A stretch of DNA of 64,000 nt from Sycon ciliatum. Taxonomy: Eukaryota; Porifera; Calcarea; Leucosolenida; Sycettidae. Where the stretch lies: assembly GCF_964019385.1 (NCBI RefSeq), contig NC_088654.1, positions 972,601-1,036,600 of the forward strand, written 5' to 3'. The notes beneath the pieces were generated by a model, which made no database searches, was not told where the DNA came from, and saw only the letters and a list, made by a program, of their open reading frames with translations. Shown here piece after piece: positions 1 through 64,000 of the stretch. Positions within the stretch are counted from its first letter, which is position 1; each line of letters starts with the position of its first letter. The position numbers were made by a program, and so were the translations under genes.

Positions 1-2612
1 ATCATGCCCGCATCCAACACACATCTGGAGTCGTTGTTTGTGTCAGTTCGCATTGCATTGGAGCCAGATGCGTGTAAGCTCCTCGTGAGTTCAGTCTACC
101 GCCCACCGAGCTCTTGCACAGAATTCTGGGAGCAGTACAGTGCCCAGTTGGATGGCATTTTCGTGGACAGCTCTGACCTGCTAGTTCTGGGAGATTTGAA
201 CACGAACATCTAACAACCGACTCTACATCATAATCATCATCTACTTAACCTTGTGCGGAACACCAGCTGCAGAACATTGTCCACGCACCAACTAGAGCGC
301 CGTCAAACACGTGTCTTGGCCTGGCTCTGTTGAACACTACCTTTCCATTGCCCAATCCAACGATCATTCCCATGTCAGATCTTACTGATCACCACCTAGT
401 CCGCCTTGATATTGTAATACCGGAATGGAAGCCGCCAGCAACCCAGAGAACTAAGGTTGTGAGAAAACCAGGAATAGCTTCTATCAACTACTCTCAGTTT
501 AATGCTGACCTGAATGATATCCTCGAGGACTCATCCTCATTTTCAACATTGGACAGTCAAACTTGCCATCTTCTAACGTCTATCGCTGCTGTTACTGATA
601 CGCATGCTCCACCTAAACAAGTTAGACTACCCCTCTGTCCCAAACCTAAGCCTCAACCGTGAGCAACACCAGAGTTGCGGAAACTGCTGCAGCGCAGAAC
701 TACACTGCATCGTAGAGTCCTTTCGCAGCCTGGGAATATGGTTCTTTTAAGAAAGCAACAGTATCGTTCTGTCAGACGCGAGGGGACGCTTCTGAGTAGG
801 AGACTGAAATCCCGTTTCCTGATGCACCAGTTCTCGGCACTCCGACGAAATCCTAGAGGTCAGTGGGCTCTTCTTAACAGTCTGTCTGGCAGGCGGAAAG
901 TAAGAAATCAGCCAATTGCATCTCTCAGTAGTCTCACAGAGACATTTGCTAACATAGTGCACGACATATGTTTACGCCCCAGCCACCCAACATCCAACTA
1001 CTGCTACTCAACTGTCCCATTTTCGACCCCTAACTGTGGCGCACTTCACCACACTGCTCAAAGCAACAAACACAAGTAAGTCACGTGGCTCTGACAACGT
1101 CTTACCAGCCGTACTGAAGCATGGTCGTGATTCCATAGCAGTTTCTCTCACTGATATTATCAATAAATCTCTGAGCACAGGGTGGGTACCAGATATTTTC
1201 AAGAATGCCACAGTCAGCCCAATTTTCAAATCAGGCGATGCAGAAGGCTCTACTAATTACAGACCAGTCTCATTATTTCCCATATGCAGCAAGATATTAG
1301 AACGAGTTGTCTTGGAGCAGCTGATTGCATTCTTTAAGTTACACATTATCATGTACGTGCCTGACAATCAATTTGCCTACCGTACCAACAGCTCGTGTGA
1401 GGACTGCCTAGCGCTAGTGGTCAACGAATGGCTCAAAGCCCTTGATAACAACGAGTACTGCGGCATAGTGTTTGCAGATATGAGCAAAGCTTTTGACCGA
1501 GTTAAGCCTCAAGAGCTCATTGACGAGTTGAAGATGCTTGGCATTGCTGACACTGCACTTGCTTGGTTTGCAAGCTACCTGACCAGACGCGTCCAGCGAG
1601 TAAGAGTAGGGCAACAGCTAGGTGGGGCCCGCCCTTGCACAAGAGGCGTCCCACACAGCTCCGTGCTCGGCCCATTGCTATTAACACCCGTGATGCACCA
1701 CAGTGCTTCCAACATGCATTGAATCAACTTTATGCCGATGATATCATACACAAGTCCATCCAGGCCATCACAACCCAGCTGAGTGATGACCTTGCCGCTC
1801 TGGATCGCTACCTAGATCAGAAGGGACTGGTGTTAAACCTGTCTCAGTTTGTCCTGCTCCGGCGACTGGGCATGGAGCTGCCACCTGGCACCGCAGTCAA
1901 TTGCCGGGGCACTTCCATAGTCCCATCTGCTCACGTTCGGTACTTAGGAATACTGGTCGACGAACATCTGTCTTTCTCAACCCAAGTGGATGCAGTATGT
2001 GCAAATGTCAATAGGAAAGTCAGAGCATTTGTCCACGCAAAGCAGAATATCAGCATTTTTGGCAAACGACTTTTCTATTTATCGATCATTCAGTCCACAT
2101 TTGAGTTTGGCAGCGCTGCATATATTCATTGCTTATCACAAACCCTATATGACAAGCTTCTTACTGCCAGCCGCGTAGCATTAAAGAGAATATTTTCGTT
2201 GGATAGAATTACCCCACCACTCTTCTATACAGTCATACTAACTTGTACGCCCTTGAGAAACACCTCAACTTCAAAACCTATGTATTTGTTTACCGCTGCC
2301 TGAAAAGACTTGCTAGTCCTCTTTTGCGAGACCGCTTTACCTTGCGCGCCCATGGTGCTCGCACTACAGCCACCACCCGTGGCCAAGTCTCTGCTGCTCT
2401 TGTTCTGTCCCCCGATAACACCCGATATGGCTTTAGTGCAATTTCTTATTTGGGCGCTGCCAGGTGGAATACACTTCCACCGGCTTGCCGCATGTCTAGT
2501 TCACCAGCTGAATTTTGCTCATCCATCAAATTATACCTAGGGTTCCCTGTAAAAAGGCACTGATGCCTGTTGGGAATTCCCTAGTTAAGGAAGAATAAAT
2601 AATAATAACGAG
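1..2612 (+). pseudogene. Decayed non-LTR retrotransposon (LINE; endonuclease + RT), 3' part
   Basis: Remnant of a LINE ORF2 spread over all three forward frames. An apurinic-type (EEP) endonuclease fragment lies in 4-213, with the LGDLN motif near 193-207 and a DHHLVRLDI-like end near 390-415. A linker follows in 675-1079. The RT domain (1036-1722) shows NYRPVSLFP, FADMSKAFDRV and a damaged GVPQGS box reading GVPHSS. The catalytic YADD lies just after it in another frame (about 1731-1742). The thumb and C-terminal tail continue to a stop near 2563. Several frameshifts and stops mean no protein can be made. It ends in a short AAT-type repeat at about 2594-2612, as CR1/L2/Jockey-like LINEs often do. 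The element starts before the window. Clade assignment is uncertain; identity as a LINE is secure. Confidence 0.88.
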
Positions 2613-2629
2613 AGAGCTTGGAAGCTCAG

Positions 2630-3350
2630 GGCCCTACGCTATGCTTTTTTGCCTGGATGGCCTAGACAAAAAAAAGCATAGGGATGTTATAAATTCTTTT
2701 AAAAAATCCTTTTTTTAAAGACATAACCTGGGATTCAAACCCGCACTATCGCGCGCCCTGCATGCATCCCCCGATACACTTCGCATACATTTGTTTGTTT
2801 GTGTCACGCCTGGCGCTATCCGTATCTACCGGCAAAAAAATTTTCAATTCTTTTTTTTTCAGGCATATCCTGGGATTCGAGCCCGCACTATCGCCCTACA
2901 TGCATTCCCCCATACACTTCGCATTCATACCCATTCTTCCAAGTTGTTTCACATTGTGATCTTGCATTTGAAAGCCCTATTTGAATATGCATTGTGGCTA
3001 GCCGTCTTTGATGGCACGGTACGGTAGGGGATAGGTACGGGACAGGTACGATCGAGGGTAATACGACACCGTCTCCCGTACCGTACCGTACCATCAAACA
3101 CAGCTGGCCACATACAGCTGCCCGCAATATTCAAATAGGGCTTTCAAACGCAAGATAATAACGTGAAGCAACTTGGAAGAATGGGTATGAATGCGAAGTG
3201 TATGGGGGAATGCATGTAGGGCGATAGTGCGGGTTCGAATCCCAGGATATGCCTGAAAAAAAAATAGGAGAATTGAAAAAATTATAACATCCTATGCTTT
3301 TTTGCCGTCAGATACGGATAGCGCCAGGCGTGACACAAACACACAAACAA
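2630..3350. repeat. Foldback (inverted) repeat with tRNA-like B-box arms
   Basis: A long imperfect palindrome centred near 3058. The left arm (about 2790-3045) is mirrored by 3070-3348, including GTGTCACGCCTGGCGCTATC and an A/T tract. Each arm carries a GGGTTCGAATCCC-like sequence (3228-3246 on plus, 2872-2888 on minus), which matches a Pol III B box. An outer, diverged part of the same sequence starts at 2630. An inner smaller palindrome is built of GTACGGTACGG-type repeats (3017-3100). It is most simply a tRNA-derived SINE or MITE duplicated head to head. No coding capacity was seen. Confidence 0.6.
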
Positions 3351-3423
3351 ATACCAAATTAAAGCTGTGTGGACCCTGGCTAGCGCCAGACGTTACTGAA
3401 GTAACGTCTTCTGCATAGCTACG

Positions 3424-3800
3424 GGAATAAAATTAATTTGAAACTCGGATGTTGAGCCATAAATAAATGAAGAAATGAAAAGGACATATGGATAAGAGTT
3501 TAGAGCAACTCTCCATCACTGTAACTGGATACTATATACAGTCAGAAAGTGCAATAACTAGGCACAAAACTGACAGAGTACTGAGACATTCGACGTCCTG
3601 ACACCTAGCTTCAACACATCTCCGTAGCAATAAAATTAATGATAATAACTAAACCAGATTTTGAACAGTCAGACGTGCACTAGGTTGCACCAGACTGACA
3701 AGGAGTACTGAGACATTCCACGACAGGGAAATGAGCCTGAGCACTGCTCAGTAACGCTAACCAACGGCCTTCCAACTTGGAAGGCTTATAGATATTAGTG
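3424..3800 (+). repeat. Dispersed repeat family A, copy 1
   Basis: Contains a roughly 130-bp sequence starting AAAAGGACATATGGATA (3478) and running through CAACTCTCCATCACTG, GTGCAATAACTAGGCAC and GACGTCCTGACACC. Further on is the perfect palindrome CCTTCCAACTTGGAAGG (3768-3784). The same block recurs at 20394-20566, 30352-30535 (inverted), 53460-53560 (short) and 58585-58830. In several places it abuts Penelope-like fragments. No open frame; class unknown. Confidence 0.6.
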
Positions 3801-5473
3801 TTAATTAGTCTCAGTTTCATGATAATTATAAGCTCACCGACGATTTACAGTAGCTCACCGACGATTTACCACTCCCTCAAGACTGCAATGTTTTCAGCGT
3901 AGCATTATATTTTGCCACTGGAGAATTAGAAGTGGATCCACTAACCAGAGTCTGCGCACCCACTTCAGTCTCTCTCTCCAAAACGCGCTTACAGTAGGTT
4001 TTGGCCCCTGGTGTTACACAGCCATCGAGACACTTGGCTCTGTTCTCCTTGGTCATTTTTTCCTCAGGCAAAAATATTCAGGATCTCGAGAAATCGAGCT
4101 GTGGAGTCGACTTCTTGCTCACACCAGCGATGCTTTTGAAAACATGCCCTGCTATACCGGCTAAAAAAATGGAAGAGAGAACAACATAAACATCGATGGG
4201 GCCTTGGGAAGACTACAGGTGAACAATGAAACATTATTTACTGACATGACTGTTGATCCCGGAGTCAGGTTAAATTTTAGTAAGCTGAGATGGGAATTTC
4301 CCAACTTTTTGCACTTACAACTAGACTTTTGTTCGCAAAAAACAGAGTGCCAGACCGGCTGCGCAGCGCAGAAGGCTAAAGCCTCCTTAATCATTTGTCA
4401 TTTTCAAATGGGTTCAAGCCTGCCCACTTTCTGTCTTGCCAAGGTCAAAAGACGTCTCAGCTCTGCAACGGTTTTGTCGGAGATGATGAATTGTTTCCCA
4501 AGGCAAATGAATCTTTCTACAACGTCAACCACTTCCCCATTGCAGGGTGCATACAGGTTGCATGTAGGGTTCATAGAGTTTTCATAATGAATTAACAGGG
4601 TGTCACTAACTGAAACTGTCATGTACTTTGATGTCGTGTTCAGGTTTATCCAAAACAATAGCCTAACTGTGGATCATCAACTTTGCGGAGCGTTTCCTCA
4701 AGGACGACCAAATATAACCACATTTGAAGCAGACTCTGTAGAATACATACAGAGTAAGCATTCTGTTGGCACATGGGACATTCGAAGCAGTAATAGAGAT
4801 CTTAAGGTTGACTTCGTTTATTGCTGGCTATTTCGGGATATATTTTAGTGCTTTGCCTCATCTGTACAATGAGAACACATTTTATTTTGGAAAGCGATAC
4901 TGTCAGGTCTTAATAATATTATGATCACTGATTTGTTCGTTTGAACGCTCTGGCAAGGTATTTTCGGGCCTGGTTTAAATCCGCCTTTGGGAAATTTATT
5001 TTCCAGTGCTATCAGGTTCCGCATCACGTTCTGTGTGCTTCACTGATGTGTCCACAAAGAACAAAACAGTCCTATCCGCCGAATGAGTAATACTATGATC
5101 CATATGTCCTTTCCCTTTCTAGTAAGTTTCTACAATATAAGTAGTAAAATGTGATCACAATATAAGAGTTCATGATACTGTCTGCTTTGTAGTCGGTCGT
5201 TCATGGTATTTGCCGACTGCTTTCCCGATCCCCGTGCTGCGTGACTAGTGCTCACTTCAAGTAACTACCGGTAGTACCTGGATCAGACCACTGTGTTGCT
5301 GCGAGTGCGCAGCACACAATTTGACTCTGGTGCTAGAACAACGAGCTGTACTAATGTCTGTAGTGCCAGCTTTGCTTAGTTGGCAGTTAGGTTATATTAT
5401 ACTGCTAAGCTGCACTGAAAGTCTGATTCGAATCTTCTGGCTGAAACAGCTTGCTGCCTACAGCATTGGGTAT
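3801..5473. other. Unassigned stretch, no supported gene
   Basis: Open frames exist on both strands: a 127-codon plus frame at 4204-4587, an 82-codon plus frame at 4600-4848 and an 84-codon minus frame at 4404-4658. They overlap, and none has a recognisable domain, a good splice context or a clear start. Some contain scattered cysteines, so a decayed extracellular protein cannot be excluded. Nothing else was recognised here. Confidence 0.4.
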
Positions 5474-5810
5474 TGTTATGAACCCTTTGAGATTCTCTAA
5501 ATATACAAGATCAAACGACCACACGGCACGAAGACAACTCATTCTCTTCCACAGTATATTTCACTTCCTCGAATATAACAACTAACACTAATAATACCAG
5601 CTATTTATGGCATGCAAAACAGCGTACATGCAAAAACATACGCATATAAACAGGACATAGCAGCTTATACAGTAAAACCGTACACAGCACATATAGCGTA
5701 TGCCATGCAGCAACATTAGCGGTACGGCGGAGTCTCGATACAACATTGCAACGATTACAATGCCATAAGCGCGAAGGCCTTTCCCACTTGAGAACTGGTG
5801 GTTTGCAACA
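5474..5810 (-). mobile_element. Solo LTR of the BEL/Pao family, with 5-bp TSD
   Basis: A 337-bp sequence bounded by TG...CA. It closely resembles the reverse complement of the LTRs at 36026-36364 and 43409-43748 (shared GAGAATCTC/TAAAT end, TATTTATGGCATGCAAAAC and GCGCGAAGGCCTTTCCCA blocks). It is flanked by the direct 5-bp duplication GGTAT (5469-5473 and 5811-5815), so it inserted as a full element and was reduced by LTR-LTR recombination. It is more diverged than the other LTRs and therefore older. Confidence 0.9.
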
Positions 5811-5894
5811 GGTATGCTGATTATCTAAATAATTTTGATCGGCTCCCGTAATCCCTTGGTTGTTTCGAATATTTGATGTGTAGTTGTTCGCAAG

Positions 5895-7118
5895 GTGCTG
5901 ACCCGCATCATCACCATGCGTTCACAACAATCTACCACCTCATATGTACGTGAAAGTCAGGCAGGCTTTACACCCGGACGCTCCACGGCTGACGGAGTTT
6001 TCTATACGCGTGTTATGTGCAAACGTGCACTACTCGGTGACTGGAAATACTCTGCCGCACTATTAGACTGTAGCGGAGCATTTCATACCATTGTCCGTGA
6101 GAAGGCGTTGGCGCGATTTTCAGACTCTGGAGCTGCCACTGATGTCGTTGCCACTCTGATCTCGGACACGACGGTGAGAGTGAAACTCAGTTCTCATGCG
6201 CCACCTTGATCTTATACTATTGCACTTATCTTTACCAGCACCAACCACCCAATATGCAGACGACACAACAATCCATGACACGGAGAGGCGAGAAGTCGAG
6301 GAGATTGTGGAGAAATCAAGTGAAAAATTCAAAGAAGATAACCTAATGTTAAATATTCAGAAAACACAATATATGACAGTAACTAAAGCCGACTCCTCTT
6401 GGCGATCTGTCAAGCTGCTTGGCTCTTTGTTAGGGTCCGCAAAGGATATTCAGGCAAGAATAGGTGCTGCGAATAGAGCGTTCGGCTCCATTTCGTGGAA
6501 GCGTCATAAACTGAGCTCCAGACTTTGTATGTTCTCTGCCCTCATTTTGCCTATCCTGTTGTATAACTGCGGACTGTGGGCCCTGACACAGCAACTCAGT
6601 AATCGGCTGGACGCATGGCACCGCAGAAAATTGCGGTACCTGCTTGGTGTGGTGTACCCCCACCACATGTCGAATGCCAAGGTGTACGCCTCAACGCGAC
6701 AAGGCCCAGTCAGCACTACCTGTCGCAGACGTCGGCTGCTCTGGCTGGGCCATGTTGTTCGCGAAGGACGTAACTCAGCGTCCTACCAAGCACTGGAGAT
6801 GGCAATTAATACCCGGGACATCAAGCGCCCACGTGGCCGACCCCATCTCAGATGGATTGACAATATTAAAAGTGATCTAAAGCACGCCAATATTGATATT
6901 TCTGACTGTTTTGAACTGGCTCTAGACAAGAAAGAATGGCTGATGCTTGTGGAAAAATGTGCTGCGCTTGCGTAGTTGTTCTTACTGCGATACGTTCTAA
7001 CAATAATGAGATGCCTTTTGTCGGCTCTTCTGCCTGGATTTCGTTGACAGATGCGTTAAGCCCATGGATCCTTCCATGAGTGACATGCGAACTGTAACTA
7101 TTATTATTATTATTATAT
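5895..7118 (+). pseudogene. Second LINE reverse transcriptase remnant
   Basis: A frame at 5895-6209 reads into palm-type residues (SQAGFTPGRST, then LDCSGAFHTI in place of the usual FDVSKAFDTV). A second frame, 6196-6975, continues after an internal deletion with QYADDTTIHDT (the RT catalytic YADD) and a thumb/linker. It ends in a C-terminal region rich in RRRLLWLGHV and RPRGRPHLRWID motifs. That C-terminal signature is typical of RTE-like and R4/Dong-like LINEs. The block from the GVPQGS motif is missing. The 3' flank ends in a short TTA repeat (about 7099-7117). Non-functional. Confidence 0.82.
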
Positions 7119-8099
7119 GGCAACACTTGCTGTGTAGCTTTCGACTTTGTAGTTCTCGGCTGCAGTTTATTAGTGGAATAGTACTTCAAATACAATATGC
7201 ATAATTTGCACGTAATAGTCATGCACAACCATGTATGTCCGCGACCTTTGACCCTCTGTACGTCAACGTCAACAATCTGTACAATGTCATGACTGTATCA
7301 TTTGAGAGGTTTAGCATGCCGAATTTCGGAATGTTTTTGGGCTGTGCTTTTCCGAAAAATGTGATTGCCAAAACGGCATTTTCAGTGTTTTGCAACCCGA
7401 ATATCGTATTCGACTTCGTTTCGAAGAGTTGCCATGCAAAACAAAATGAGCGTCAAAGGTGACAAAACCGAAAACGTTTTGCGATTGAGGCCTGCTGGTC
7501 CAACGGCAGCAGCGTGTGGTCTCTGACGAGCTTCCTAATGATACTAGCAAACTTTTGGTCAGACGAGGCTAGAACTTTTGCAGTCTCCTAGAATCCCACA
7601 GAGCCGCGAACAAAGGGTTTGAGCACAAAATAGGAGTTACCTGAGCAGGATCTATTCCATGTGCAGGTCAAACCGAATTTGGGTGCGGTTCGAAGACGAG
7701 GACGAACGGACGGTGGACTGAGTGATCCAACAGCTGAAGGCAAGGTTGGCGAACTACTGTCTTGTACTGTCAGTAGGCTTCATGGCAGAGAAAGATGGAG
7801 TATGAGAAGATCAGGTCAACATGGGGAGATCAGCGAGAGCAGCAAAAACCAGCAAAAACCAAAACTATATACTTGGGAAATTAATTTTTTTTAAACTGTG
7901 ATCAGCGAGAGCAGCAGAAAACAAAAATACACACATGTTCAAATGTGCGCTCCCAACCAGAAAAGAGCCGAGAATGTATTTTTGGAAAACCATGCAGTTT
8001 CGCCAAAACACTTCCGAAAGTTCGACTACTGTTTCGACTCCTGCCACCACATTCCAGAAATAATTCCGAAATTCGGAATGCAAAAACTCTTTAGTATTA
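7119..8099. other. No gene; possible AT-rich inverted repeat remnant
   Basis: No frame here resembles a known protein. A self-complementary motif (GCCGAATTTCGGAAT near 7318-7332; ATTCCGAAATTCGGAAT near 8064-8080) occurs near both ends and may mark a degraded MITE-like element. The segment 7838-7920 contains a short duplicated GATCAGCGAGAGCAGC. Nothing more can be supported. Confidence 0.3.
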
Positions 8100-8524
8100 A
8101 GCGGGACTCACAAAAGCTTTTTTGCGATGCGACACGCGATGCAACAGGCGCGAAACCGGGAAAACCCCAAATCGCAGCCTTGTAGCACCCCACGCAACTG
8201 CCGCAACTGGGCCATGGCAGGCCATCGCAGAAGTTGAGCTTGGCTCAACTTTTGCGACGCGATGCGATGCGACAAGCGATTTGGCGTACGATTTTGACAT
8301 TTTCTACAGCAAAATTGTACAAAGGTTCAAAACTTGCCTGTAAATTTGTACAAGTTGTATCAAACCGCGCGAATATCATGGTGACGTAGCCAAATCAGCA
8401 AGATGTTGTCGCATCACTGACTTCTTCTCTGAATGGTATTTCGCGAGTTCGCATCGCACGCGTCCGTCGCAGATCGCGTCGCATCGCATGTCGCATCGCA
8501 AAAAAAGCTTCTGTGAATCCCGCT
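8100..8524. mobile_element. PIF/Harbinger-like MITE (TIRs, TTA target duplication)
   Basis: A 425-bp non-coding element with imperfect terminal inverted repeats of about 35 bp. The left starts AGCGGGACTCACAAAAGC; the right ends in CTGTGAATCCCGCT. It is flanked by the 3-bp duplication TTA (8097-8099 and 8525-8527), the TWA target typical of PIF/Harbinger elements. The interior repeats GCGATGCGAC-type units close to both ends. No transposase is encoded; mobilisation would need an autonomous relative elsewhere. Confidence 0.8.
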
Positions 8525-9040
8525 TTACAGTACAGTACTCAGAGGTTTTTCAAGTTTTATTTGTTGAAGTAAATTGTTGACGGTTCTTTTTTTGTTAGGA
8601 CTGTTTTGATAATTTCTGTTTCGCCTATTCTGCAGTTGCATGCGTATAAGTATCTCATTCCAGCCCGTCCCTATTTCTTCTTTCCATTTGGCAAATGCTG
8701 GTTTTTATACATTATATAAATACTCAAAGCTGACCCATAAATGCTCTGCATTCGGAATCGTCACCTGTTGGGAATATATTGATGATGAGCTTAGTGGAGG
8801 TCTTCGCGAGCAAGCGGAGATCATGACTAAGCAGTGTTATAAGCGGGTAGTTTATTGTGATGTATCTTTTGCATATCTTATTCATAGCGTTATTTGAGAA
8901 GTGTGGAAGATGATGCATGTCGATGATGGGCCGCATCGGCTGCCGCAGCAGCCGTCCATACTAACCATATCTCTGTTGGGCCCACGTCCAATAATTGCAG
9001 TTCATTATCCAACGATTTTAGCTTGTTTTCGTTCTTGCAG
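8525..9040. other. No feature recognised (intron or intergenic)
   Basis: AT-rich DNA with no protein-like frame and no repeat structure that could be supported. It immediately precedes the splice acceptor of the exon at 9041, so it may be intron of that gene. Confidence 0.4.
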
Positions 9041-9151
9041 ATCTCAATTCAACATTTTGTTCCCAAAGCTGTGACAATGCACCAAAAGGAGAGTTTACTT
9101 GCAACACTGGCTATAGATGTATCGGTGCTTTATGGAACTATACATGCCACA
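9041..9151 (+). CDS. Single cysteine-rich exon, likely extracellular (CCP/EGF-like) module
   Basis: A 111-bp exon bounded by a pyrimidine-rich acceptor (GTTCTTGCAG, ending at 9040) and a consensus donor (GTAAGTA at 9152). Both introns are phase 1: 2 + 36 codons + 1. The 36-residue translation has six cysteines, with CSQSC near the start and GEFTCNTGYRC then ALWNYTC at the end. The GxFxCxxGYxC...W...C arrangement resembles sushi/CCP or EGF-like folds. Symmetric 1-1 exons are characteristic of shuffled extracellular modules. No other exon of the same gene was identified in the window, so the gene is either much larger, decayed or a captured fragment. The domain type is not certain. Confidence 0.55.
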
Positions 9152-9462
9152 GTAAGTACCTGCTGTTAGAACACCAATCTATACATGCCAAAGTAAGTAC
9201 CTACTGTTAGAACACCCTCTATACATGCCAAAGTAAGTACCTACTGTTAGAACACACCTCTATACATGCCAAAGTAAGTACCTACTGTTAGAACACCACT
9301 CTATACATGCCAAAGTAAGTACCTACTGTTAGAACACCCCTCTATACATGCCAAAGTAAATACCTACTGTTAGAACACCACTCTATACATGCCAAACTAA
9401 GTACCTACTGTTAGAACACCACTCTATACATGCCAAAGCAAGTACCTACTGTTAGAACAACC
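9138..9462 (+). repeat. 40-bp minisatellite that multiplies the exon's splice donor
   Basis: About eight tandem units of roughly 40-41 bp, each beginning TATACATGCCA and continuing through AAGTACCT and CTGTTAGAACACC. The first unit is the 3' end of the preceding exon plus its intron start. Four further units keep a perfect GTAAGTA donor. The last three are altered to GTAAATA, CTAAGTA and GCAAGTA. The array therefore places a row of candidate 5' splice sites after the authentic one. Confidence 0.85.
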
Positions 9463-10780
9463 CGTTTAAAAGTGAACAGTTTTATCAGGGTCCCTAGACT
9501 TAAGCCCTACGAAGAATTGTGTTGGTCCCACGTCTCTCCTACCACAAGTTTAGACTTGGGGAGTGGTTTTATACCTCAGGAGTCACGCGACGAGAACATG
9601 CTATATAGACACATTCCTGCCATATTGCAGGGTAAAGCTAGCGCAAAAGGAGTCGGTCAAAGGTTTAGGGATCATAAAAGGGCACACTTGATCTCACAAT
9701 GGCAATTGTCGAGCGGGATTATTCTTCGTATGCTTCTTTATAGGTCTCAGCTAATAATCAGTTTCTGGTTTAGGTGAAGCGTAGAGAAATCCCCATTTCA
9801 AAGCAAAGATGAAGCTCTCTGTACTAGGTGGCACCCACAATGAAAATGCCTCTGCATATGCTGGGTATCAATCAAATCAGGCAAAAAACTGACCAGTTTG
9901 AAATGGGAAATTCCCAGTACACATTTCACGTGAGTTACGTGCATGGAAGGGAGTCTCACAATGATATACACGAGTTCTGTCCCTTGACGACAACGAAACT
10001 CGAACGTTGCAGGATCATAAATTAATCTGACCCCTGTTCTTATTTCCCGCCTCTGCAAAGGATACGTCCGTCCCTCCGTCGAGTATGCTTCACCTCTTTG
10101 AAACAACGAACTGAACATAGGAAACATTGACACTTTGAAGTATTGTAAGCATGCATGGTAAGGCAGTATGTACATGGTCGAAAAGTGTGCATTCCTCACG
10201 GCATGGAAAACGTGTTTGTAGCTGCTGAATGGGAAAGTCTTGCATAGCGGCAGCACATACAGTGCTTCGAACTGTTCTACCATATCACGCGCCAATACCC
10301 CAATACCCTCATAGTTTTATCTAAGAGTGCACAACATCCAAACCTTTACCTCCTAGCCACTCACACTGGTCTCTCTGTTTCCGCTCCACTCTGCTACATT
10401 CCATGATCATCACATGGAACTCACTGCCTGCCGCGATTAGGATGATCTGAAACCTGTAGTGTACATGTATTTTAGCCGCCACGTCCCATTTCCACAAGTA
10501 AAGATTTTTTTTAGCGAGGAATCACAACAGTAATTTTTTTCACAGTCCATTTCAAAACTATCAAGAGTCCAAAATCAAGTATAGATTCCCTTCTCGAGAT
10601 TTTCTCACTTCCTGAGTATCCTCCTTCTTTACAAGTACCCTTTGCGTTTGCTTCTACTGAAAAGGGAAGTATACCCTGAAAATGTTTCACCTTGAATTCT
10701 TTTATTCTCACGATGGCCTGTGGCCAATAAGAGAAAAATAATTTCAGGCACGGGGATCAGATACAGAGAGATCAAAGTTT
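9463..10780. other. No supported gene; possible LINE 3' scrap near 10300-10450
   Basis: Open frames of 115 codons (9430-9777, plus) and 165 codons (9798-10295, minus) have no recognised motif. A short plus-strand stretch near 10410-10440 reads MIITWNSLPAAI, which resembles the C-terminal end of many LINE ORF2 proteins, so part of this DNA may be a LINE tail. Confidence 0.35.
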
Positions 10781-10784
10781 AGCT

Positions 10785-11185
10785 GCTTGCTGAGGCAGTA
10801 GCGATGGCAATACTAATTGGGAGTTTATCTGGTAGGCTGGGCGCAATGGAGCTATAGATGTGCTGAGCAATGTGAGCAAGTACATACGGAAGAGATGCCA
10901 AGTGGTAGGATGTTTGCTTTGAAATCTCGTCTGGGGTTGATTTGCCGGAGGCTGAGTGGGATGCTATTAAAGAGATCAAGAGAAGCATAGATGGGGGAGT
11001 CTCTTAGCCGGTTTGTACGTGTTGTGGGTAGCTCAAAGATTCGGGGGAAGCTGAGCGTGCGAAATGGGTTGTATTCGGGGTAGGTGAATTGCAAGAAGGT
11101 GTGGTGGTGCATATCTATGATGCAGGCTATGTGCAAGAAGGATATGGGAGAGGGTACGGCGGCTACTGAGTGATGGCCATTTGAG
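10785..11185 (-). pseudogene. LINE ORF2 C-terminal fragment
   Basis: Read on the minus strand, 11136-10852 gives a stretch ending TNRLRDSPIYASLDLFNSIP, followed by SLRQINPRRDF. This is the WN(S/L)LP-type C-terminal tail common to Jockey/CR1-like LINE ORF2 proteins. Upstream, on its 5' side, it is interrupted by a foldback repeat of the same family that interrupts the LINE in the large inverted arms. Only the tail survives. Confidence 0.6.
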
Positions 11186-11750
11186 TCGCCTTGTAGTCTT
11201 TGTTGTGCTGAGTCGAATGGTCTTGGTCCAAGGAAGCTGAGACGCTCCCCTTCTCCTTGATTTCCAATCTAATTCGCTCACTTCCACCGAAACTGGATGA
11301 CTGCGCCCTACTAGATGGGGATTTGTATGCAAAAGTCACTAAAAGCGGCGTTGAAGCCTTGAACCTTTGAGTTGAACCTTGGTGTGCACGTTGTAGCCTG
11401 TATGCATGTTGACCAGGTGAGTGGTATACGCATGAGCACTTGACCGCTTACTCACCTGTGTTCGATTGGGAATAAGGGTGGAAAGCTGCATCGCGTTCGG
11501 ACCAAACCCAGTCGACTCAGCGTCCACAAGACTATAGGATATCGACCAATCCCGGTCATGCGTGCTTTTATAAGAATGAAGCGGTGCTTTTAGTGACATT
11601 TTCCATACATACATCACCATCTAGTAGGGCACAGTCACCCAGTTTCGGTGAAAGTGCGCGAGTTCGATTGGAAATACAGGAGGAAGGGAGCGTCTCAGCT
11701 TACTCGGACCAAGACCATTCTCTGAGAATACCAAAGTATGTGAACACGTC
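11186..11750. repeat. Partial copy of the foldback element family (arms of 34745-35605 type)
   Basis: The left part (about 11195-11340) shares GTGCTGAGTCGAATGGTCTT and CGCCCTACTAGATGGGGATT with the complete foldback element at 34745-35605. The right part (11585-11740) is its inverted partner, including CACCATCTAGTAGGGC and GACCAAGACCATTC. The centre is shortened relative to the 861-bp complete copies. Non-coding. Confidence 0.7.
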
Positions 11751-11909
11751 GATCCCTACGATTTCACACTAAGTTTGCAGGTAAGTTCCCTTTGGGGTGT
11801 AAACCGACTAAGCAAAGCCCTTGAAAAGGTTTCTGAAGGCAAACTTGACATTTCCATAATAGCACCCGTACAAAATGGTCGAAAATCATTATATTTATGG
11901 TATGGTATG

Positions 11910-11913
<4 letters not shown>

Positions 11914-11941
<28 letters not shown>

Positions 11942-12599
11942 TCTCCTTTATTCACTTCTTTCGAAGGCGATAAGCCAGACCCACCGGGAAATATTTCCAT
12001 GGGTGGGACAGCAAAAAGAAAGTGAAAAAACAAAAACAAAAATAAATAAATAAATAAAACCTAAAAACCAAAGGGACAAGAACTAGTTGAAGGAAGAGGA
12101 AGAAAGGAAAGAAACTCAATCCGAACTCCAACATCAAAACAATAATGAAGAATTTGCAGCGACAGGCAAAATACATCAACCAATGAAGGGAGTAGTAACA
12201 AAGGAAATATCAGTCTTTATCAGTCGTTATTCAAGTCTCTTAGCTATTGAACATGCAAACGCAGCAGAGGTGCATCTACATGTTAAGGATAGTTCTCAGT
12301 ATTTTAATCGAACCTTGTATAGCCTCCTGTTGCACAATAGCCAGGTCTCCTCCCTGCACAGTCCGAAGGCATTGAGGAGTCTCCCCCACCAAGCCTCCCA
12401 GGGCACCGACAACCACAGGGACCACGTCAACCTGGTTGAGGGACCAAATCCTCGAAATCTCCCGCTTCAAATCATAATATTTCGAGCGCTTTTCAGCCAT
12501 TTTCTTATTGATGTTGTTCTCACCAGGAACGCTGATGTCTATAATGTAGGCGATGCGCTCCTTGTCATCAACAAGGAGCAGATCGGGCCTGTTTGCTGA
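11914..12599 (-). pseudogene. R2/R4-like LINE 3' end with restriction-like endonuclease motif
   Basis: The minus strand from 12597 opens with RPDLLLVDD, then AYIIDISVPGE and a region containing VVPVVVGALGG, ending at a stop near 12276. The PD...DIS arrangement followed by the VVPVVVGALG block is what I know from the C-terminal PD-(D/E)XK-type endonuclease region of R2/NeSL/R4-group LINEs. A roughly 330-bp 3' untranslated region runs to an AAT repeat at 11914-11945. The upstream end is cut exactly at another ATT repeat (12600-12627), so this is a 5'-truncated insertion lying between two AAT tracts. Confidence 0.68.
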
Positions 12600-12627
12600 T
12601 TATTATTATTATTATTATTATTATTTG
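12600..12627. repeat. ATT microsatellite
   Basis: Nine ATT triplets directly abutting the truncated 5' end of the R2-like LINE fragment. Confidence 0.9.
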
Positions 12628-12639
12628 TAAGAAAAGGGT

Positions 12640-12870
12640 TTGCTCCCCACACCGGAGCTCGCGCTATTCCGCCGACTTTACTTGACACTTGACTGACTCA
12701 CGACTGCCATCCAGAGCACAGGAGAAGTCCATCGAACCTTCGACTCGGCAAACCTGCAAGAAAGCACCACTCCCTGCTCAATACACAGTGTTTCGGGGAA
12801 TTCACCCCTCATCAGTTGAGCTTGAGTAGGCTGAGGAAGATTGTGCCTGAGGAGCACCACTTATATAGTG
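12640..12870 (-). repeat. Dispersed partial copy of the 476-bp hammerhead repeat
   Basis: Matches part of the tandem unit at 56096-58156, including GACTGACTCACGACTGCCATC, CTGCAAGAAAGCACCACTCC and GTGCCTGAGGAGCACCACTT. It is a single partial unit outside any array and is diverged at several positions. The hammerhead segment (12776-12821) is retained. Confidence 0.85.
12776..12821 (-). ncRNA. Type I hammerhead ribozyme, dispersed copy
   Basis: On the minus strand: stem I GCTCAA/TTGAGC, core CTGATGA, stem II GGGG/CCCC with loop TGAATT, core GAA, a 3-bp stem III (ACA/TGT) and a GTA cleavage triplet. It differs from the array copies only in the stem III loop (CTG for CCG), so the catalytic core is kept in an isolated copy. 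Confidence 0.8.
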
Positions 12871-12954
12871 CTCTCCAGGCTGAAGTGAAGAAAGGAATGC
12901 GCTGCCACGAGGCAAGCAAAACTGAAAATGTGTTTGTTCTCTTTCGGGCATGCA

Positions 12955-13390
12955 CAACACACAGGACGGCGTGACTGGATAAACTGGACTCCTGGACTGT
13001 GAATAGGGGACTTGTAGAAAAAGGTGTACTCCTTACAGGGGATTGGGGCAGGATGAAGCTGATCAAAACTGAGTGGACTCCTGGACTCTGTATAGTGGAT
13101 TTTGGATCAATGGACTCTATATAGGGTGCTGGACATCATATAGTGCATGGACTCTATACTGAGTCGAACATATGTATATGTAGGACTCAGTATAGAGTCC
13201 ATGCACTATATGATGTCCAGCACCCTATATAGAGTGCATTGGTCCAAAATCCACTATACAGAGTCCAGGAGTCCACTCAGTTTTGATCAGCTTCATCCAG
13301 CCGCGCAATCCCCTATAAGGAGTACACTTTTTCTACAAGTCCCCTATTCACGGTCCAGGAGTCCAGTTCATCCAGTCACGGCATCCTGTG
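12955..13390. repeat. Palindromic repeat centred near 13171
   Basis: Two arms of about 210 bp mirror each other around ACATATGTATATGT. The left arm contains GTGGACTCCTGGACT and GCTGGACATCATATAGTGCA. The right arm contains their complements (TGCACTATATGATGTCCAGC, AGTCCAGGAGTCCAC). Diverged relatives of the same sequence occur at 25590-25870. Non-coding and strongly cruciform-forming in principle. Confidence 0.85.
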
Positions 13391-13437
13391 TACAGTGTAG
13401 GGAGTAGTAGGTATTTCCTACTCCTTTGTTTTAGCTA

Positions 13438-14306
13438 AGGCCGCGGTCACACCGAGCTCGATTCAGCCGTTCAGCCGAAACAAGCGCTTGTTTACGTCAC
13501 TATTACCATGGAAATGGCTGAAAAATGTCCTACAAGCGACTTTTAGCTGTGGCTGACTCTCAGCCGTTTTTTTCGGCTTGTTTCAGCCACAGCTTGTACA
13601 AGCGGCTGAAAGCCGAAATTCAAAAAAATTGAGTGCGCTTGGAGCTCCGGAGCACACCATGTAGCTAGTTGACATGATGAACTGATATTGATGTTCTTTC
13701 TTGTGTCCGTGGAACCTATCCCTGTGCCTTTGGTTTTGACCGTGAGTCTGTCTACCCCAACTACACTGTATTCAGTTTGATTTGGATTTTGTCCGACGAC
13801 CATGGATTTCTGCCGCTGTGCCTCTAGACTGCTGCGTAGATTGTTGGAGCTGTGGTTTGAGGCCAAGACAAGGCACCACACTCACGACCGAATTCATGAA
13901 GAAAGCGGGGTACGAAGAAGAGAGTGGATTGCAACTGAGTTCAATAAAGGCAACCGGCGGGGCAGAAAGCTCGACATCAGGAAACACCACCCGAGCCATC
14001 GCGTCCATGCACACCGAACAAATAAAAGGAGCACGACTTCGCAATTCAGAATCCGGGTTTCCTTTGCTTCTTCATCAAAACTGAACACTAGAACAAGTAC
14101 AGTTTTAGATCGCGAACGTTCTGCTCTCCAGTTTCTTGCAAACATTGGTGTGTTTCGAGATATTCAAAATTTGGCGGGTAAGAAAAACAAGCCATTCAAG
14201 CTTTGCACTCAAAGTCTGGTGTGACCGCGTCACAGGGATCACGCAAGCCAGCTGAGAGCCAGCGATAACAAGCCCAAAGTGGCTTGTTTCGGTGTGACCG
14301 GGGCCT
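13438..14306 (-). mobile_element. Left-arm copy of the GGCC-TIR MITE
   Basis: Mirror copy of the MITE at 36610-37486. Its inner end has the complete terminal repeat (GGTGTGACCGGGGCCTA, ending 14306). Its outer end matches up to AGGCC at 13438 and then diverges by the last base. No coding capacity is evident; the overlapping frames of 83-140 codons are products of a low-stop GC-balanced sequence. Confidence 0.85.
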
Positions 14307-14891
14307 AAGCCTTGTAGCGGCGGCATGTAACACATCGCTGAGTAATGTTGCGTAGCGCTCGTCGACCACCGATAATCCAGAATTTCTGACGGATGAAGGA
14401 CAAGACTCCTTCTACACCTTGGTGCATCCTTTCAACATGCTTTTTCTCCAACAGCAACTCGGTCAGATGATGTTTGCCTAACAGGACTGGGTGCTTGGCT
14501 CCTGACTGCGAATCAGGAGATTCCAGGTTCGTATCCTGGCGTGGTCGCCAAATGTTGTGAACCCTCTAAGATTCTCTAAATTGTCAGGATCGTACGACCA
14601 CACGGCACGAGGACAACACTTTTCCTTTAGACAGTATATTTCACTTCATCGAATAATTAACAATGAACACTAATAACATCAGCTATTTATAGCATGCAAA
14701 ACAGCGTACATGCAAAACATACGCATATAAAACTGGACATAACAGCGTATACAGCAAAACGCACACAACGCATATAGCGTATGCCATGCAGCAACATCAG
14801 CGGTACGGCGGAGTCGAAATACAACATTTCACCGAATACCATGCCATAAGCGCGAAGGCCTTTCCCAATTGAGAACTGGTGGTTTACAACA
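14307..14891 (-). mobile_element. Truncated BEL/Pao element, 5' part (left arm)
   Basis: Mirror of 36026-36609. On the minus strand it reads LTR (14891-14553), a 2-nt spacer, an extended tRNA-complementary segment (14550-14501) and the zinc-binding start of an integrase. It is then interrupted by the MITE, and the inverted repeat ends before the rest of the element. Only one flank duplication (CCAGC at 14892-14896) is present, so this is a copy made by the inverted duplication, not an independent insertion. Confidence 0.9.
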
Positions 14892-14896
14892 CCAGC

Positions 14897-17800
14897 CATG
14901 GCAAAAAAGAAGAAGAAGAAAAAAGAAGAAAGAAAAACAAGTGCAAATCAGAACAACAACAATAAAAGAAGAGATTGGGCTGCAAGTCAAGTTGTATTAT
15001 TAGGTTTACGGGAAATGGTCCGAGAGATCACGAACAAAGGCAGAAATGTTTTCACATGATTGCATTTTTTGGGGAAGCGAGTCCCAGAGACAATAGCTAA
15101 TGAAAACAGGCGAGCGACTCATTGAGTTATTTCTTGAAATAGGGAATCTAAATTTATTACGACTTGACGAAGAGGAGTTAAACCAGTTAACTGCATTTTG
15201 AATATGCATTGGGGCCTTCAGCAGTTTGATCTGATGGATAAATCTACAGCAGAGTCTGTTAATTATGGTTTGTAAAGGACAGGTTTTGCAATGAGAATAC
15301 AGAATTGTTAAAGGGGAAGTTAAGGCAAAAATTAAAATTTCACCAGTTGTAGTCATCGGGGTGCTGAGTCGAATGGTCTTGGTCCGAGAAAGCTGAGACG
15401 CTCCCTTCCTACTTGAATCCCAATCGAACTCGCGCACTCCCACCGAAACTGGGTGACTGCGCCCTACTAGATGGGGATTTGTATGCAAAATGTCACTAAA
15501 AGCGCCATTTCGTTCTTATAAAAGCACGGATGACCGCGATTGGCCCATATGTTGTAGTCTTTTGGACGCTGAGTCGACTGGTTTTGGTCCGAAAAGGCTG
15601 CGATGCAGCGTTCCTCCTTTATTCCCAATCGAACATGGTTGAACAAGCGGTCACGTGCTCCTGCGTACACCAGTCAGCGGGTCACCGTGCCTGCAGGGTA
15701 CAACTTACTAGCCTGTTTGACCTTTTTTGGGTGCAGTCCTGTCACTCGAGTTGAACTCGAGTTGAACCTTGGTGTGAAAGTTGTCGCCTGCTGGCGGTGT
15801 GACCGGGTGATTTGGGCACCCAGGAGCACGTGACCACTTGTTCAACCATGTTTGATTGGGAATAAAGGAGGAACGCTGCATCGCAGCCTTTTCGAACCAA
15901 AACCAGTCGATTCAGCGTCCAAAAGACTACAATATATGGGCCAATCGCGGTCATCCGTGCTTTTATAAGAACGAAACGGTGCTTTTAGTGACATTTTGCA
16001 TACAATTCCCCATCTAGTAGGGCGCAGTCACCCAGTTTCGGTGGAAGTGCGCGAGTTCGTTTGGGATTCAAGCAGGAAGGAAGCGTCTCAGCTTTCTCGG
16101 ACCAAGACCATTCGACTCAGCACCCCGAAAACTACAACTGGTGAAATTTTAATTTTTGCCTTAACTTCCCCTTTAATGGGGTGTCAAGTGGTAAGCGAAA
16201 TATCGCTCTCAAAATCCTGCGATGCATTAGTTCAAGCCGCGGAAGCATTCCTGCTCCAACACTGCACCACACAATGCTACAGTATAAAATGATGGGTAAG
16301 ATATAGGAGGCGTAGAAAGCCCGACGACATACTAGTGGTAAATGGCTCATGTGACTGTATAGAAGACCAACAGTGGAACTTGTTCGGTGCTCGAGATACT
16401 CCAGATGGTGGGCCTGAGCCAAAGATGACTCCAAGGTGTTTGTGGTGGCTAACAGTTGGGATGGGCGTCCGGTCGTCAGGGAAGTGGAATAGGTACTGGT
16501 CGATGTAGGAAAGATCGGAACGCGGTTGAGGTGGAATGCACAATATGACAGTCTATCCAGCATTCGGTCGAAGTTTCCAGAGATGCATCCATTCAACCAC
16601 TGAGCAAATTTCCGACTGCAAAGAATTACACGCCATGGGCAGGGCAAGTTTAGATGCCACAAGGGTAGTATCATCGGCGTACAGGGAGGTATTTGGAACA
16701 CGAGTTTTAAAAGTCATTTACATAGAGCAAGAAGAGAAGAGGCCCGAGTATTGAGCCCTGTGGCACACCGGAACATACTTCGAGCGGTTGGGACAGCGAG
16801 CCTGACACCCTGACCTGTTGGATCCGGAAGGATAGGTAGCTTTCGAGCCACCGCAGAACATTGCCACCGATGTTAAAGGAGGCGACTTTGGCCAACAAAC
16901 CACGGTGCCACACTGTATTAAAGGCCTTTGATAGGTCGAAGAAACAAACTAGGCTAAAGTTGTGCTGATGTCTGCGTTTCAACAGGTTCTGAGTAAAGCG
17001 TGCAAGTTGCCACGCGGTAGAATCTCCTTTGCGGAATCCAGACTGGGCTGGAGATAGTAGAGGATTTACATGGGCATACAATTGGTCGTACATGACGCGC
17101 TCACACAGTTTAGATATTGCAGAAAGGAGGGATATAGGACGGTAATTTGTTGGATCGGATTTGCTGCCCTTATTTTTGTAAATGGGGACAACAACGGAGC
17201 GTTTCCAGACAGATGGAAAAACACGAGATGAGAAGGACAGATTAAAAATTAAACTCAGTGGATCGCAGATTGACGGACCAAGGATCTTTAGTAGTTCGTT
17301 TGTGATACCATCCAGGCCAGCTGCCTTGCGCAGCTTGAGGCGTTTGATGTACTTGGCAACGCTGGTAGGAGTTGTTCTAATGTCTGTGAAGAAGGAGGTG
17401 CTATCAGCATCAGCAATGGGCGGGATAGTCCACTCTGGATTGTTGGAGGTGCCAAATGCTACGAACTGCTTGTTGAAAACATTTGCAATGTCAGAAGGTG
17501 ACGTAAACGTTTCATCCTGAACAGTTAGTTGCTTAGTGGGCTGTCGCTGGCTGGGTGGTGAACGTAATGATCGGATAACAGTATGTAGCGTTGGCCGTGA
17601 TGTTGGCGTTGTGGCATGTGAGTGCAGTGTAAGGGAGTTAGCGTAAGCACGGTGCTCTGAGCGGGGGAGAAGGCGGGTGGTGTTCCGTTCTGTCTTGTAT
17701 CTGGCCTGATTTGCGGGTGTTGGGAATTTTTTGTACGGACTGAATGCATCACGCTTGCGTTTGATCTGAGCTCGCAGGGCTGGTGTCAGCCAGGGAGGTT

Positions 17801-19126
17801 GGGAAAATTGTGGGCGATTGGATGGCTGTCGGATGCAGCGCATAGGAACGTTCGACGATATTATGTTCATCAGTATATGGTTAAGTAAGTCCACTGAATG
17901 GGATGGGTTACCAAGAGGAATTTGGAGCTCGCTGAACCAATCGATAGTCGATAAGCACTGGCCAACGAGGGACCACTCTTCGTAGGCTCTGAGGGATGTA
18001 TCGAATGAAGAAAAGTTGAACTGACTTGGTTTGTCTGGGATGGCAACACTTCGTGTGTCTCGCTGACCTTGTAATTGGAGTCTGGCGGGGACAATGTCGT
18101 GGTCGGAGGTACCCAGCGGTGCGGCAGTTGAGAGGTTAGAAAGAAGTAGTGGGTGGTTGGTTATAACCAGGTCTAACGCACTGGCATGACCACTGTGTTG
18201 GGAGTAATGCGTGGGAAAGGTAACGAGCTGTGATAGGGAGAGCATTTGAAGCAGACAAAGCAGTTGATGACCAACCGCATCTGTGGTCGATCCATACCAT
18301 TCCGAGCAACGAGCGTTGAAGTCCCCAGAGACGAGAAGCATGGAATCGGGCATAGATAAGCGTTGCAAGATGGATTGAAATTGAGTAAGGAAATTATCGG
18401 TTTGGCGGTGTGTCAATGATGGCAGCCTATACACCGGTCCTAAATAGAGTTTGGTGAGCTGAGAGTTGGAAGATAGGGTAAATTCAACCCACGCTGCCTC
18501 CAGATCGGGAAGGTGCAGGTCAGTCCGGTGACGGACTTTAATAAATATTCCAGTGCGGACTAAAATAGCCACCCCACCGTAGCCCCGGAAATCATTCCTG
18601 TTGTGCCGGTTTTCCTGTGTTGGCCGGTCCCTGCGGTAACAGTCATAGCCAGGAACTGTGAGAGGCTGGCTTGCGGATAGCCATGTTTCTGTGAGACAGA
18701 CAACTAGGGGGTTGTATGTCATAAGAAAATCCGCGAGATCGGCCAGTTTGTTATTTATGGAGCGAGCATTTATTGTGGCTACAGTATAGTCGAATAGATC
18801 AGCATTTGCGTGTGAAGTTGTGTGCGTGGTTGTGGGTGCAAGACGGAAAGGTGGAGCCAATGGGTTGAGTGTTAAACTCATTGTTTCTCGTCTGTTGAGT
18901 AGCGACGCTGGTCTACACTGCCTAAAGTGCGATCATCATCGGATTTAAATTTCCAGGGTCGGGCAGAGACGTTTGACGGCCAGAAGTCGGGTTTGCTGAC
19001 TGTATCCATGTCCTTTGCGTCTATCAGCACATGTGCAAAAGCGGCAATGCGTGCACATGCTACGAGATTGAGTTTAATAATAATAATAATAAAAAACAAT
19101 GACCTTGATCCTGCAATGCAGTACAA
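14897..19126 (-). pseudogene. LINE (endonuclease + RT), left-arm copy
   Basis: Mirror of the LINE described at 31835-36020. It contains the 724-codon frame 18881-16707, then a frameshift, then the C-terminal tail (15309-15006) after a foldback insertion. The copy differs from the right-arm one at a few residues (for example TTRLLP versus NTRLLS, and SQPLEV versus SQTLEV) and has the same disabling frameshift. The shared lesion shows the LINE was dead before the duplication. Confidence 0.9.
15312..16172. mobile_element. Foldback element with TTAA target duplication (left-arm copy)
   Basis: An 861-bp element starting AGGGGAAGTTAAGG and ending CCTTAACTTCCCCT, flanked by TTAA (15308-15311 and 16173-16176). 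Its two arms of about 410 bp are complementary nearly to the centre. It lies inside the LINE C-terminal coding region. Confidence 0.88.
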
Positions 19127-19508
19127 TGCGGTATAGGCTAAAGCATAATACTAGAATTACAAGGATATGTCGTACATGAAGAGAAACTATTGCGTGGAGA
19201 ACACGATCAATAGATTGTAGACCTCCTAACCGGTCTATGATCTACACATATACACGAGGTCCCTTGTTGTAATATATTTATACCTCTCCATGCGCAAGCT
19301 CAAGGGCAAAAAGGAGTGAATATAGCTTTAGGGAAAGAAAGCTATAATTATTCACTCCTTTTTAGAGAAAGAAGGCTATATTCACTCCTTTTTAGAGAAC
19401 GAAAGCACCTTAGTGGTGTATACACCTCCTTAGTGGTGTATATTGAACAGTTTATATGGTAATTTATAAACTTCATGGGAGATCTGGTATATGAGTGTGG
19501 GTTTATAT

Positions 19509-19917
19509 TAGGGCTCAAACGGTCACGGTTTTACCCCTGACGGTTAACTGCTAAGCTAACGGTCGGTTAACCGGTTATAACCTATAAGCCACGGCAATCC
19601 TGCGGACTCGTTTTTAACCGTATATTTGACTATACTCATTCAAAAAATGTAAACTATTCAGTACAACGCACACTTGTACATTCTCTTGCATGCTCATTCA
19701 TACATACTCTCACACCAAGAGACCAGATATGACCGAGTTGACAGCCCAGAAATTGCGTACGCGTGCGACAGCCCGCGAAAGTGCACACTTTGCAACGACC
19801 TGATACTTGAAAAATTGACTGAAAGGTTACTGCGTTAACCGTTATCTTTATCGGTTAACCGTTAATTCTTCGTAACCGGTCTGCAACCGGTTAATCGGAC
19901 TAATCGTTTGAGCCCTA
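19509..19917. mobile_element. hAT-type MITE (8-bp TSD), left-arm copy
   Basis: A 409-bp non-coding element with 13-bp TIRs (TAGGGCTCAAACG / CGTTTGAGCCCTA) and internal AACCGGTT-rich arms. It is flanked by the 8-bp duplication GTTTATAT (19501-19508 and 19918-19925). The target duplication length fits hAT-superfamily transposition. Confidence 0.88.
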
Positions 19918-20077
19918 GTTTATATGGAGTGAGGTATAATTCTCGATATACACGAGGTCCCTTGTTATAATATATTTATAACTCTCCATGCGCAAGCTCA
20001 AGAGCAAAAAGGAGTGCATATGGCTTTCTTTCTCTAGAAAAGAGTGAATATAGCTTTAGAGAAAGAAAGCTTTATTC

Positions 20078-20395
20078 AAATAATCTACGTGGAGATAATA
20101 ATTTTAATTTAATCATAGCTATGAATAGGATGAAGGCCGCATACATCGTTACTTGTTTGACATAATTATGTCCAACAGTTGAAAGTCCTTGAGGCAGTTT
20201 GTATACGTATTCATAAGTCTGTTTTGTGCAAGCAGTGCGAGCACGTTGTTGCACTGAAGTTGACACTTCGTTCAGTGCCTTCTCACCTTTGGTAACGTAA
20301 TGTTGTTGCCTTTTTGCGTTTCCTCTAGTGGTTTTATTGCATTTGTATCTTGATGTTATTTCGAACACCTTTCTCTTTAGAAATGTAAAGGACAT
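20078..20395 (+). pseudogene. Penelope-like element 3' fragment (left arm)
   Basis: A plus-strand frame here reads QQLKVLEAVCIRIHK and then VLCKQ...HVVALKL. This is the same C-terminal block as in the fragments at 54865-55494 and 54243-54480. It is preceded by CTACGTGGAGATAATAATTT and TAGCTATGAATAGGATGAAGG, the terminal sequence shared with the element at 54786-55806. Only the 3' end survives. Confidence 0.6.
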
Positions 20396-20566
20396 ATGGA
20401 TACGAGTAACTCTCCATCACTGCAACTGGATACTATATACAGTCAGAAAGTGCAATAACTAGGCACAAAACTGACAGAGTACTGAGACATTCAACGTCCT
20501 GACACCAAGCTTAAACACATCTCCGTAGCGCTAACCGACATCCTTCCAACTTGGAAGGTTGAAGGT
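20394..20566 (+). repeat. Dispersed repeat family A, copy 2 (inner end of left arm)
   Basis: Same block as at 3478-3790: CATATGGATACGAGT, AACTCTCCATCACTG, AACGTCCTGACACC and the palindrome CCTTCCAACTTGGAAGG (20542-20558). The homology between the large inverted arms stops eight bases after this palindrome. Confidence 0.8.
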
Positions 20567-20965
20567 TATGGAAAGACCAAAGAGGGGAAGGCAAGCGTGA
20601 CGAAACGAGCAAAAGCTACAGTCCCAACGGAACAAAGAATGTCGATTGTTACTGGACGATGACGAGACCAGTGCGATACTTGACAAAGCATATCTCTCGT
20701 AACTCGTATCAATTATGTTCTTTTCCTTTCTATATATATTTAGGGCTCAACATCCGAGTTTCACATTTCTAATTACAGTACTTAACTTCAGTTTCTCTGG
20801 TTGTATCCTTTAGTTTCGTATTTTTTCCCACTGATAATAGGAACAAGAAAATCGATTCTGGGTTTTCAATATTATTTTGTTATAAAATACACAGTACTTA
20901 TGTCAAACAAGTAACGTAGTTGCGTGATGTCTGCGGCCTTCATCCTATTCATAGCTATATTAAAG
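20567..20965 (+). repeat. Penelope-like terminal sequence, partial
   Basis: 20770-20960 resembles the right end of the element at 54786-55806 (AATTACAGTACTTAACTTCA, GGGTTTTCAATA, GTTATAAAATACACAGTA, GTTGCGTGATGTCTGCGG). At 20840 the hammerhead-like core seen elsewhere is degraded to CTGATAATAGGAACAAG. 20567-20769 shows no feature. Confidence 0.6.
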
Positions 20966-21250
20966 CTATATTCACTCCTTTTTTAGAGAAAGACAGCTAT
21001 ATTTACTTCTTTTTAGAGAAAGAAAGCTCCTCAGGGGATTTTTTGATGGTTTTCCTCAGTGGTGTATATACCTTCTTAGTGGTATATAACAGTGGTATAT
21101 AACCTAACCAGTTGATTATATGGGAAATATAAACCTGTATACAAACCGACGCGAAGCCGAGGTTTGTATCTTGGTTTATATTTCCCATATATTGGTTTAT
21201 ATTTCCCATATAAACCAAGATACAAACCTCGGCTTCGCCTCCTATTCCAT
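20966..21250. repeat. Foldback segment with TATAAAC/GTTTATA arms
   Basis: 21111-21233 is an inverted repeat built on GGTTTATATTTCCCATATA and GATACAAACCTCGGCTTCG, with a partly repeated arm. The flanking 20966-21060 repeats the CTATATTCACTCCTTTTTAGAG unit that also occurs in the large arms (19330-19400, 31520-31600). Confidence 0.6.
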
Positions 21251-22375
21251 TATCGTTGTCTGATGATTGGTTCAGCCATGAAACTCTGAGTCACAACGGA
21301 ATTAATGTGCCAAGGTTTTCATTGTGTGCCTTTGTATATTTCCCATATAATCAACTGGGTAGGTTACATTATGCTTATACTGAGCTGATATACAAACTCC
21401 CCTCTCCCCCACAAAGGTAGAGATTGGAATTCCAACCCACAACCATGGATCGACGAGTCTTCCTTTCACCAACCTGTGCGGAGCAAGTACAAGACTACCA
21501 CTGACTCCGTGCAGTGCATGCAGTGCAGTACATGTACCATCATCCATCACACACTCTTTGTGACTTCAGTTTAGTGCTAGTTACATCGGAAGTAACAGCT
21601 ATGCGCCAAGTAAGTTAGTTTGAACCTCACAGTGCTAGTGACCGTTACCGCGCGCAGATCTCACAGCGGGCTCTGTAAAAGAACCGTTTGTTCATTAGAG
21701 ACATAGAGTTCGTCTCCTTTCTAAAGTAAGAGTAAAATGAATCAGCACGAGCCTGTTGAATCGACTCCCAAACGTTTCTTTGGTTCTTCTGAGGACGACC
21801 ACGAATTAAGATGCCATTATTCAAGCAGCAGTTTCCAAGAACACTGACAGTGCCACGGATTATGGCTGCGCATGTTCCGTCCGCTCTGCGAGGGACGCGG
21901 AAAGGAGAACATCGATTGGAAAACCGTCTGGAGTAAAGTTCCGTCGCCCCTGCTATCTGCATTCGATGTCGATGCAAAAACGCAGGAGGGCTCGCTTTCT
22001 CCAAGAATTGTCTCAAAGTAGCGGCACGCGGGGCTCTTCAGCCGCACATGTCGAGTGCTGCCCTTGACAGACGAAGTGCTGAAACAGCGAAAGAAGGACA
22101 GCCTCGAACGTCAGGTGCAGCACAAGGCACCTGTTACACGATCATTTTAGCGATATCGACGACACCTATGGCAACGACGCAGTAAAACTTACCTATTACG
22201 AATGCTTCTATCTGATGTTGCGCTTTGTCTTCGTGGAGGCGAAATGTAAGCCTCCATCAAAAAGGACGACGTTGTATTCTTCATCGTTGACATGAAAGAG
22301 ATCCTGAGGTTGGGACCGTCGTGCATGTCGAAAAACCATCAAGGCGGACTGCGGGTCGCTAGTGTGATCCTAAAA
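21251..22375. other. No supported gene
   Basis: A minus frame of 123 codons (22016-21645) and a 76-codon frame beside it show no known domain. The region is of balanced composition and could be decayed coding DNA, but no start, splice pattern or motif supports that. Confidence 0.35.
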
Positions 22376-22710
22376 AAAAGGAGTTTATATACCAGTTTAT
22401 ACACCAGTTTATATACCAGTTTATATACCAGTTTATATTCTCGTCATCGAAGTACCTGTTATAAAAAAATATGCAAAATACAAGTCTGGAGTGTTGTGTG
22501 GGGAGAGACGGGAGTTTGTATACAAGCTCAGTATAAACATCCTTAGTGGTGTATATTGAACAGTGTTTGTATAGAATAAACACCGATGTCGTAGTGTTTA
22601 TGGGAATATAAACACTGCTTTAAAACCGAGGCGTAGCCGAGGTTTTTATAAACAGTGTTTATATTCCCATAAAAACAAGACAGAGGTGTTTATTCTATTT
22701 ATACTTAGCT
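22376..22710. repeat. Short tandem repeat plus foldback
   Basis: 22382-22435 has four tandem copies of a 14-bp AGTTTATATACC-type unit. 22560-22705 is an inverted repeat around ACCGAGGCGTAGCCGAGGT, with AATAAACAC/GTGTTTATT arms. It is similar in design to 21111-21233. Confidence 0.7.
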
Positions 22711-22772
22711 TCGGTTTTGGCCTGAAATACTGGTCCGAAATAGCTATTTTAGTATCCCAGTATACTATAAAG

Positions 22773-22912
22773 TTGATTATTCCAACTAGGAACACATGCT
22801 TCTTGCCGAACTTGACACTTGACCGTCAAGTTCGGCAAGAAGCGTGTGTTCCTAGTTGGAACAATCAACTTCATGACTATTACCGCCGAAGTCGCAACTT
22901 CTAAGTTGTGTA
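22773..22912. repeat. Inverted pair of 476-bp-repeat fragments
   Basis: 22775-22825 and 22828-22905 are head-to-head fragments of the hammerhead repeat unit, starting at its GTTGATTGTTCCAACTAGGA end and meeting at GACACTTGACCGTCAAG. The catalytic hammerhead part is absent. Confidence 0.85.
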
Positions 22913-22967
22913 GGTAGCATTGCGTGTTCAAGACCTAAGACCTATCTTTCAACCAACATCTGCATCA

Positions 22968-23036
22968 ACACCCTGGTGGCTTGATGGTCAAGATAGGTGC
23001 TTGGGAGTCTTATGGTTGCAGGTTTGATTCCTGCTG
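22968..23036 (+). repeat. tRNA-like SINE head
   Basis: Contains TGGCTTGATGG (A-box-like, one mismatch) and, about 46 nt on, GGTTTGATTCC (B-box-like, one mismatch), with TGCAG/CTGC flanking the B box as a T-arm stem. This fits a tRNA-derived SINE or a degraded tRNA-like gene. The anticodon arm is not well formed. Confidence 0.5.
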
Positions 23037-23039
23037 AAA

Positions 23040-24160
23040 CTTCTTTCTTTTCCTCAATTTTTTTCTTTTTCAATAGATGACTTGCACAAAGATCCGAGCC
23101 GCGAATGAGACGGGGCAAGTGCACCCTGTGCACCCAGGCTACACTGCGGGCACCCTACACAGTCTGCAGTGTACTTTTTTGTCAGCGTGAATCAACCGTG
23201 CACGGCATGATCAGTACCGTCACTGTCTTCAGCAGCTCATGAGTCATGCATGTGCACTTGTAGGGCTAGTGGAAGTACACGAGTGTATATTATGTGAAGA
23301 GAAGCCAGGCGTCCAAACCAACCCAAAATACTCTTGCCCTATTCTTCGGTGAAACAGTTATAAAAAATTGTTTTACCAAACAACAGTGAGCATAGAAGCA
23401 ACCTCGATGCACCCAATAATATGGCATCCGGGAGCAGCAAGTGTTGCACGAGAATCTCAAGAACACGTCAAGTTCCATGCTACCCGCCGCCATCAAAAGA
23501 ACGAAGGATAACTGTGCTAGCCTAGTTCATATTCAATGCAACGCTAACGGTACGGGATATAGGAGCCTGTTGGGAAGGCGTGGGTGAGCTGTAAAATCTT
23601 GTACGGTTCGCACAGCACAACATACATGCAGCAGTTATTGTGACAGTTAACGTCGATGGACGAGAGTCATAAAGCACAGTCCATGGGGGTTGACGTTTCT
23701 GGGCTTCGTTTCCGAAAGAAAAGTTTTATTTCTTCTCAAATAAAGCAGAATCATGCTGGTTATACCAGTCTGTTATGAAGACAAGAAAGCAGCCATGGAC
23801 ATCGCGCCATTCTAAAGGAACGACAGGTAAAAGACAAAGCACTTCATCCGAAAACTCAAGGACTATCCATAAATCCAACAAAATGATAATCCTAGCCTGA
23901 TAATGTCCAACTCCGTCATGTGAGCCATTCAGTGGGTTATCATGGGAAGCATAATGTTCGAAATGCTGAAATTTGAACAGTTGCAGTTGTGTTCGTCGCC
24001 ACACAATGCCATCGCCAGTTCACATTCGAAATGTAGCCATTTTTACGCCTGTGTCCCTGTACACGGCATGGCAGGTTGAACAGACTCAACTCTTCCATCG
24101 CTTCCTGATCTGTATAGTAGTGCGGTTGCGTTCCCGTTCCTGACACTCACATCCGGCTCC
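23040..24160. other. Mostly unassigned; may include the rest of the DDE_Tnp_4-like transposase
   Basis: The minus frames 24146-23940 and 24004-23726 follow the transposase remnant directly, on the same strand, and may be its decayed C-terminal part. They carry no motif I can name. The stretch 23040-23720 shows nothing further. Confidence 0.35.
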
Positions 24161-24164
24161 GCTA

Positions 24165-24480
24165 ACCACCATCATGAGCACTCCAATGGTTCCCGCCGCT
24201 CCTTCCGCATCGTCCCAGCGCGCCCCGTCAAAATGTGAACTGCTATAGGCAACGGAGCCAATGTATGATGAAGGTGAATGCACTGTTTGATGATGCTCCA
24301 ACAAATCCTTTCACCGTTGTATGAAAATTTGTAAGAAGAGTAGTGACTCAACTGTAGGTCCAACGCAGAAGGTACCTCGCAGCGCAGTTCTGTTACGTCC
24401 ACTATAATGTGCACACCCAGCAGACTGTGATGTGTATCAGACACACTCTGGCATCATTTGTTCCACCTTCTCCCAGGAGG
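24165..24480 (-). pseudogene. DDE_Tnp_4-like transposase remnant (ISL2EU/Harbinger-related)
   Basis: The minus strand reads EQMMPECV, then (after a stop) HIIVDVTELRCEVPSALD with the first catalytic aspartate in the V-D-V-T-E context. SHYSSYK and, in the next frame, HTTVKGFVGASSNSAFTFI follow. The order MPE-(I/V)D.TE...RP/VPS...YK.H.T.KGLVG is the known core of the DDE_Tnp_4 superfamily. At least one stop and two frameshifts disable it. The remaining catalytic residues were not located. Confidence 0.6.
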
Positions 24481-25579
24481 AGATAAAACGTAGTTCAATC
24501 ATGCCTTCAGTACATGGGGTACCGTTGCCTCGTTGCAACTAAACAGGTATGCAAGTTACTTTCCCATGAGACCCAGCCAGAGTCGCATCGTCGTCATTAC
24601 CAGCTAATCACGGAGAGGTATAATGTGACTTTCCACCACTCCCTGATTCAATCATAGTTTGCGAGCCTGCGCCAAACTGCTTTCTCACTAGAGCCAGGCA
24701 TTGGATACATATGGCTTCAGTAAGGTTTACAATGCTATGTCTCTGGCCTAAGTCCAAGTCTAGATACAGCTGCTCAGAGTCAGGGCTGAGGAAATGTTCA
24801 TATCGGAACAAGTGAGACTTCAATAGTAGCTAGTACACATCAGGCCTGAGGACTTCGCAGCGTTTCTTCAGCACACTTGTTCTCTCCTTCAACTCAGATA
24901 CTACTTGAAGTACTACTAATGGCCATCTGGCTCTCACACTCAGTCCTTCCACCCTTCATTTTCGTGGTTTGGGCTTCCACTCGTGACTCGGCAGGTTCCT
25001 GGCCTCTCCGCAGTCTGTCCTCAGGAGAGGGTCGTTATGGAGCTAGTGCAGCCGAATAAAAGGGAATGGAGTTCTTTCTCAGACGTCCACAAACTTTCGT
25101 TGTGCTTGACTTCGCTTCCACTGCGTGTAAGTAGTCACACTTCAGGACCACGATGTGCTTGTTGCAGCCTACACTAATGATACTAAAATAATATTCCCTC
25201 ATTTTTCTGCCTCCCGGCCCACCGGCTCGACAAGGAACGTATGGTATGGGAGTCGCAGTTCCATCTCTTGTCTGCTAGTGCATTCAGGAGCGCAGCAGCG
25301 CTTCGGCATGACGATACAAGCCGAATCAAAACAACTCTACTCTCTAGCCAAAAAACTAGCTCAGTGTTCGTCGGGCAAAAAGCCAAACGGTCACGAACTC
25401 AAAACTAAAGGTGGGGAAGTCAGACTCAGGGTCAGAAGGTCCACTTGCCCCGTCTCCCCAAACAATCTTTGTGCAAGTCATCTATTGGAGAGAAAATTTC
25501 TAAGTTCCTTGAAAGTTGAAAAGTTACAACCTCTAAGTGGGTAATATAGCAAAGTATATACTCCAAGTTAAAGCGGTGA
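24481..25579. other. No supported gene
   Basis: Frames of 60-129 codons on both strands overlap each other and lack motifs. Part of this DNA may be the 5' portion of the transposase remnant just downstream on the minus strand, but that cannot be shown by eye. Confidence 0.35.
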
Positions 25580-25870
25580 ATATGGAGATATATGTTGGAC
25601 TCAGTAGAGCGTCCAGCCCCTATATGATGTCCAACCTCTATATAGAGTCCATTGGTCCAAAATCCACTGTACGGAGTCCAAACTTGGAACCAACTGTGAG
25701 CTCGAAGTTTAGATAAACATCACTCCCTGTATAGAGTCCAGCCAATTGACTTCACCCTATATAGAGTCCACTGGTCCAAAATCCACTGTACAGAGTCCAA
25801 ACTTTGAAATCAACTATAAAGAGTCTTAACGTGGACAACACCAGGCAATTAGGCATTCACTATACACAGT
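25580..25870. repeat. Diverged tandem copies of the TAGAGTCCA palindrome repeat
   Basis: Three related segments (from 25615, 25700 and 25745) share ATATAGAGTCC, TTGGTCCAAAATCCACTGTA and GAGTCCAAACTT. They are related to the palindrome at 12955-13390. Confidence 0.7.
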
Positions 25871-26157
25871 CCAATATTAAAACACACACACAGGCACCCC
25901 CACCCACACGGCAAGAAAACAATAAGAAAGAACCAGGAACCGGAAAGGGAATAGGCTCTGATGGAGAGCCAAGGATTTATTTACAGGACAGAAAAGAACA
26001 ATGAAAAGAGGCACAATTGATGCAGAGAATTGTTATTATTATGAAATGACCCAAAGGCAATATGCCTATCGAGGTGTTCGTTAGATTGAAAGAACAGTTC
26101 TAGTAGTACTAGTATGTACACAGATCATCACCGATAATACCGCTTGCGAGCGGGTCC

Positions 26158-29100
26158 TCAGTATGGCTCTGGACCCCTGTACCAGTCTTCTGGCACGGGG
26201 TCCAGAAACTGGTCGTGCCAAACGTGCACAGGGGAAACGTGACGAGGCCGCAGATGAGCCCCTGCGAAGGAAGCTTTGGCTCCACCATCATCGGCCTCAA
26301 CTTCATACAGGAGGAATCCTCCCTCCTGCATATCATGGCGAACGACAACACCTTCGCGCCACTGTGGGCGAAGGGCAGCCACACCTGCAGCACCGCCAAG
26401 ATTGGCAGCGCGGTAAAACCACACGGTTTCACCCACAGCATACTGGGCCTGCTCTGTCCGGCCCTCCGGGTTATTCGCCCATTGAAGTTCAACAGGATAG
26501 GACTCTGCGTCACCATACGCTTCATCTGAAAAGACACAAGAATTAAAGCGCAATTAAATAAAACATTGGTAAAAACTCATGAAATGCACACTTGTTAAAA
26601 AAAGAAGATACTCATTGTAGGTGAGATAGGTATTGACAAGGAAATCTGTTTAAAAATACATGGTGTGTCAAATAATAAATAAAGCAACCTACCTTGGTCA
26701 CACGAGGTTGGTGAGGTTGAAGAGGCAGCTGATACGGCTGTGGTAGGCGCATGTCGACCTACATGAATGAAGCAAGCGCAAGACACCATATTCAGGGTGG
26801 AAGTAGAAACGTTTTCTTAACAAAGGACAGAAATCAAGTAGCTACATTGCCAGTTCACACAAATCATATTGCCGTAATTCCATTTTCTGTACACGTACCA
26901 CACTCATAGGACTTATGTATGTACAAGCACATGTTAGATGGTGCTGCAAAAAATGAATAAAGCAACCTACCTTGGTCACACGAGGTTGCTGAGTCTGAAC
27001 ATGCAGCTGATATGGCTGTGCTAGGCACGTGTGGACCTACATGAATGGAGCAAGTGCAAGACACACGATTTCGAGTGGAAATAGAAACATTTGGCATACA
27101 AAAGTATAGAAATATGGTAACTACATTAGTGACAGTTCACAAAAATCATATTGTCGTAATTCAATTTTCTGTACACGTACCACACTCATATGAGTTTCCT
27201 GTGTTGATTGTTTGAGAATCCAAAGGCTCAAGATCCATGTCGTAATCTAAAAATACAGGAAACAAAAGAACCATCAATTCGTGAATAAGACAAATAAACT
27301 CAAACAGCTTGTAAACAAACAACATGACACTGGAAAAGCACAACGTCATCATAATCAGCGTTATTTTGTCAACTTACCAGCTGCCAGTTCAAAGTTAGGT
27401 GCACATGAGGTTGCACCTGCTGTGCTAAGGGCATTGCCACACACATCTGTACAGGGAGACAATAGTATAGTTAGTGATCGTAAACATAACACAATCACTC
27501 TCCAGGGACAATACACCCACATTTAATGATATCCACAAAAGTTCAATAATTATTAAAAGTAGAATAAAGATCTAGTCATTAGAGACATCACTGATTACTA
27601 TCAACGACCTCCAACCCAGGCTCACAGATGCTTGCAGCAGCGAGCGTACCTCCAAGGGCATGGGAGGCATCATAAGCTGGGCCCGTGATTCCAAGCACAT
27701 CACTGGATACACCTACAAGCCACCGCACAAAACACACAGCCCCAAAATTAAAAGAATGACTGAACACAACTGATCAGCCAGCATGCATGTACATGTACTT
27801 TCAACAAATACATGTTGAGAAAGCAGAGGATATATTGCTAATCAAGATTATGAAACTCACTGCTATCGTCAACATCAGAGTCACCGTCAATATCAAGGTG
27901 AGCCTCATCCAGATACTGGCGTTCATCTTCAGTCAGCTGTGTGCGAGAAGGCTCAACAAAGATGCTGAAGTTGGGCCTTCTCAAGTACACCTCAATGGGG
28001 CACTTTCCCTTGAGAGATCGATGGACCCTGGAGTTACAGACAAAAATTAGGCGGACAGAATTAGCTCAACTCAAGTTTCATGCTCCAAAGCGTTCATCAT
28101 GAGACCGGAACTATTCTACGGATTACACGGTCTTGTTCACCTGACGCACAGACTCAGCTACTTGAAAGTAGTAAGTGTAGAGATGGTACCTGCAATTGTA
28201 GGTGAAGTAAAAGTACTCCAGACGAGAGGGCCAATCGGGTTCCTTCTGGAGGTCCCGGCGGAGAAAATTGGCTAGCGTCTGATTAAGACGCTCGACACGA
28301 CCTTGTGATTGCGGATGGTACGGCCGTCCATTAATCTTCAGTGCACGCATTTCGTCCATGACAGCTGCTAGACTAGAGTTATTAAACTCTCTGCCATTGT
28401 CAGTCTGCAATATACGAGGTGCACCATACCTATGAGCAATACACACACACACGCACACACACGCACGCACACGCACACACACACACACACACACACAAAC
28501 ACCCATGTACACATACACGCACGCATACACAGGAATCCAGAGTTATTGTAAGTTATCACCCATCATGCCACCTAACACACAAAAGGACATGGGGTGCAAT
28601 GAATAACGAGTCAATTAGCACAACGTAAGTAAACACTAAATGAAATACAACAGACAATTTTAAATACATAAAAGGCAAGCTCACCTGTACATACAGCTGA
28701 CAATAACATTGCAGACGTCCTTAGCGCTCTTGCTCTTGATAGGGCCACCCATAGCAAACCTAAATTTTACACAAATTGAAATCAATCACATGGAAAGGCA
28801 TAGAAATCACTTTTTCAAATTGATATGGCAATTCATTTTCAGTTAACTTAAAACAAGCATTGCACGTCCTATCCACATTACATTGTGTTGACACTGTAGA
28901 GACAAGTTGCACTGTGAGCTACTCACCTGGAGAAGCAGTCCACCACATTGCAGCAGTACTCGTAACCCCGTACACTCGGCAGCTTCTTCAAGTCCATTTG
29001 CCACCTACTGTTGGGGTAGTTAGCCAAGATGCTGCGCCGTGTGAGGGTGGTTTTCGGTAGAGGTGCCTGTCGATGGCAAGCAGTGCAGTTGACGTTTGTC

Positions 29101-29982
29101 TTAAATAATGCTAAAACTGTGTCACGCACAACTGCATATAAAAAAAACACACATAAACATATGGCAAACCAATGAATACATGAGCAGATATATGGCAATA
29201 ATTAGCTCTTTTATGCCACATAACAGCAATTAAAAAAACATGCACAACATCGCTGACTACACTATAGAGTGAGCTTCAGAATAAACTAACCTGGATAATA
29301 GTTAGCCCGCAGCGTGTTGTAACAGGCCTCCTCCTGGCGATGGTCGTGCTCGTGCTCACTGATGATGAGGTCAATAAGCGACTGGCGAGTGACACAACTG
29401 CAAGCGATCAAGGACATGACCATTAAAAACTAGACTATGACATTGTATTGTATTCCTAATTTGGATGTGATCTCCCATATTTTTGTAAACTCATGAAGAA
29501 TTCACATTCACCCAGCTATCTAAACGTGCGTTTTCGAGTTCCTATTATGTACAGTACCACGGAAAAAGGTTATCAAAGGATCCTGACATGTGAAAGGTGA
29601 CCACGCAGGTTCATGGACGTACTAAAATTCAAACTGTAAAATGTACAATAAATGTACCAAATAATTATAGAATCAAATTAATATTGACTTACCGACGATG
29701 GATCTCTGTGAGCTCCGTGGACTTGTGGAATAGGCAGTCTTCCTCCAAGTCAAACAAGAAAGTCTCGTAGTACCTCTGTACTGTGGAGATTGACACTGTC
29801 GTCGATTGTTCTGCCAGATGACTTGCGATTTAACGTTTCCCCCACTTCGGGTTCTCTGCCTTCAGCTTGCAGACTTTCTTTATTTCGTCGAAGGACGACC
29901 AAAAACTCTCGGCGTTTCTGTCCTTCGTCTTGGACACCGCTCGCTTTTTAGTTCCAATGCGGATTCCTCCATCCTCCGCCAT
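26158..29982 (-). CDS. 13-exon DD35E integrase gene (Ginger/gypsy-integrase-like), one in-frame stop
   Basis: Thirteen minus-strand exons join in frame into 609 codons: 29982-29693, 29397-29291, 29131-28927, 28759-28685, 28429-28190, 28027-27861, 27712-27650, 27446-27378, 27246-27181, 27036-26971, 26943-26899, 26758-26693, 26525-26158. All introns are GT-AG. The second intron and introns 6-12 are phase 1; the others are phase 2. Residues 98-151 form an HHCC zinc finger (H112, H116, C148, C151). The catalytic core has D179 (in WQMDL), D236 (in LQTDNG) and E272 (in GRVERLNQ), exactly D-35-E. Exon 13 has an SH3-like integrase C-terminal stretch (VGETVWFYR...WREGVVV). An acidic, serine-rich linker lies between. 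Codon 51 is TAA (29832-29830), the only lesion. I infer a Ginger-type transposase or a domesticated integrase; no TIRs were found. The start at 29982 is the first ATG in frame. Confidence 0.85.
26693..27246 (-). repeat. Intragenic duplication of an exon pair in the integrase gene
   Basis: Exons 9-10 and exons 11-12 are related pairs. The first member of each ends in SYECG before a GTACGTGTAC donor, and the second (66 bp each) shares the pattern HxPxTAxSAA...TSCDQ. Their acceptors and the intervening intron also match. The duplicated unit is about 290 bp. Confidence 0.85.
28440..28510. repeat. CA/CACG microsatellite in an integrase-gene intron
   Basis: ACACAC/GCACAC tract of about 60 bp immediately upstream (minus sense) of the acceptor of exon 5. 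It makes a long TG-rich polypyrimidine-like region on the transcribed strand. Confidence 0.9.
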
Positions 29983-30351
29983 GGTGTAGACGTAAATGGA
30001 AAGAAATCATATCAATTTTTGGACAAGCACGCCCTTATCTGGAGCTCTCATCTTGGTCAAGCTCAATGGTTTGTACACAGTATACAGTTCTTCTTTGACT
30101 GAAGTCCATATGGGACGCACTGCGCGAGAGGCCACATGGCCCACCAATGTTTGAAAAGGTGTAGAGACCAGAAAGTCGTAAAATCCCGTTTTTGACAACA
30201 CCCTGCTACAGACAGTACGTGCACTCGTCGCCAACAAAGGAGTAGACAGATCGATATTTGGACAAGTAGATCTATGGCCTTGGAGCTTCCCATGGCCCAC
30301 TTGGTCCAGTTCATGGGACGCATTGCGCGAGAGGCCACATGGCCCACCAAT
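29983..30351. other. Upstream region of the integrase gene with a 40-bp direct duplication
   Basis: TGGGACGCACTGCGCGAGAGG at 30112 recurs as TGGGACGCATTGCGCGAGAGG at 30313, each followed by CCACATGGCCCACCAAT. The second copy abuts the inner end of the right inverted arm. No TATA box or terminal inverted repeat could be supported. Confidence 0.5.
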
Positions 30352-30545
30352 ACCTTCAACCTTCCAAGTTGGAAGGATGTCGGTTAGCGCTACGGAGATG
30401 TGTTTAAGCTTGGTGTCAGGACGTTGAATGTCTCAGTACTCTGTCAGTTTTGTGCCTAGTTATTGCACTTTCTGACTGTATATAGTATCCAGTTGCAGTG
30501 ATGGAGAGTTACTCGTATCCATATGTCCTTTACATTTCTAAAGAG

Positions 30546-30840
30546 AAAGGTGTTCGAAATAACATCAAGATACAAATGCAATAAAACCACTAGAGGAAAC
30601 GCAAAAAGGCAACAACATTACGTTACCAAAGGTGAGAAGGCACTGAACGAAGTGTCAACTTCAGTGCAACAACGTGCTCGTACTGCTTGCACAAAACAGA
30701 CTTATGAATACGTATACAAACTGCCTCAAGGACTTTCAACTGTTGGACATAATTATGTCAAACAAGTAACGATGTATGCGGCCTTCATCCTATTCATAGC
30801 TATGATTAAATTAAAATTATTATCTCCACGTAGATTATTT
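30546..30840 (-). pseudogene. Penelope-like element 3' fragment (right arm)
   Basis: Mirror of 20078-20395. The C-terminal LEAVCIRIHK block lies on the minus strand here. The 107-codon plus frame over the same DNA is antisense and not meaningful. Confidence 0.6.
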
Positions 30841-31000
30841 GAATAAAGCTTTCTTTCTCTAAAGCTATATTCACTCTTTTTTAGAGAAAGAAAGCCATAT
30901 GCACTCCTTTTTGCTCTTGAGCTTGCGCATGGAGAGTTATAAATATATTATAACAAGGGACCTCGTGTATATCGAGAATTATACCTCACTCCATATAAAC

Positions 31001-31408
31001 TAGGGCTCAAACGATTAGTCCGATTAACCGGTTGCAGACCGGTTACGAAGAATTAACGGTTAACCGATAAAGATAACGGTTACGCAGTAACTTTTCAGTC
31101 AATGTTTCAAGTATCAGGTCGTTGCAAAGTGTGCACTTTCGCGGGCTGTCGCACGCGTACGCAATTTCTGGGCTGTCAACTCGGTCATATCTGGTCTCTT
31201 GGTGTGAGAGTATGTATGAATGAGCATGCAAGAGAATGTACAAGTGTGCGTTGTACTGAATAGTTTACATTTTTTGAATGAGTATAGTCAAATATACGGT
31301 TAAAAACGAGTCCGCAGGATTGCCGTGGCTTATAGGTTATAACCGGTTAACCGACCGTTAGCTTAGCAGTTAACCGTCAGGGGTAAAACCGTGACCGTTT
31401 GAGCCCTA
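31001..31408. mobile_element. hAT-type MITE with 8-bp TSD (right arm)
   Basis: A 408-bp element with TIRs TAGGGCTCAAACG / CGTTTGAGCCCTA, flanked by ATATAAAC at 30993-31000 and 31409-31416. On both sides lie copies of the GAGCTTGCGCATGGAGAG repeat (30918-30940 and 31616-31640), so it sits inside or between members of another repeat. Confidence 0.9.
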
Positions 31409-32035
31409 ATATAAACCCACACTCATATACCAGATCTCCCATGAAGTTTATAAATTACCATATAAACTGTTCAATATACACCACTAAGGAGGTGTATACA
31501 CCACTAAGGTGCTTTCGTTCTCTAAAAAGGAGTGAATATAGCCTTCTTTCTCTAAAAAGGAGTGAATAATTATAGCTTTCTTTCCCTAAAGCTATATTCA
31601 CTCCTTTTTGCCCTTGAGCTTGCGCATGGAGAGGTATAAATATATTACAACAAGGGACCTCGTGTATATGTGTAGATCATAGACCGGTTAGGAGGTCTAC
31701 AATCTATTGATCGTGTTCTCCACGCAATAGTTTCTCTTCATATACGACATATCCTTGTAATTCTAGTATTATGCTTTAGCCTATACCGCATTGTACTGCA
31801 TTGCAGGATCAAGGTCATTGTTTTTTATTATTATTATTATTAAACTCAATCTCGTAGCATGTGCACGCATTGCCGCTTTTGCACATGTGCTGATAGACGC
31901 AAAGGACATGGATACAGTCAGCAAACCCGACTTCTGGCCGTCAAACGTCTCTGCCCGACCCTGGAAATTTAAATCCGATGATGATCGCACTTTAGGCAGT
32001 GTAGACCAGCGTCGCTACTCAACAGACGAGAAACA

Positions 32036-34210
32036 ATGAGTTTAACACTCAACCCATTGGCTCCACCTTTCCGTCTTGCACCCACAACCACGCACACAAC
32101 TTCACACGCAAATGCTGATCTATTCGACTATACTGTAGCCACAATAAATGCTCGCTCCATAAATAACAAACTGGCCGATCTCGCGGATTTTCTTATGACA
32201 TACAACCCCCTAGTTGTCTGTCTCACAGAAACATGGCTATCCGCAAGCCAGCCTCTCACAGTTCCTGGCTATGACTGTTACCGCAGGGACCGGCCAACAC
32301 AGGAAAACCGGCACAACAGGAATGATTTCCGGGGCTACGGTGGGGTGGCTATTTTAGTCCGCACTGGAATATTTATTAAAGTCCGTCACCGGACTGACCT
32401 GCACCTTCCCGATCTGGAGGCAGCGTGGGTTGAATTTACCCTATCTTCCAACTCTCAGCTCACCAAACTCTATTTAGGACCGGTGTATAGGCTGCCATCA
32501 TTGACACACCGCCAAACCGATAATTTCCTTACTCAATTTCAATCCATCTTGCAACGCTTATCTATGCCCGATTCCATGCTTCTCGTCTCTGGGGACTTCA
32601 ACGCTCGTTGCTCGGAATGGTATGGATCGACCACAGATGCGGTTGGTCATCAACTGCTTTGTCTGCTTCAAATGCTCTCCCTATCACAGCTCGTTACCTT
32701 TCCCACGCATTACTCCCAACACAGTGGTCATGCCAGTGCGTTAGACCTGGTTATAACCAACCACCCACTACTTCTTTCTAACCTCTCAACTGCCGCACCG
32801 CTGGGTACCTCCGACCACGACATTGTCCCCGCCAGACTCCAATTACAAGGTCAGCGAGACACACGAAGTGTTGCCATCCCAGACAAACCAAGTCAGTTCA
32901 ACTTTTCTTCATTCGATACATCCCTCAGAGCCTACGAAGAGTGGTCCCTCGTTGGCCAGTGCTTATCGACTATCGATTGGTTCAGCGAGCTCCAAATTCC
33001 TCTTGGTAACCCATCCCATTCAGTGGACTTACTTAACCATATACTGATGAACATAATATCGTCGAACGTTCCTATGCGCTGCATCCGACAGCCATCCAAT
33101 CGCCCACAATTTTCCCAACCTCCCTGGCTGACACCAGCCCTGCGAGCTCAGATCAAACGCAAGCGTGATGCATTCAGTCCGTACAAAAAATTCCCAACAC
33201 CCGCAAATCAGGCCAGATACAAGACAGAACGGAACAACACCCGCCTTCTCTCCCGCTCAGAGCACCGTGCTTACGCTAACTCCCTTACACTGCACTCACA
33301 TGCCACAACGCCAACATCACGGCCAACGCTACATACCGTTATCCGATCATTACGTTCACCACCCAGCCAGCGACAGCCCACTAAGCAACTAACTGTTCAG
33401 GATGAAACGTTTACGTCACCTTCTGACATTGCAAATGTTTTCAACAAGCAGTTCGTAGCATTTGGCACCTCCAACAATCCAGAGTGGACTATCCCGCCCA
33501 TTGCTGATGCTGATAGCACCTCCTTCTTCACAGACATTAGAACAACTCCTACCAGCGTTGCCAAGTACATCAAACGCCTCAAGCTGCGCAAGGCAGCTGG
33601 CCTGGATGGTATCACAAACGAACTACTAAAGATCCTTGGTCCGTCAATCTGCGATCCACTGAGTTTAATTTTTAATCTGTCCTTCTCATCTCGTGTTTTT
33701 CCATCTGTCTGGAAACGCTCCGTTGTTGTCCCCATTTACAAAAATAAGGGCAGCAAATCCGATCCAACAAATTACCGTCCTATATCCCTCCTTTCTGCAA
33801 TATCTAAACTGTGTGAGCGCGTCATGTACGACCAATTGTATGCCCATGTAAATCCTCTACTATCTCCAGCCCAGTCTGGATTCCGCAAAGGAGATTCTAC
33901 CGCGTGGCAACTTGCACGCTTTACTCAGAACCTGTTGAAACGCAGACATCAGCACAACTTTAGCCTAGTTTGTTTCTTCGACCTATCAAAGGCCTTTAAT
34001 ACAGTGTGGCACCGTGGTTTGTTGGCCAAAGTCGCCTCCTTTAACATCGGTGGCAATGTTCTGCGGTGGCTCGAAAGCTACCTATCCTTCCGGATCCAAC
34101 AGGTCAGGGTGTCAGGCTCGCTGTCCCAAACGCTCGAAGTATGTTCCGGTGTGCCACAGGGCTCAATACTTGGGCCTCTTCTCTTCTTGCTCTATGTAAA
34201 TGACTTTTAA
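32036..34210 (+). CDS. LINE ORF2 N-terminal 724 codons (endonuclease + RT up to motif B)
   Basis: The longest intact frame of the LINE. Endonuclease motifs fall roughly at residues 35-270 and RT motifs at roughly 510-724. The frame ends at TAA (34208-34210) right after LLFLLYVNDF, so the product would lack the catalytic YADD and the thumb. In an intact relative it would nick target DNA and prime reverse transcription. As it stands it could supply endonuclease at most. Confidence 0.85.
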   Translation: MSLTLNPLAPPFRLAPTTTHTTSHANADLFDYTVATINARSINNKLADLADFLMTYNPLVVCLTETWLSASQPLTVPGYDCYRRDRPTQENRHNRNDFRGYGGVAILVRTGIFIKVRHRTDLHLPDLEAAWVEFTLSSNSQLTKLYLGPVYRLPSLTHRQTDNFLTQFQSILQRLSMPDSMLLVSGDFNARCSEWYGSTTDAVGHQLLCLLQMLSLSQLVTFPTHYSQHSGHASALDLVITNHPLLLSNLSTAAPLGTSDHDIVPARLQLQGQRDTRSVAIPDKPSQFNFSSFDTSLRAYEEWSLVGQCLSTIDWFSELQIPLGNPSHSVDLLNHILMNIISSNVPMRCIRQPSNRPQFSQPPWLTPALRAQIKRKRDAFSPYKKFPTPANQARYKTERNNTRLLSRSEHRAYANSLTLHSHATTPTSRPTLHTVIRSLRSPPSQRQPTKQLTVQDETFTSPSDIANVFNKQFVAFGTSNNPEWTIPPIADADSTSFFTDIRTTPTSVAKYIKRLKLRKAAGLDGITNELLKILGPSICDPLSLIFNLSFSSRVFPSVWKRSVVVPIYKNKGSKSDPTNYRPISLLSAISKLCERVMYDQLYAHVNPLLSPAQSGFRKGDSTAWQLARFTQNLLKRRHQHNFSLVCFFDLSKAFNTVWHRGLLAKVASFNIGGNVLRWLESYLSFRIQQVRVSGSLSQTLEVCSGVPQGSILGPLLFLLYVNDF

Positions 34211-34744
34211 AACTCGCGTTCCAAATACCTCCCTGTACGCCGATGATACTACCCTTGTGGCATCTAAACTTGCCCTGCCCATGGCGTGTAATTCTTTGCA
34301 GTCGGAAATTTGCTCAGTGGTTGAATGGATGCATCTCTGGAAACTTCGACCGAATGCTGGATAGACTGTCATATTGTGCATTCCACCTCAACCGCGTTCC
34401 GATCTTTCCTACATGGACCAGTACCTATTCCACTTCCCTGACGACCGGACGCCCATCCCAACTGTTAGCCACCACAAACACCTTGGAGTCATCTTTGACT
34501 CAGGCCCACCATCTGGAGTATCTCGAGCACCAAACAAGTTCCACTGTTGGTCTTCTATACAGTCACATGAGCCATTTACCACTAGTATGTCGTCGGGCTT
34601 TCTACGCCTCCTATATCTTACCCATCATTTTATACTGTAGCATTGTGTGGTGCAGTGTTGGAGCAGAAATGCTTCCGCGGCTTGAAATAATGCATCGCAG
34701 GATTTTGAGAGCGATATTTCGCTTACCACTTGACACCCCATTAA

Positions 34745-35605
34745 AGGGGAAGTTAAGGCAAAAATTAAAATTTCACCAGTTGTAGTTTTCGGGGTGCTGA
34801 GTCGAATGGTCTTGGTCCGAGAAAGCTGAGACGCTTCCTTCCTGCTTGAATCCCAAACGAACTCGCACACTTCCACCGAAACTGGGTGACTGCGCCCTAC
34901 TAGATGGGGAATTGTATGCAAAATGTCACTAAAAGCACCGTTTCGTTCTTATAAAAGCACGGATGACCGCGATTGGCCCATATATTGTAGTCTTTTGGAC
35001 GCTGAATCGACTGGTTTTGGTTCGAAAAGGCTGCGATGCAGCGTTCCTCCTTTATTCCCAATCAAACATGGTTGAACAAGTGGTCACGTGCTCCTGGGTG
35101 CCGCAATCACCCGGTCACACCGCCAGCAGGCGACAACTTTCACACCAAGGTTCAACTCGAGTTCAACTCGAGTGACAGGACTGCACCCAAAAAAGGTCAA
35201 ACAGGCTAGTAAGTTGTACCCTGCAGGCACGGTGACCCGCTGACTGGTGTACGCAGGAGCACGTGACCGCTTGTTCAACCATGTTCGATTGGGAATAAAG
35301 GAGGAACGCTGCATCGCAGCCTTTTCGGACCAAAACCAGTCGACTCAGCGTCCAAAAGACTACAACATATGGGCCAATCGCGGTCATCCGTGCTTTTATA
35401 AGAACGAAATGGCGCTTTCAGTGACATTTTGCATACAAATCCCCATCTAGTAGGGCGCAGTCACCCAGTTTCGGTGGGAGTGCGCGAGTTCGATTGGGAT
35501 TCAAGTAGGAAGGGAGCGTCTCAGCTTTCTCGGACCAAGACCATTCGACTCAGCACCCCGATGACTACAACTGGTGAAATTTTAATTTTTGCCTTAACTT
35601 CCCCT
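34745..35605. mobile_element. Foldback element with TTAA target duplication (right arm)
   Basis: An 861-bp element nearly self-complementary from end to end, meeting in TTCAACTCGAGTTCAACTCGAG near 35153-35175. Ends AGGGGAAG...CTTCCCCT; TTAA at 34741-34744 and 35606-35609. Removing it and one TTAA rejoins the LINE reading frame, which proves insertion into an existing LINE. TTAA targets are used by piggyBac and Kolobok groups; the class here is not settled. Confidence 0.92.
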
Positions 35606-36025
35606 TTAACAATTCTGTATTCTCATTGCAAAACCTGTCCTTTACAAACCATAATTAACAGACTCTGCTGTAGATTTATCCATCAGATCAAACTGCTGAA
35701 GGCCCCAATGCATATTCAAAATGCAGTTAACTGGTTTAACTCCTCTTCGTCAAGTCGTAATAAATTTAGATTCCCTATTTCAAGAAATAACTCAATGAGT
35801 CGCTCGCCTGTTTTCATTAGCTATTGTCTCTGGGACTCGCTTCCCCAAAAAATGCAATCATGTGAAAACATTTCTGCCTTTGTTCGTGATCTCTCGGACC
35901 ATTTCCCGTAAACCTAATAATACAACTTGACTTGCAGCCCAATCTCTTCTTTTATTGTTGTTGTTCTGATTTGCACTTGTTTTTCTTTCTTCTTTTTTCT
36001 TCTTCTTCTTTTTTGCCATGGCTGG

Positions 36026-36364
36026 TGTTGTAAACCACCAGTTCTCAATTGGGAAAGGCCTTCGCGCTTATGGCATGGTATTCGGTGAAATGTTGTATTT
36101 CGACTCCGCCGTACCGCTGATGTTGCTGCATGGCATACGCTATATGCGTTGTGTGCGTTTTGCTGTATACGCTGTTATGTCCAGTTTTATATGCGTATGT
36201 TTTGCATGTACGCTGTTTTGCATGCTATAAATAGCTGATGTTATTAGTGTTCATTGTTAATTATTCGATGAAGTGAAATATACTGTCTAAAGGAAAAGTG
36301 TTGTCCTCGTGCCGTGTGGTCGTACGATCCTGACAATTTAGAGAATCTTAGAGGGTTCACAACA
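36026..36364 (+). repeat. BEL/Pao 5' LTR
   Basis: 339 bp, TGTTGTAAACC...GGTTCACAACA. A TATAAATAG-like box lies near 36226-36234, and ATGAAGTGAAATATACTG follows. It pairs with 43409-43748. Confidence 0.95.
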
Positions 36365-36366
36365 TT

Positions 36367-36416
36367 TGGCGACCACGCCAGGATACGAACCTGGAATCTC
36401 CTGATTCGCAGTCAGG
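36367..36416 (+). promoter_or_regulatory. Extended primer-binding site complementary to tRNA-Arg 3' half
   Basis: Starts 2 nt after the LTR with TGG, the complement of a tRNA CCA end. Its reverse complement folds as acceptor 3' strand, T-arm (CCAGG/CCTGG around TTCGTAT), variable AGATT and anticodon arm (CCTGA/TCAGG around CTGCGAA). Complementarity to a tRNA thus spans about 50 nt (tRNA positions 76 to 27) instead of the usual 12-18. Integrase coding follows at once. Compared from memory with animal tRNA-Arg(ACG), it differs at positions 34, 37 and 58. Confidence 0.85.
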
Positions 36417-38025
36417 AGCCAAGCACCCAGTCCTGTTAGGCAAACATCATCTGACCGAGTTGCTGTTGGAGAAAAAGCATGTTGAAAGGATGCACCAAGG
36501 TGTAGAAGGAGTCTTGTCCTTCATCCGTCAGAAATTCTGGATTATCGGTGGTCGACGAGCGCTACGCAACATTACTCAGCGATGTGTTACATGCCGCCGC
36601 TACAAGGCTTAGGCCCCGGTCACACCGAAACAAGCCACTTTGGGCTTGTTATCGCTGGCTCTCAGCTGGCTTGCGTGATCCCTGTGACGCGGTCACACCA
36701 GACTTTCAGTGCAAAGCTTGAATGGCTTGTTTTTCTTACCCGACCAAATTTTGAATATCTCGAAACACACCAATGTTGGCAAGAAACTGGAGAGCAGAAC
36801 GTTCGCGATCTAAAACTGTACTTGTTCTAGTGTTCAGTTTTGATGAAGAAGCAAAGGAAACCCGGATTCTGAATTGCGAAGTCGTGCTCCTTTTATTTGT
36901 TCGGTGTGCATGGACGCGATGGCTCGGGTGGTGTTTCCTGATGTCGAGCTTTCTGCCCCGCCGGTTGCCTTTATTGAACTCAGTTGCAATCCACTCTCTT
37001 CTTCGTACCCCGCTTTCTTCATGAATTCGGTCGTGAGTGTGGTGCCTTGTCTTGGCCTCAAACCACAGCTCCAACAATCTACGCAGCAGTCTAGAGGCAC
37101 AGCGGCAGAAATCCATGGTCGTCGGACAAAATCCAAATCAAACTGAATACAGTGTAGTTGGGGTAGACAGACTCACGGTCAAAACCAAAGGCACAGGGAT
37201 AGGACGGTTCCACGGACACAAGAAAGAACATCAATATCAGTTCATCATGTCAACTAGCTACATGGTGTGCTCCGGAGCTCCAAGCGCACTCAATTTTTTT
37301 GAATTTCGGCTTTCAGCCGCTTGTACAAGCTGTGGCTGAAACAAGCCGAAAAAAAACGGCTGAGAGTCAGCCACGGCTGAAAGTCGCTTGTAGGACATTT
37401 TTCAGCCATTTCCATGGTAATAGTGACGTAAACAAGCGCTTGTTTCGGCTGAACGGCTGAATCGAGCTCGGTGTGACCGCGGCCTAAGGCTGCCTCAGAA
37501 GTCTGCCCGCCGCTGCCAGAAGACCGAGTTGTTCACGAGAGGCCGTTCGCAACTACCGGCATCGACTATGCTGGTCCGTTGTACGTGCGCCGTGGTGAGT
37601 CATCTCCGAAGGTATGGATAGCATTGTTTGTGTGTGCCACCACCAGAGCAGTTCACTTGGAGGTGGTCGATAGTTTAAGTACCGAGTCATTCTTGATGGC
37701 ATTTCGGAAGTTTGTCGCGAGACGTAGTTTGCCGTCTCGGATCAGGTCTGACAACGCTACAACGTTCAAGGCGGCATCTGACAAACTGAGTGTGCCATGG
37801 ATGTTCAATCCTCCAGCTGCACCATGGCATGGAGGCTTCTATGAGCGAATGGTTGGTACAGTGAAGAGTGCCTTGAAAAAGGTAATGGGAACAGCGTTTC
37901 TGAAGGTCCAGGAGCTTGAGACCCTCGTGTATGAGGTTGAAGCAGTGGTGAATAGTCGTCCGCTAACTTATGTGTCTGATAGCCTGGATGAGCCACCAGT
38001 AACCCCTGCAATGATGATGGGTAAC
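36417..38025 (+). pseudogene. BEL/Pao integrase region (split by a MITE and cut by a hAT element)
   Basis: 36420-36604 encodes the integrase zinc-binding part (HPVLLGKHH, EKKHVERMHQG, RCVTCRRYKA). After the MITE, 37492-38025 encodes the catalytic core: first D in GIDYAGPLY (about 37560-37590), second D in RSDNATTF, and E in GGFYERMVGT, followed by the SRPLTYVSD region. All three DDE residues are present. The frame is open across each piece and stays in register when target duplications are discounted, so only the insertions break it. Product if whole: the integrase part of a Pol polyprotein. Confidence 0.9.
36610..37486. mobile_element. GGCC-TIR MITE inserted in the BEL integrase
   Basis: An 877-bp non-coding element with TIRs of about 25 bp (TAGGCCCCGGTCACACCG at the left, CGGTGTGACCGCGGCCTA at the right) and sub-terminal ACAAGC/GCTTGT inverted motifs. 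It is flanked by AGGCT (36605-36609 and 37487-37491). The flank can also be read as a 3-bp GGC duplication with longer TIRs. Superfamily not determined. Confidence 0.88.
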
Positions 38026-38144
38026 AGGGGCGTACGCCGCTCGCCTCCAGGAGTGGTTCCCATGCCCGCTGATCAGCCAACATTCCACACAAAATTGCTT
38101 TTAAAAAGTGGTGTTACAGATGTATACTGAGCGCACGATATTAA

Positions 38145-39039
38145 CCCTTTGAAGCCCAGCTGGGTTTTCTGATTTCCCAGGCACTCGCACCGCGCAGCAC
38201 GCAACCACGGATGGTCGATTTCAAAATTTCATAATTCACTCACCAGCAATGGAATTTCATGATCTGGAACTCCCTGAAAAGCTTGTGATCTCCTCCATCC
38301 AATGATAAAGACTAGACACTAAGCAGAAGCAATAGAAGCGCCTCCAAGTCCCTTGAGTGCAGCTCTATCGCGCCTGAACGAGATACACCACCCACAGTGA
38401 CAATTTCCTTCGGTTCATGACTTTTACTCAACACAAAACAACGATTCAAAGTTCTCCGTGCTGCTGAAGCTCAAGCGGTCATCTTGGTACCCATCGCGCA
38501 TGGGCTGCACTGGTATGAGTCATGGGGAAACCCCATGCGCACGCGAGCTCTACTCGAAAATTTCAAAATTCTAAAGTTTAGAAGTATTCAACCGCGTTCC
38601 GGTCTTTGCCGCTCGGGTATTTCGCATCGCGCTGCCACAAGTGACACACCGCTGGAAAGGTCTTTTCCTTACCTTTCCAACAAGCTATCGTTTGTGAAAA
38701 TCAAAGAAAGGACAACGGAGATACGAAGCTTTGTACAGTGATCTATGCTCAATGCGTACACAGTGCGCGTTTTGGACGAGTATACTCGTCCTTGGGAAAT
38801 NNNNNNNNNNNNNNNNNNNNNNNNNNNNNNNNNNNNNNNNNNNNNNNNNNNNNNNNNNNNNNNNNNNNNNNNNNNNNNNNNNNNNNNNNNNNNNNNNNNN
38901 NNNNNNNNNNNNNNNNNNNNNNNNNNNNNNNNNNNNNNNNNNNNNNNNNNNNNNNNNNNNNNNNNNNNNNNNNNNNNNNNNNNNNNNNNNNNNNNNNNNN
39001 CACTAGGGACGAGTATACTCGTCCTTGGGCTTCAAAGGG
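38145..39039. mobile_element. piggyBac-like MITE with TTAA target (contains assembly gap)
   Basis: TIRs CCCTTTGAAGCCCA / TGGGCTTCAAAGGG, flanked by TTAA at 38141-38144 and 39040-39043. GACGAGTATACTCGTCC occurs on both sides of the gap. True length is unknown because of the gap. Confidence 0.87.
38801..39000. other. Assembly gap (200 N)
   Basis: Exactly 200 Ns, so probably a fixed-size placeholder. The same 17-bp GAGTATACTC-containing motif stands on both sides, so a collapsed tandem or palindromic repeat is likely here. Frames that cross it are artefacts. Confidence 0.99.
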
Positions 39040-39229
39040 TTAAAGGCAATAATGTTAATAAATGCCCAAAAATAAAAGGAAAGCTAGAAGTATTTACAAG
39101 TATGACAAAATACAAGGACCCTTGGCTACTTGGAAGTTCGCAGGAGTCGCTAGCTGAAATCGTAAGTAGTTGGTCTTTCATTTGGGGAAGTATATTTGCA
39201 GCCAATGGAAAAGCAAGGGTGTGAATACT

Positions 39230-41848
39230 TTACTCACTGTCATCATTGCTGAAGTCACTGTCATCACTCTCTGACGATTCAACAGCAGCCACACTGGTAG
39301 CAGAGACAGGTGCGATAATGTTTCTTGGTGCCATCAGGAGGAACTGACGAATCACACTTTCCACATTCACTTGCCTTGTGTAGTGAACATGGAGTAGAGC
39401 CAAGCCACAGAGACGGTGGTTTGTCATCGTTGACCTGAGGTACGTTTTGAGTCGACGAAGGGAACTGATGCTGCGCTCACAGGAGCAGGAGGTGGCTGGC
39501 AGAACAGCAACAATGGAAAGCAGGCGAAGGATACATGGCGACAGCGTACTTTGTGCAAGCAATAGTGCGTCAGGAACACTGGAAGGTAGGTCTGCTTGTG
39601 CTGTTGTTGATGCCAGTGCAATCCAGCGATCCAGTTCTGCAGAGAAGGAAGACAATGACTGATCTCCAGGTAGATCGGACTCGTACTCCGTTGCAAAGGC
39701 CAATGCTGCCACTTTGCATGTCGCTGGGCTCTTCACAATGCTTGCTGGGAGTAGACTCAAACCCATACCTGCCGTGCGCTGGTGCTTGCTGAATTTACTC
39801 TCCATGTGACCAGACAGCTCATCCAACATTGGGATTGTGAGTGTTCTCTCATAATACTGCTGGGGTGTAGCTGCCGGTGCGTTGGCTCGATGCTGCTGCC
39901 TGCCACATGTCCTAGGTGTTGATGGCGTGATGTCAAAGTCACTGGCCGTGGAGATCACAGTGGCCCACCATTTGCCATGTTGCTCTGTCACCTTCTCACG
40001 GGCATCCTTCAGTTGCTGGTGAACTGCTCCAACATTGCGGTATGCTTGGACGATATCCAAAGATGCTTCCTGAAGGGAAGATGTCAAACTCTGGATGATG
40101 CTCATCACCTCTGAAACAATGCCAAATGCCGCGATAAAGTCGAAGGACAAGAGGGACTTCAGGAAGGCACTAGCTTGACCGGCAGTGTTGCTGTTCCATT
40201 CGGTACGAGGAGCAGAACTTATCTCTTCGAGAGTGCGGATGACGGGTTTCATAAGCGCAGCAAATGTTACCAGAGCTGTATGGCGTGCAGACCAGCGGGT
40301 TCGGCAAAGATCAGTCAGCTTCCGTGCCTTCACCTCATCCGGAGTCGATGCAGTTATCACTTCACTTAGCTTTTGCTGCCGTTTCGGAGAAGAGTTGAAG
40401 AAGAAGCTAACCTCGCGCAGAGTTGTCCACATGGCAGCAACAGAATTGATCTTCGATGCAGCCATTATGCACAGGTTGAGGGCATGCGAGCAGCAGTGCA
40501 GGTAGAGAGCCTTGGGATATTCAGCAGTAATACGAGCGGCACAGCCTCGGATATCACCTGCCATGTTTCCGGCTCCATCATAGCCTTGGCCCCTCAGCTT
40601 GGTCATGTCAAGGCCCCAGTTTAGCAGCTGGGTCTTGATTTCGTTTGCGAGAGCTTCACCGGTGGTGCCATTGCTGCAAGCTACGAAGGAGAGAAATGCC
40701 TCAGTGACCTGGAAAGTAGAGTCCAGGTAGCGTAGAACAATTGCCATTTGCTCTGTGTTGCTTGCATCGGTGGCTTCATCAGCAAGCACGGTGAAGAATG
40801 GTGATTTCTTCACTTCGTCCAGAATCTGTTTCCTGATATCATCCCCACAGCATTCCACAAGCTGGTTTTGAATTCTTGGTGTTGTGTACTTGATGGACCT
40901 GCCGCCACCTGGCTTCTTGTGGAACGACCTGGACACAGAGGCATCACCGGCACCAGCACGGAAGTCCATAAGAGCCAGGAAATTACCAGGATTCCCAGCT
41001 ACTTGTTCATCTCGACCTGGATTGTACAGTTCATTTCGGTGGGCACGTAGAGGAATATTCTGCTTGCCGCAGACAATCACCGTTTCCACAATCCCACGGA
41101 GTTTCTGCATGTTCTCCTCTGACTGGGTGGAGTTAACATCCACAAGTTGCTGGACGATGTCGTTGCTACGCACTTGTGACTTGAAATGACTGAACTTTGC
41201 CAAGGCGTTTTTGTGGATGTTCTGTTCAGCATGACGGTTGCAAGCAGTCTTGAATCGGGTGAAATTCTCCAGAGGACTGCGGTAAAGCTGCCCAAGCTTC
41301 GGATCGTCTGGTGCAAACATGACACAGGGCAAGCAGAAGCCGCCGTTGCACGCCGGTGAATAAACTATCCAGGGAAATTCCTCCAACCAGGATCGCTGAA
41401 AGCGGCGCTGTTTTCCATCCGTCTGGACACGTACAGGAAATATGAAGTCCTTCTGCGGCGCACAATGATTTTCGATCACGGATATCTTGTCCGTGTCCGG
41501 CAAATTTCGGGGCACTGGATTCCACTGTGGAAGTCCACCAGCAGAATACCCCTTCCAACACTCTCCAATGTCGGTGAAGTAAGCCTTGCATGTTCCAGCC
41601 GCTTCCAACAACGGTTGGTCTACAGCTTCGCCGACGATTTCTTCGTCTGCGCTGCTCGTTGCAGACTCGACAGCTTCGCCAACGATGTCTTCCTCTGCGC
41701 TACTCGTTCCAGACTCCGATTGCAAGTCAGGTGCCGCTGCGTCCGCATTCTCTTCTGTCGCATGACCTTCGTCACTGGCTGCACGCTTTGCCGGCTGCTG
41801 AAAATAGCTCTGAATAGAGCGCTGGCCCTCTGGATGTCGACGCTTCAT
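39230..41848 (-). CDS. hAT-superfamily transposase (ZMYM1/DUF4371-like), intact, 872 aa
   Basis: Catalyses cut-and-paste movement of its own hAT element in the nucleus. The frame is uninterrupted. An acidic N-terminal region (1-85) has a duplicated EE(D/E)IVGEAV segment. A TTF-type zinc-finger-like region follows (about 90-205, with PWIVYS, GGFCLPC and a cluster of C/H). A DUF4371/RNase H-like catalytic core shows D357 in LADEATD, D424 in GYDGAGNM and the LHCCSHALNLC helix (about 450-460). The C-terminal dimerisation region (about 780-825) carries E791 in SCSCERSISSLRRLKTYLRS, completing the DDE triad. The tail is acidic. Length fits the family (650-900 aa). The element's ends and TSD are present, so it may be active or only recently silenced. 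The start is the first ATG (KRRHPEGQ); an upstream exon is possible. Confidence 0.93.
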   Translation of the reverse strand: MKRRHPEGQRSIQSYFQQPAKRAASDEGHATEENADAAAPDLQSESGTSSAEEDIVGEAVESATSSADEEIVGEAVDQPLLEAAGTCKAYFTDIGECWKGYSAGGLPQWNPVPRNLPDTDKISVIENHCAPQKDFIFPVRVQTDGKQRRFQRSWLEEFPWIVYSPACNGGFCLPCVMFAPDDPKLGQLYRSPLENFTRFKTACNRHAEQNIHKNALAKFSHFKSQVRSNDIVQQLVDVNSTQSEENMQKLRGIVETVIVCGKQNIPLRAHRNELYNPGRDEQVAGNPGNFLALMDFRAGAGDASVSRSFHKKPGGGRSIKYTTPRIQNQLVECCGDDIRKQILDEVKKSPFFTVLADEATDASNTEQMAIVLRYLDSTFQVTEAFLSFVACSNGTTGEALANEIKTQLLNWGLDMTKLRGQGYDGAGNMAGDIRGCAARITAEYPKALYLHCCSHALNLCIMAASKINSVAAMWTTLREVSFFFNSSPKRQQKLSEVITASTPDEVKARKLTDLCRTRWSARHTALVTFAALMKPVIRTLEEISSAPRTEWNSNTAGQASAFLKSLLSFDFIAAFGIVSEVMSIIQSLTSSLQEASLDIVQAYRNVGAVHQQLKDAREKVTEQHGKWWATVISTASDFDITPSTPRTCGRQQHRANAPAATPQQYYERTLTIPMLDELSGHMESKFSKHQRTAGMGLSLLPASIVKSPATCKVAALAFATEYESDLPGDQSLSSFSAELDRWIALASTTAQADLPSSVPDALLLAQSTLSPCILRLLSIVAVLPATSCSCERSISSLRRLKTYLRSTMTNHRLCGLALLHVHYTRQVNVESVIRQFLLMAPRNIIAPVSATSVAAVESSESDDSDFSNDDSE

Positions 41849-42898
41849 GTTTCACAAAGCGAAAGCACCGTCAAAAACACAACCAACCTTGTCAAAACAA
41901 ACTGCAAAGGAAATGACTTTGAGACCCAGGAATCGATGTAACTACCGAACTTCAGACTCTGTACTTTATAGGTTCACGGACTGTGTACTATGGACCGGAC
42001 CGCGGAGCAGTGCATGGCTCAGCAAACACTAAAGTCTAAACAGCACCCAGTTCAGTAGTAGGATGCGGGAGTATCACAAAGGTGCCCCAGGCTGGCCCCC
42101 AGCTCCACTAACACAGACAGTAACATGTTACACCTGTTACTAGTGCAGATGGTAGGTGTGATGTACATGTACATGTACAGGATTGTACTAGGCCTGTCAT
42201 TGACATGTCGGATCGGCACCAGCAAGACGTGTGTGCGGTGATGGCACACAAACAAGCTAGCCAAGCGTGAACAGTGGTGAACTGAAAGCTGGAGCGTCAT
42301 GCCCGGCGTGCAGCCAAGCGTGAACTATGTGAACGCTAAAGCGGCGTGCAGCCAAGCGTGAACTATGTGAACACAGAAGCGGCATGCAGCCAAGCGTACA
42401 TGTAGCACTTCAGGATGTCATGTTTCTGCACACCGCAAAGCTGATCTCGCGCGCACCGATCGGCGCAGACGATCTACAATCATCTGCACATGCGCACTGT
42501 GTGCATAATCGAGTACTACACTGTACAAGTACAGTCAGTACATGACTGTACAAAGTCATGTACATGACTAGTAATCGAAACTTTTCGAATAATCGATGAG
42601 CGTGCTTGTAATTTTCTATTTCGATTTTCGAGTACTATTCGGTCGTTTCACGCGGACCCCTATCATGGGCTAGTATTGTTACTGCATGAATGCATGCAGT
42701 GCGTTCTGAACACAGCTCCAGACGTCTCCACGGAGTAGTACAGTCATGTAAGTACAGGCACAGTGCGTCTGCAGGCCTCATATGCACTGTACACAGTAGT
42801 AGTACATGGATCAAAAAAATTTCTCCGTACCCACATCGAAATTTTTTTACTGGTTCCCGGGCATCCCGGGAACCGCCCTATGTACGCCCCTGGGTAAC

Positions 42899-43360
42899 AT
42901 CTGGATGTCGTCAGAGAAGCCAGCAGGTACCCTGGACGCTGCGCAGATGTCATCGAGATTGCGTTACCTCAGTCGGACACTGGAGCATGTCAAGAATCGT
43001 TGGGAGGTGGAGTACCTAAGTCAGCTGAACAAGCACCAACAGACCATGTCGCGGCCTTTAGCTATGGGTGATGTTGTCTTTGTTCTCGATGTCTTTGTTA
43101 TCGAGTTATTCCCTGGTCGAGATGGTAAGCGTCGTGTTGCCAAGGTTAAGTTGAGTACCAGTACCCTGTTGAGGCCGATCCAAAGGTTAGTGCCATTAGA
43201 AGTATCGTCACAGGACGTGGCTCCTGGGCTTGCCGATACCGCTCAACCTGCTATCGTCCCTCAGCAGCCAGCGTATGAACCGTCAGCACCGTTACCACCA
43301 CCACGGCAGCAGGAGATGACGCGTTCTGGGCGCGTAGTCAGAGCCCCGGATCGTTTTTGA
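42899..43360 (+). pseudogene. BEL/Pao Pol C-terminal domain (DUF5641-like), cut off from its integrase
   Basis: Resumes the integrase frame after the hAT target duplication. It contains RYLSRTLEHVKNRWEVEYLS and, further on, GDVVFVLDV and GRDGKRRVAKVK, then a proline-rich tail ending SGRVVRAPDRF before TGA. The RW..EYL...L..R and GD(V/L)V....PR..W..G.V patterns mark the region C-terminal to BEL/Pao integrases. The stop is 48 bp before the 3' LTR. Confidence 0.88.
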
Positions 43361-43408
43361 CTTGTGTGCACTGTTGTACGGCGGTGAGAAGCCCTTTGGT
43401 GGGGAGAA

Positions 43409-43748
43409 TGTTGTAAACCACCAGTTCCCAATTGGGAAAGGCCTTCGCGCTTATGGCATGGTATTCGTTGAAATGTTGTATTTTGACTCCGCCGTACCGC
43501 TGATGTTGCTGCATGGCATACGCTATATGCGTTGTGTGCGTTTTGCTGTATACGCTGTTATGTCCAGTTTCATATGCGTATGTTTTGCATGTACGCTGTT
43601 TTGCATGCTATAAATAGCTGATGTTATTAGTGTTCATTGTTAATTATTCGATGAAGTGAAATATACTGTCTAAAAGGAAAAGTGTTGTCCTCGTGCCGTG
43701 TGGTCGTACGATCCTGACAATTTAGAGAATCTTAGAGGGTTCACAACA
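43409..43748 (+). repeat. BEL/Pao 3' LTR
   Basis: 340 bp. Differs from the 5' LTR by about five changes (for example CCCAATTGGG versus CTCAATTGGG, and an extra A in CTAAAAGG). Followed by the GCTGG duplication. Confidence 0.95.
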
Positions 43749-43820
43749 GCTGGCTATAATCGCCCTCACCTCCTCCTTGATTGGCCTGGGCCATGAGTGT
43801 GTGCATAATAATAATAATAG
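43749..43820 (+). repeat. 3' end of the right-arm LINE, after the BEL insertion
   Basis: Continues the LINE 3' UTR interrupted at 36025, with a GGCCTGGGCC stem and a terminal AAT repeat (about 43805-43819). It fixes the LINE's real 3' terminus. The left arm does not reach this far. Confidence 0.75.
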
Positions 43821-44230
43821 GTCCTTGCAAATGCTTGCCCACTGTCGACCCACCGTCAAACATTATTTTGCACTTTTGCTCACAAATTTAAACTAGCTCT
43901 ACATCCTCCTTATCTTAGCGTGTATAACTGGTTCCGAATCACAGATGGCTCCCAGACAAGATGCTCTGTTGCCCTCCCCTTGGCTAAAACGTCCTCCCTT
44001 GTACATTCTCCACTCTTTGTTGCCTACTCTGCTTGGCTTGCGCTGTCCGCTACTACGCGCAATGCCGGTACCCTGGACACATTTAAATATGCTCACTAGA
44101 TTCACCATCACCTGTCCCTCCCATGCTTCTCCGTCTTGATCATTACTTTTCTTCTTTTATTCACCATGGTTGGTTAACACCCACATCTCCCGTACTGGCT
44201 GATTTTCATCTCATGCCATGAGGTGTTGTC
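43821..44230 (+). pseudogene. LINE ORF2 C-terminal tail fragment
   Basis: A plus frame around 43875-44100 reads FAHKFKLALHPPYLSVYNWF, then SPLFVAYSAWLALSATTRN and DTFK. This resembles the thumb/tail of LINE ORF2 proteins (S.....WN.LP...R....FK). It is followed by an AAT tract, the usual 3' tail of these elements, which runs straight into the 281-bp array. Confidence 0.5.

Positions 44231-44231
<1 letters not shown>

Positions 44232-44272
<41 letters not shown>
44232..44272. repeat. AAT microsatellite at the left edge of the 281-bp array
   Basis: About thirteen AAT triplets; the array begins immediately after (ACTGACTGG). A second AAT tract closes the array at 53399-53422. Confidence 0.95.
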
Positions 44273-44275
<3 letters not shown>

Positions 44276-47200
44276 GACTGGTTTGAGGGAAAGAGACAAA
44301 CGGGAAAAGTCTGAAGAAAAAATTGACTGCCACCACCAGGACTCGAACCAGGGACCCTCGCTTGTAGCCAGCGATGCTCTAACCACTGAGCTATGGTGTA
44401 GTCGTCATCCCAGCAGAGGCCGTTCAACATTTTCCTCAGACTTCGTAACTCACACTTCCTGTGAATCCACACAGGCGGGTGGGACGCAGCCCTCACTGTA
44501 ACCCACACACTTCACGTACAAACTAGCACGCGGGGAGCCCCAAGTCGTAAAATACTGACTGGTTTGAGGGAAAGAGACAAACGGGAAAAGTCTGAAGAAA
44601 AAATTGACTGCCACCACCAGGACTCGAACCAGGGACCCTCGCTTGTAGCCAGCGATGCTCTAACCACTGAGCTATGGTGTAGTCGTCATCCCAGCAGAGG
44701 CCGTTCAACATTTTCCTCAGACTTCGTAACTCACACTTCCTGTGAATCCACACAGGCGGGTGGGACGCAGCCCTCACTGTAACCCACACACTTCACGTAC
44801 AAACTAGCACGCGGGGAGCCCCAAGTCGTAAAATACTGACTGGTTTGAGGGAAAGAGACAAACGGGAAAAGTCTGAAGAAAAAATTGACTGCCACCACCA
44901 GGACTCGAACCAGGGACCCTCGCTTGTAGCCAGCGATGCTCTAACCACTGAGCTATGGTGTAGTCGTCATCCCAGCAGAGGCCGTTCAACATTTTCCTCA
45001 GACTTCGTAACTCACACTTCCTGTGAATCCACACAGGCGGGTGGGACGCAGCCCTCACTGTAACCCACACACTTCACGTACAAACTAGCACGCGGGGAGC
45101 CCCAAGTCGTAAAATACTGACTGGTTTGAGGGAAAGAGACAAACGGGAAAAGTCTGAAGAAAAAATTGACTGCCACCACCAGGACTCGAACCAGGGACCC
45201 TCGCTTGTAGCCAGCGATGCTCTAACCACTGAGCTATGGTGTAGTCGTCATCCCAGCAGAGGCCGTTCAACATTTTCCTCAGACTTCGTAACTCACACTT
45301 CCTGTGAATCCACACAGGCGGGTGGGACGCAGCCCTCACTGTAACCCACACACTTCACGTACAAACTAGCACGCGGGGAGCCCCAAGTCGTAAAATACTG
45401 ACTGGTTTGAGGGAAAGAGACAAACGGGAAAAGTCTGAAGAAAAAATTGACTGCCACCACCAGGACTCGAACCAGGGACCCTCGCTTGTAGCCAGCGATG
45501 CTCTAACCACTGAGCTATGGTGTAGTCGTCATCCCAGCAGAGGCCGTTCAACATTTTCCTCAGACTTCGTAACTCACACTTCCTGTGAATCCACACAGGC
45601 GGGTGGGACGCAGCCCTCACTGTAACCCACACACTTCACGTACAAACTAGCACGCGGGGAGCCCCAAGTCGTAAAATACTGACTGGTTTGAGGGAAAGAG
45701 ACAAACGGGAAAAGTCTGAAGAAAAAATTGACTGCCACCACCAGGACTCGAACCAGGGACCCTCGCTTGTAGCCAGCGATGCTCTAACCACTGAGCTATG
45801 GTGTAGTCGTCATCCCAGCAGAGGCCGTTCAACATTTTCCTCAGACTTCGTAACTCACACTTCCTGTGAATCCACACAGGCGGGTGGGACGCAGCCCTCA
45901 CTGTAACCCACACACTTCACGTACAAACTAGCACGCGGGGAGCCCCAAGTCGTAAAATACTGACTGGTTTGAGGGAAAGAGACAAACGGGAAAAGTCTGA
46001 AGAAAAAATTGACTGCCACCACCAGGACTCGAACCAGGGACCCTCGCTTGTAGCCAGCGATGCTCTAACCACTGAGCTATGGTGTAGTCGTCATCCCAGC
46101 AGAGGCCGTTCAACATTTTCCTCAGACTTCGTAACTCACACTTCCTGTGAATCCACACAGGCGGGTGGGACGCAGCCCTCACTGTAACCCACACACTTCA
46201 CGTACAAACTAGCACGCGGGGAGCCCCAAGTCGTAAAATACTGACTGGTTTGAGGGAAAGAGACAAACGGGAAAAGTCTGAAGAAAAAATTGACTGCCAC
46301 CACCAGGACTCGAACCAGGGACCCTCGCTTGTAGCCAGCGATGCTCTAACCACTGAGCTATGGTGTAGTCGTCATCCCAGCAGAGGCCGTTCAACATTTT
46401 CCTCAGACTTCGTAACTCACACTTCCTGTGAATCCACACAGGCGGGTGGGACGCAGCCCTCACTGTAACCCACACACTTCACGTACAAACTAGCACGCGG
46501 GGAGCCCCAAGTCGTAAAATACTGACTGGTTTGAGGGAAAGAGACAAACGGGAAAAGTCTGAAGAAAAAATTGACTGCCACCACCAGGACTCGAACCAGG
46601 GACCCTCGCTTGTAGCCAGCGATGCTCTAACCACTGAGCTATGGTGTAGTCGTCATCCCAGCAGAGGCCGTTCAACATTTTCCTCAGACTTCGTAACTCA
46701 CACTTCCTGTGAATCCACACAGGCGGGTGGGACGCAGCCCTCACTGTAACCCACACACTTCACGTACAAACTAGCACGCGGGGAGCCCCAAGTCGTAAAA
46801 TACTGACTGGTTTGAGGGAAAGAGACAAACGGGAAAAGTCTGAAGAAAAAATTGACTGCCACCACCAGGACTCGAACCAGGGACCCTCGCTTGTAGCCAG
46901 CGATGCTCTAACCACTGAGCTATGGTGTAGTCGTCATCCCAGCAGAGGCCGTTCAACATTTTCCTCAGACTTCGTAACTCACACTTCCTGTGAATCCACA
47001 CAGGCGGGTGGGACGCAGCCCTCACTGTAACCCACACACTTCACGTACAAACTAGCACGCGGGGAGCCCCAAGTCGTAAAATACTGACTGGTTTGAGGGA
47101 AAGAGACAAACGGGAAAAGTCTGAAGAAAAAATTGACTGCCACCACCAGGACTCGAACCAGGGACCCTCGCTTGTAGCCAGCGATGCTCTAACCACTGAG

Positions 47201-50200
47201 CTATGGTGTAGTCGTCATCCCAGCAGAGGCCGTTCAACATTTTCCTCAGACTTCGTAACTCACACTTCCTGTGAATCCACACAGGCGGGTGGGACGCAGC
47301 CCTCACTGTAACCCACACACTTCACGTACAAACTAGCACGCGGGGAGCCCCAAGTCGTAAAATACTGACTGGTTTGAGGGAAAGAGACAAACGGGAAAAG
47401 TCTGAAGAAAAAATTGACTGCCACCACCAGGACTCGAACCAGGGACCCTCGCTTGTAGCCAGCGATGCTCTAACCACTGAGCTATGGTGTAGTCGTCATC
47501 CCAGCAGAGGCCGTTCAACATTTTCCTCAGACTTCGTAACTCACACTTCCTGTGAATCCACACAGGCGGGTGGGACGCAGCCCTCACTGTAACCCACACA
47601 CTTCACGTACAAACTAGCACGCGGGGAGCCCCAAGTCGTAAAATACTGACTGGTTTGAGGGAAAGAGACAAACGGGAAAAGTCTGAAGAAAAAATTGACT
47701 GCCACCACCAGGACTCGAACCAGGGACCCTCGCTTGTAGCCAGCGATGCTCTAACCACTGAGCTATGGTGTAGTCGTCATCCCAGCAGAGGCCGTTCAAC
47801 ATTTTCCTCAGACTTCGTAACTCACACTTCCTGTGAATCCACACAGGCGGGTGGGACGCAGCCCTCACTGTAACCCACACACTTCACGTACAAACTAGCA
47901 CGCGGGGAGCCCCAAGTCGTAAAATACTGACTGGTTTGAGGGAAAGAGACAAACGGGAAAAGTCTGAAGAAAAAATTGACTGCCACCACCAGGACTCGAA
48001 CCAGGGACCCTCGCTTGTAGCCAGCGATGCTCTAACCACTGAGCTATGGTGTAGTCGTCATCCCAGCAGAGGCCGTTCAACATTTTCCTCAGACTTCGTA
48101 ACTCACACTTCCTGTGAATCCACACAGGCGGGTGGGACGCAGCCCTCACTGTAACCCACACACTTCACGTACAAACTAGCACGCGGGGAGCCCCAAGTCG
48201 TAAAATACTGACTGGTTTGAGGGAAAGAGACAAACGGGAAAAGTCTGAAGAAAAAATTGACTGCCACCACCAGGACTCGAACCAGGGACCCTCGCTTGTA
48301 GCCAGCGATGCTCTAACCACTGAGCTATGGTGTAGTCGTCATCCCAGCAGAGGCCGTTCAACATTTTCCTCAGACTTCGTAACTCACACTTCCTGTGAAT
48401 CCACACAGGCGGGTGGGACGCAGCCCTCACTGTAACCCACACACTTCACGTACAAACTAGCACGCGGGGAGCCCCAAGTCGTAAAATACTGACTGGTTTG
48501 AGGGAAAGAGACAAACGGGAAAAGTCTGAAGAAAAAATTGACTGCCACCACCAGGACTCGAACCAGGGACCCTCGCTTGTAGCCAGCGATGCTCTAACCA
48601 CTGAGCTATGGTGTAGTCGTCATCCCAGCAGAGGCCGTTCAACATTTTCCTCAGACTTCGTAACTCACACTTCCTGTGAATCCACACAGGCGGGTGGGAC
48701 GCAGCCCTCACTGTAACCCACACACTTCACGTACAAACTAGCACGCGGGGAGCCCCAAGTCGTAAAATACTGACTGGTTTGAGGGAAAGAGACAAACGGG
48801 AAAAGTCTGAAGAAAAAATTGACTGCCACCACCAGGACTCGAACCAGGGACCCTCGCTTGTAGCCAGCGATGCTCTAACCACTGAGCTATGGTGTAGTCG
48901 TCATCCCAGCAGAGGCCGTTCAACATTTTCCTCAGACTTCGTAACTCACACTTCCTGTGAATCCACACAGGCGGGTGGGACGCAGCCCTCACTGTAACCC
49001 ACACACTTCACGTACAAACTAGCACGCGGGGAGCCCCAAGTCGTAAAATACTGACTGGTTTGAGGGAAAGAGACTAACGGGAAAAGTCTGAAGAAAAAAT
49101 TGACTGCCACCACCAGGACTCGAACCAGGGACCCTCGCTTGTAGCCAGCGATGCTCTAACCACTGAGCTATGGTGTAGTCGTCATCCCAGCAGAGGCCGT
49201 TCAACATTTTCCTCAGACTTCGTAACTCACACTTCCTGTGAATCCACACAGGCGGGTGGGACGCAGCCCTCACTGTAACCCACACACTTCACGTTCAAAC
49301 TAGCACGCGGGGAGCCCCAAGTCGTAAAATACTGACTGGTTTGAGGGAAAGAGACAAACGGGAAAAGTCTGAAGAAAAAATTGACTGCCACCACCAGGAC
49401 TCGAACCAGGGACCCTCGCTTGTAGCCAGCGATGCTCTAACCACTGAGCTATGGTGTAGTCGTCATCCCAGCAGAGGCCGTTCAACATTTTCCTCAGACT
49501 TCGTAACTCACACTTCCTGTGAATCCACACAGGCGGGTGGGACGCAGCCCTCACTGTAACCCACACACTTCACGTACAAACTAGCACGCGGGGAGCCCCA
49601 AGTCGTAAAATACTGACTGGTTTGAGGGAAAGAGACAAACGGGAAAAGTCTGAAGAAAAAATTGACTGCCACCACCAGGACTCGAACCAGGGACCCTCGC
49701 TTGTAGCCAGCGATGCTCTAACCACTGAGCTATGGTGTAGTCGTCATCCCAGCAGAGGCCGTTCAACATTTTCCTCAGACTTCGTAACTCACACTTCCTG
49801 TGAATCCACACAGGCGGGTGGGACGCAGCCCTCACTGTAACCCACACACTTCACGTACAAACTAGCACGCGGGGAGCCCCAAGTCGTAAAATACTGACTG
49901 GTTTGAGGGAAAGAGACAAACGGGAAAAGTCTGAAGAAAAAATTGACTGCCACCACCAGGACTCGAACCAGGGACCCTCGCTTGTAGCCAGCGATGCTCT
50001 AACCACTGAGCTATGGTGTAGTCGTCATCCCAGCAGAGGCCGTTCAACATTTTCCTCAGACTTCGTAACTCACACTTCCTGTGAATCCACACAGGCGGGT
50101 GGGACGCAGCCCTCACTGTAACCCACACACTTCACGTACAAACTAGCACGCGGGGAGCCCCAAGTCGTAAAATACTGACTGGTTTGAGGGAAAGAGACAA

Positions 50201-53200
50201 ACGGGAAAAGTCTGAAGAAAAAATTGACTGCCACCACCAGGACTCGAACCAGGGACCCTCGCTTGTAGCCAGCGATGCTCTAACCACTGAGCTATGGTGT
50301 AGTCGTCATCCCAGCAGAGGCCGTTCAACATTTTCCTCAGACTTCGTAACTCACACTTCCTGTGAATCCACACAGGCGGGTGGGACGCAGCCCTCACTGT
50401 AACCCACACACTTCACGTACAAACTAGCACGCGGGGAGCCCCAAGTCGTAAAATACTGACTGGTTTGAGGGAAAGAGACAAACGGGAAAAGTCTGAAGAA
50501 AAAATTGACTGCCACCACCAGGACTCGAACCAGGGACCCTCGCTTGTAGCCAGCGATGCTCTAACCACTGAGCTATGGTGTAGTCGTCATCCCAGCAGAG
50601 GCCGTTCAACATTTTCCTCAGACTTCGTAACTCACACTTCCTGTGAATCCACACAGGCGGGTGGGACGCAGCCCTCACTGTAACCCACACACTTCACGTA
50701 CAAACTAGCACGCGGGGAGCCCCAAGTCGTAAAATACTGACTGGTTTGAGGGAAAGAGACAAACGGGAAAAGTCTGAAGAAAAAATTGACTGCCACCACC
50801 AGGACTCGAACCAGGGACCCTCGCTTGTAGCCAGCGATGCTCTAACCACTGAGCTATGGTGTAGTCGTCATCCCAGCAGAGGCCGTTCAACATTTTCCTC
50901 AGACTTCGTAACTCACACTTCCTGTGAATCCACACAGGCGGGTGGGACGCAGCCCTCACTGTAACCCACACACTTCACGTACAAACTAGCACGCGGGGAG
51001 CCCCAAGTCGTAAAATACTGACTGGTTTGAGGGAAAGAGACAAACGGGAAAAGTCTGAAGAAAAAATTGACTGCCACCACCAGGACTCGAACCAGGGACC
51101 CTCGCTTGTAGCCAGCGATGCTCTAACCACTGAGCTATGGTGTAGTCGTCATCCCAGCAGAGGCCGTTCAACATTTTCCTCAGACTTCGTAACTCACACT
51201 TCCTGTGAATCCACACAGGCGGGTGGGACGCAGCCCTCACTGTAACCCACACACTTCACGTACAAACTAGCACGCGGGGAGCCCCAAGTCGTAAAATACT
51301 GACTGGTTTGAGGGAAAGAGACAAACGGGAAAAGTCTGAAGAAAAAATTGACTGCCACCACCAGGACTCGAACCAGGGACCCTCGCTTGTAGCCAGCGAT
51401 GCTCTAACCACTGAGCTATGGTGTAGTCGTCATCCCAGCAGAGGCCGTTCAACATTTTCCTCAGACTTCGTAACTCACACTTCCTGTGAATCCACACAGG
51501 CGGGTGGGACGCAGCCCTCACTGTAACCCACACACTTCACGTACAAACTAGCACGCGGGGAGCCCCAAGTCGTAAAATACTGACTGGTTTGAGGGAAAGA
51601 GACAAACGGGAAAAGTCTGAAGAAAAAATTGACTGCCACCACCAGGACTCGAACCAGGGACCCTCGCTTGTAGCCAGCGATGCTCTAACCACTGAGCTAT
51701 GGTGTAGTCGTCATCCCAGCAGAGGCCGTTCAACATTTTCCTCAGACTTCGTAACTCACACTTCCTGTGAATCCACACAGGCGGGTGGGACGCAGCCCTC
51801 ACTGTAACCCACACACTTCACGTACAAACTAGCACGCGGGGAGCCCCAAGTCGTAAAATACTGACTGGTTTGAGGGAAAGAGACAAACGGGAAAAGTCTG
51901 AAGAAAAAATTGACTGCCACCACCAGGACTCGAACCAGGGACCCTCGCTTGTAGCCAGCGATGCTCTAACCACTGAGCTATGGTGTAGTCGTCATCCCAG
52001 CAGAGGCCGTTCAACATTTTCCTCAGACTTCGTAACTCACACTTCCTGTGAATCCACACAGGCGGGTGGGACGCAGCCCTCACTGTAACCCACACACTTC
52101 ACGTACAAACTAGCACGCGGGGAGCCCCAAGTCGTAAAATACTGACTGGTTTGAGGGAAAGAGACAAACGGGAAAAGTCTGAAGAAAAAATTGACTGCCA
52201 CCACCAGGACTCGAACCAGGGACCCTCGCTTGTAGCCAGCGATGCTCTAACCACTGAGCTATGGTGTAGTCGTCATCCCAGCAGAGGCCGTTCAACATTT
52301 TCCTCAGACTTCGTAACTCACACTTCCTGTGAATCCACACAGGCGGGTGGGACGCAGCCCTCACTGTAACCCACACACTTCACGTACAAACTAGCACGCG
52401 GGGAGCCCCAAGTCGTAAAATACTGACTGGTTTGAGGGAAAGAGACAAACGGGAAAAGTCTGAAGAAAAAATTGACTGCCACCACCAGGACTCGAACCAG
52501 GGACCCTCGCTTGTAGCCAGCGATGCTCTAACCACTGAGCTATGGTGTAGTCGTCATCCCAGCAGAGGCCGTTCAACATTTTCCTCAGACTTCGTAACTC
52601 ACACTTCCTGTGAATCCACACAGGCGGGTGGGACGCAGCCCTCACTGTAACCCACACACTTCACGTACAAACTAGCACGCGGGGAGCCCCAAGTCGTAAA
52701 ATACTGACTGGTTTGAGGGAAAGAGACAAACGGGAAAAGTCTGAAGAAAAAATTGACTGCCACCACCAGGACTCGAACCAGGGACCCTCGCTTGTAGCCA
52801 GCGATGCTCTAACCACTGAGCTATGGTGTAGTCGTCATCCCAGCAGAGGCCGTTCAACATTTTCCTCAGACTTCGTAACTCACACTTCCTGTGAATCCAC
52901 ACAGGCGGGTGGGACGCAGCCCTCACTGTAACCCACACACTTCACGTACAAACTAGCACGCGGGGAGCCCCAAGTCGTAAAATACTGACTGGTTTGAGGG
53001 AAAGAGACAAACGGGAAAAGTCTGAAGAAAAAATTGACTGCCACCACCAGGACTCGAACCAGGGACCCTCGCTTGTAGCCAGCGATGCTCTAACCACTGA
53101 GCTATGGTGTAGTCGTCATCCCAGCAGAGGCCGTTCAACATTTTCCTCAGACTTCGTAACTCACACTTCCTGTGAATCCACACAGGCGGGTGGGACGCAG

Positions 53201-53398
53201 CCCTCACTGTAACCCACACACTTCACGTACAAACTAGCACGCGGGGAGCCCCAAGTCGTAAAATACTGACTGGTTTGAGGGAAAGAGACAAACGGGAAAA
53301 GTCTGAAGAAAAAATTGACTGCCACCACCAGGACTCGAACCAGGGACCCTCGCTTGTAGCCAGCGATGCTCTAACCACTGAGCTATGGTGTAGTCGTC
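44273..53398 (-). repeat. 281-bp tandem array, 32 full units plus one partial, nearly identical
   Basis: Unit start TACTGACTGGTTTGAGG recurs every 281 bp without length change. The last unit is cut after GTGTAGTCGTC at 53398. I saw only two substitutions, both in the block 49060-49300 (GAGACTAACGG for GAGACAAACGG, and CACGTTCAA for CACGTACAA). Each unit contains a tRNA-like sequence on the minus strand. Frames of 72 (plus) and 88 codons (minus) recur simply because the unit does. Homogeneity implies recent amplification or ongoing conversion. Confidence 0.98.
44329..44400 (-). ncRNA. tRNA-like sequence of the 281-bp unit (first of 33)
   Basis: On the minus strand: A box TAGCTCAGTGG and B box GGTTCGAGTCC (exact consensus), D-stem GCTC/GAGC, anticodon stem TCGCT/AGCGA, T-stem CCTGG/CCTGG with one T-T mismatch, and an acceptor stem of only five pairs. 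The anticodon loop is GGCTACA, formally CTA, but it lacks the invariant T at position 33. A T6 tract lies just downstream (complement of 44317-44322), a standard Pol III terminator. Transcripts of about 85 nt are plausible. It is a tRNA-derived SINE head or satellite RNA, not a translating tRNA. Copies repeat every 281 bp to 53392. Confidence 0.75.
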
Positions 53399-53580
53399 AA
53401 TAATAATAATAATAATAATAATTTGAAACTCGGATGTTGAGCCATAAATAAATGTAAAAGAGAAAAGGACATAGTTATTGCACTTTATGACTGTATATAG
53501 TATCATGTTACAGTGATGGAGAGTTACTCTAAACTCGTATCCATATGTCCTTTTCTCTTTTACAATAATAATAATAATAA
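53399..53580. repeat. AAT tracts around a short foldback copy of repeat A
   Basis: AAT tract 53399-53422, then TTTGAAACTCGGATGTTGAG. Next is a foldback of about 100 bp whose ends are TAAAAGAGAAAAGGACATA (53455) and its complement TATGTCCTTTTCTCTTTTA (53545-53563). Another AAT tract follows (53564-53581). The inner part is a shortened family A sequence. Confidence 0.8.
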
Positions 53581-53593
53581 TAGTAATAACCTA

Positions 53594-54648
53594 CGTGGAT
53601 TATACAGGGAATGGCTCAAGTTGGAAAGACTAAAACTTATATAGCGTAAAGATATGAGATAACAACACTCGTAACAAGGTGGAAAAAGTATCAAGTTCAG
53701 CACGACACAAAACTCGAACGAAATAATAATAGCGACAAAAACATAGTGAGCAAATTAAGTTACATTGTTAACACCTCGACGAGGAGTAACATCAAACAAT
53801 TGTAGCGACAACACACTTTCTTTCTGTACGCAAAGTTCAGGATCTAACTTACGGATATACAAAGCTTCTAACACGGCCAGAGGCAACGCACATCTACCAC
53901 GTGACAATATTGAGAACACATTATCACTGTGCAACTCACGACAATTGGTACGGGCTGACAGATGTTGCTTGATGGACGAAGTGCGATTCTTAGCTCCGTT
54001 GGGTGCCGTGGTCGTCCTCCAAAATGTGCTTTCCAGTCCATCTGTGGATCTTCCTCTTCCTGTGAAGATGTCACTGCATGCCCGTCCACCTCCGCGTGTG
54101 TAGGGCAGGGTCCAGCTGAGAACAGTGTGAAAGATGGTGAAAGACCGACAAGTAAACCACCGAAATTGACAAAGGATCTGTCAGCGTCGGGAAGGGTTAC
54201 GCGCAGCCAAGTAAAAATACGGACTGGTGAGGACGCACGTACAACGGAGCTAAGAATCGCACTTCGTCCATTAAGCAACATCTGTCAGCCCGTACCAATT
54301 GTCGTGAGTTGTACAGTGATAATGTGTTCTCAATATTGTCACGTGGTAGATGTGCGTTGCCTCTGGCCGTGTTAGAAGCTTTGGATATCCGTAAGTTAGA
54401 TCCTGAACTTTGCGTACAGAAAGAAAATGTGTTGTCGCTACAATTGTTTGGTGTTACTCCTCGTCGAGGTGTTAACAATGTAACTTAATTTGCTCACTAT
54501 GTTTTTGTCGCTATTATTATTTCGTTCGAGTTTTGTGTCGTGCTGAACTTGATACTTTTTCCACCTTGTCACGAGTGTTGTTATCTCATATCTTTACGCT
54601 ATATAAGTTTTAGTCTTTCCAAATTGAGCCATTCCTTGTATAATCCTT
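53594..54648. repeat. Inverted pair of Penelope-like 3' fragments
   Basis: Arms of about 406 bp (53594-54000 and 54243-54648) are near-perfect reverse complements around a 242-bp centre. The right arm on plus and the left arm on minus each encode the same Penelope-like C-terminal block. Confidence 0.92.
54140..54486 (+). pseudogene. Penelope-like GIY-YIG C-terminal fragment
   Basis: After a basic stretch (LSASGRVTRSQVK, 54180-54225) and a frameshift, the plus strand reads SSIKQHLSARTNC, VFSILSRGR, LAVLEALDIRK and ELCVQKENVLSLQLFG before a stop near 54484. This SS..HL....C...F.IL.R......VLEAL.I....P.LC.QK...L.L order matches what I know downstream of the GIY-YIG core in Penelope-like elements. 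The GIY and YIG motifs themselves are not visible here. Confidence 0.6.
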
Positions 54649-54785
54649 GATGAGAAGGGACCGAAAACGTTCGGATACTTTGACAAGTGCCTTATTTTGA
54701 CTGGATGTGTGTTTGCGTGGATACTTACGACCCAACACGTACCTTCGTTATTAAAGTATTATCCGCCTCCGATTTCTTGTAAAAC

Positions 54786-55806
54786 CTACGTGGAGATAAC
54801 AATTTTAATATAGCTATGAATAGGATGAAGGCCGCAGACATCACGCAACTACGTTACTGTTGACATGTATTACTGTGTATTTTATAACACATTAATCCAG
54901 AGACCTCGGAGGGCAACAGCAAACCACTGCACAGAGATCTATGCCAGAAACGGCCAGGGACCGCGCGTTGTGGACAGTACCAACAGGAGGAGGGTCGAGC
55001 AGTATCATGAGTCAGTGAGTGAAGCGGATCTGGAGGAACAACTCCGCTCACGGGACGAGCAGCTAGCAAATGGGAGACAAGTGGTCTGTACTGAAACGGA
55101 GGATGGGACGGATGATCAGAGGATGGAAGAGGAATTGGATGACGAAACAGTTGGTGAGGAGACAGAGGACGAGGCAGATGATGGTGGTGATGATGATCGT
55201 GAGGATGACGAGCGGAACGAGGAAGAGGACGATGAGATGGACGAGTCGGAGTCGGGTGGGAAGGAGCGAGATGAGGCGGATGAATGTGTTGATCGTAAGA
55301 AGTCAGCTGTGTATCTACACTTGTTATCTCGTCCTGACTGTCTTGGTGTGTATGATGACTCTCATTTCTCTGTACTGTGTCGTGCGCGTTATGTCCAACA
55401 GTTGAAAGTCCTAGAGGCAGTTTGTATACGTATTCATAAGCCTGTTTTGTGTAAGCAGAAAGAGCACATTGTTGCACTGAAGTTGTATTCGTAGGTTGAC
55501 ACTTCGTTCAGTGCCTTCTCGCCTTTGGTTATGTAATCTTGTTACCTTTCTTGCGTTTCCTCTAGTGGTTTTATTGCATTTGTATCTTGATGTTATTTCT
55601 AACTCCTTTCTATTTACAGTACTTAACTTCAGTTTCTTTGGTTGTATCCTTAGTTCCGTTTTTTCCCACTGATGATAGGAACGAGAAAATCGATTCTGGG
55701 TTTTCAATAATATTTTTGTTATAAAATACACAGTAATACATGTCAAACAAGTAACGTAGTTGCGTGATGTCTGCGGTCTTCATCCTATTCATAGCTATAT
55801 TAAAAT
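54786..55806 (+). mobile_element. Penelope-like fragment bounded by about 95-bp inverted termini
   Basis: 54797-54893 (ATTTTAATATAGCTATGAAT through CTGTGTATTTTATAACA) is mirrored by 55716-55804. The terminal sequence also occurs at 20085-20165, 20870-20960 and 30750-30840. A hammerhead-like core (CTGATGATAGGAACGAGAAA) lies at about 55670-55690, near the right end. Inverted terminal arrangements are common for Penelope-like elements, so this need not be a DNA transposon. Confidence 0.65.
54865..55494 (+). pseudogene. Penelope-like C-terminal ORF with long acidic insert, 209 codons
   Basis: Begins in the terminal repeat (MYYCVFYN), then RPRRATANHCTEIY, then an Asp/Glu-rich stretch of about 80 residues (about 55100-55290). 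The conserved tail follows: KKSAVYLHLLSRPDC, HFSVLCRARYVQQLKVLEAV and LCKQKEHIVALKL. The tail equals the block at 54243-54480 and the arm fragments. RT and GIY-YIG cores are absent, so it is a 5'-truncated remnant although the frame is open. The same RPRR..TAN-acidic-SSVY.HLL layout recurs at 62330-62630. Confidence 0.6.
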
Positions 55807-55817
55807 AATAATAGTAA

Positions 55818-56095
55818 TGCAATTAAGAGTATAATAGATGCAGACATGGCCAGACAACTACGAGTTCATGGAATTTTAAGGATTTTTATGCTATTCATAA
55901 TCTATTTTCGTGTTCCGCTCATCAGTGAATAGTATCGGAACTGAGGGTACTGTGTACAAAAAAAGAACATTAAACAGCATAATTAAAAGTGCGAACATAA
56001 AAAAAAAAAAAACATGACAACATGACACAACACTTACATCTGATAACCAGCTACGAGAACAACTTTAGCGCTTCTTTTTGTTCACACTTATAATT
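55818..56095 (-). repeat. Dispersed repeat family B, copy 1 (with hammerhead-like motif)
   Basis: Shares GAGTATAATAGATGCAGACA, GGCCAGACAACTACGAGTTC and CATCTGATAACCAGCTACGA with 59492-59850 and, inverted, with 58346-58540. It is interrupted at 56095 by the 476-bp array. Confidence 0.8.
55891..55932 (-). ncRNA. Hammerhead-like motif, family B copy 1
   Basis: Minus strand: stem I CTATTCA/TGAATAG (7 perfect pairs), CTGATGA, stem II GCG-GAA-CAC with a central C-A mismatch, GAAA, short stem III around TAGA, and TTA as cleavage triplet. Core nucleotides are all present; the stem II mismatch may weaken it. Confidence 0.5.
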
Positions 56096-56234
56096 ATGAA
56101 GTTGATTGTTCCAACTAGGAACACACGCTTCTTGCCGAACTTGACACTTGACTGACTCACGACTGCCAACCGGAGCACACGACGAGCACGTCGCACCTTC
56201 CACTCGGCAAACCTGCAAGAAAGCACCACTCCCT

Positions 56235-56280
56235 GCTCAATACACGGTGTTTCGGGGAATTCACCCCTCATCAGTTGAGC
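56235..56280 (-). ncRNA. Type I hammerhead ribozyme, array unit 1
   Basis: Minus strand, 5' to 3': stem I GCTCAA; CTGATGA; stem II GGGG-TGAATT-CCCC; GAA; stem III ACA-CCG-TGT; cleavage after A of GTA; stem I TTGAGC. All invariant core bases are present and every stem pairs. Cleavage is predicted between 56241 and 56240. Confidence 0.9.
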
Positions 56281-56710
56281 TTGAGTAGGCTGAGGAAGAT
56301 TGTGCCTGAAAAGCACCACTTATATACTGCTCTCCAAGCCAAACCATCACCAGGGATACAAACTTACAGAGACGCTTTGTTTCCAGCGCGACGAACACCT
56401 CGTGAAGCTCCAGGTAGCAGCGTGAGTCAGAGTCGCTCATGGAGTTGTGATAAACAGACGTTGAGAGCCAGTATAGCTATTCGCAACGCTGTCACCTCCA
56501 ACAACTAGTCGCACGTCCGCGTGAGGGACAACAATACGAACTTAGAAGTTGCGACTTCGGCGGTAATAGTCATGAAGTTGATTGTTCCAACTAGGAACAC
56601 ACGCTTCTTGCCGAACTTGACACTTGACTGACTCACGACTGCCATCCGGAGCACACGACGAGCACGTCGCACCTTCCACTCGGCAAACCTGCAAGAAAGC
56701 ACCACTCCCT

Positions 56711-56756
56711 GCTCAATACACGGTGTTTCGGGGAATTCACCCCTCATCAGTTGAGC
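56711..56756 (-). ncRNA. Type I hammerhead ribozyme, array unit 2
   Basis: Identical to the unit 1 ribozyme, 476 bp away. Confidence 0.9.
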
Positions 56757-57186
56757 TTGAGTAGGCTGAGGAAGATTGTGCCTGAAAAGCACCACTTATA
56801 TACTGCTCTCCAAGCCAAACCATCACCAGGGATACAAACTTACAGAGACGCTTTGTTTCCAGCGCGACGAACACCTCGTGAAGCTCCAGGTAGCAGCGTG
56901 AGTCAGAGTCGCTCATGGAGTTGTGATAAACAGACGTTGAGAGCCAGTATAGCTATTCGCAACGCTGTCACCTCCAACAACTAGTCGCACGTCCGCGTGA
57001 GGGACAACAATACGAACTTAGAAGTTGCGACTTCGGCGGTAATAGTCATGAAGTTGATTGTTCCAACTAGGAACACACGCTTCTTGCCGAACTTGACACT
57101 TGACTGACTCACGACTGCCATCCGGAGCACACGACGAGCACGTCGCACCTTCCACTCGGCAAACCTGCAAGAAAGCACCACTCCCT

Positions 57187-57232
57187 GATCAATACACGGT
57201 GTTTCGGGGAATTCACCCCTCATCAGTTGAGC
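57187..57232 (-). ncRNA. Type I hammerhead ribozyme, array unit 3
   Basis: Same as unit 1 except one stem I change (GATCAA for GCTCAA on plus), which breaks one of six stem I pairs. Activity may be lower. Confidence 0.85.
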
Positions 57233-57662
57233 TTGAGTAGGCTGAGGAAGATTGTGCCTGAAAAGCACCACTTATATACTGCTCTCCAAGCCAAACCATC
57301 ACCAGGGATACAAACTTACAGAGACGCTTTGTTTCCAGCGCGACGAACACCTCGTGAAGCTCCAGGTAGCAGCGTTAGTCAGAGTCGCTCATGGAGTTGT
57401 GATAAAGAGACGTTGAGAGCCAGTATAGCTATTCGCAACGCTGTCACCTCCAACAACTAGTCGCACGTCCGCGTGAGGGACAATAATACGAACTTAGAAG
57501 TTGCGACTTCGGCGGCAATAGTCATGAAGTTGATTGTTCCAACTAGGAACACACGCTTCTTGCCGAACTTGACACTTGACTGACTCTCGACTGCCATCCG
57601 GAGCACACGACGAGCACGTCGCACCTTCCACTCGGCAAACCTGCAAGAAAGCACCACTCCCT

Positions 57663-57708
57663 GCTCAATACACGGTGTTTCGGGGAATTCACCCCTCATC
57701 AGTTGAGC
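57663..57708 (-). ncRNA. Type I hammerhead ribozyme, array unit 4
   Basis: Same sequence as unit 1, all pairs intact. Confidence 0.9.
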
Positions 57709-58156
57709 TTGAGTAGGCTGAGGAAGATTGTGCCTGAAAAGCACCACTTATATACTGCTCTCCAGGCCAAACCATCACCAGGGATACAAACTTACAGAGA
57801 CGCTTTGTTTCCAGCGCGACGAACACCTCGTGAAGCTCCAGGTAGCAGCGTTAGTCAGAGTCGCTCATGGAGTTGTGATAAAGAGACGTTGAGAGCCAGT
57901 ATAGCTATTCGCAACGCTGTCACCTCCAACAAGTAGTCGCACGTCCGCGTGAGGGACAATAATACGAACTTAGAAGTTGCGACTTCGGCGGTAATAGTCA
58001 TGGAGTTGATTGTTCCAACTAGGAACACACGCTTCTTGCCGAACTTGACACTTGACTTACTCACGACTGCCATCCGGAGCACACGACGAGCACGTCGCAC
58101 CTTCCACTCCGCAAACCTGCAAGAAAGCACCACTCCCTGCTCAATACACGATGTTT

Positions 58157-58345
58157 CTCCCTGTGTATTGAGCAGGGAGTGGTGCTTTCTTGCAGGTTTG
58201 CCGAGTGGAAGGTGCGACGTGCTCCTCGTGTGCTCCGGATGGCAGTCGTGAGTCAGTCAAGTGTCAAGTTCGGCAAGAAGCGTGTGTTCCTAGTTGGAAC
58301 AATCAACTTCATGACTATTACCGCCGAAGTCGCAACTTCTAAGCT
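58157..58345 (+). repeat. Inverted partial unit closing the 476-bp array
   Basis: From TGTGTATTGAGCAGGG it runs as the reverse complement of the first part of the unit, down to TCATGACTATTACCGCCGAAG and CAACTTCTAAG. The array therefore ends in a head-to-head junction. The switch falls inside the hammerhead, within about ten bases of the predicted cleavage site, and destroys the fifth ribozyme. Confidence 0.92.
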
Positions 58346-58584
58346 CGTACTTTTAATATGCTGTTATAAAATTTTCTTTTTTGTACACAGTACCCTTAGT
58401 TCCAATACTTTTCACTGATGAGTGGAACACGAAAATCGATTTTGAATAACATAAAAATCCTTAAAAATCCTTAAACATTCCATGAACTCGTTGTTGTCTG
58501 GCCATGTCTGCATCTATTATACTCTTAATTGCACTAATAAAATTGCTTACTCCACGCCGACTCTTTAAAATTAATAATGATAGT
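58346..58584 (+). repeat. Dispersed repeat family B, inverted copy
   Basis: Reverse complement of 55818-55985: GTACACAGTACCC, CGAAAATCGATTTTGAATAA, ATGAACTCGTTGTTGTCTGG and TGTCTGCATCTATTATACTC. It then gives CTAATAAAATTGCTTACTCC as at 59858. The 476-bp array is thus bracketed by family B copies in opposite orientation. Confidence 0.8.
58409..58449 (+). ncRNA. Hammerhead-like motif, family B inverted copy
   Basis: Plus strand: TTCA stem I (4 pairs with TGAA), CTGATGA, stem II GTG-GAA-CAC (perfect), GAAA, stem III AA/TT around TCGA, and TTT as cleavage triplet. Stem II is intact here, while stem I is shorter than in copy 1. Confidence 0.5.
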
Positions 58585-58830
58585 AATTAGAGATGTAGAA
58601 AAGAAAAGCACATATGGATACGAGTTAAGAGTAACTCTCCATCACTGTAACTGGATACTCTATACAGTCAGAATGTGCAATAACTAGGCACAAAACTGAC
58701 AGAGTACTGAGTCATTCGACGTCCTGACACCTAGCTTCAACACATCTCCGTAGCGCTAACCGACTAACTGGTCTTTTCATAACCTTGAACCTTCCAAGTT
58801 GGAAGGCTGTCAGTTAGCGCTACGGATTTC
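58585..58830 (+). repeat. Dispersed repeat family A with flanking palindrome
   Basis: CATATGGATACGAGTTAAGA, CTCCATCACTGTAACTGG and ACGTCCTGACACCTAGC as in the other copies. It ends with CGTAGCGCTAACCGAC at 58751 and its inverted counterpart around AACCTTCCAAGTTGGAAGG (58789-58807), then GTCAGTTAGCGCTACGGA. Confidence 0.8.
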
Positions 58831-59470
58831 TTTGTTTCAGCTGGATACACAGCCCAGGACGAGATCATGTCACCGATATCACTGGGATTCACTGTGGATC
58901 CAAATGATTTCGGAAGAACTCAGGGACACGTCCGTGGAAATCCGTTTTGGGAACCGACCCTGCGATTTTATGAAACATTGTACGGGAATTGGATAAAATA
59001 CACGTTTTTCCGGAACAAAATGGAGCAATATATCGAGTTTCTTGTGCCAGGCTGGGCAAAATATCGAAGATTTCGCAGCAACATTTTGCGGCAAAATATC
59101 GAGGCGAGCGGAGCAGAATCTGCATGGGCCTACTGCGGAATCCAGCCCGCGCCGCGATAGCGAATGTGTAAGAAAAAGTTTAAAAAATGTCTTTCTTTTT
59201 CCTTTTTTTCCTTTTTTTTCTTTCTCATGATCACTGGACGAACTGCTTCATCATATCCGGAGCATAACTAAGCGGATAATGCTCCGGAAATGTTCGTATA
59301 ATGTTAATCATAATGCTCCAAAAACTATCTTATAAGTATCTATTATTGCTAGATTAAAGAGGTCAATATATGAAATATAGAACGAATGAAAGACCGAGGT
59401 CCGCCGAGGTCTTTTACGAGGTCCATATTTCATTATATTGACCGATTATGAGGGCAATAATAGATTTATC
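58831..59470. other. No supported gene
   Basis: A 97-codon plus frame (58867-59160) has no recognised motif. 59340-59450 contains a small inverted repeat around GACCGAGGTCCGCCGAGGTC, with TGAAATATA/TATTTCA arms. Pyrimidine-rich DNA lies at 59190-59225. Confidence 0.35.
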
Positions 59471-59474
59471 ACGA

Positions 59475-59900
59475 CATAGCATATCATTAGTGCAATTAGG
59501 AGTATAATCGATGCAGACACGGCCAGACAACAACGAGTTCATGGAAATTTAAAGGATTTTTATGTTATTCAAAATCGATTTTCGTGTTCCGCTCATCAGT
59601 GAATAGTATCGGAACTGAGGGTACTGTGTACAAAAATAGAACATTTTATAACAGCATAATTAATTAAAAGTGTGAACAACAAAGGAAGTGCTACAGCATT
59701 ACATAATAGGTGTCAAACATAGTGCTAACGTATATAACTGAGTGCAGCCACAAAGCAAGAGGTGATACAGTGCAACATGACACAACATTTACATCTGATA
59801 ACCAGCTACGAGAACAACTTTAGCGCGACTACATGCTTCTTTTGTTTACAAAGAACAGTTGCACTAATAAAATTGCTTTCTCCACGCCGACTCTTTACAT
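59475..59900 (-). repeat. Dispersed repeat family B, uninterrupted copy
   Basis: Carries in one piece the sequence that at 55818-56095 is cut by the 476-bp array: GGTACTGTGTACAAAAATAG, CATCTGATAACCAGCTACGA, TTTAGCGCGACTACATGCTT. It ends CTAATAAAATTGCTTTCTCC. It works as the empty-site reference for the array insertion. Confidence 0.78.
59565..59606 (-). ncRNA. Hammerhead-like motif, family B copy 3
   Basis: Minus strand: stem I of about six pairs (TATTCA/TGAATA), CTGATGA, stem II GCG-GAA-CAC with one mismatch, GAAA, stem III around TCGA and a TTT cleavage triplet. Confidence 0.45.
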
Positions 59901-60430
59901 AGCATATCTATAACTGTTTTTGCTTTGCTATAGGAAGAAAGGAATACTATTCTAATAGTATAATAGTATGTACATATGCCGTTTACATTGGACATTACTT
60001 CTGTGTAAACCGAAGTTTTCAGTTGTCTCTTGTAGTATGTTCCCCAAGTTCTTTGACTGAGAATCTGACAGTTTTGGTTCAAATCCCAGCATTTGGCTTC
60101 AGATTTTTCTTCTTTTATTTATTTATTTATTGCAGCATCGCATAGCACAGTGAGAACACCGGCCAATACAAAGAGAGAGGGTGTTAGCCAACCACGGCAA
60201 GGAAGGGAGAAGGGGAGGAGAAGAAAAAAGGAACCGGCATGGATAAGTAGTGATTGCAACAAATTGAGAAACGCAAAATCAAAGTCAAGGCGCGACAAGG
60301 CTCTTAAAAAGGCGGAGGGAAGAAAGGTCCTTAGCTTCTTGGGGAAGTGCCAGCCACGCAGAGTACGCAGTTCTGATTTTTTTCTAAGTTGGGGAAAAAG
60401 TTCTAAGTCCTCGGGCTAAGTGGTCAATAA
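59901..60430. other. Weak tRNA-like B box; otherwise no gene
   Basis: 60072-60083 (GGTTCAAATCCC) is a good B-box match in a region with possible T-arm pairing, but no A box at the right distance is convincing. It may be a SINE fragment. A 108-codon plus frame (60093-60419) is basic and low in complexity, without a domain. Confidence 0.35.
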
Positions 60431-61500
60431 TAAGTGGTCAATATAAGCGGTCAATATAATGCTGATATTTGACCGCTTAGAGATCACAAGTTTCTGTGGG
60501 GGTCAATAATAAGAGAGTGATAATGCTGAATATAATGCTTCAACACGGGTTATAATGCTCTTGGTTTGAAACAAAAATGGAAGAAAGGCTGCGCATTGTC
60601 AAACTTCCAGGAAAGGATGCATTTAGTCGATCTGCCTCTGAAGCTGCTACAATATCTCTTACGAGCTCCACCACTTCTTAGCACTATAAGACAAGATCGC
60701 GTCTCGATTGGCTGCTCTCCATTGCAAATTTGATGCAGAGCTGTGGCTGAAAAGTGGGTGTGTGAAATCTTTTTCCTTGTTAATACATGTAGTGAATGGT
60801 GAAACCATTATTGCTGGTGATCATTTGGATGCTGGAAGCTTATCATGGGAAAAGGTATTCCTACCTGCAGACAAGCTGTCACTCCTTCCACTCGGTGAAA
60901 AATGCCTTCATCTGAAACAGCTCACGTGAGGCCAGTTCCTGAGAGACAACCTCAGATCGAGATCCCTCCCATTTGCAGAACTCCTGACAACACGTGGTCA
61001 GAAGTTATTTTGCCGCTCCACATCATCTGCTTGCCGCTGGCTGTCTCCTTCCCCTGAGGTTGCGTGGAGACAAAGGGTTTGCCACAATACCCTTCTTTTC
61101 TGACAGCACTTGACTGTAGCGCTTGCATTACAATCGTCCACGAGGAACTGTACGTGCTTCACAAGGAAAGTAAAACACGCGATGCTGAGCACTCATATCG
61201 ACTTGGTACTGCGTCCATGGAAAATTCTACTTCTTTTCGAGCCTGCTGAGCTGGACTCGGCAAAGGCAGTTATTTGGAACATGCTCTTTCTGTTTATAGC
61301 CGCTCCTTTATCCAGGTTCAAATTTATTAATGGATCCGTGTTTACTTCAGTATCGCTAGAGATGCTATGTCCAGAGACTGTGGCATAAAAAGAAAACTCC
61401 TCTTCATCTGGTAACCGCAATCAATGAAACTAGCTGAACCGACATTTGTGTACTTTATTCATGCAATGTAAAAACGGTGGACACGATGTGCAATAAAACG
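60431..61500. other. No supported gene
   Basis: A 73-codon plus frame (60708-60929) and a 92-codon one (61110-61388) have protein-like composition but no motif I recognise, and their frames do not join. They could be pieces of a decayed transposon protein. A short TATAATGC-containing inverted repeat lies at 60425-60480. Confidence 0.35.
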
Positions 61501-61537
61501 ATGAAAATATGAAGAAATGGTGTAGGTATAAAATATG

Positions 61538-61575
61538 GATTCAAACAAGTTTTCGTACAACACTCATCAGGAATC
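61538..61575 (-). ncRNA. Third hammerhead-like motif
   Basis: Minus strand: stem I GATTC/GAATC (5 pairs), CTGATGA, stem II GTG-TTG-TAC (with one G-T pair), GAAA, stem III AAC/GTT with a very short loop, and TTT as cleavage triplet. The sequence is unrelated to the other two hammerhead families in its stems. Such motifs are known from Penelope-like element termini. The tight stem III loop makes it less certain. Confidence 0.45.
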
Positions 61576-62236
61576 GTCGTTGTACTGAAGGACACTGAAA
61601 CAAAAATTGAACTATTATAGAAAATCTAAGTTAGAGAAATAACACTAAGAGCAACAGCAGTGAAATTTACAAGTGTGAATTTTAACAATCAAAGCGAGAA
61701 ATGAACAAAGGAGAAAGAAAGGAAAGACAACGTGATAACACATAACAGCAGTCCCTTACACCTTGAATATTAACGGCCAAGCTTGGCCGCACTAAACACG
61801 ACACAGACTCAGTTCAGCACCTGAACGCACGCATCAAACAACACACACCACGTCATATACTTCCACCTTGCGCACAACAACAAAGACCGAAGCGAGGGCG
61901 ACCTAGAAAACAACTATTAACCACACAGTCGTTGCCTACACAACCCGCGGATCCTGGCTCACAGACTGTGCTTGCTCCGCCGTCGCTGGTGGCGGTGGTG
62001 GAGGAGAATGGGCGTGGTGGCTAATCGGGTCGGCTTGTGCCGCCGCCTTTGCTCCGGCCGTCGGTGGTTCTTTCGTCAGTGCCCCCGGCGGCTTTGGCTG
62101 AGGCGGTGCCGCTGGCGGTCCCGGTCCCACTGCCTCCTCCTGATCCTCCGCCATCGGTTCTTGCGGCGGTGGAGCTTGCCAGTTGCAGACCGCAAGCAAC
62201 ACTGACAGCTGCATTAACACTGCAAATGCCGACTCA
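61576..62236. other. No supported gene; proline/glycine-rich low-complexity DNA
   Basis: 61960-62200 is a GC-rich CCG/GGTGG-type stretch with long open frames on both strands (for example the 115-codon minus frame 62283-61936 with PPPPP runs). These reflect composition more than selection. Confidence 0.4.
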
Positions 62237-62640
62237 AAAATACCCACCTTGCATATCAGTAGCTCCCACACCAACACCAACAACGCAATCTACAGCAACC
62301 ACAACGAATCCCCCATCCAAGCCCCTAATTGAGAGACCAAGACGATCAACAGCGAACTACAACAGAAGCTACGCACTCAGCGGACAAGGGCGAAAGGAGG
62401 GATGTGATGGCAGGGTGACGGCCAAGTTGAGTTCAATGGACCCTGTCAGGCGGGATGGACGAGACAGAGAGAGTACAGTGGAAGCGGAGGATGGAACGGA
62501 CGGCGGAGGGAGCAGTGTTGGGAGTGATGGTGAGGATGCCGGTGAGAGTGTTAGTGTTGTGCGTAGGTTTCGTGGTAGCAAGTCTTCAGTGTACAATCAT
62601 CTGTTGGCTAGTCCTGATTGTTGCAATTGCGTCGAGTTCT
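62237..62640 (+). pseudogene. Penelope-like fragment, truncated by a LINE insertion
   Basis: Part of a 227-codon open frame (62037-62720). It reads RPRRSTANYNRSYALSGQGR, an acidic/Gly-Ser stretch and then SKSSVYNHLLASPDC, parallel to the ORF at 54865-55494. The homology stops at about 62635, where LINE RT coding begins in another frame. Thus only the region upstream of the final C-terminal block is left. Confidence 0.55.
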
Positions 62641-63830
62641 GGCTAGACTGGATATATCAAAGGCATCGGGACCGGATGAAATATCTGCCCGGGTGCTCAA
62701 GGAGTAAGCCAAAGAAATAGCTTCACCACTGTGTCAGCTGTTTTCCCTCTGCTTTCGGCGAGGCATTCAACCCAAGATGTGGAAAACGGCAAACGTGGCT
62801 CCTATCCACAAAAAGACTTCGCGTTCTGTGCTCAAGAACTACCGCCCTGTTTCGTTGCTGAGCATCATCTCGAAGGTGATGGAGACTATTGTGAACAGCC
62901 AGGTTACAAACCTTCTGGAACACCATCAGCTCCTCACCTCCCACCAGTTTGGTTTCAGGAGAAGATTGGGTACATCTGATGCTCTGCAGGTTCGGCATCA
63001 TGCCTGGGTTAATGCTGTCGGGCGAAATGGCGCAGCTCGTATCCTCGCTGTTGATATTGCTGGGGCATTTGATCGCGTGTCCCATGTTGGTGTCCTCCAT
63101 AAGGCACGTAATGCAGGAATCACTGGGCCACTCCACACATGGCTGTCGTCGTACCTGTCATCACGTTCATTACGATACTTGGTGGGTGGCTATACGTCTA
63201 CCCAGTACCCCATAGCTACGGGCGTTCCCCAAGGCAGCATACTCGGCCCGACACTGTTTTTACTGTACGTAAATGATGCACCCTCTGTTCTGCTGGATGA
63301 TGCCCAGCTGAAGGCATACGCAGACGACACCACACTTTACTCCATTGTGTCGAATGGCAGCGCGGCAGGTGCAGCGCACTCACTGCAAAATTTACTGTCA
63401 ATCGATCGGCTGCATAACTGGGGCCAGAAATGAAAGATTGCATTTGAGCCCACCAAGTCCCAGGCAATGACTGCAACGCTCCGAAGAGCTGACTTACACC
63501 TCCCACCAATCGTGTTTGGCGGAATACAAGTCCCCGAGGCAAACTCGATCACCCTCCTAGGCGTCCTCTTTAACCAGAAGCTGTCTTTTGGGGAGCACCT
63601 CCGGTCTGTTGCAACCCGGGCAAGGCAGCGACATGGTCTTTTGCGCCGGTCAGCTCATCTTCTCCCTCCGGCTGGGCGCATAACAGTGTACAAAGCATTC
63701 GTTCGTCCGCTGCTGGAGTACGCCCCACTTATCTGGATTTTTTTGACAATGCAACCCAATTACTGTGGAAAGGTCACAACAATAAGAGACAAGATCAAAA
63801 GGAAAGCTTTACAATAATAATAATAATAAT
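62641..63830 (+). pseudogene. LINE reverse transcriptase remnant (5'-truncated)
   Basis: Begins in the RT at ISKASGPDEISARVLKE, then an in-frame stop. A 218-codon frame (62777-63433) follows with NYRPVSLLSIISKV, AVDIAGAFDRVSH, GVPQGSILGP and the catalytic AYADDTTLYS. A second stop (63431-63433) separates the continuation (TLLGVLFNQKLSFGEHL, VYKAFVRPLLEYAPLIW), which breaks off at about 63780. An AAT tail follows (63811-63833). Two stops and a truncated C-terminus make it non-functional. Jockey/CR1-group by motif order. Confidence 0.88.
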
Positions 63831-63833
63831 AAA

Positions 63834-64000
63834 ACGTAGCCTGTAAAATGTAAAAAGTCACTGAGTACAGTTTAATTCAATATCCATGTCCAGTATTTAT
63901 AATAAAAATAATCTGCTGCAATTTATAGATTCTCATATGCGAGCAACCTGGGCCTCAGCAGAAACCAGCTCAGCAGACTCCGGATGCCGAACCGATTACT
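63834..64000. other. No feature recognised
   Basis: Short AT-rich end of the window; no motif or repeat could be supported. Confidence 0.5.

What the first reader, a model, noticed from the sequence alone, without database searches (positions are those of the whole stretch)
56096..58156. Tandem 476-bp repeat encoding a complete type I hammerhead ribozyme in each unit (retrozyme-like system)
Seen: on the minus strand every full unit has CTGATGA, a GGGG/CCCC stem II, GAAAC, a 3-bp stem III, a GTA cleavage site and a 6-bp stem I closing on it. The copies lie 476 bp apart. Known: tandem hammerhead repeats in plants (retrozymes) and animals give multimeric RNAs that self-cleave and circularise, and minimal type I hammerheads occur in Penelope-like elements. 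Inferred: this locus makes 476-nt linear and circular RNAs, and Penelope-like elements, whose remnants lie within 2 kb, could supply the RT for mobility. Two dispersed partial copies (12640-12870, 22773-22912) show the family has moved.
Basis: partly seen in the sequence, partly recalled or inferred. Interest (0 to 1): 0.88.

Follow-up and report, generated by a model that had tools for sequence, protein, structure and literature searches.

The report
Ribozyme repeat inserted by Penelope machinery
A small RNA repeat with a self-cutting ribozyme motif, present thousands of times in this genome, sits in the DNA as back-to-back arrays whose ends look like those left by the genome's own Penelope-like retrotransposons, which points to the enzyme that copies such ribozyme repeats, a partner so far only proposed.

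Summary
Confirmed: 4.3 copies of a 476-bp unit, each full unit with a type I hammerhead on the minus strand. But the array is one arm only: an inverted arm (58163-58349) joins it head-to-head. The hammerhead core occurs 3466 times, its reversed control 0 times. Among the first 100 hits, opposite-strand neighbours within 1.5 kb are head-to-head 15 to 0. Insertions have two end types, A and B, roughly 33-40 nt apart; 30 of 31 callable cases carry one of each. Target duplications of about 9-13 bp appear in 20 of 31 elements. Resident Penelope-like elements (PLEs) follow the same A-plus-B rule in 15 of 15 elements read, matching the published PLE "tail". One element has 7 units, in both arms, with an insert found elsewhere only in two diverged partial copies, so a monomer, perhaps circular, was copied repeatedly. 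Best reading: a non-LTR retrozyme copied by PLE reverse transcriptase from both strands of a cut target. Retrozymes are known and PLE mobilisation was proposed; I found no printed footprint evidence. RNA, cleavage and circles are untested.

The parts
56096..58157 (-). left arm: 4.3 tandem 476-bp retrozyme units, sense on the minus strand; outer end is type B (..CAACTTCAT|)
56235..56280 (-). type I hammerhead, unit 1; predicted cut between 56241 and 56240
   Evidence: sequence
56711..56756 (-). type I hammerhead, unit 2
57187..57232 (-). type I hammerhead, unit 3 (one stem I mismatch)
57663..57708 (-). type I hammerhead, unit 4
58158..58162 (.). 5-nt filler at the head-to-head junction of the two arms
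58163..58349 (+). right arm: 187 bp of the same unit, inverted; outer end is type A (..CAACTTCTAAGCTCGTA|); no complete hammerhead
56086..56094 (+). left copy of an imperfect target-site duplication, ACTTATAAT
   Evidence: score 4.1, inside the null range: weak on its own
58349..58357 (+). right copy of the imperfect target-site duplication, ACTTTTAAT
55818..58567 (.). host insertion: head-to-head element of a minimal-hammerhead Penelope-like family (hammerheads 55905-55927 minus and 58413-58435 plus), with its own B end (left) and A end (right); the retrozyme inserted into it. Element ends read by eye
59579..59601 (-). minimal hammerhead of a further copy of the same Penelope-like family
22767..22907 (.). 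tiny head-to-head retrozyme insertion: 57 bp minus arm with B end, 83 bp plus arm with A end; no target duplication seen by eye
12620..12880 (-). single-armed copy of sister subfamily rz2 (479-bp unit), B end in an AAT microsatellite, with a hammerhead

Best explanation
The locus is one insertion of a non-autonomous hammerhead retrotransposon (a metazoan-type non-LTR retrozyme) mobilised by resident Penelope-like elements. Proposed cycle: (1) unit transcripts self-cleave at the hammerheads and the 476-nt monomer is closed into a circle (inferred); (2) a PLE enzyme recognises the region downstream of the hammerhead and cuts both strands of an AT-rich target about 9-13 bp apart (inferred from duplications); (3) each target 3' end primes its own cDNA inside the RNA, one at site A and one roughly 33-40 nt upstream at site B (the end rule is shown; the enzyme and the priming are inferred); (4) the enzyme runs several laps around the circle, giving tandem arms (inferred, supported by the L010b variant); (5) the two cDNA ends join in the middle (inferred), giving a head-to-head double array (shown). 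The retrozyme would then be to PLEs what a SINE is to a LINE.
For: Orientation: within 1.5 kb, retrozyme cores are '-+' 15 times and '+-' 0 times among the first 100 listed, minimal-hammerhead cores 23 and 0 among the 100 listed, PLE ORFs within 6 kb 5 and 0 among 57 listed matches. End rule: 21 of 22 callable 476-bp elements and 9 of 9 sister-subfamily loci have one A and one B end (30 of 31, p 1.5e-8 if ends were independent). Same rule in the minimal-hammerhead family 11 of 11 elements read, PLE-B 3 of 3 and PLE-A 1 of 1. Duplications in 20 of 31 elements against 2.3% of 400 shuffled flank pairs; 16 outside microsatellites have median 12 bp and 73% AT. Published PLE enzyme: two adjacent internal RT starts matching the 30-40-bp tail, cutting and extending both strands, ATT preference (PMC11167929); rotifer PLEs with head-to-head inverted pLTRs, an optional 31-bp tail and 8-10-bp duplications (PMC3846280, passages). 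A-end motifs: CTACTTCGT shared by rz2 and PLE-A, CTTCTAA by rz1 and PLE-B (shuffle frequencies 0.0008 and 0.023). Monomer template: 7 units in both arms of L010b carry a 6-nt insert found elsewhere only in 2 diverged partial copies; its 6 full units do not differ.
Against: No RNA, cleavage or enzyme data. L015 has two B ends and no duplication; it shares its inner junction with L018, so it may be a rearranged relative. L024 and L025 do not fit; L017 and L032 have one end that cannot be called. Between 1.5 and 3 kb one '+-' pair appears for the retrozyme and one for the minimal-hammerhead family. In L027 the two arms differ (17 against 4.7 differences), so two templates can be used. Many copies may be single-armed: of 62 clusters 40 have a single core and 7 are same-strand only; of 12 of those 40 that were fetched, 4 proved head-to-head. 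Eight of the nine rz2 loci lie in AAT/ATT repeats, where duplications cannot be scored. Later expansion of arms by recombination is not excluded. The reverse transcriptase of PLE-A is assigned by eye from motifs such as RYIDD; Pfam at E up to 10 finds only GIY-YIG, and the only RT matches are not significant (E 0.077 and 1.3). The shared A-end motifs are short, and PLE-A's ends rest on one locus.
Confidence: 0.78

Rival explanations
1. The two arms are made by PLE-driven two-ended priming, but the tandem units arise later by unequal exchange or replication slippage at the DNA level, not by copying a circular RNA.
For: Arm lengths are very unequal and reach 5715 bp; units in an array are more alike than units of different loci, as homogenisation also predicts.
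Against: In L010b and L017 the full units of both inverted arms do not differ; the L010b 6-nt variant fills both arms and exists elsewhere only in two partial copies. PLE-B copies show the same kind of exact tandem period, 2935-2938 bp.
Confidence: 0.25
2. The template is an uncleaved linear multimer transcript of an existing array, not a circle; the hammerhead is not needed for insertion.
For: In vitro, hammerhead mutants of the Anolis PLE RNA still insert, and unprocessed RNA is described as the dominant substrate (PMC11167929).
Against: Outside the one element, the L010b variant is found only in two partial copies, so no multi-unit source array with it is in the assembly. The assembly may be incomplete.
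Confidence: 0.25
3. A LINE or another retrotransposon mobilises the repeat by one-sided target-primed reverse transcription, with inversions by twin priming.
For: LINE-like ORFs are present in the window; target duplications of this size are also common for LINEs (recalled).
Against: By eye no poly(A) tail at the ends printed; both arms start within the same stretch of roughly 33-40 nt; the A/B rule coincides with that of PLEs in the same genome.
Confidence: 0.05
4. It is an ordinary satellite whose hammerhead is a passive passenger, spread by DNA-level mechanisms.
For: Tandem organisation and high copy number.
Against: Fixed ends, target duplications, head-to-head orientation, and insertions whose arms are about one unit or shorter, such as L034 and L037.
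Confidence: 0.03

Closest known systems
Metazoan non-LTR retrozymes (Cervera and de la Pena 2020, PMC7229834)
   Same: Tandem units with type I hammerheads, thousands of hammerhead copies, target duplications longer than 4 bp, co-existing PLE-like elements with minimal hammerheads.
   Different: Unit 476-482 bp (RNAs reported at about 170-400 nt) and GC 51% (reported below 50%). The words inverted and head-to-head do not occur in that paper's main text (parts 1-4 of 6 read; its supplement was not seen).
Penelope-like elements of the Penelope/Poseidon type (PMC11167929, PMC3846280)
   Same: Head-to-head inverted ends, optional tail of 30-40 bp on one end, short target duplications, AT-rich targets, hammerhead upstream of the RT start region.
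   Different: The retrozyme shows no match to the PLE-A protein, and its unit is 0.48 kb against 2.9 kb for the resident PLE-B period.
Plant LTR retrozymes (PMC4918200, seen in search listings only; features taken from PMC7229834 and PMC7761336)
   Same: Non-autonomous, hammerhead-processed repeat thought to move through circular RNA.
   Different: Plant elements have type III hammerheads, LTRs, a tRNA primer site and 4-bp duplications; here type I hammerheads and duplications of about 9-13 bp.

Membership tests
Metazoan non-LTR retrozyme | Type I hammerhead in each tandem unit | tested here: met
   Four complete motifs in the window array; 3466 exact cores genome-wide against 0 reversed
Metazoan non-LTR retrozyme | Unit of about 150-450 bp, GC below 50% | tested here: not met
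   476 bp, 51% GC; slightly outside the published range, descriptive rather than mechanistic
Metazoan non-LTR retrozyme | Target duplications longer than 4 bp where present | tested here: met
   20 of 31 elements; median 12 bp in 16 outside microsatellites
Metazoan non-LTR retrozyme | Self-cleavage and circular RNA in tissue | not testable with these tools
   Needs RNA
Metazoan non-LTR retrozyme | No LTR, PBS or PPT | not tested
   PBS and PPT were not searched
Penelope-like element (as a member) | ORF with PLE reverse transcriptase and endonuclease | tested here: not met
   No tblastn match of the PLE-A protein in the window at E up to 0.01
Penelope-type insertion product (works like) | Head-to-head inverted ends, one optional tail of 30-40 bp, short target duplication | tested here: met
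   same-genome controls
Penelope-type insertion product (works like) | RT starts at two adjacent internal sites of the RNA | tested here: inconclusive
   Inferred from A and B ends; no enzyme assay
Plant LTR retrozyme | Type III hammerhead within LTRs and 4-bp duplications | tested here: not met
   Stem I is the open helix, hence type I; duplications about 9-13 bp

The most novel reading that the evidence does not exclude
Two subunits of a PLE enzyme, each primed by one strand of the cut target, start at neighbouring sites A and B of one circular RNA and run several laps, so that a single event writes a head-to-head pair of tandem arrays. This twin-primed rolling-circle reverse transcription would explain both the retrozyme arrays and the tandem, head-to-head PLE arrays of the same genome, and would give the hammerhead in PLEs its role: making the circle.
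Probability: 0.45. Interest if true: 0.82.

Novelty: new variant of a known kind. Interest (0 to 1): 0.66.

Why it matters
[quoted passage not shown] The insertion footprint here points to Penelope-like elements, and short start-site motifs hint that each retrozyme subfamily may match a particular resident PLE family. It makes the question directly testable with a purified enzyme, gives a genomic trace of repeated copying of a monomeric template, and offers a possible reason for hammerheads in PLEs.

Tried and rejected
Rfam hammerhead models gave no hit, so the motif was judged by its core and by copy number. Pfam PF26215 is not in the library. L061 (PLE-A) showed no similarity to the retrozyme beyond short chance matches, so sequence descent of the retrozyme from that PLE is not supported. 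I first read the right flank as a retrozyme fused to a PLE; the A and B ends and the L043 case at the same site fit an insertion into a Penelope-like element better. L051, fetched as a possible full PLE, holds a piggyBac-like ORF (named by eye) between the minimal-hammerhead ends. Conservation of the hammerhead above background is modest in the 113 units (0.020 against 0.031 variants per position).

Literature: ten searches. No held paper has hammerhead, penelope and head-to-head together; of the five with retrozyme and inverted repeat I saw passages of one (PMC11722881), the rest as listings. Subscription papers and preprints are not held, so absence from print is not shown beyond this. Papers: PMC7229834 parts 1-4 of 6; PMC11167929 parts 1-2 of 4; PMC3846280, PMC7761336, PMC8490949 and PMC11722881 passages only; PMC4918200 listing only.

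Full report
What is there. The window lies at G000:C13:972601-1036600 of a 538-Mb assembly with 313 contigs. TRF finds 4.3 copies of a 476-bp unit at 56096-58157. Read on the minus strand, each of the four full units has a complete type I hammerhead: stem I GCUCAA/UUGAGC, CUGAUGA, stem II GGGG/CCCC with loop UGAAUU, GAAA, stem III ACA/UGU with a 3-nt loop, and a GUA cleavage triplet. RNAfold of the extended motif also pairs the outer part of stem I beyond an AA/AGG internal loop, the place where canonical type I motifs make their loop contacts (recalled); that contact was not tested. Rfam's hammerhead families did not report it. The exact 26-nt core occurs 3466 times in the genome, the reversed control 0 times.

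The array is half of a structure. At 58157 the minus-strand array meets, after 5 nt of filler, 187 bp of the same unit on the plus strand (58163-58349). The sense 5' ends face each other and the sense 3' ends face outward. Of the 20 loci fetched for their high scores (L009-L028; L009 duplicates the window locus and L019 duplicates L018), 19 show a minus arm followed by a plus arm; L025 does not, and L021 and L026 are interrupted by other sequence. A sample not picked by score agrees. Among the first 100 core hits listed on C1 there are 62 clusters; adjacent opposite-strand cores within 1.5 kb are '-+' in 15 cases and '+-' in 0, and within 3 kb 15 and 1. Forty clusters have one core and seven are same-strand only. 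Of the 40, 12 were fetched, and 4 of these (L043, L044, L049, L050) turned out to be head-to-head as well.

Target duplications. With an automatic boundary search, 20 of 31 elements have a duplication scoring 8 or more, against 2.3% of 400 mismatched flank pairs. Five of the 20 lie in AAT-type repeats and say little. Sixteen outside such repeats have median length 12 bp and 73% AT (window GC 47%). Two of the sixteen are imperfect: L034 and the window locus itself (ACTTATAAT/ACTTTTAAT, score 4.1, inside the null range). The lengths can include a few bases shared with the element ends; by eye the first ones read were 9-11 bp. The 11 misses are the window locus, L015, L024, L025, L032 and the six sister-subfamily loci L029, L030, L031, L033, L035 and L038, whose ends the first unit could not reach.

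Two fixed ends. The outer ends fall at two places of the circular unit map: B at about u472-u8 (..CAACTTCAT|) and A at about u31-u44 (..CAACTTCTAAGTTCGTA|), typically 33-37 nt apart. Of 22 callable elements of this subfamily, including the 140-bp element at 22767-22907, 21 have one A and one B end; L015 has two B ends and shares its inner junction with L018, so the two are not independent. L017, L024, L025 and L032 were not callable. The sister subfamily rz2 (479-bp unit) gives 9 of 9 loci with one A end (..CAACCACTACTTCGTA|) and one B end (..GGGGAGCAAACCCTTTCTTA|), roughly 35-40 nt apart; eight of the nine lie in AAT/ATT repeats and L029 in an AT-rich stretch; L038 holds two adjacent elements, both A plus B by coordinates. 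Together this is 30 of 31; if ends were chosen independently, p would be 1.5e-8. The inner junctions vary in position: of 31 listed, 18 have 0-4 nt of overlap, 2 have 7 and 14 nt, and 11 have 2-19 nt of filler (made with the first unit, so filler in rz2 loci is overstated).

Same-genome Penelope controls. A search with the 807-aa uninterrupted frame of L061 lists 57 matches, 47 of them without a stop inside (only the best of 3573 candidates were scored). The frame has a GIY-YIG domain by Pfam (24.5 bits, cut-off 22.6). Its reverse transcriptase is assigned by eye from motifs such as RYIDD; Pfam at E up to 10 does not find it, and the only RT matches are not significant (Drt3a, E 0.077 and 1.3). 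PLE-B, 68% identical in protein, forms exact tandem arrays with a 2935-2938-bp period; neighbours within 6 kb on opposite strands are '-+' 5 times and '+-' 0 times among the 57. A PLE-B unit has a minimal hammerhead-like motif. Three of three PLE-B elements with both ends read have one B end (..CCATCTGTAATTC|) and one A end (..CCTCACCGCTTCTAAT|), 35 nt apart, with duplications read by eye of about 10-13 bp (ATTCGATTTT, ATGTACAGTTAT, CACCAATTATTAG). The one PLE-A element read has the same form, with duplication AGTTGTCTTCC. The dispersed minimal-hammerhead family (607 exact cores) is '-+' in 23 of 23 opposite-strand pairs within 1.5 kb among 100 listed, 26 against 1 within 3 kb, with A plus B ends in 11 of 11 elements read, most of which had been chosen as close '-+' pairs. 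Its membership of the PLEs is inferred from its hammerhead and ends; no ORF was found for it. The retrozyme in the window inserted into one of these elements (about 55818-58567), and L043 inserted at the same site of another.

Match to known PLE behaviour. A purified PLE protein from Anolis cuts and extends both target strands, prefers ATT, and starts reverse transcription at two adjacent sites inside the RNA that bound the 30-40-bp genomic 'tail' (PMC11167929). Rotifer Penelope elements have head-to-head inverted pLTRs, an optional 31-bp tail on one of them and 8-10-bp duplications (PMC3846280, passages). The retrozyme ends agree with this description. They also end in sequence like that of a resident PLE: rz2 and PLE-A share CTACTTCGT, rz1 and PLE-B share CTTCTAA. 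In shuffles, any of the four comparisons reached these lengths with frequency 0.0008 and 0.023. This is suggestive only, and PLE-A's ends rest on one locus.

Template. In 113 full units, differences are 4.3 on average within an arm (median 3), 6.4 between arms of one element (median 3) and 17.6 between loci. Element L010b has 482-bp units with a 6-nt insert; its six full units do not differ across both arms. The insert-bearing sequence occurs 9 times in the genome: 7 times in this one element, three in one arm and four in the other, and twice in diverged (90-95% identical) partial copies. So a monomeric template was probably copied several times into both arms. A circle made by the hammerhead is the simplest such template, but later DNA amplification or a source missing from the assembly is not excluded. 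In L027 the arms differ (17 against 4.7), so two templates can be used. Published in vitro data, in which hammerhead mutants still insert, speak against a need for cleavage in the insertion step itself.

Judgement. The element works like a PLE insertion product and is a non-LTR retrozyme by its hammerhead and tandem form, with a unit slightly longer and slightly richer in GC than published. It is not itself a PLE. PLE mobilisation was a stated candidate in PMC7229834 and PMC7761336 on grounds of shared hammerheads, tandem form and co-occurrence; the end rule, the head-to-head form and the same-genome controls turn it into a footprint-based case. In the ten literature searches listed under Tried and rejected I saw no description of this for retrozymes.

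Noticed in passing
window 44270-53399: About 33 near-identical 281-bp tandem units, each with a tRNA-like sequence on the minus strand (37.9 bits).
   Followed up: no
window 14485-18932 and 31985-36432: Near-identical inverted copies of a LINE-like element (endonuclease plus RT), each beside a tRNA-like hit, suggesting a large inverted duplication.
   Followed up: no
window 37477-43360: Remains that look like a BEL/Pao-type element (weak integrase match, DUF5641) interrupted by a hAT-like gene (DUF4371) at 39230-41851, near a masked stretch of N.
   Followed up: no
L015, L017, L036 junctions: Inner cDNA ends at unit positions 333, 334 and 332, next to the predicted hammerhead cut (331/332), as if some templates had been cleaved and run off. 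L018 shares the L015 junction.
   Followed up: partly
window 56086-58357 and L043: Two retrozymes inserted at the same site of the minimal-hammerhead Penelope-like family.
   Followed up: partly
L009 (G000:C13:456000-464000): A nearly identical copy of the window insertion with its flanks, 570 kb away: a segmental duplication or assembly duplicate.
   Followed up: no
C1:78524354-78538508, C1:97529571-97543053, C7:1365523-1377181: Uninterrupted PLE-B ORFs in exact tandem (2935-2938 bp), some head-to-head; suggests recent PLE activity.
   Followed up: partly
retrozyme unit position 246 (sense = window minus strand): TATATAAG lies 52 nt upstream of CTGATGA in the unit, a possible promoter, and also occurs in the sister subfamily unit.
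   Followed up: no
L038: Two head-to-head rz2 elements lie side by side within 1.5 kb.
   Followed up: no
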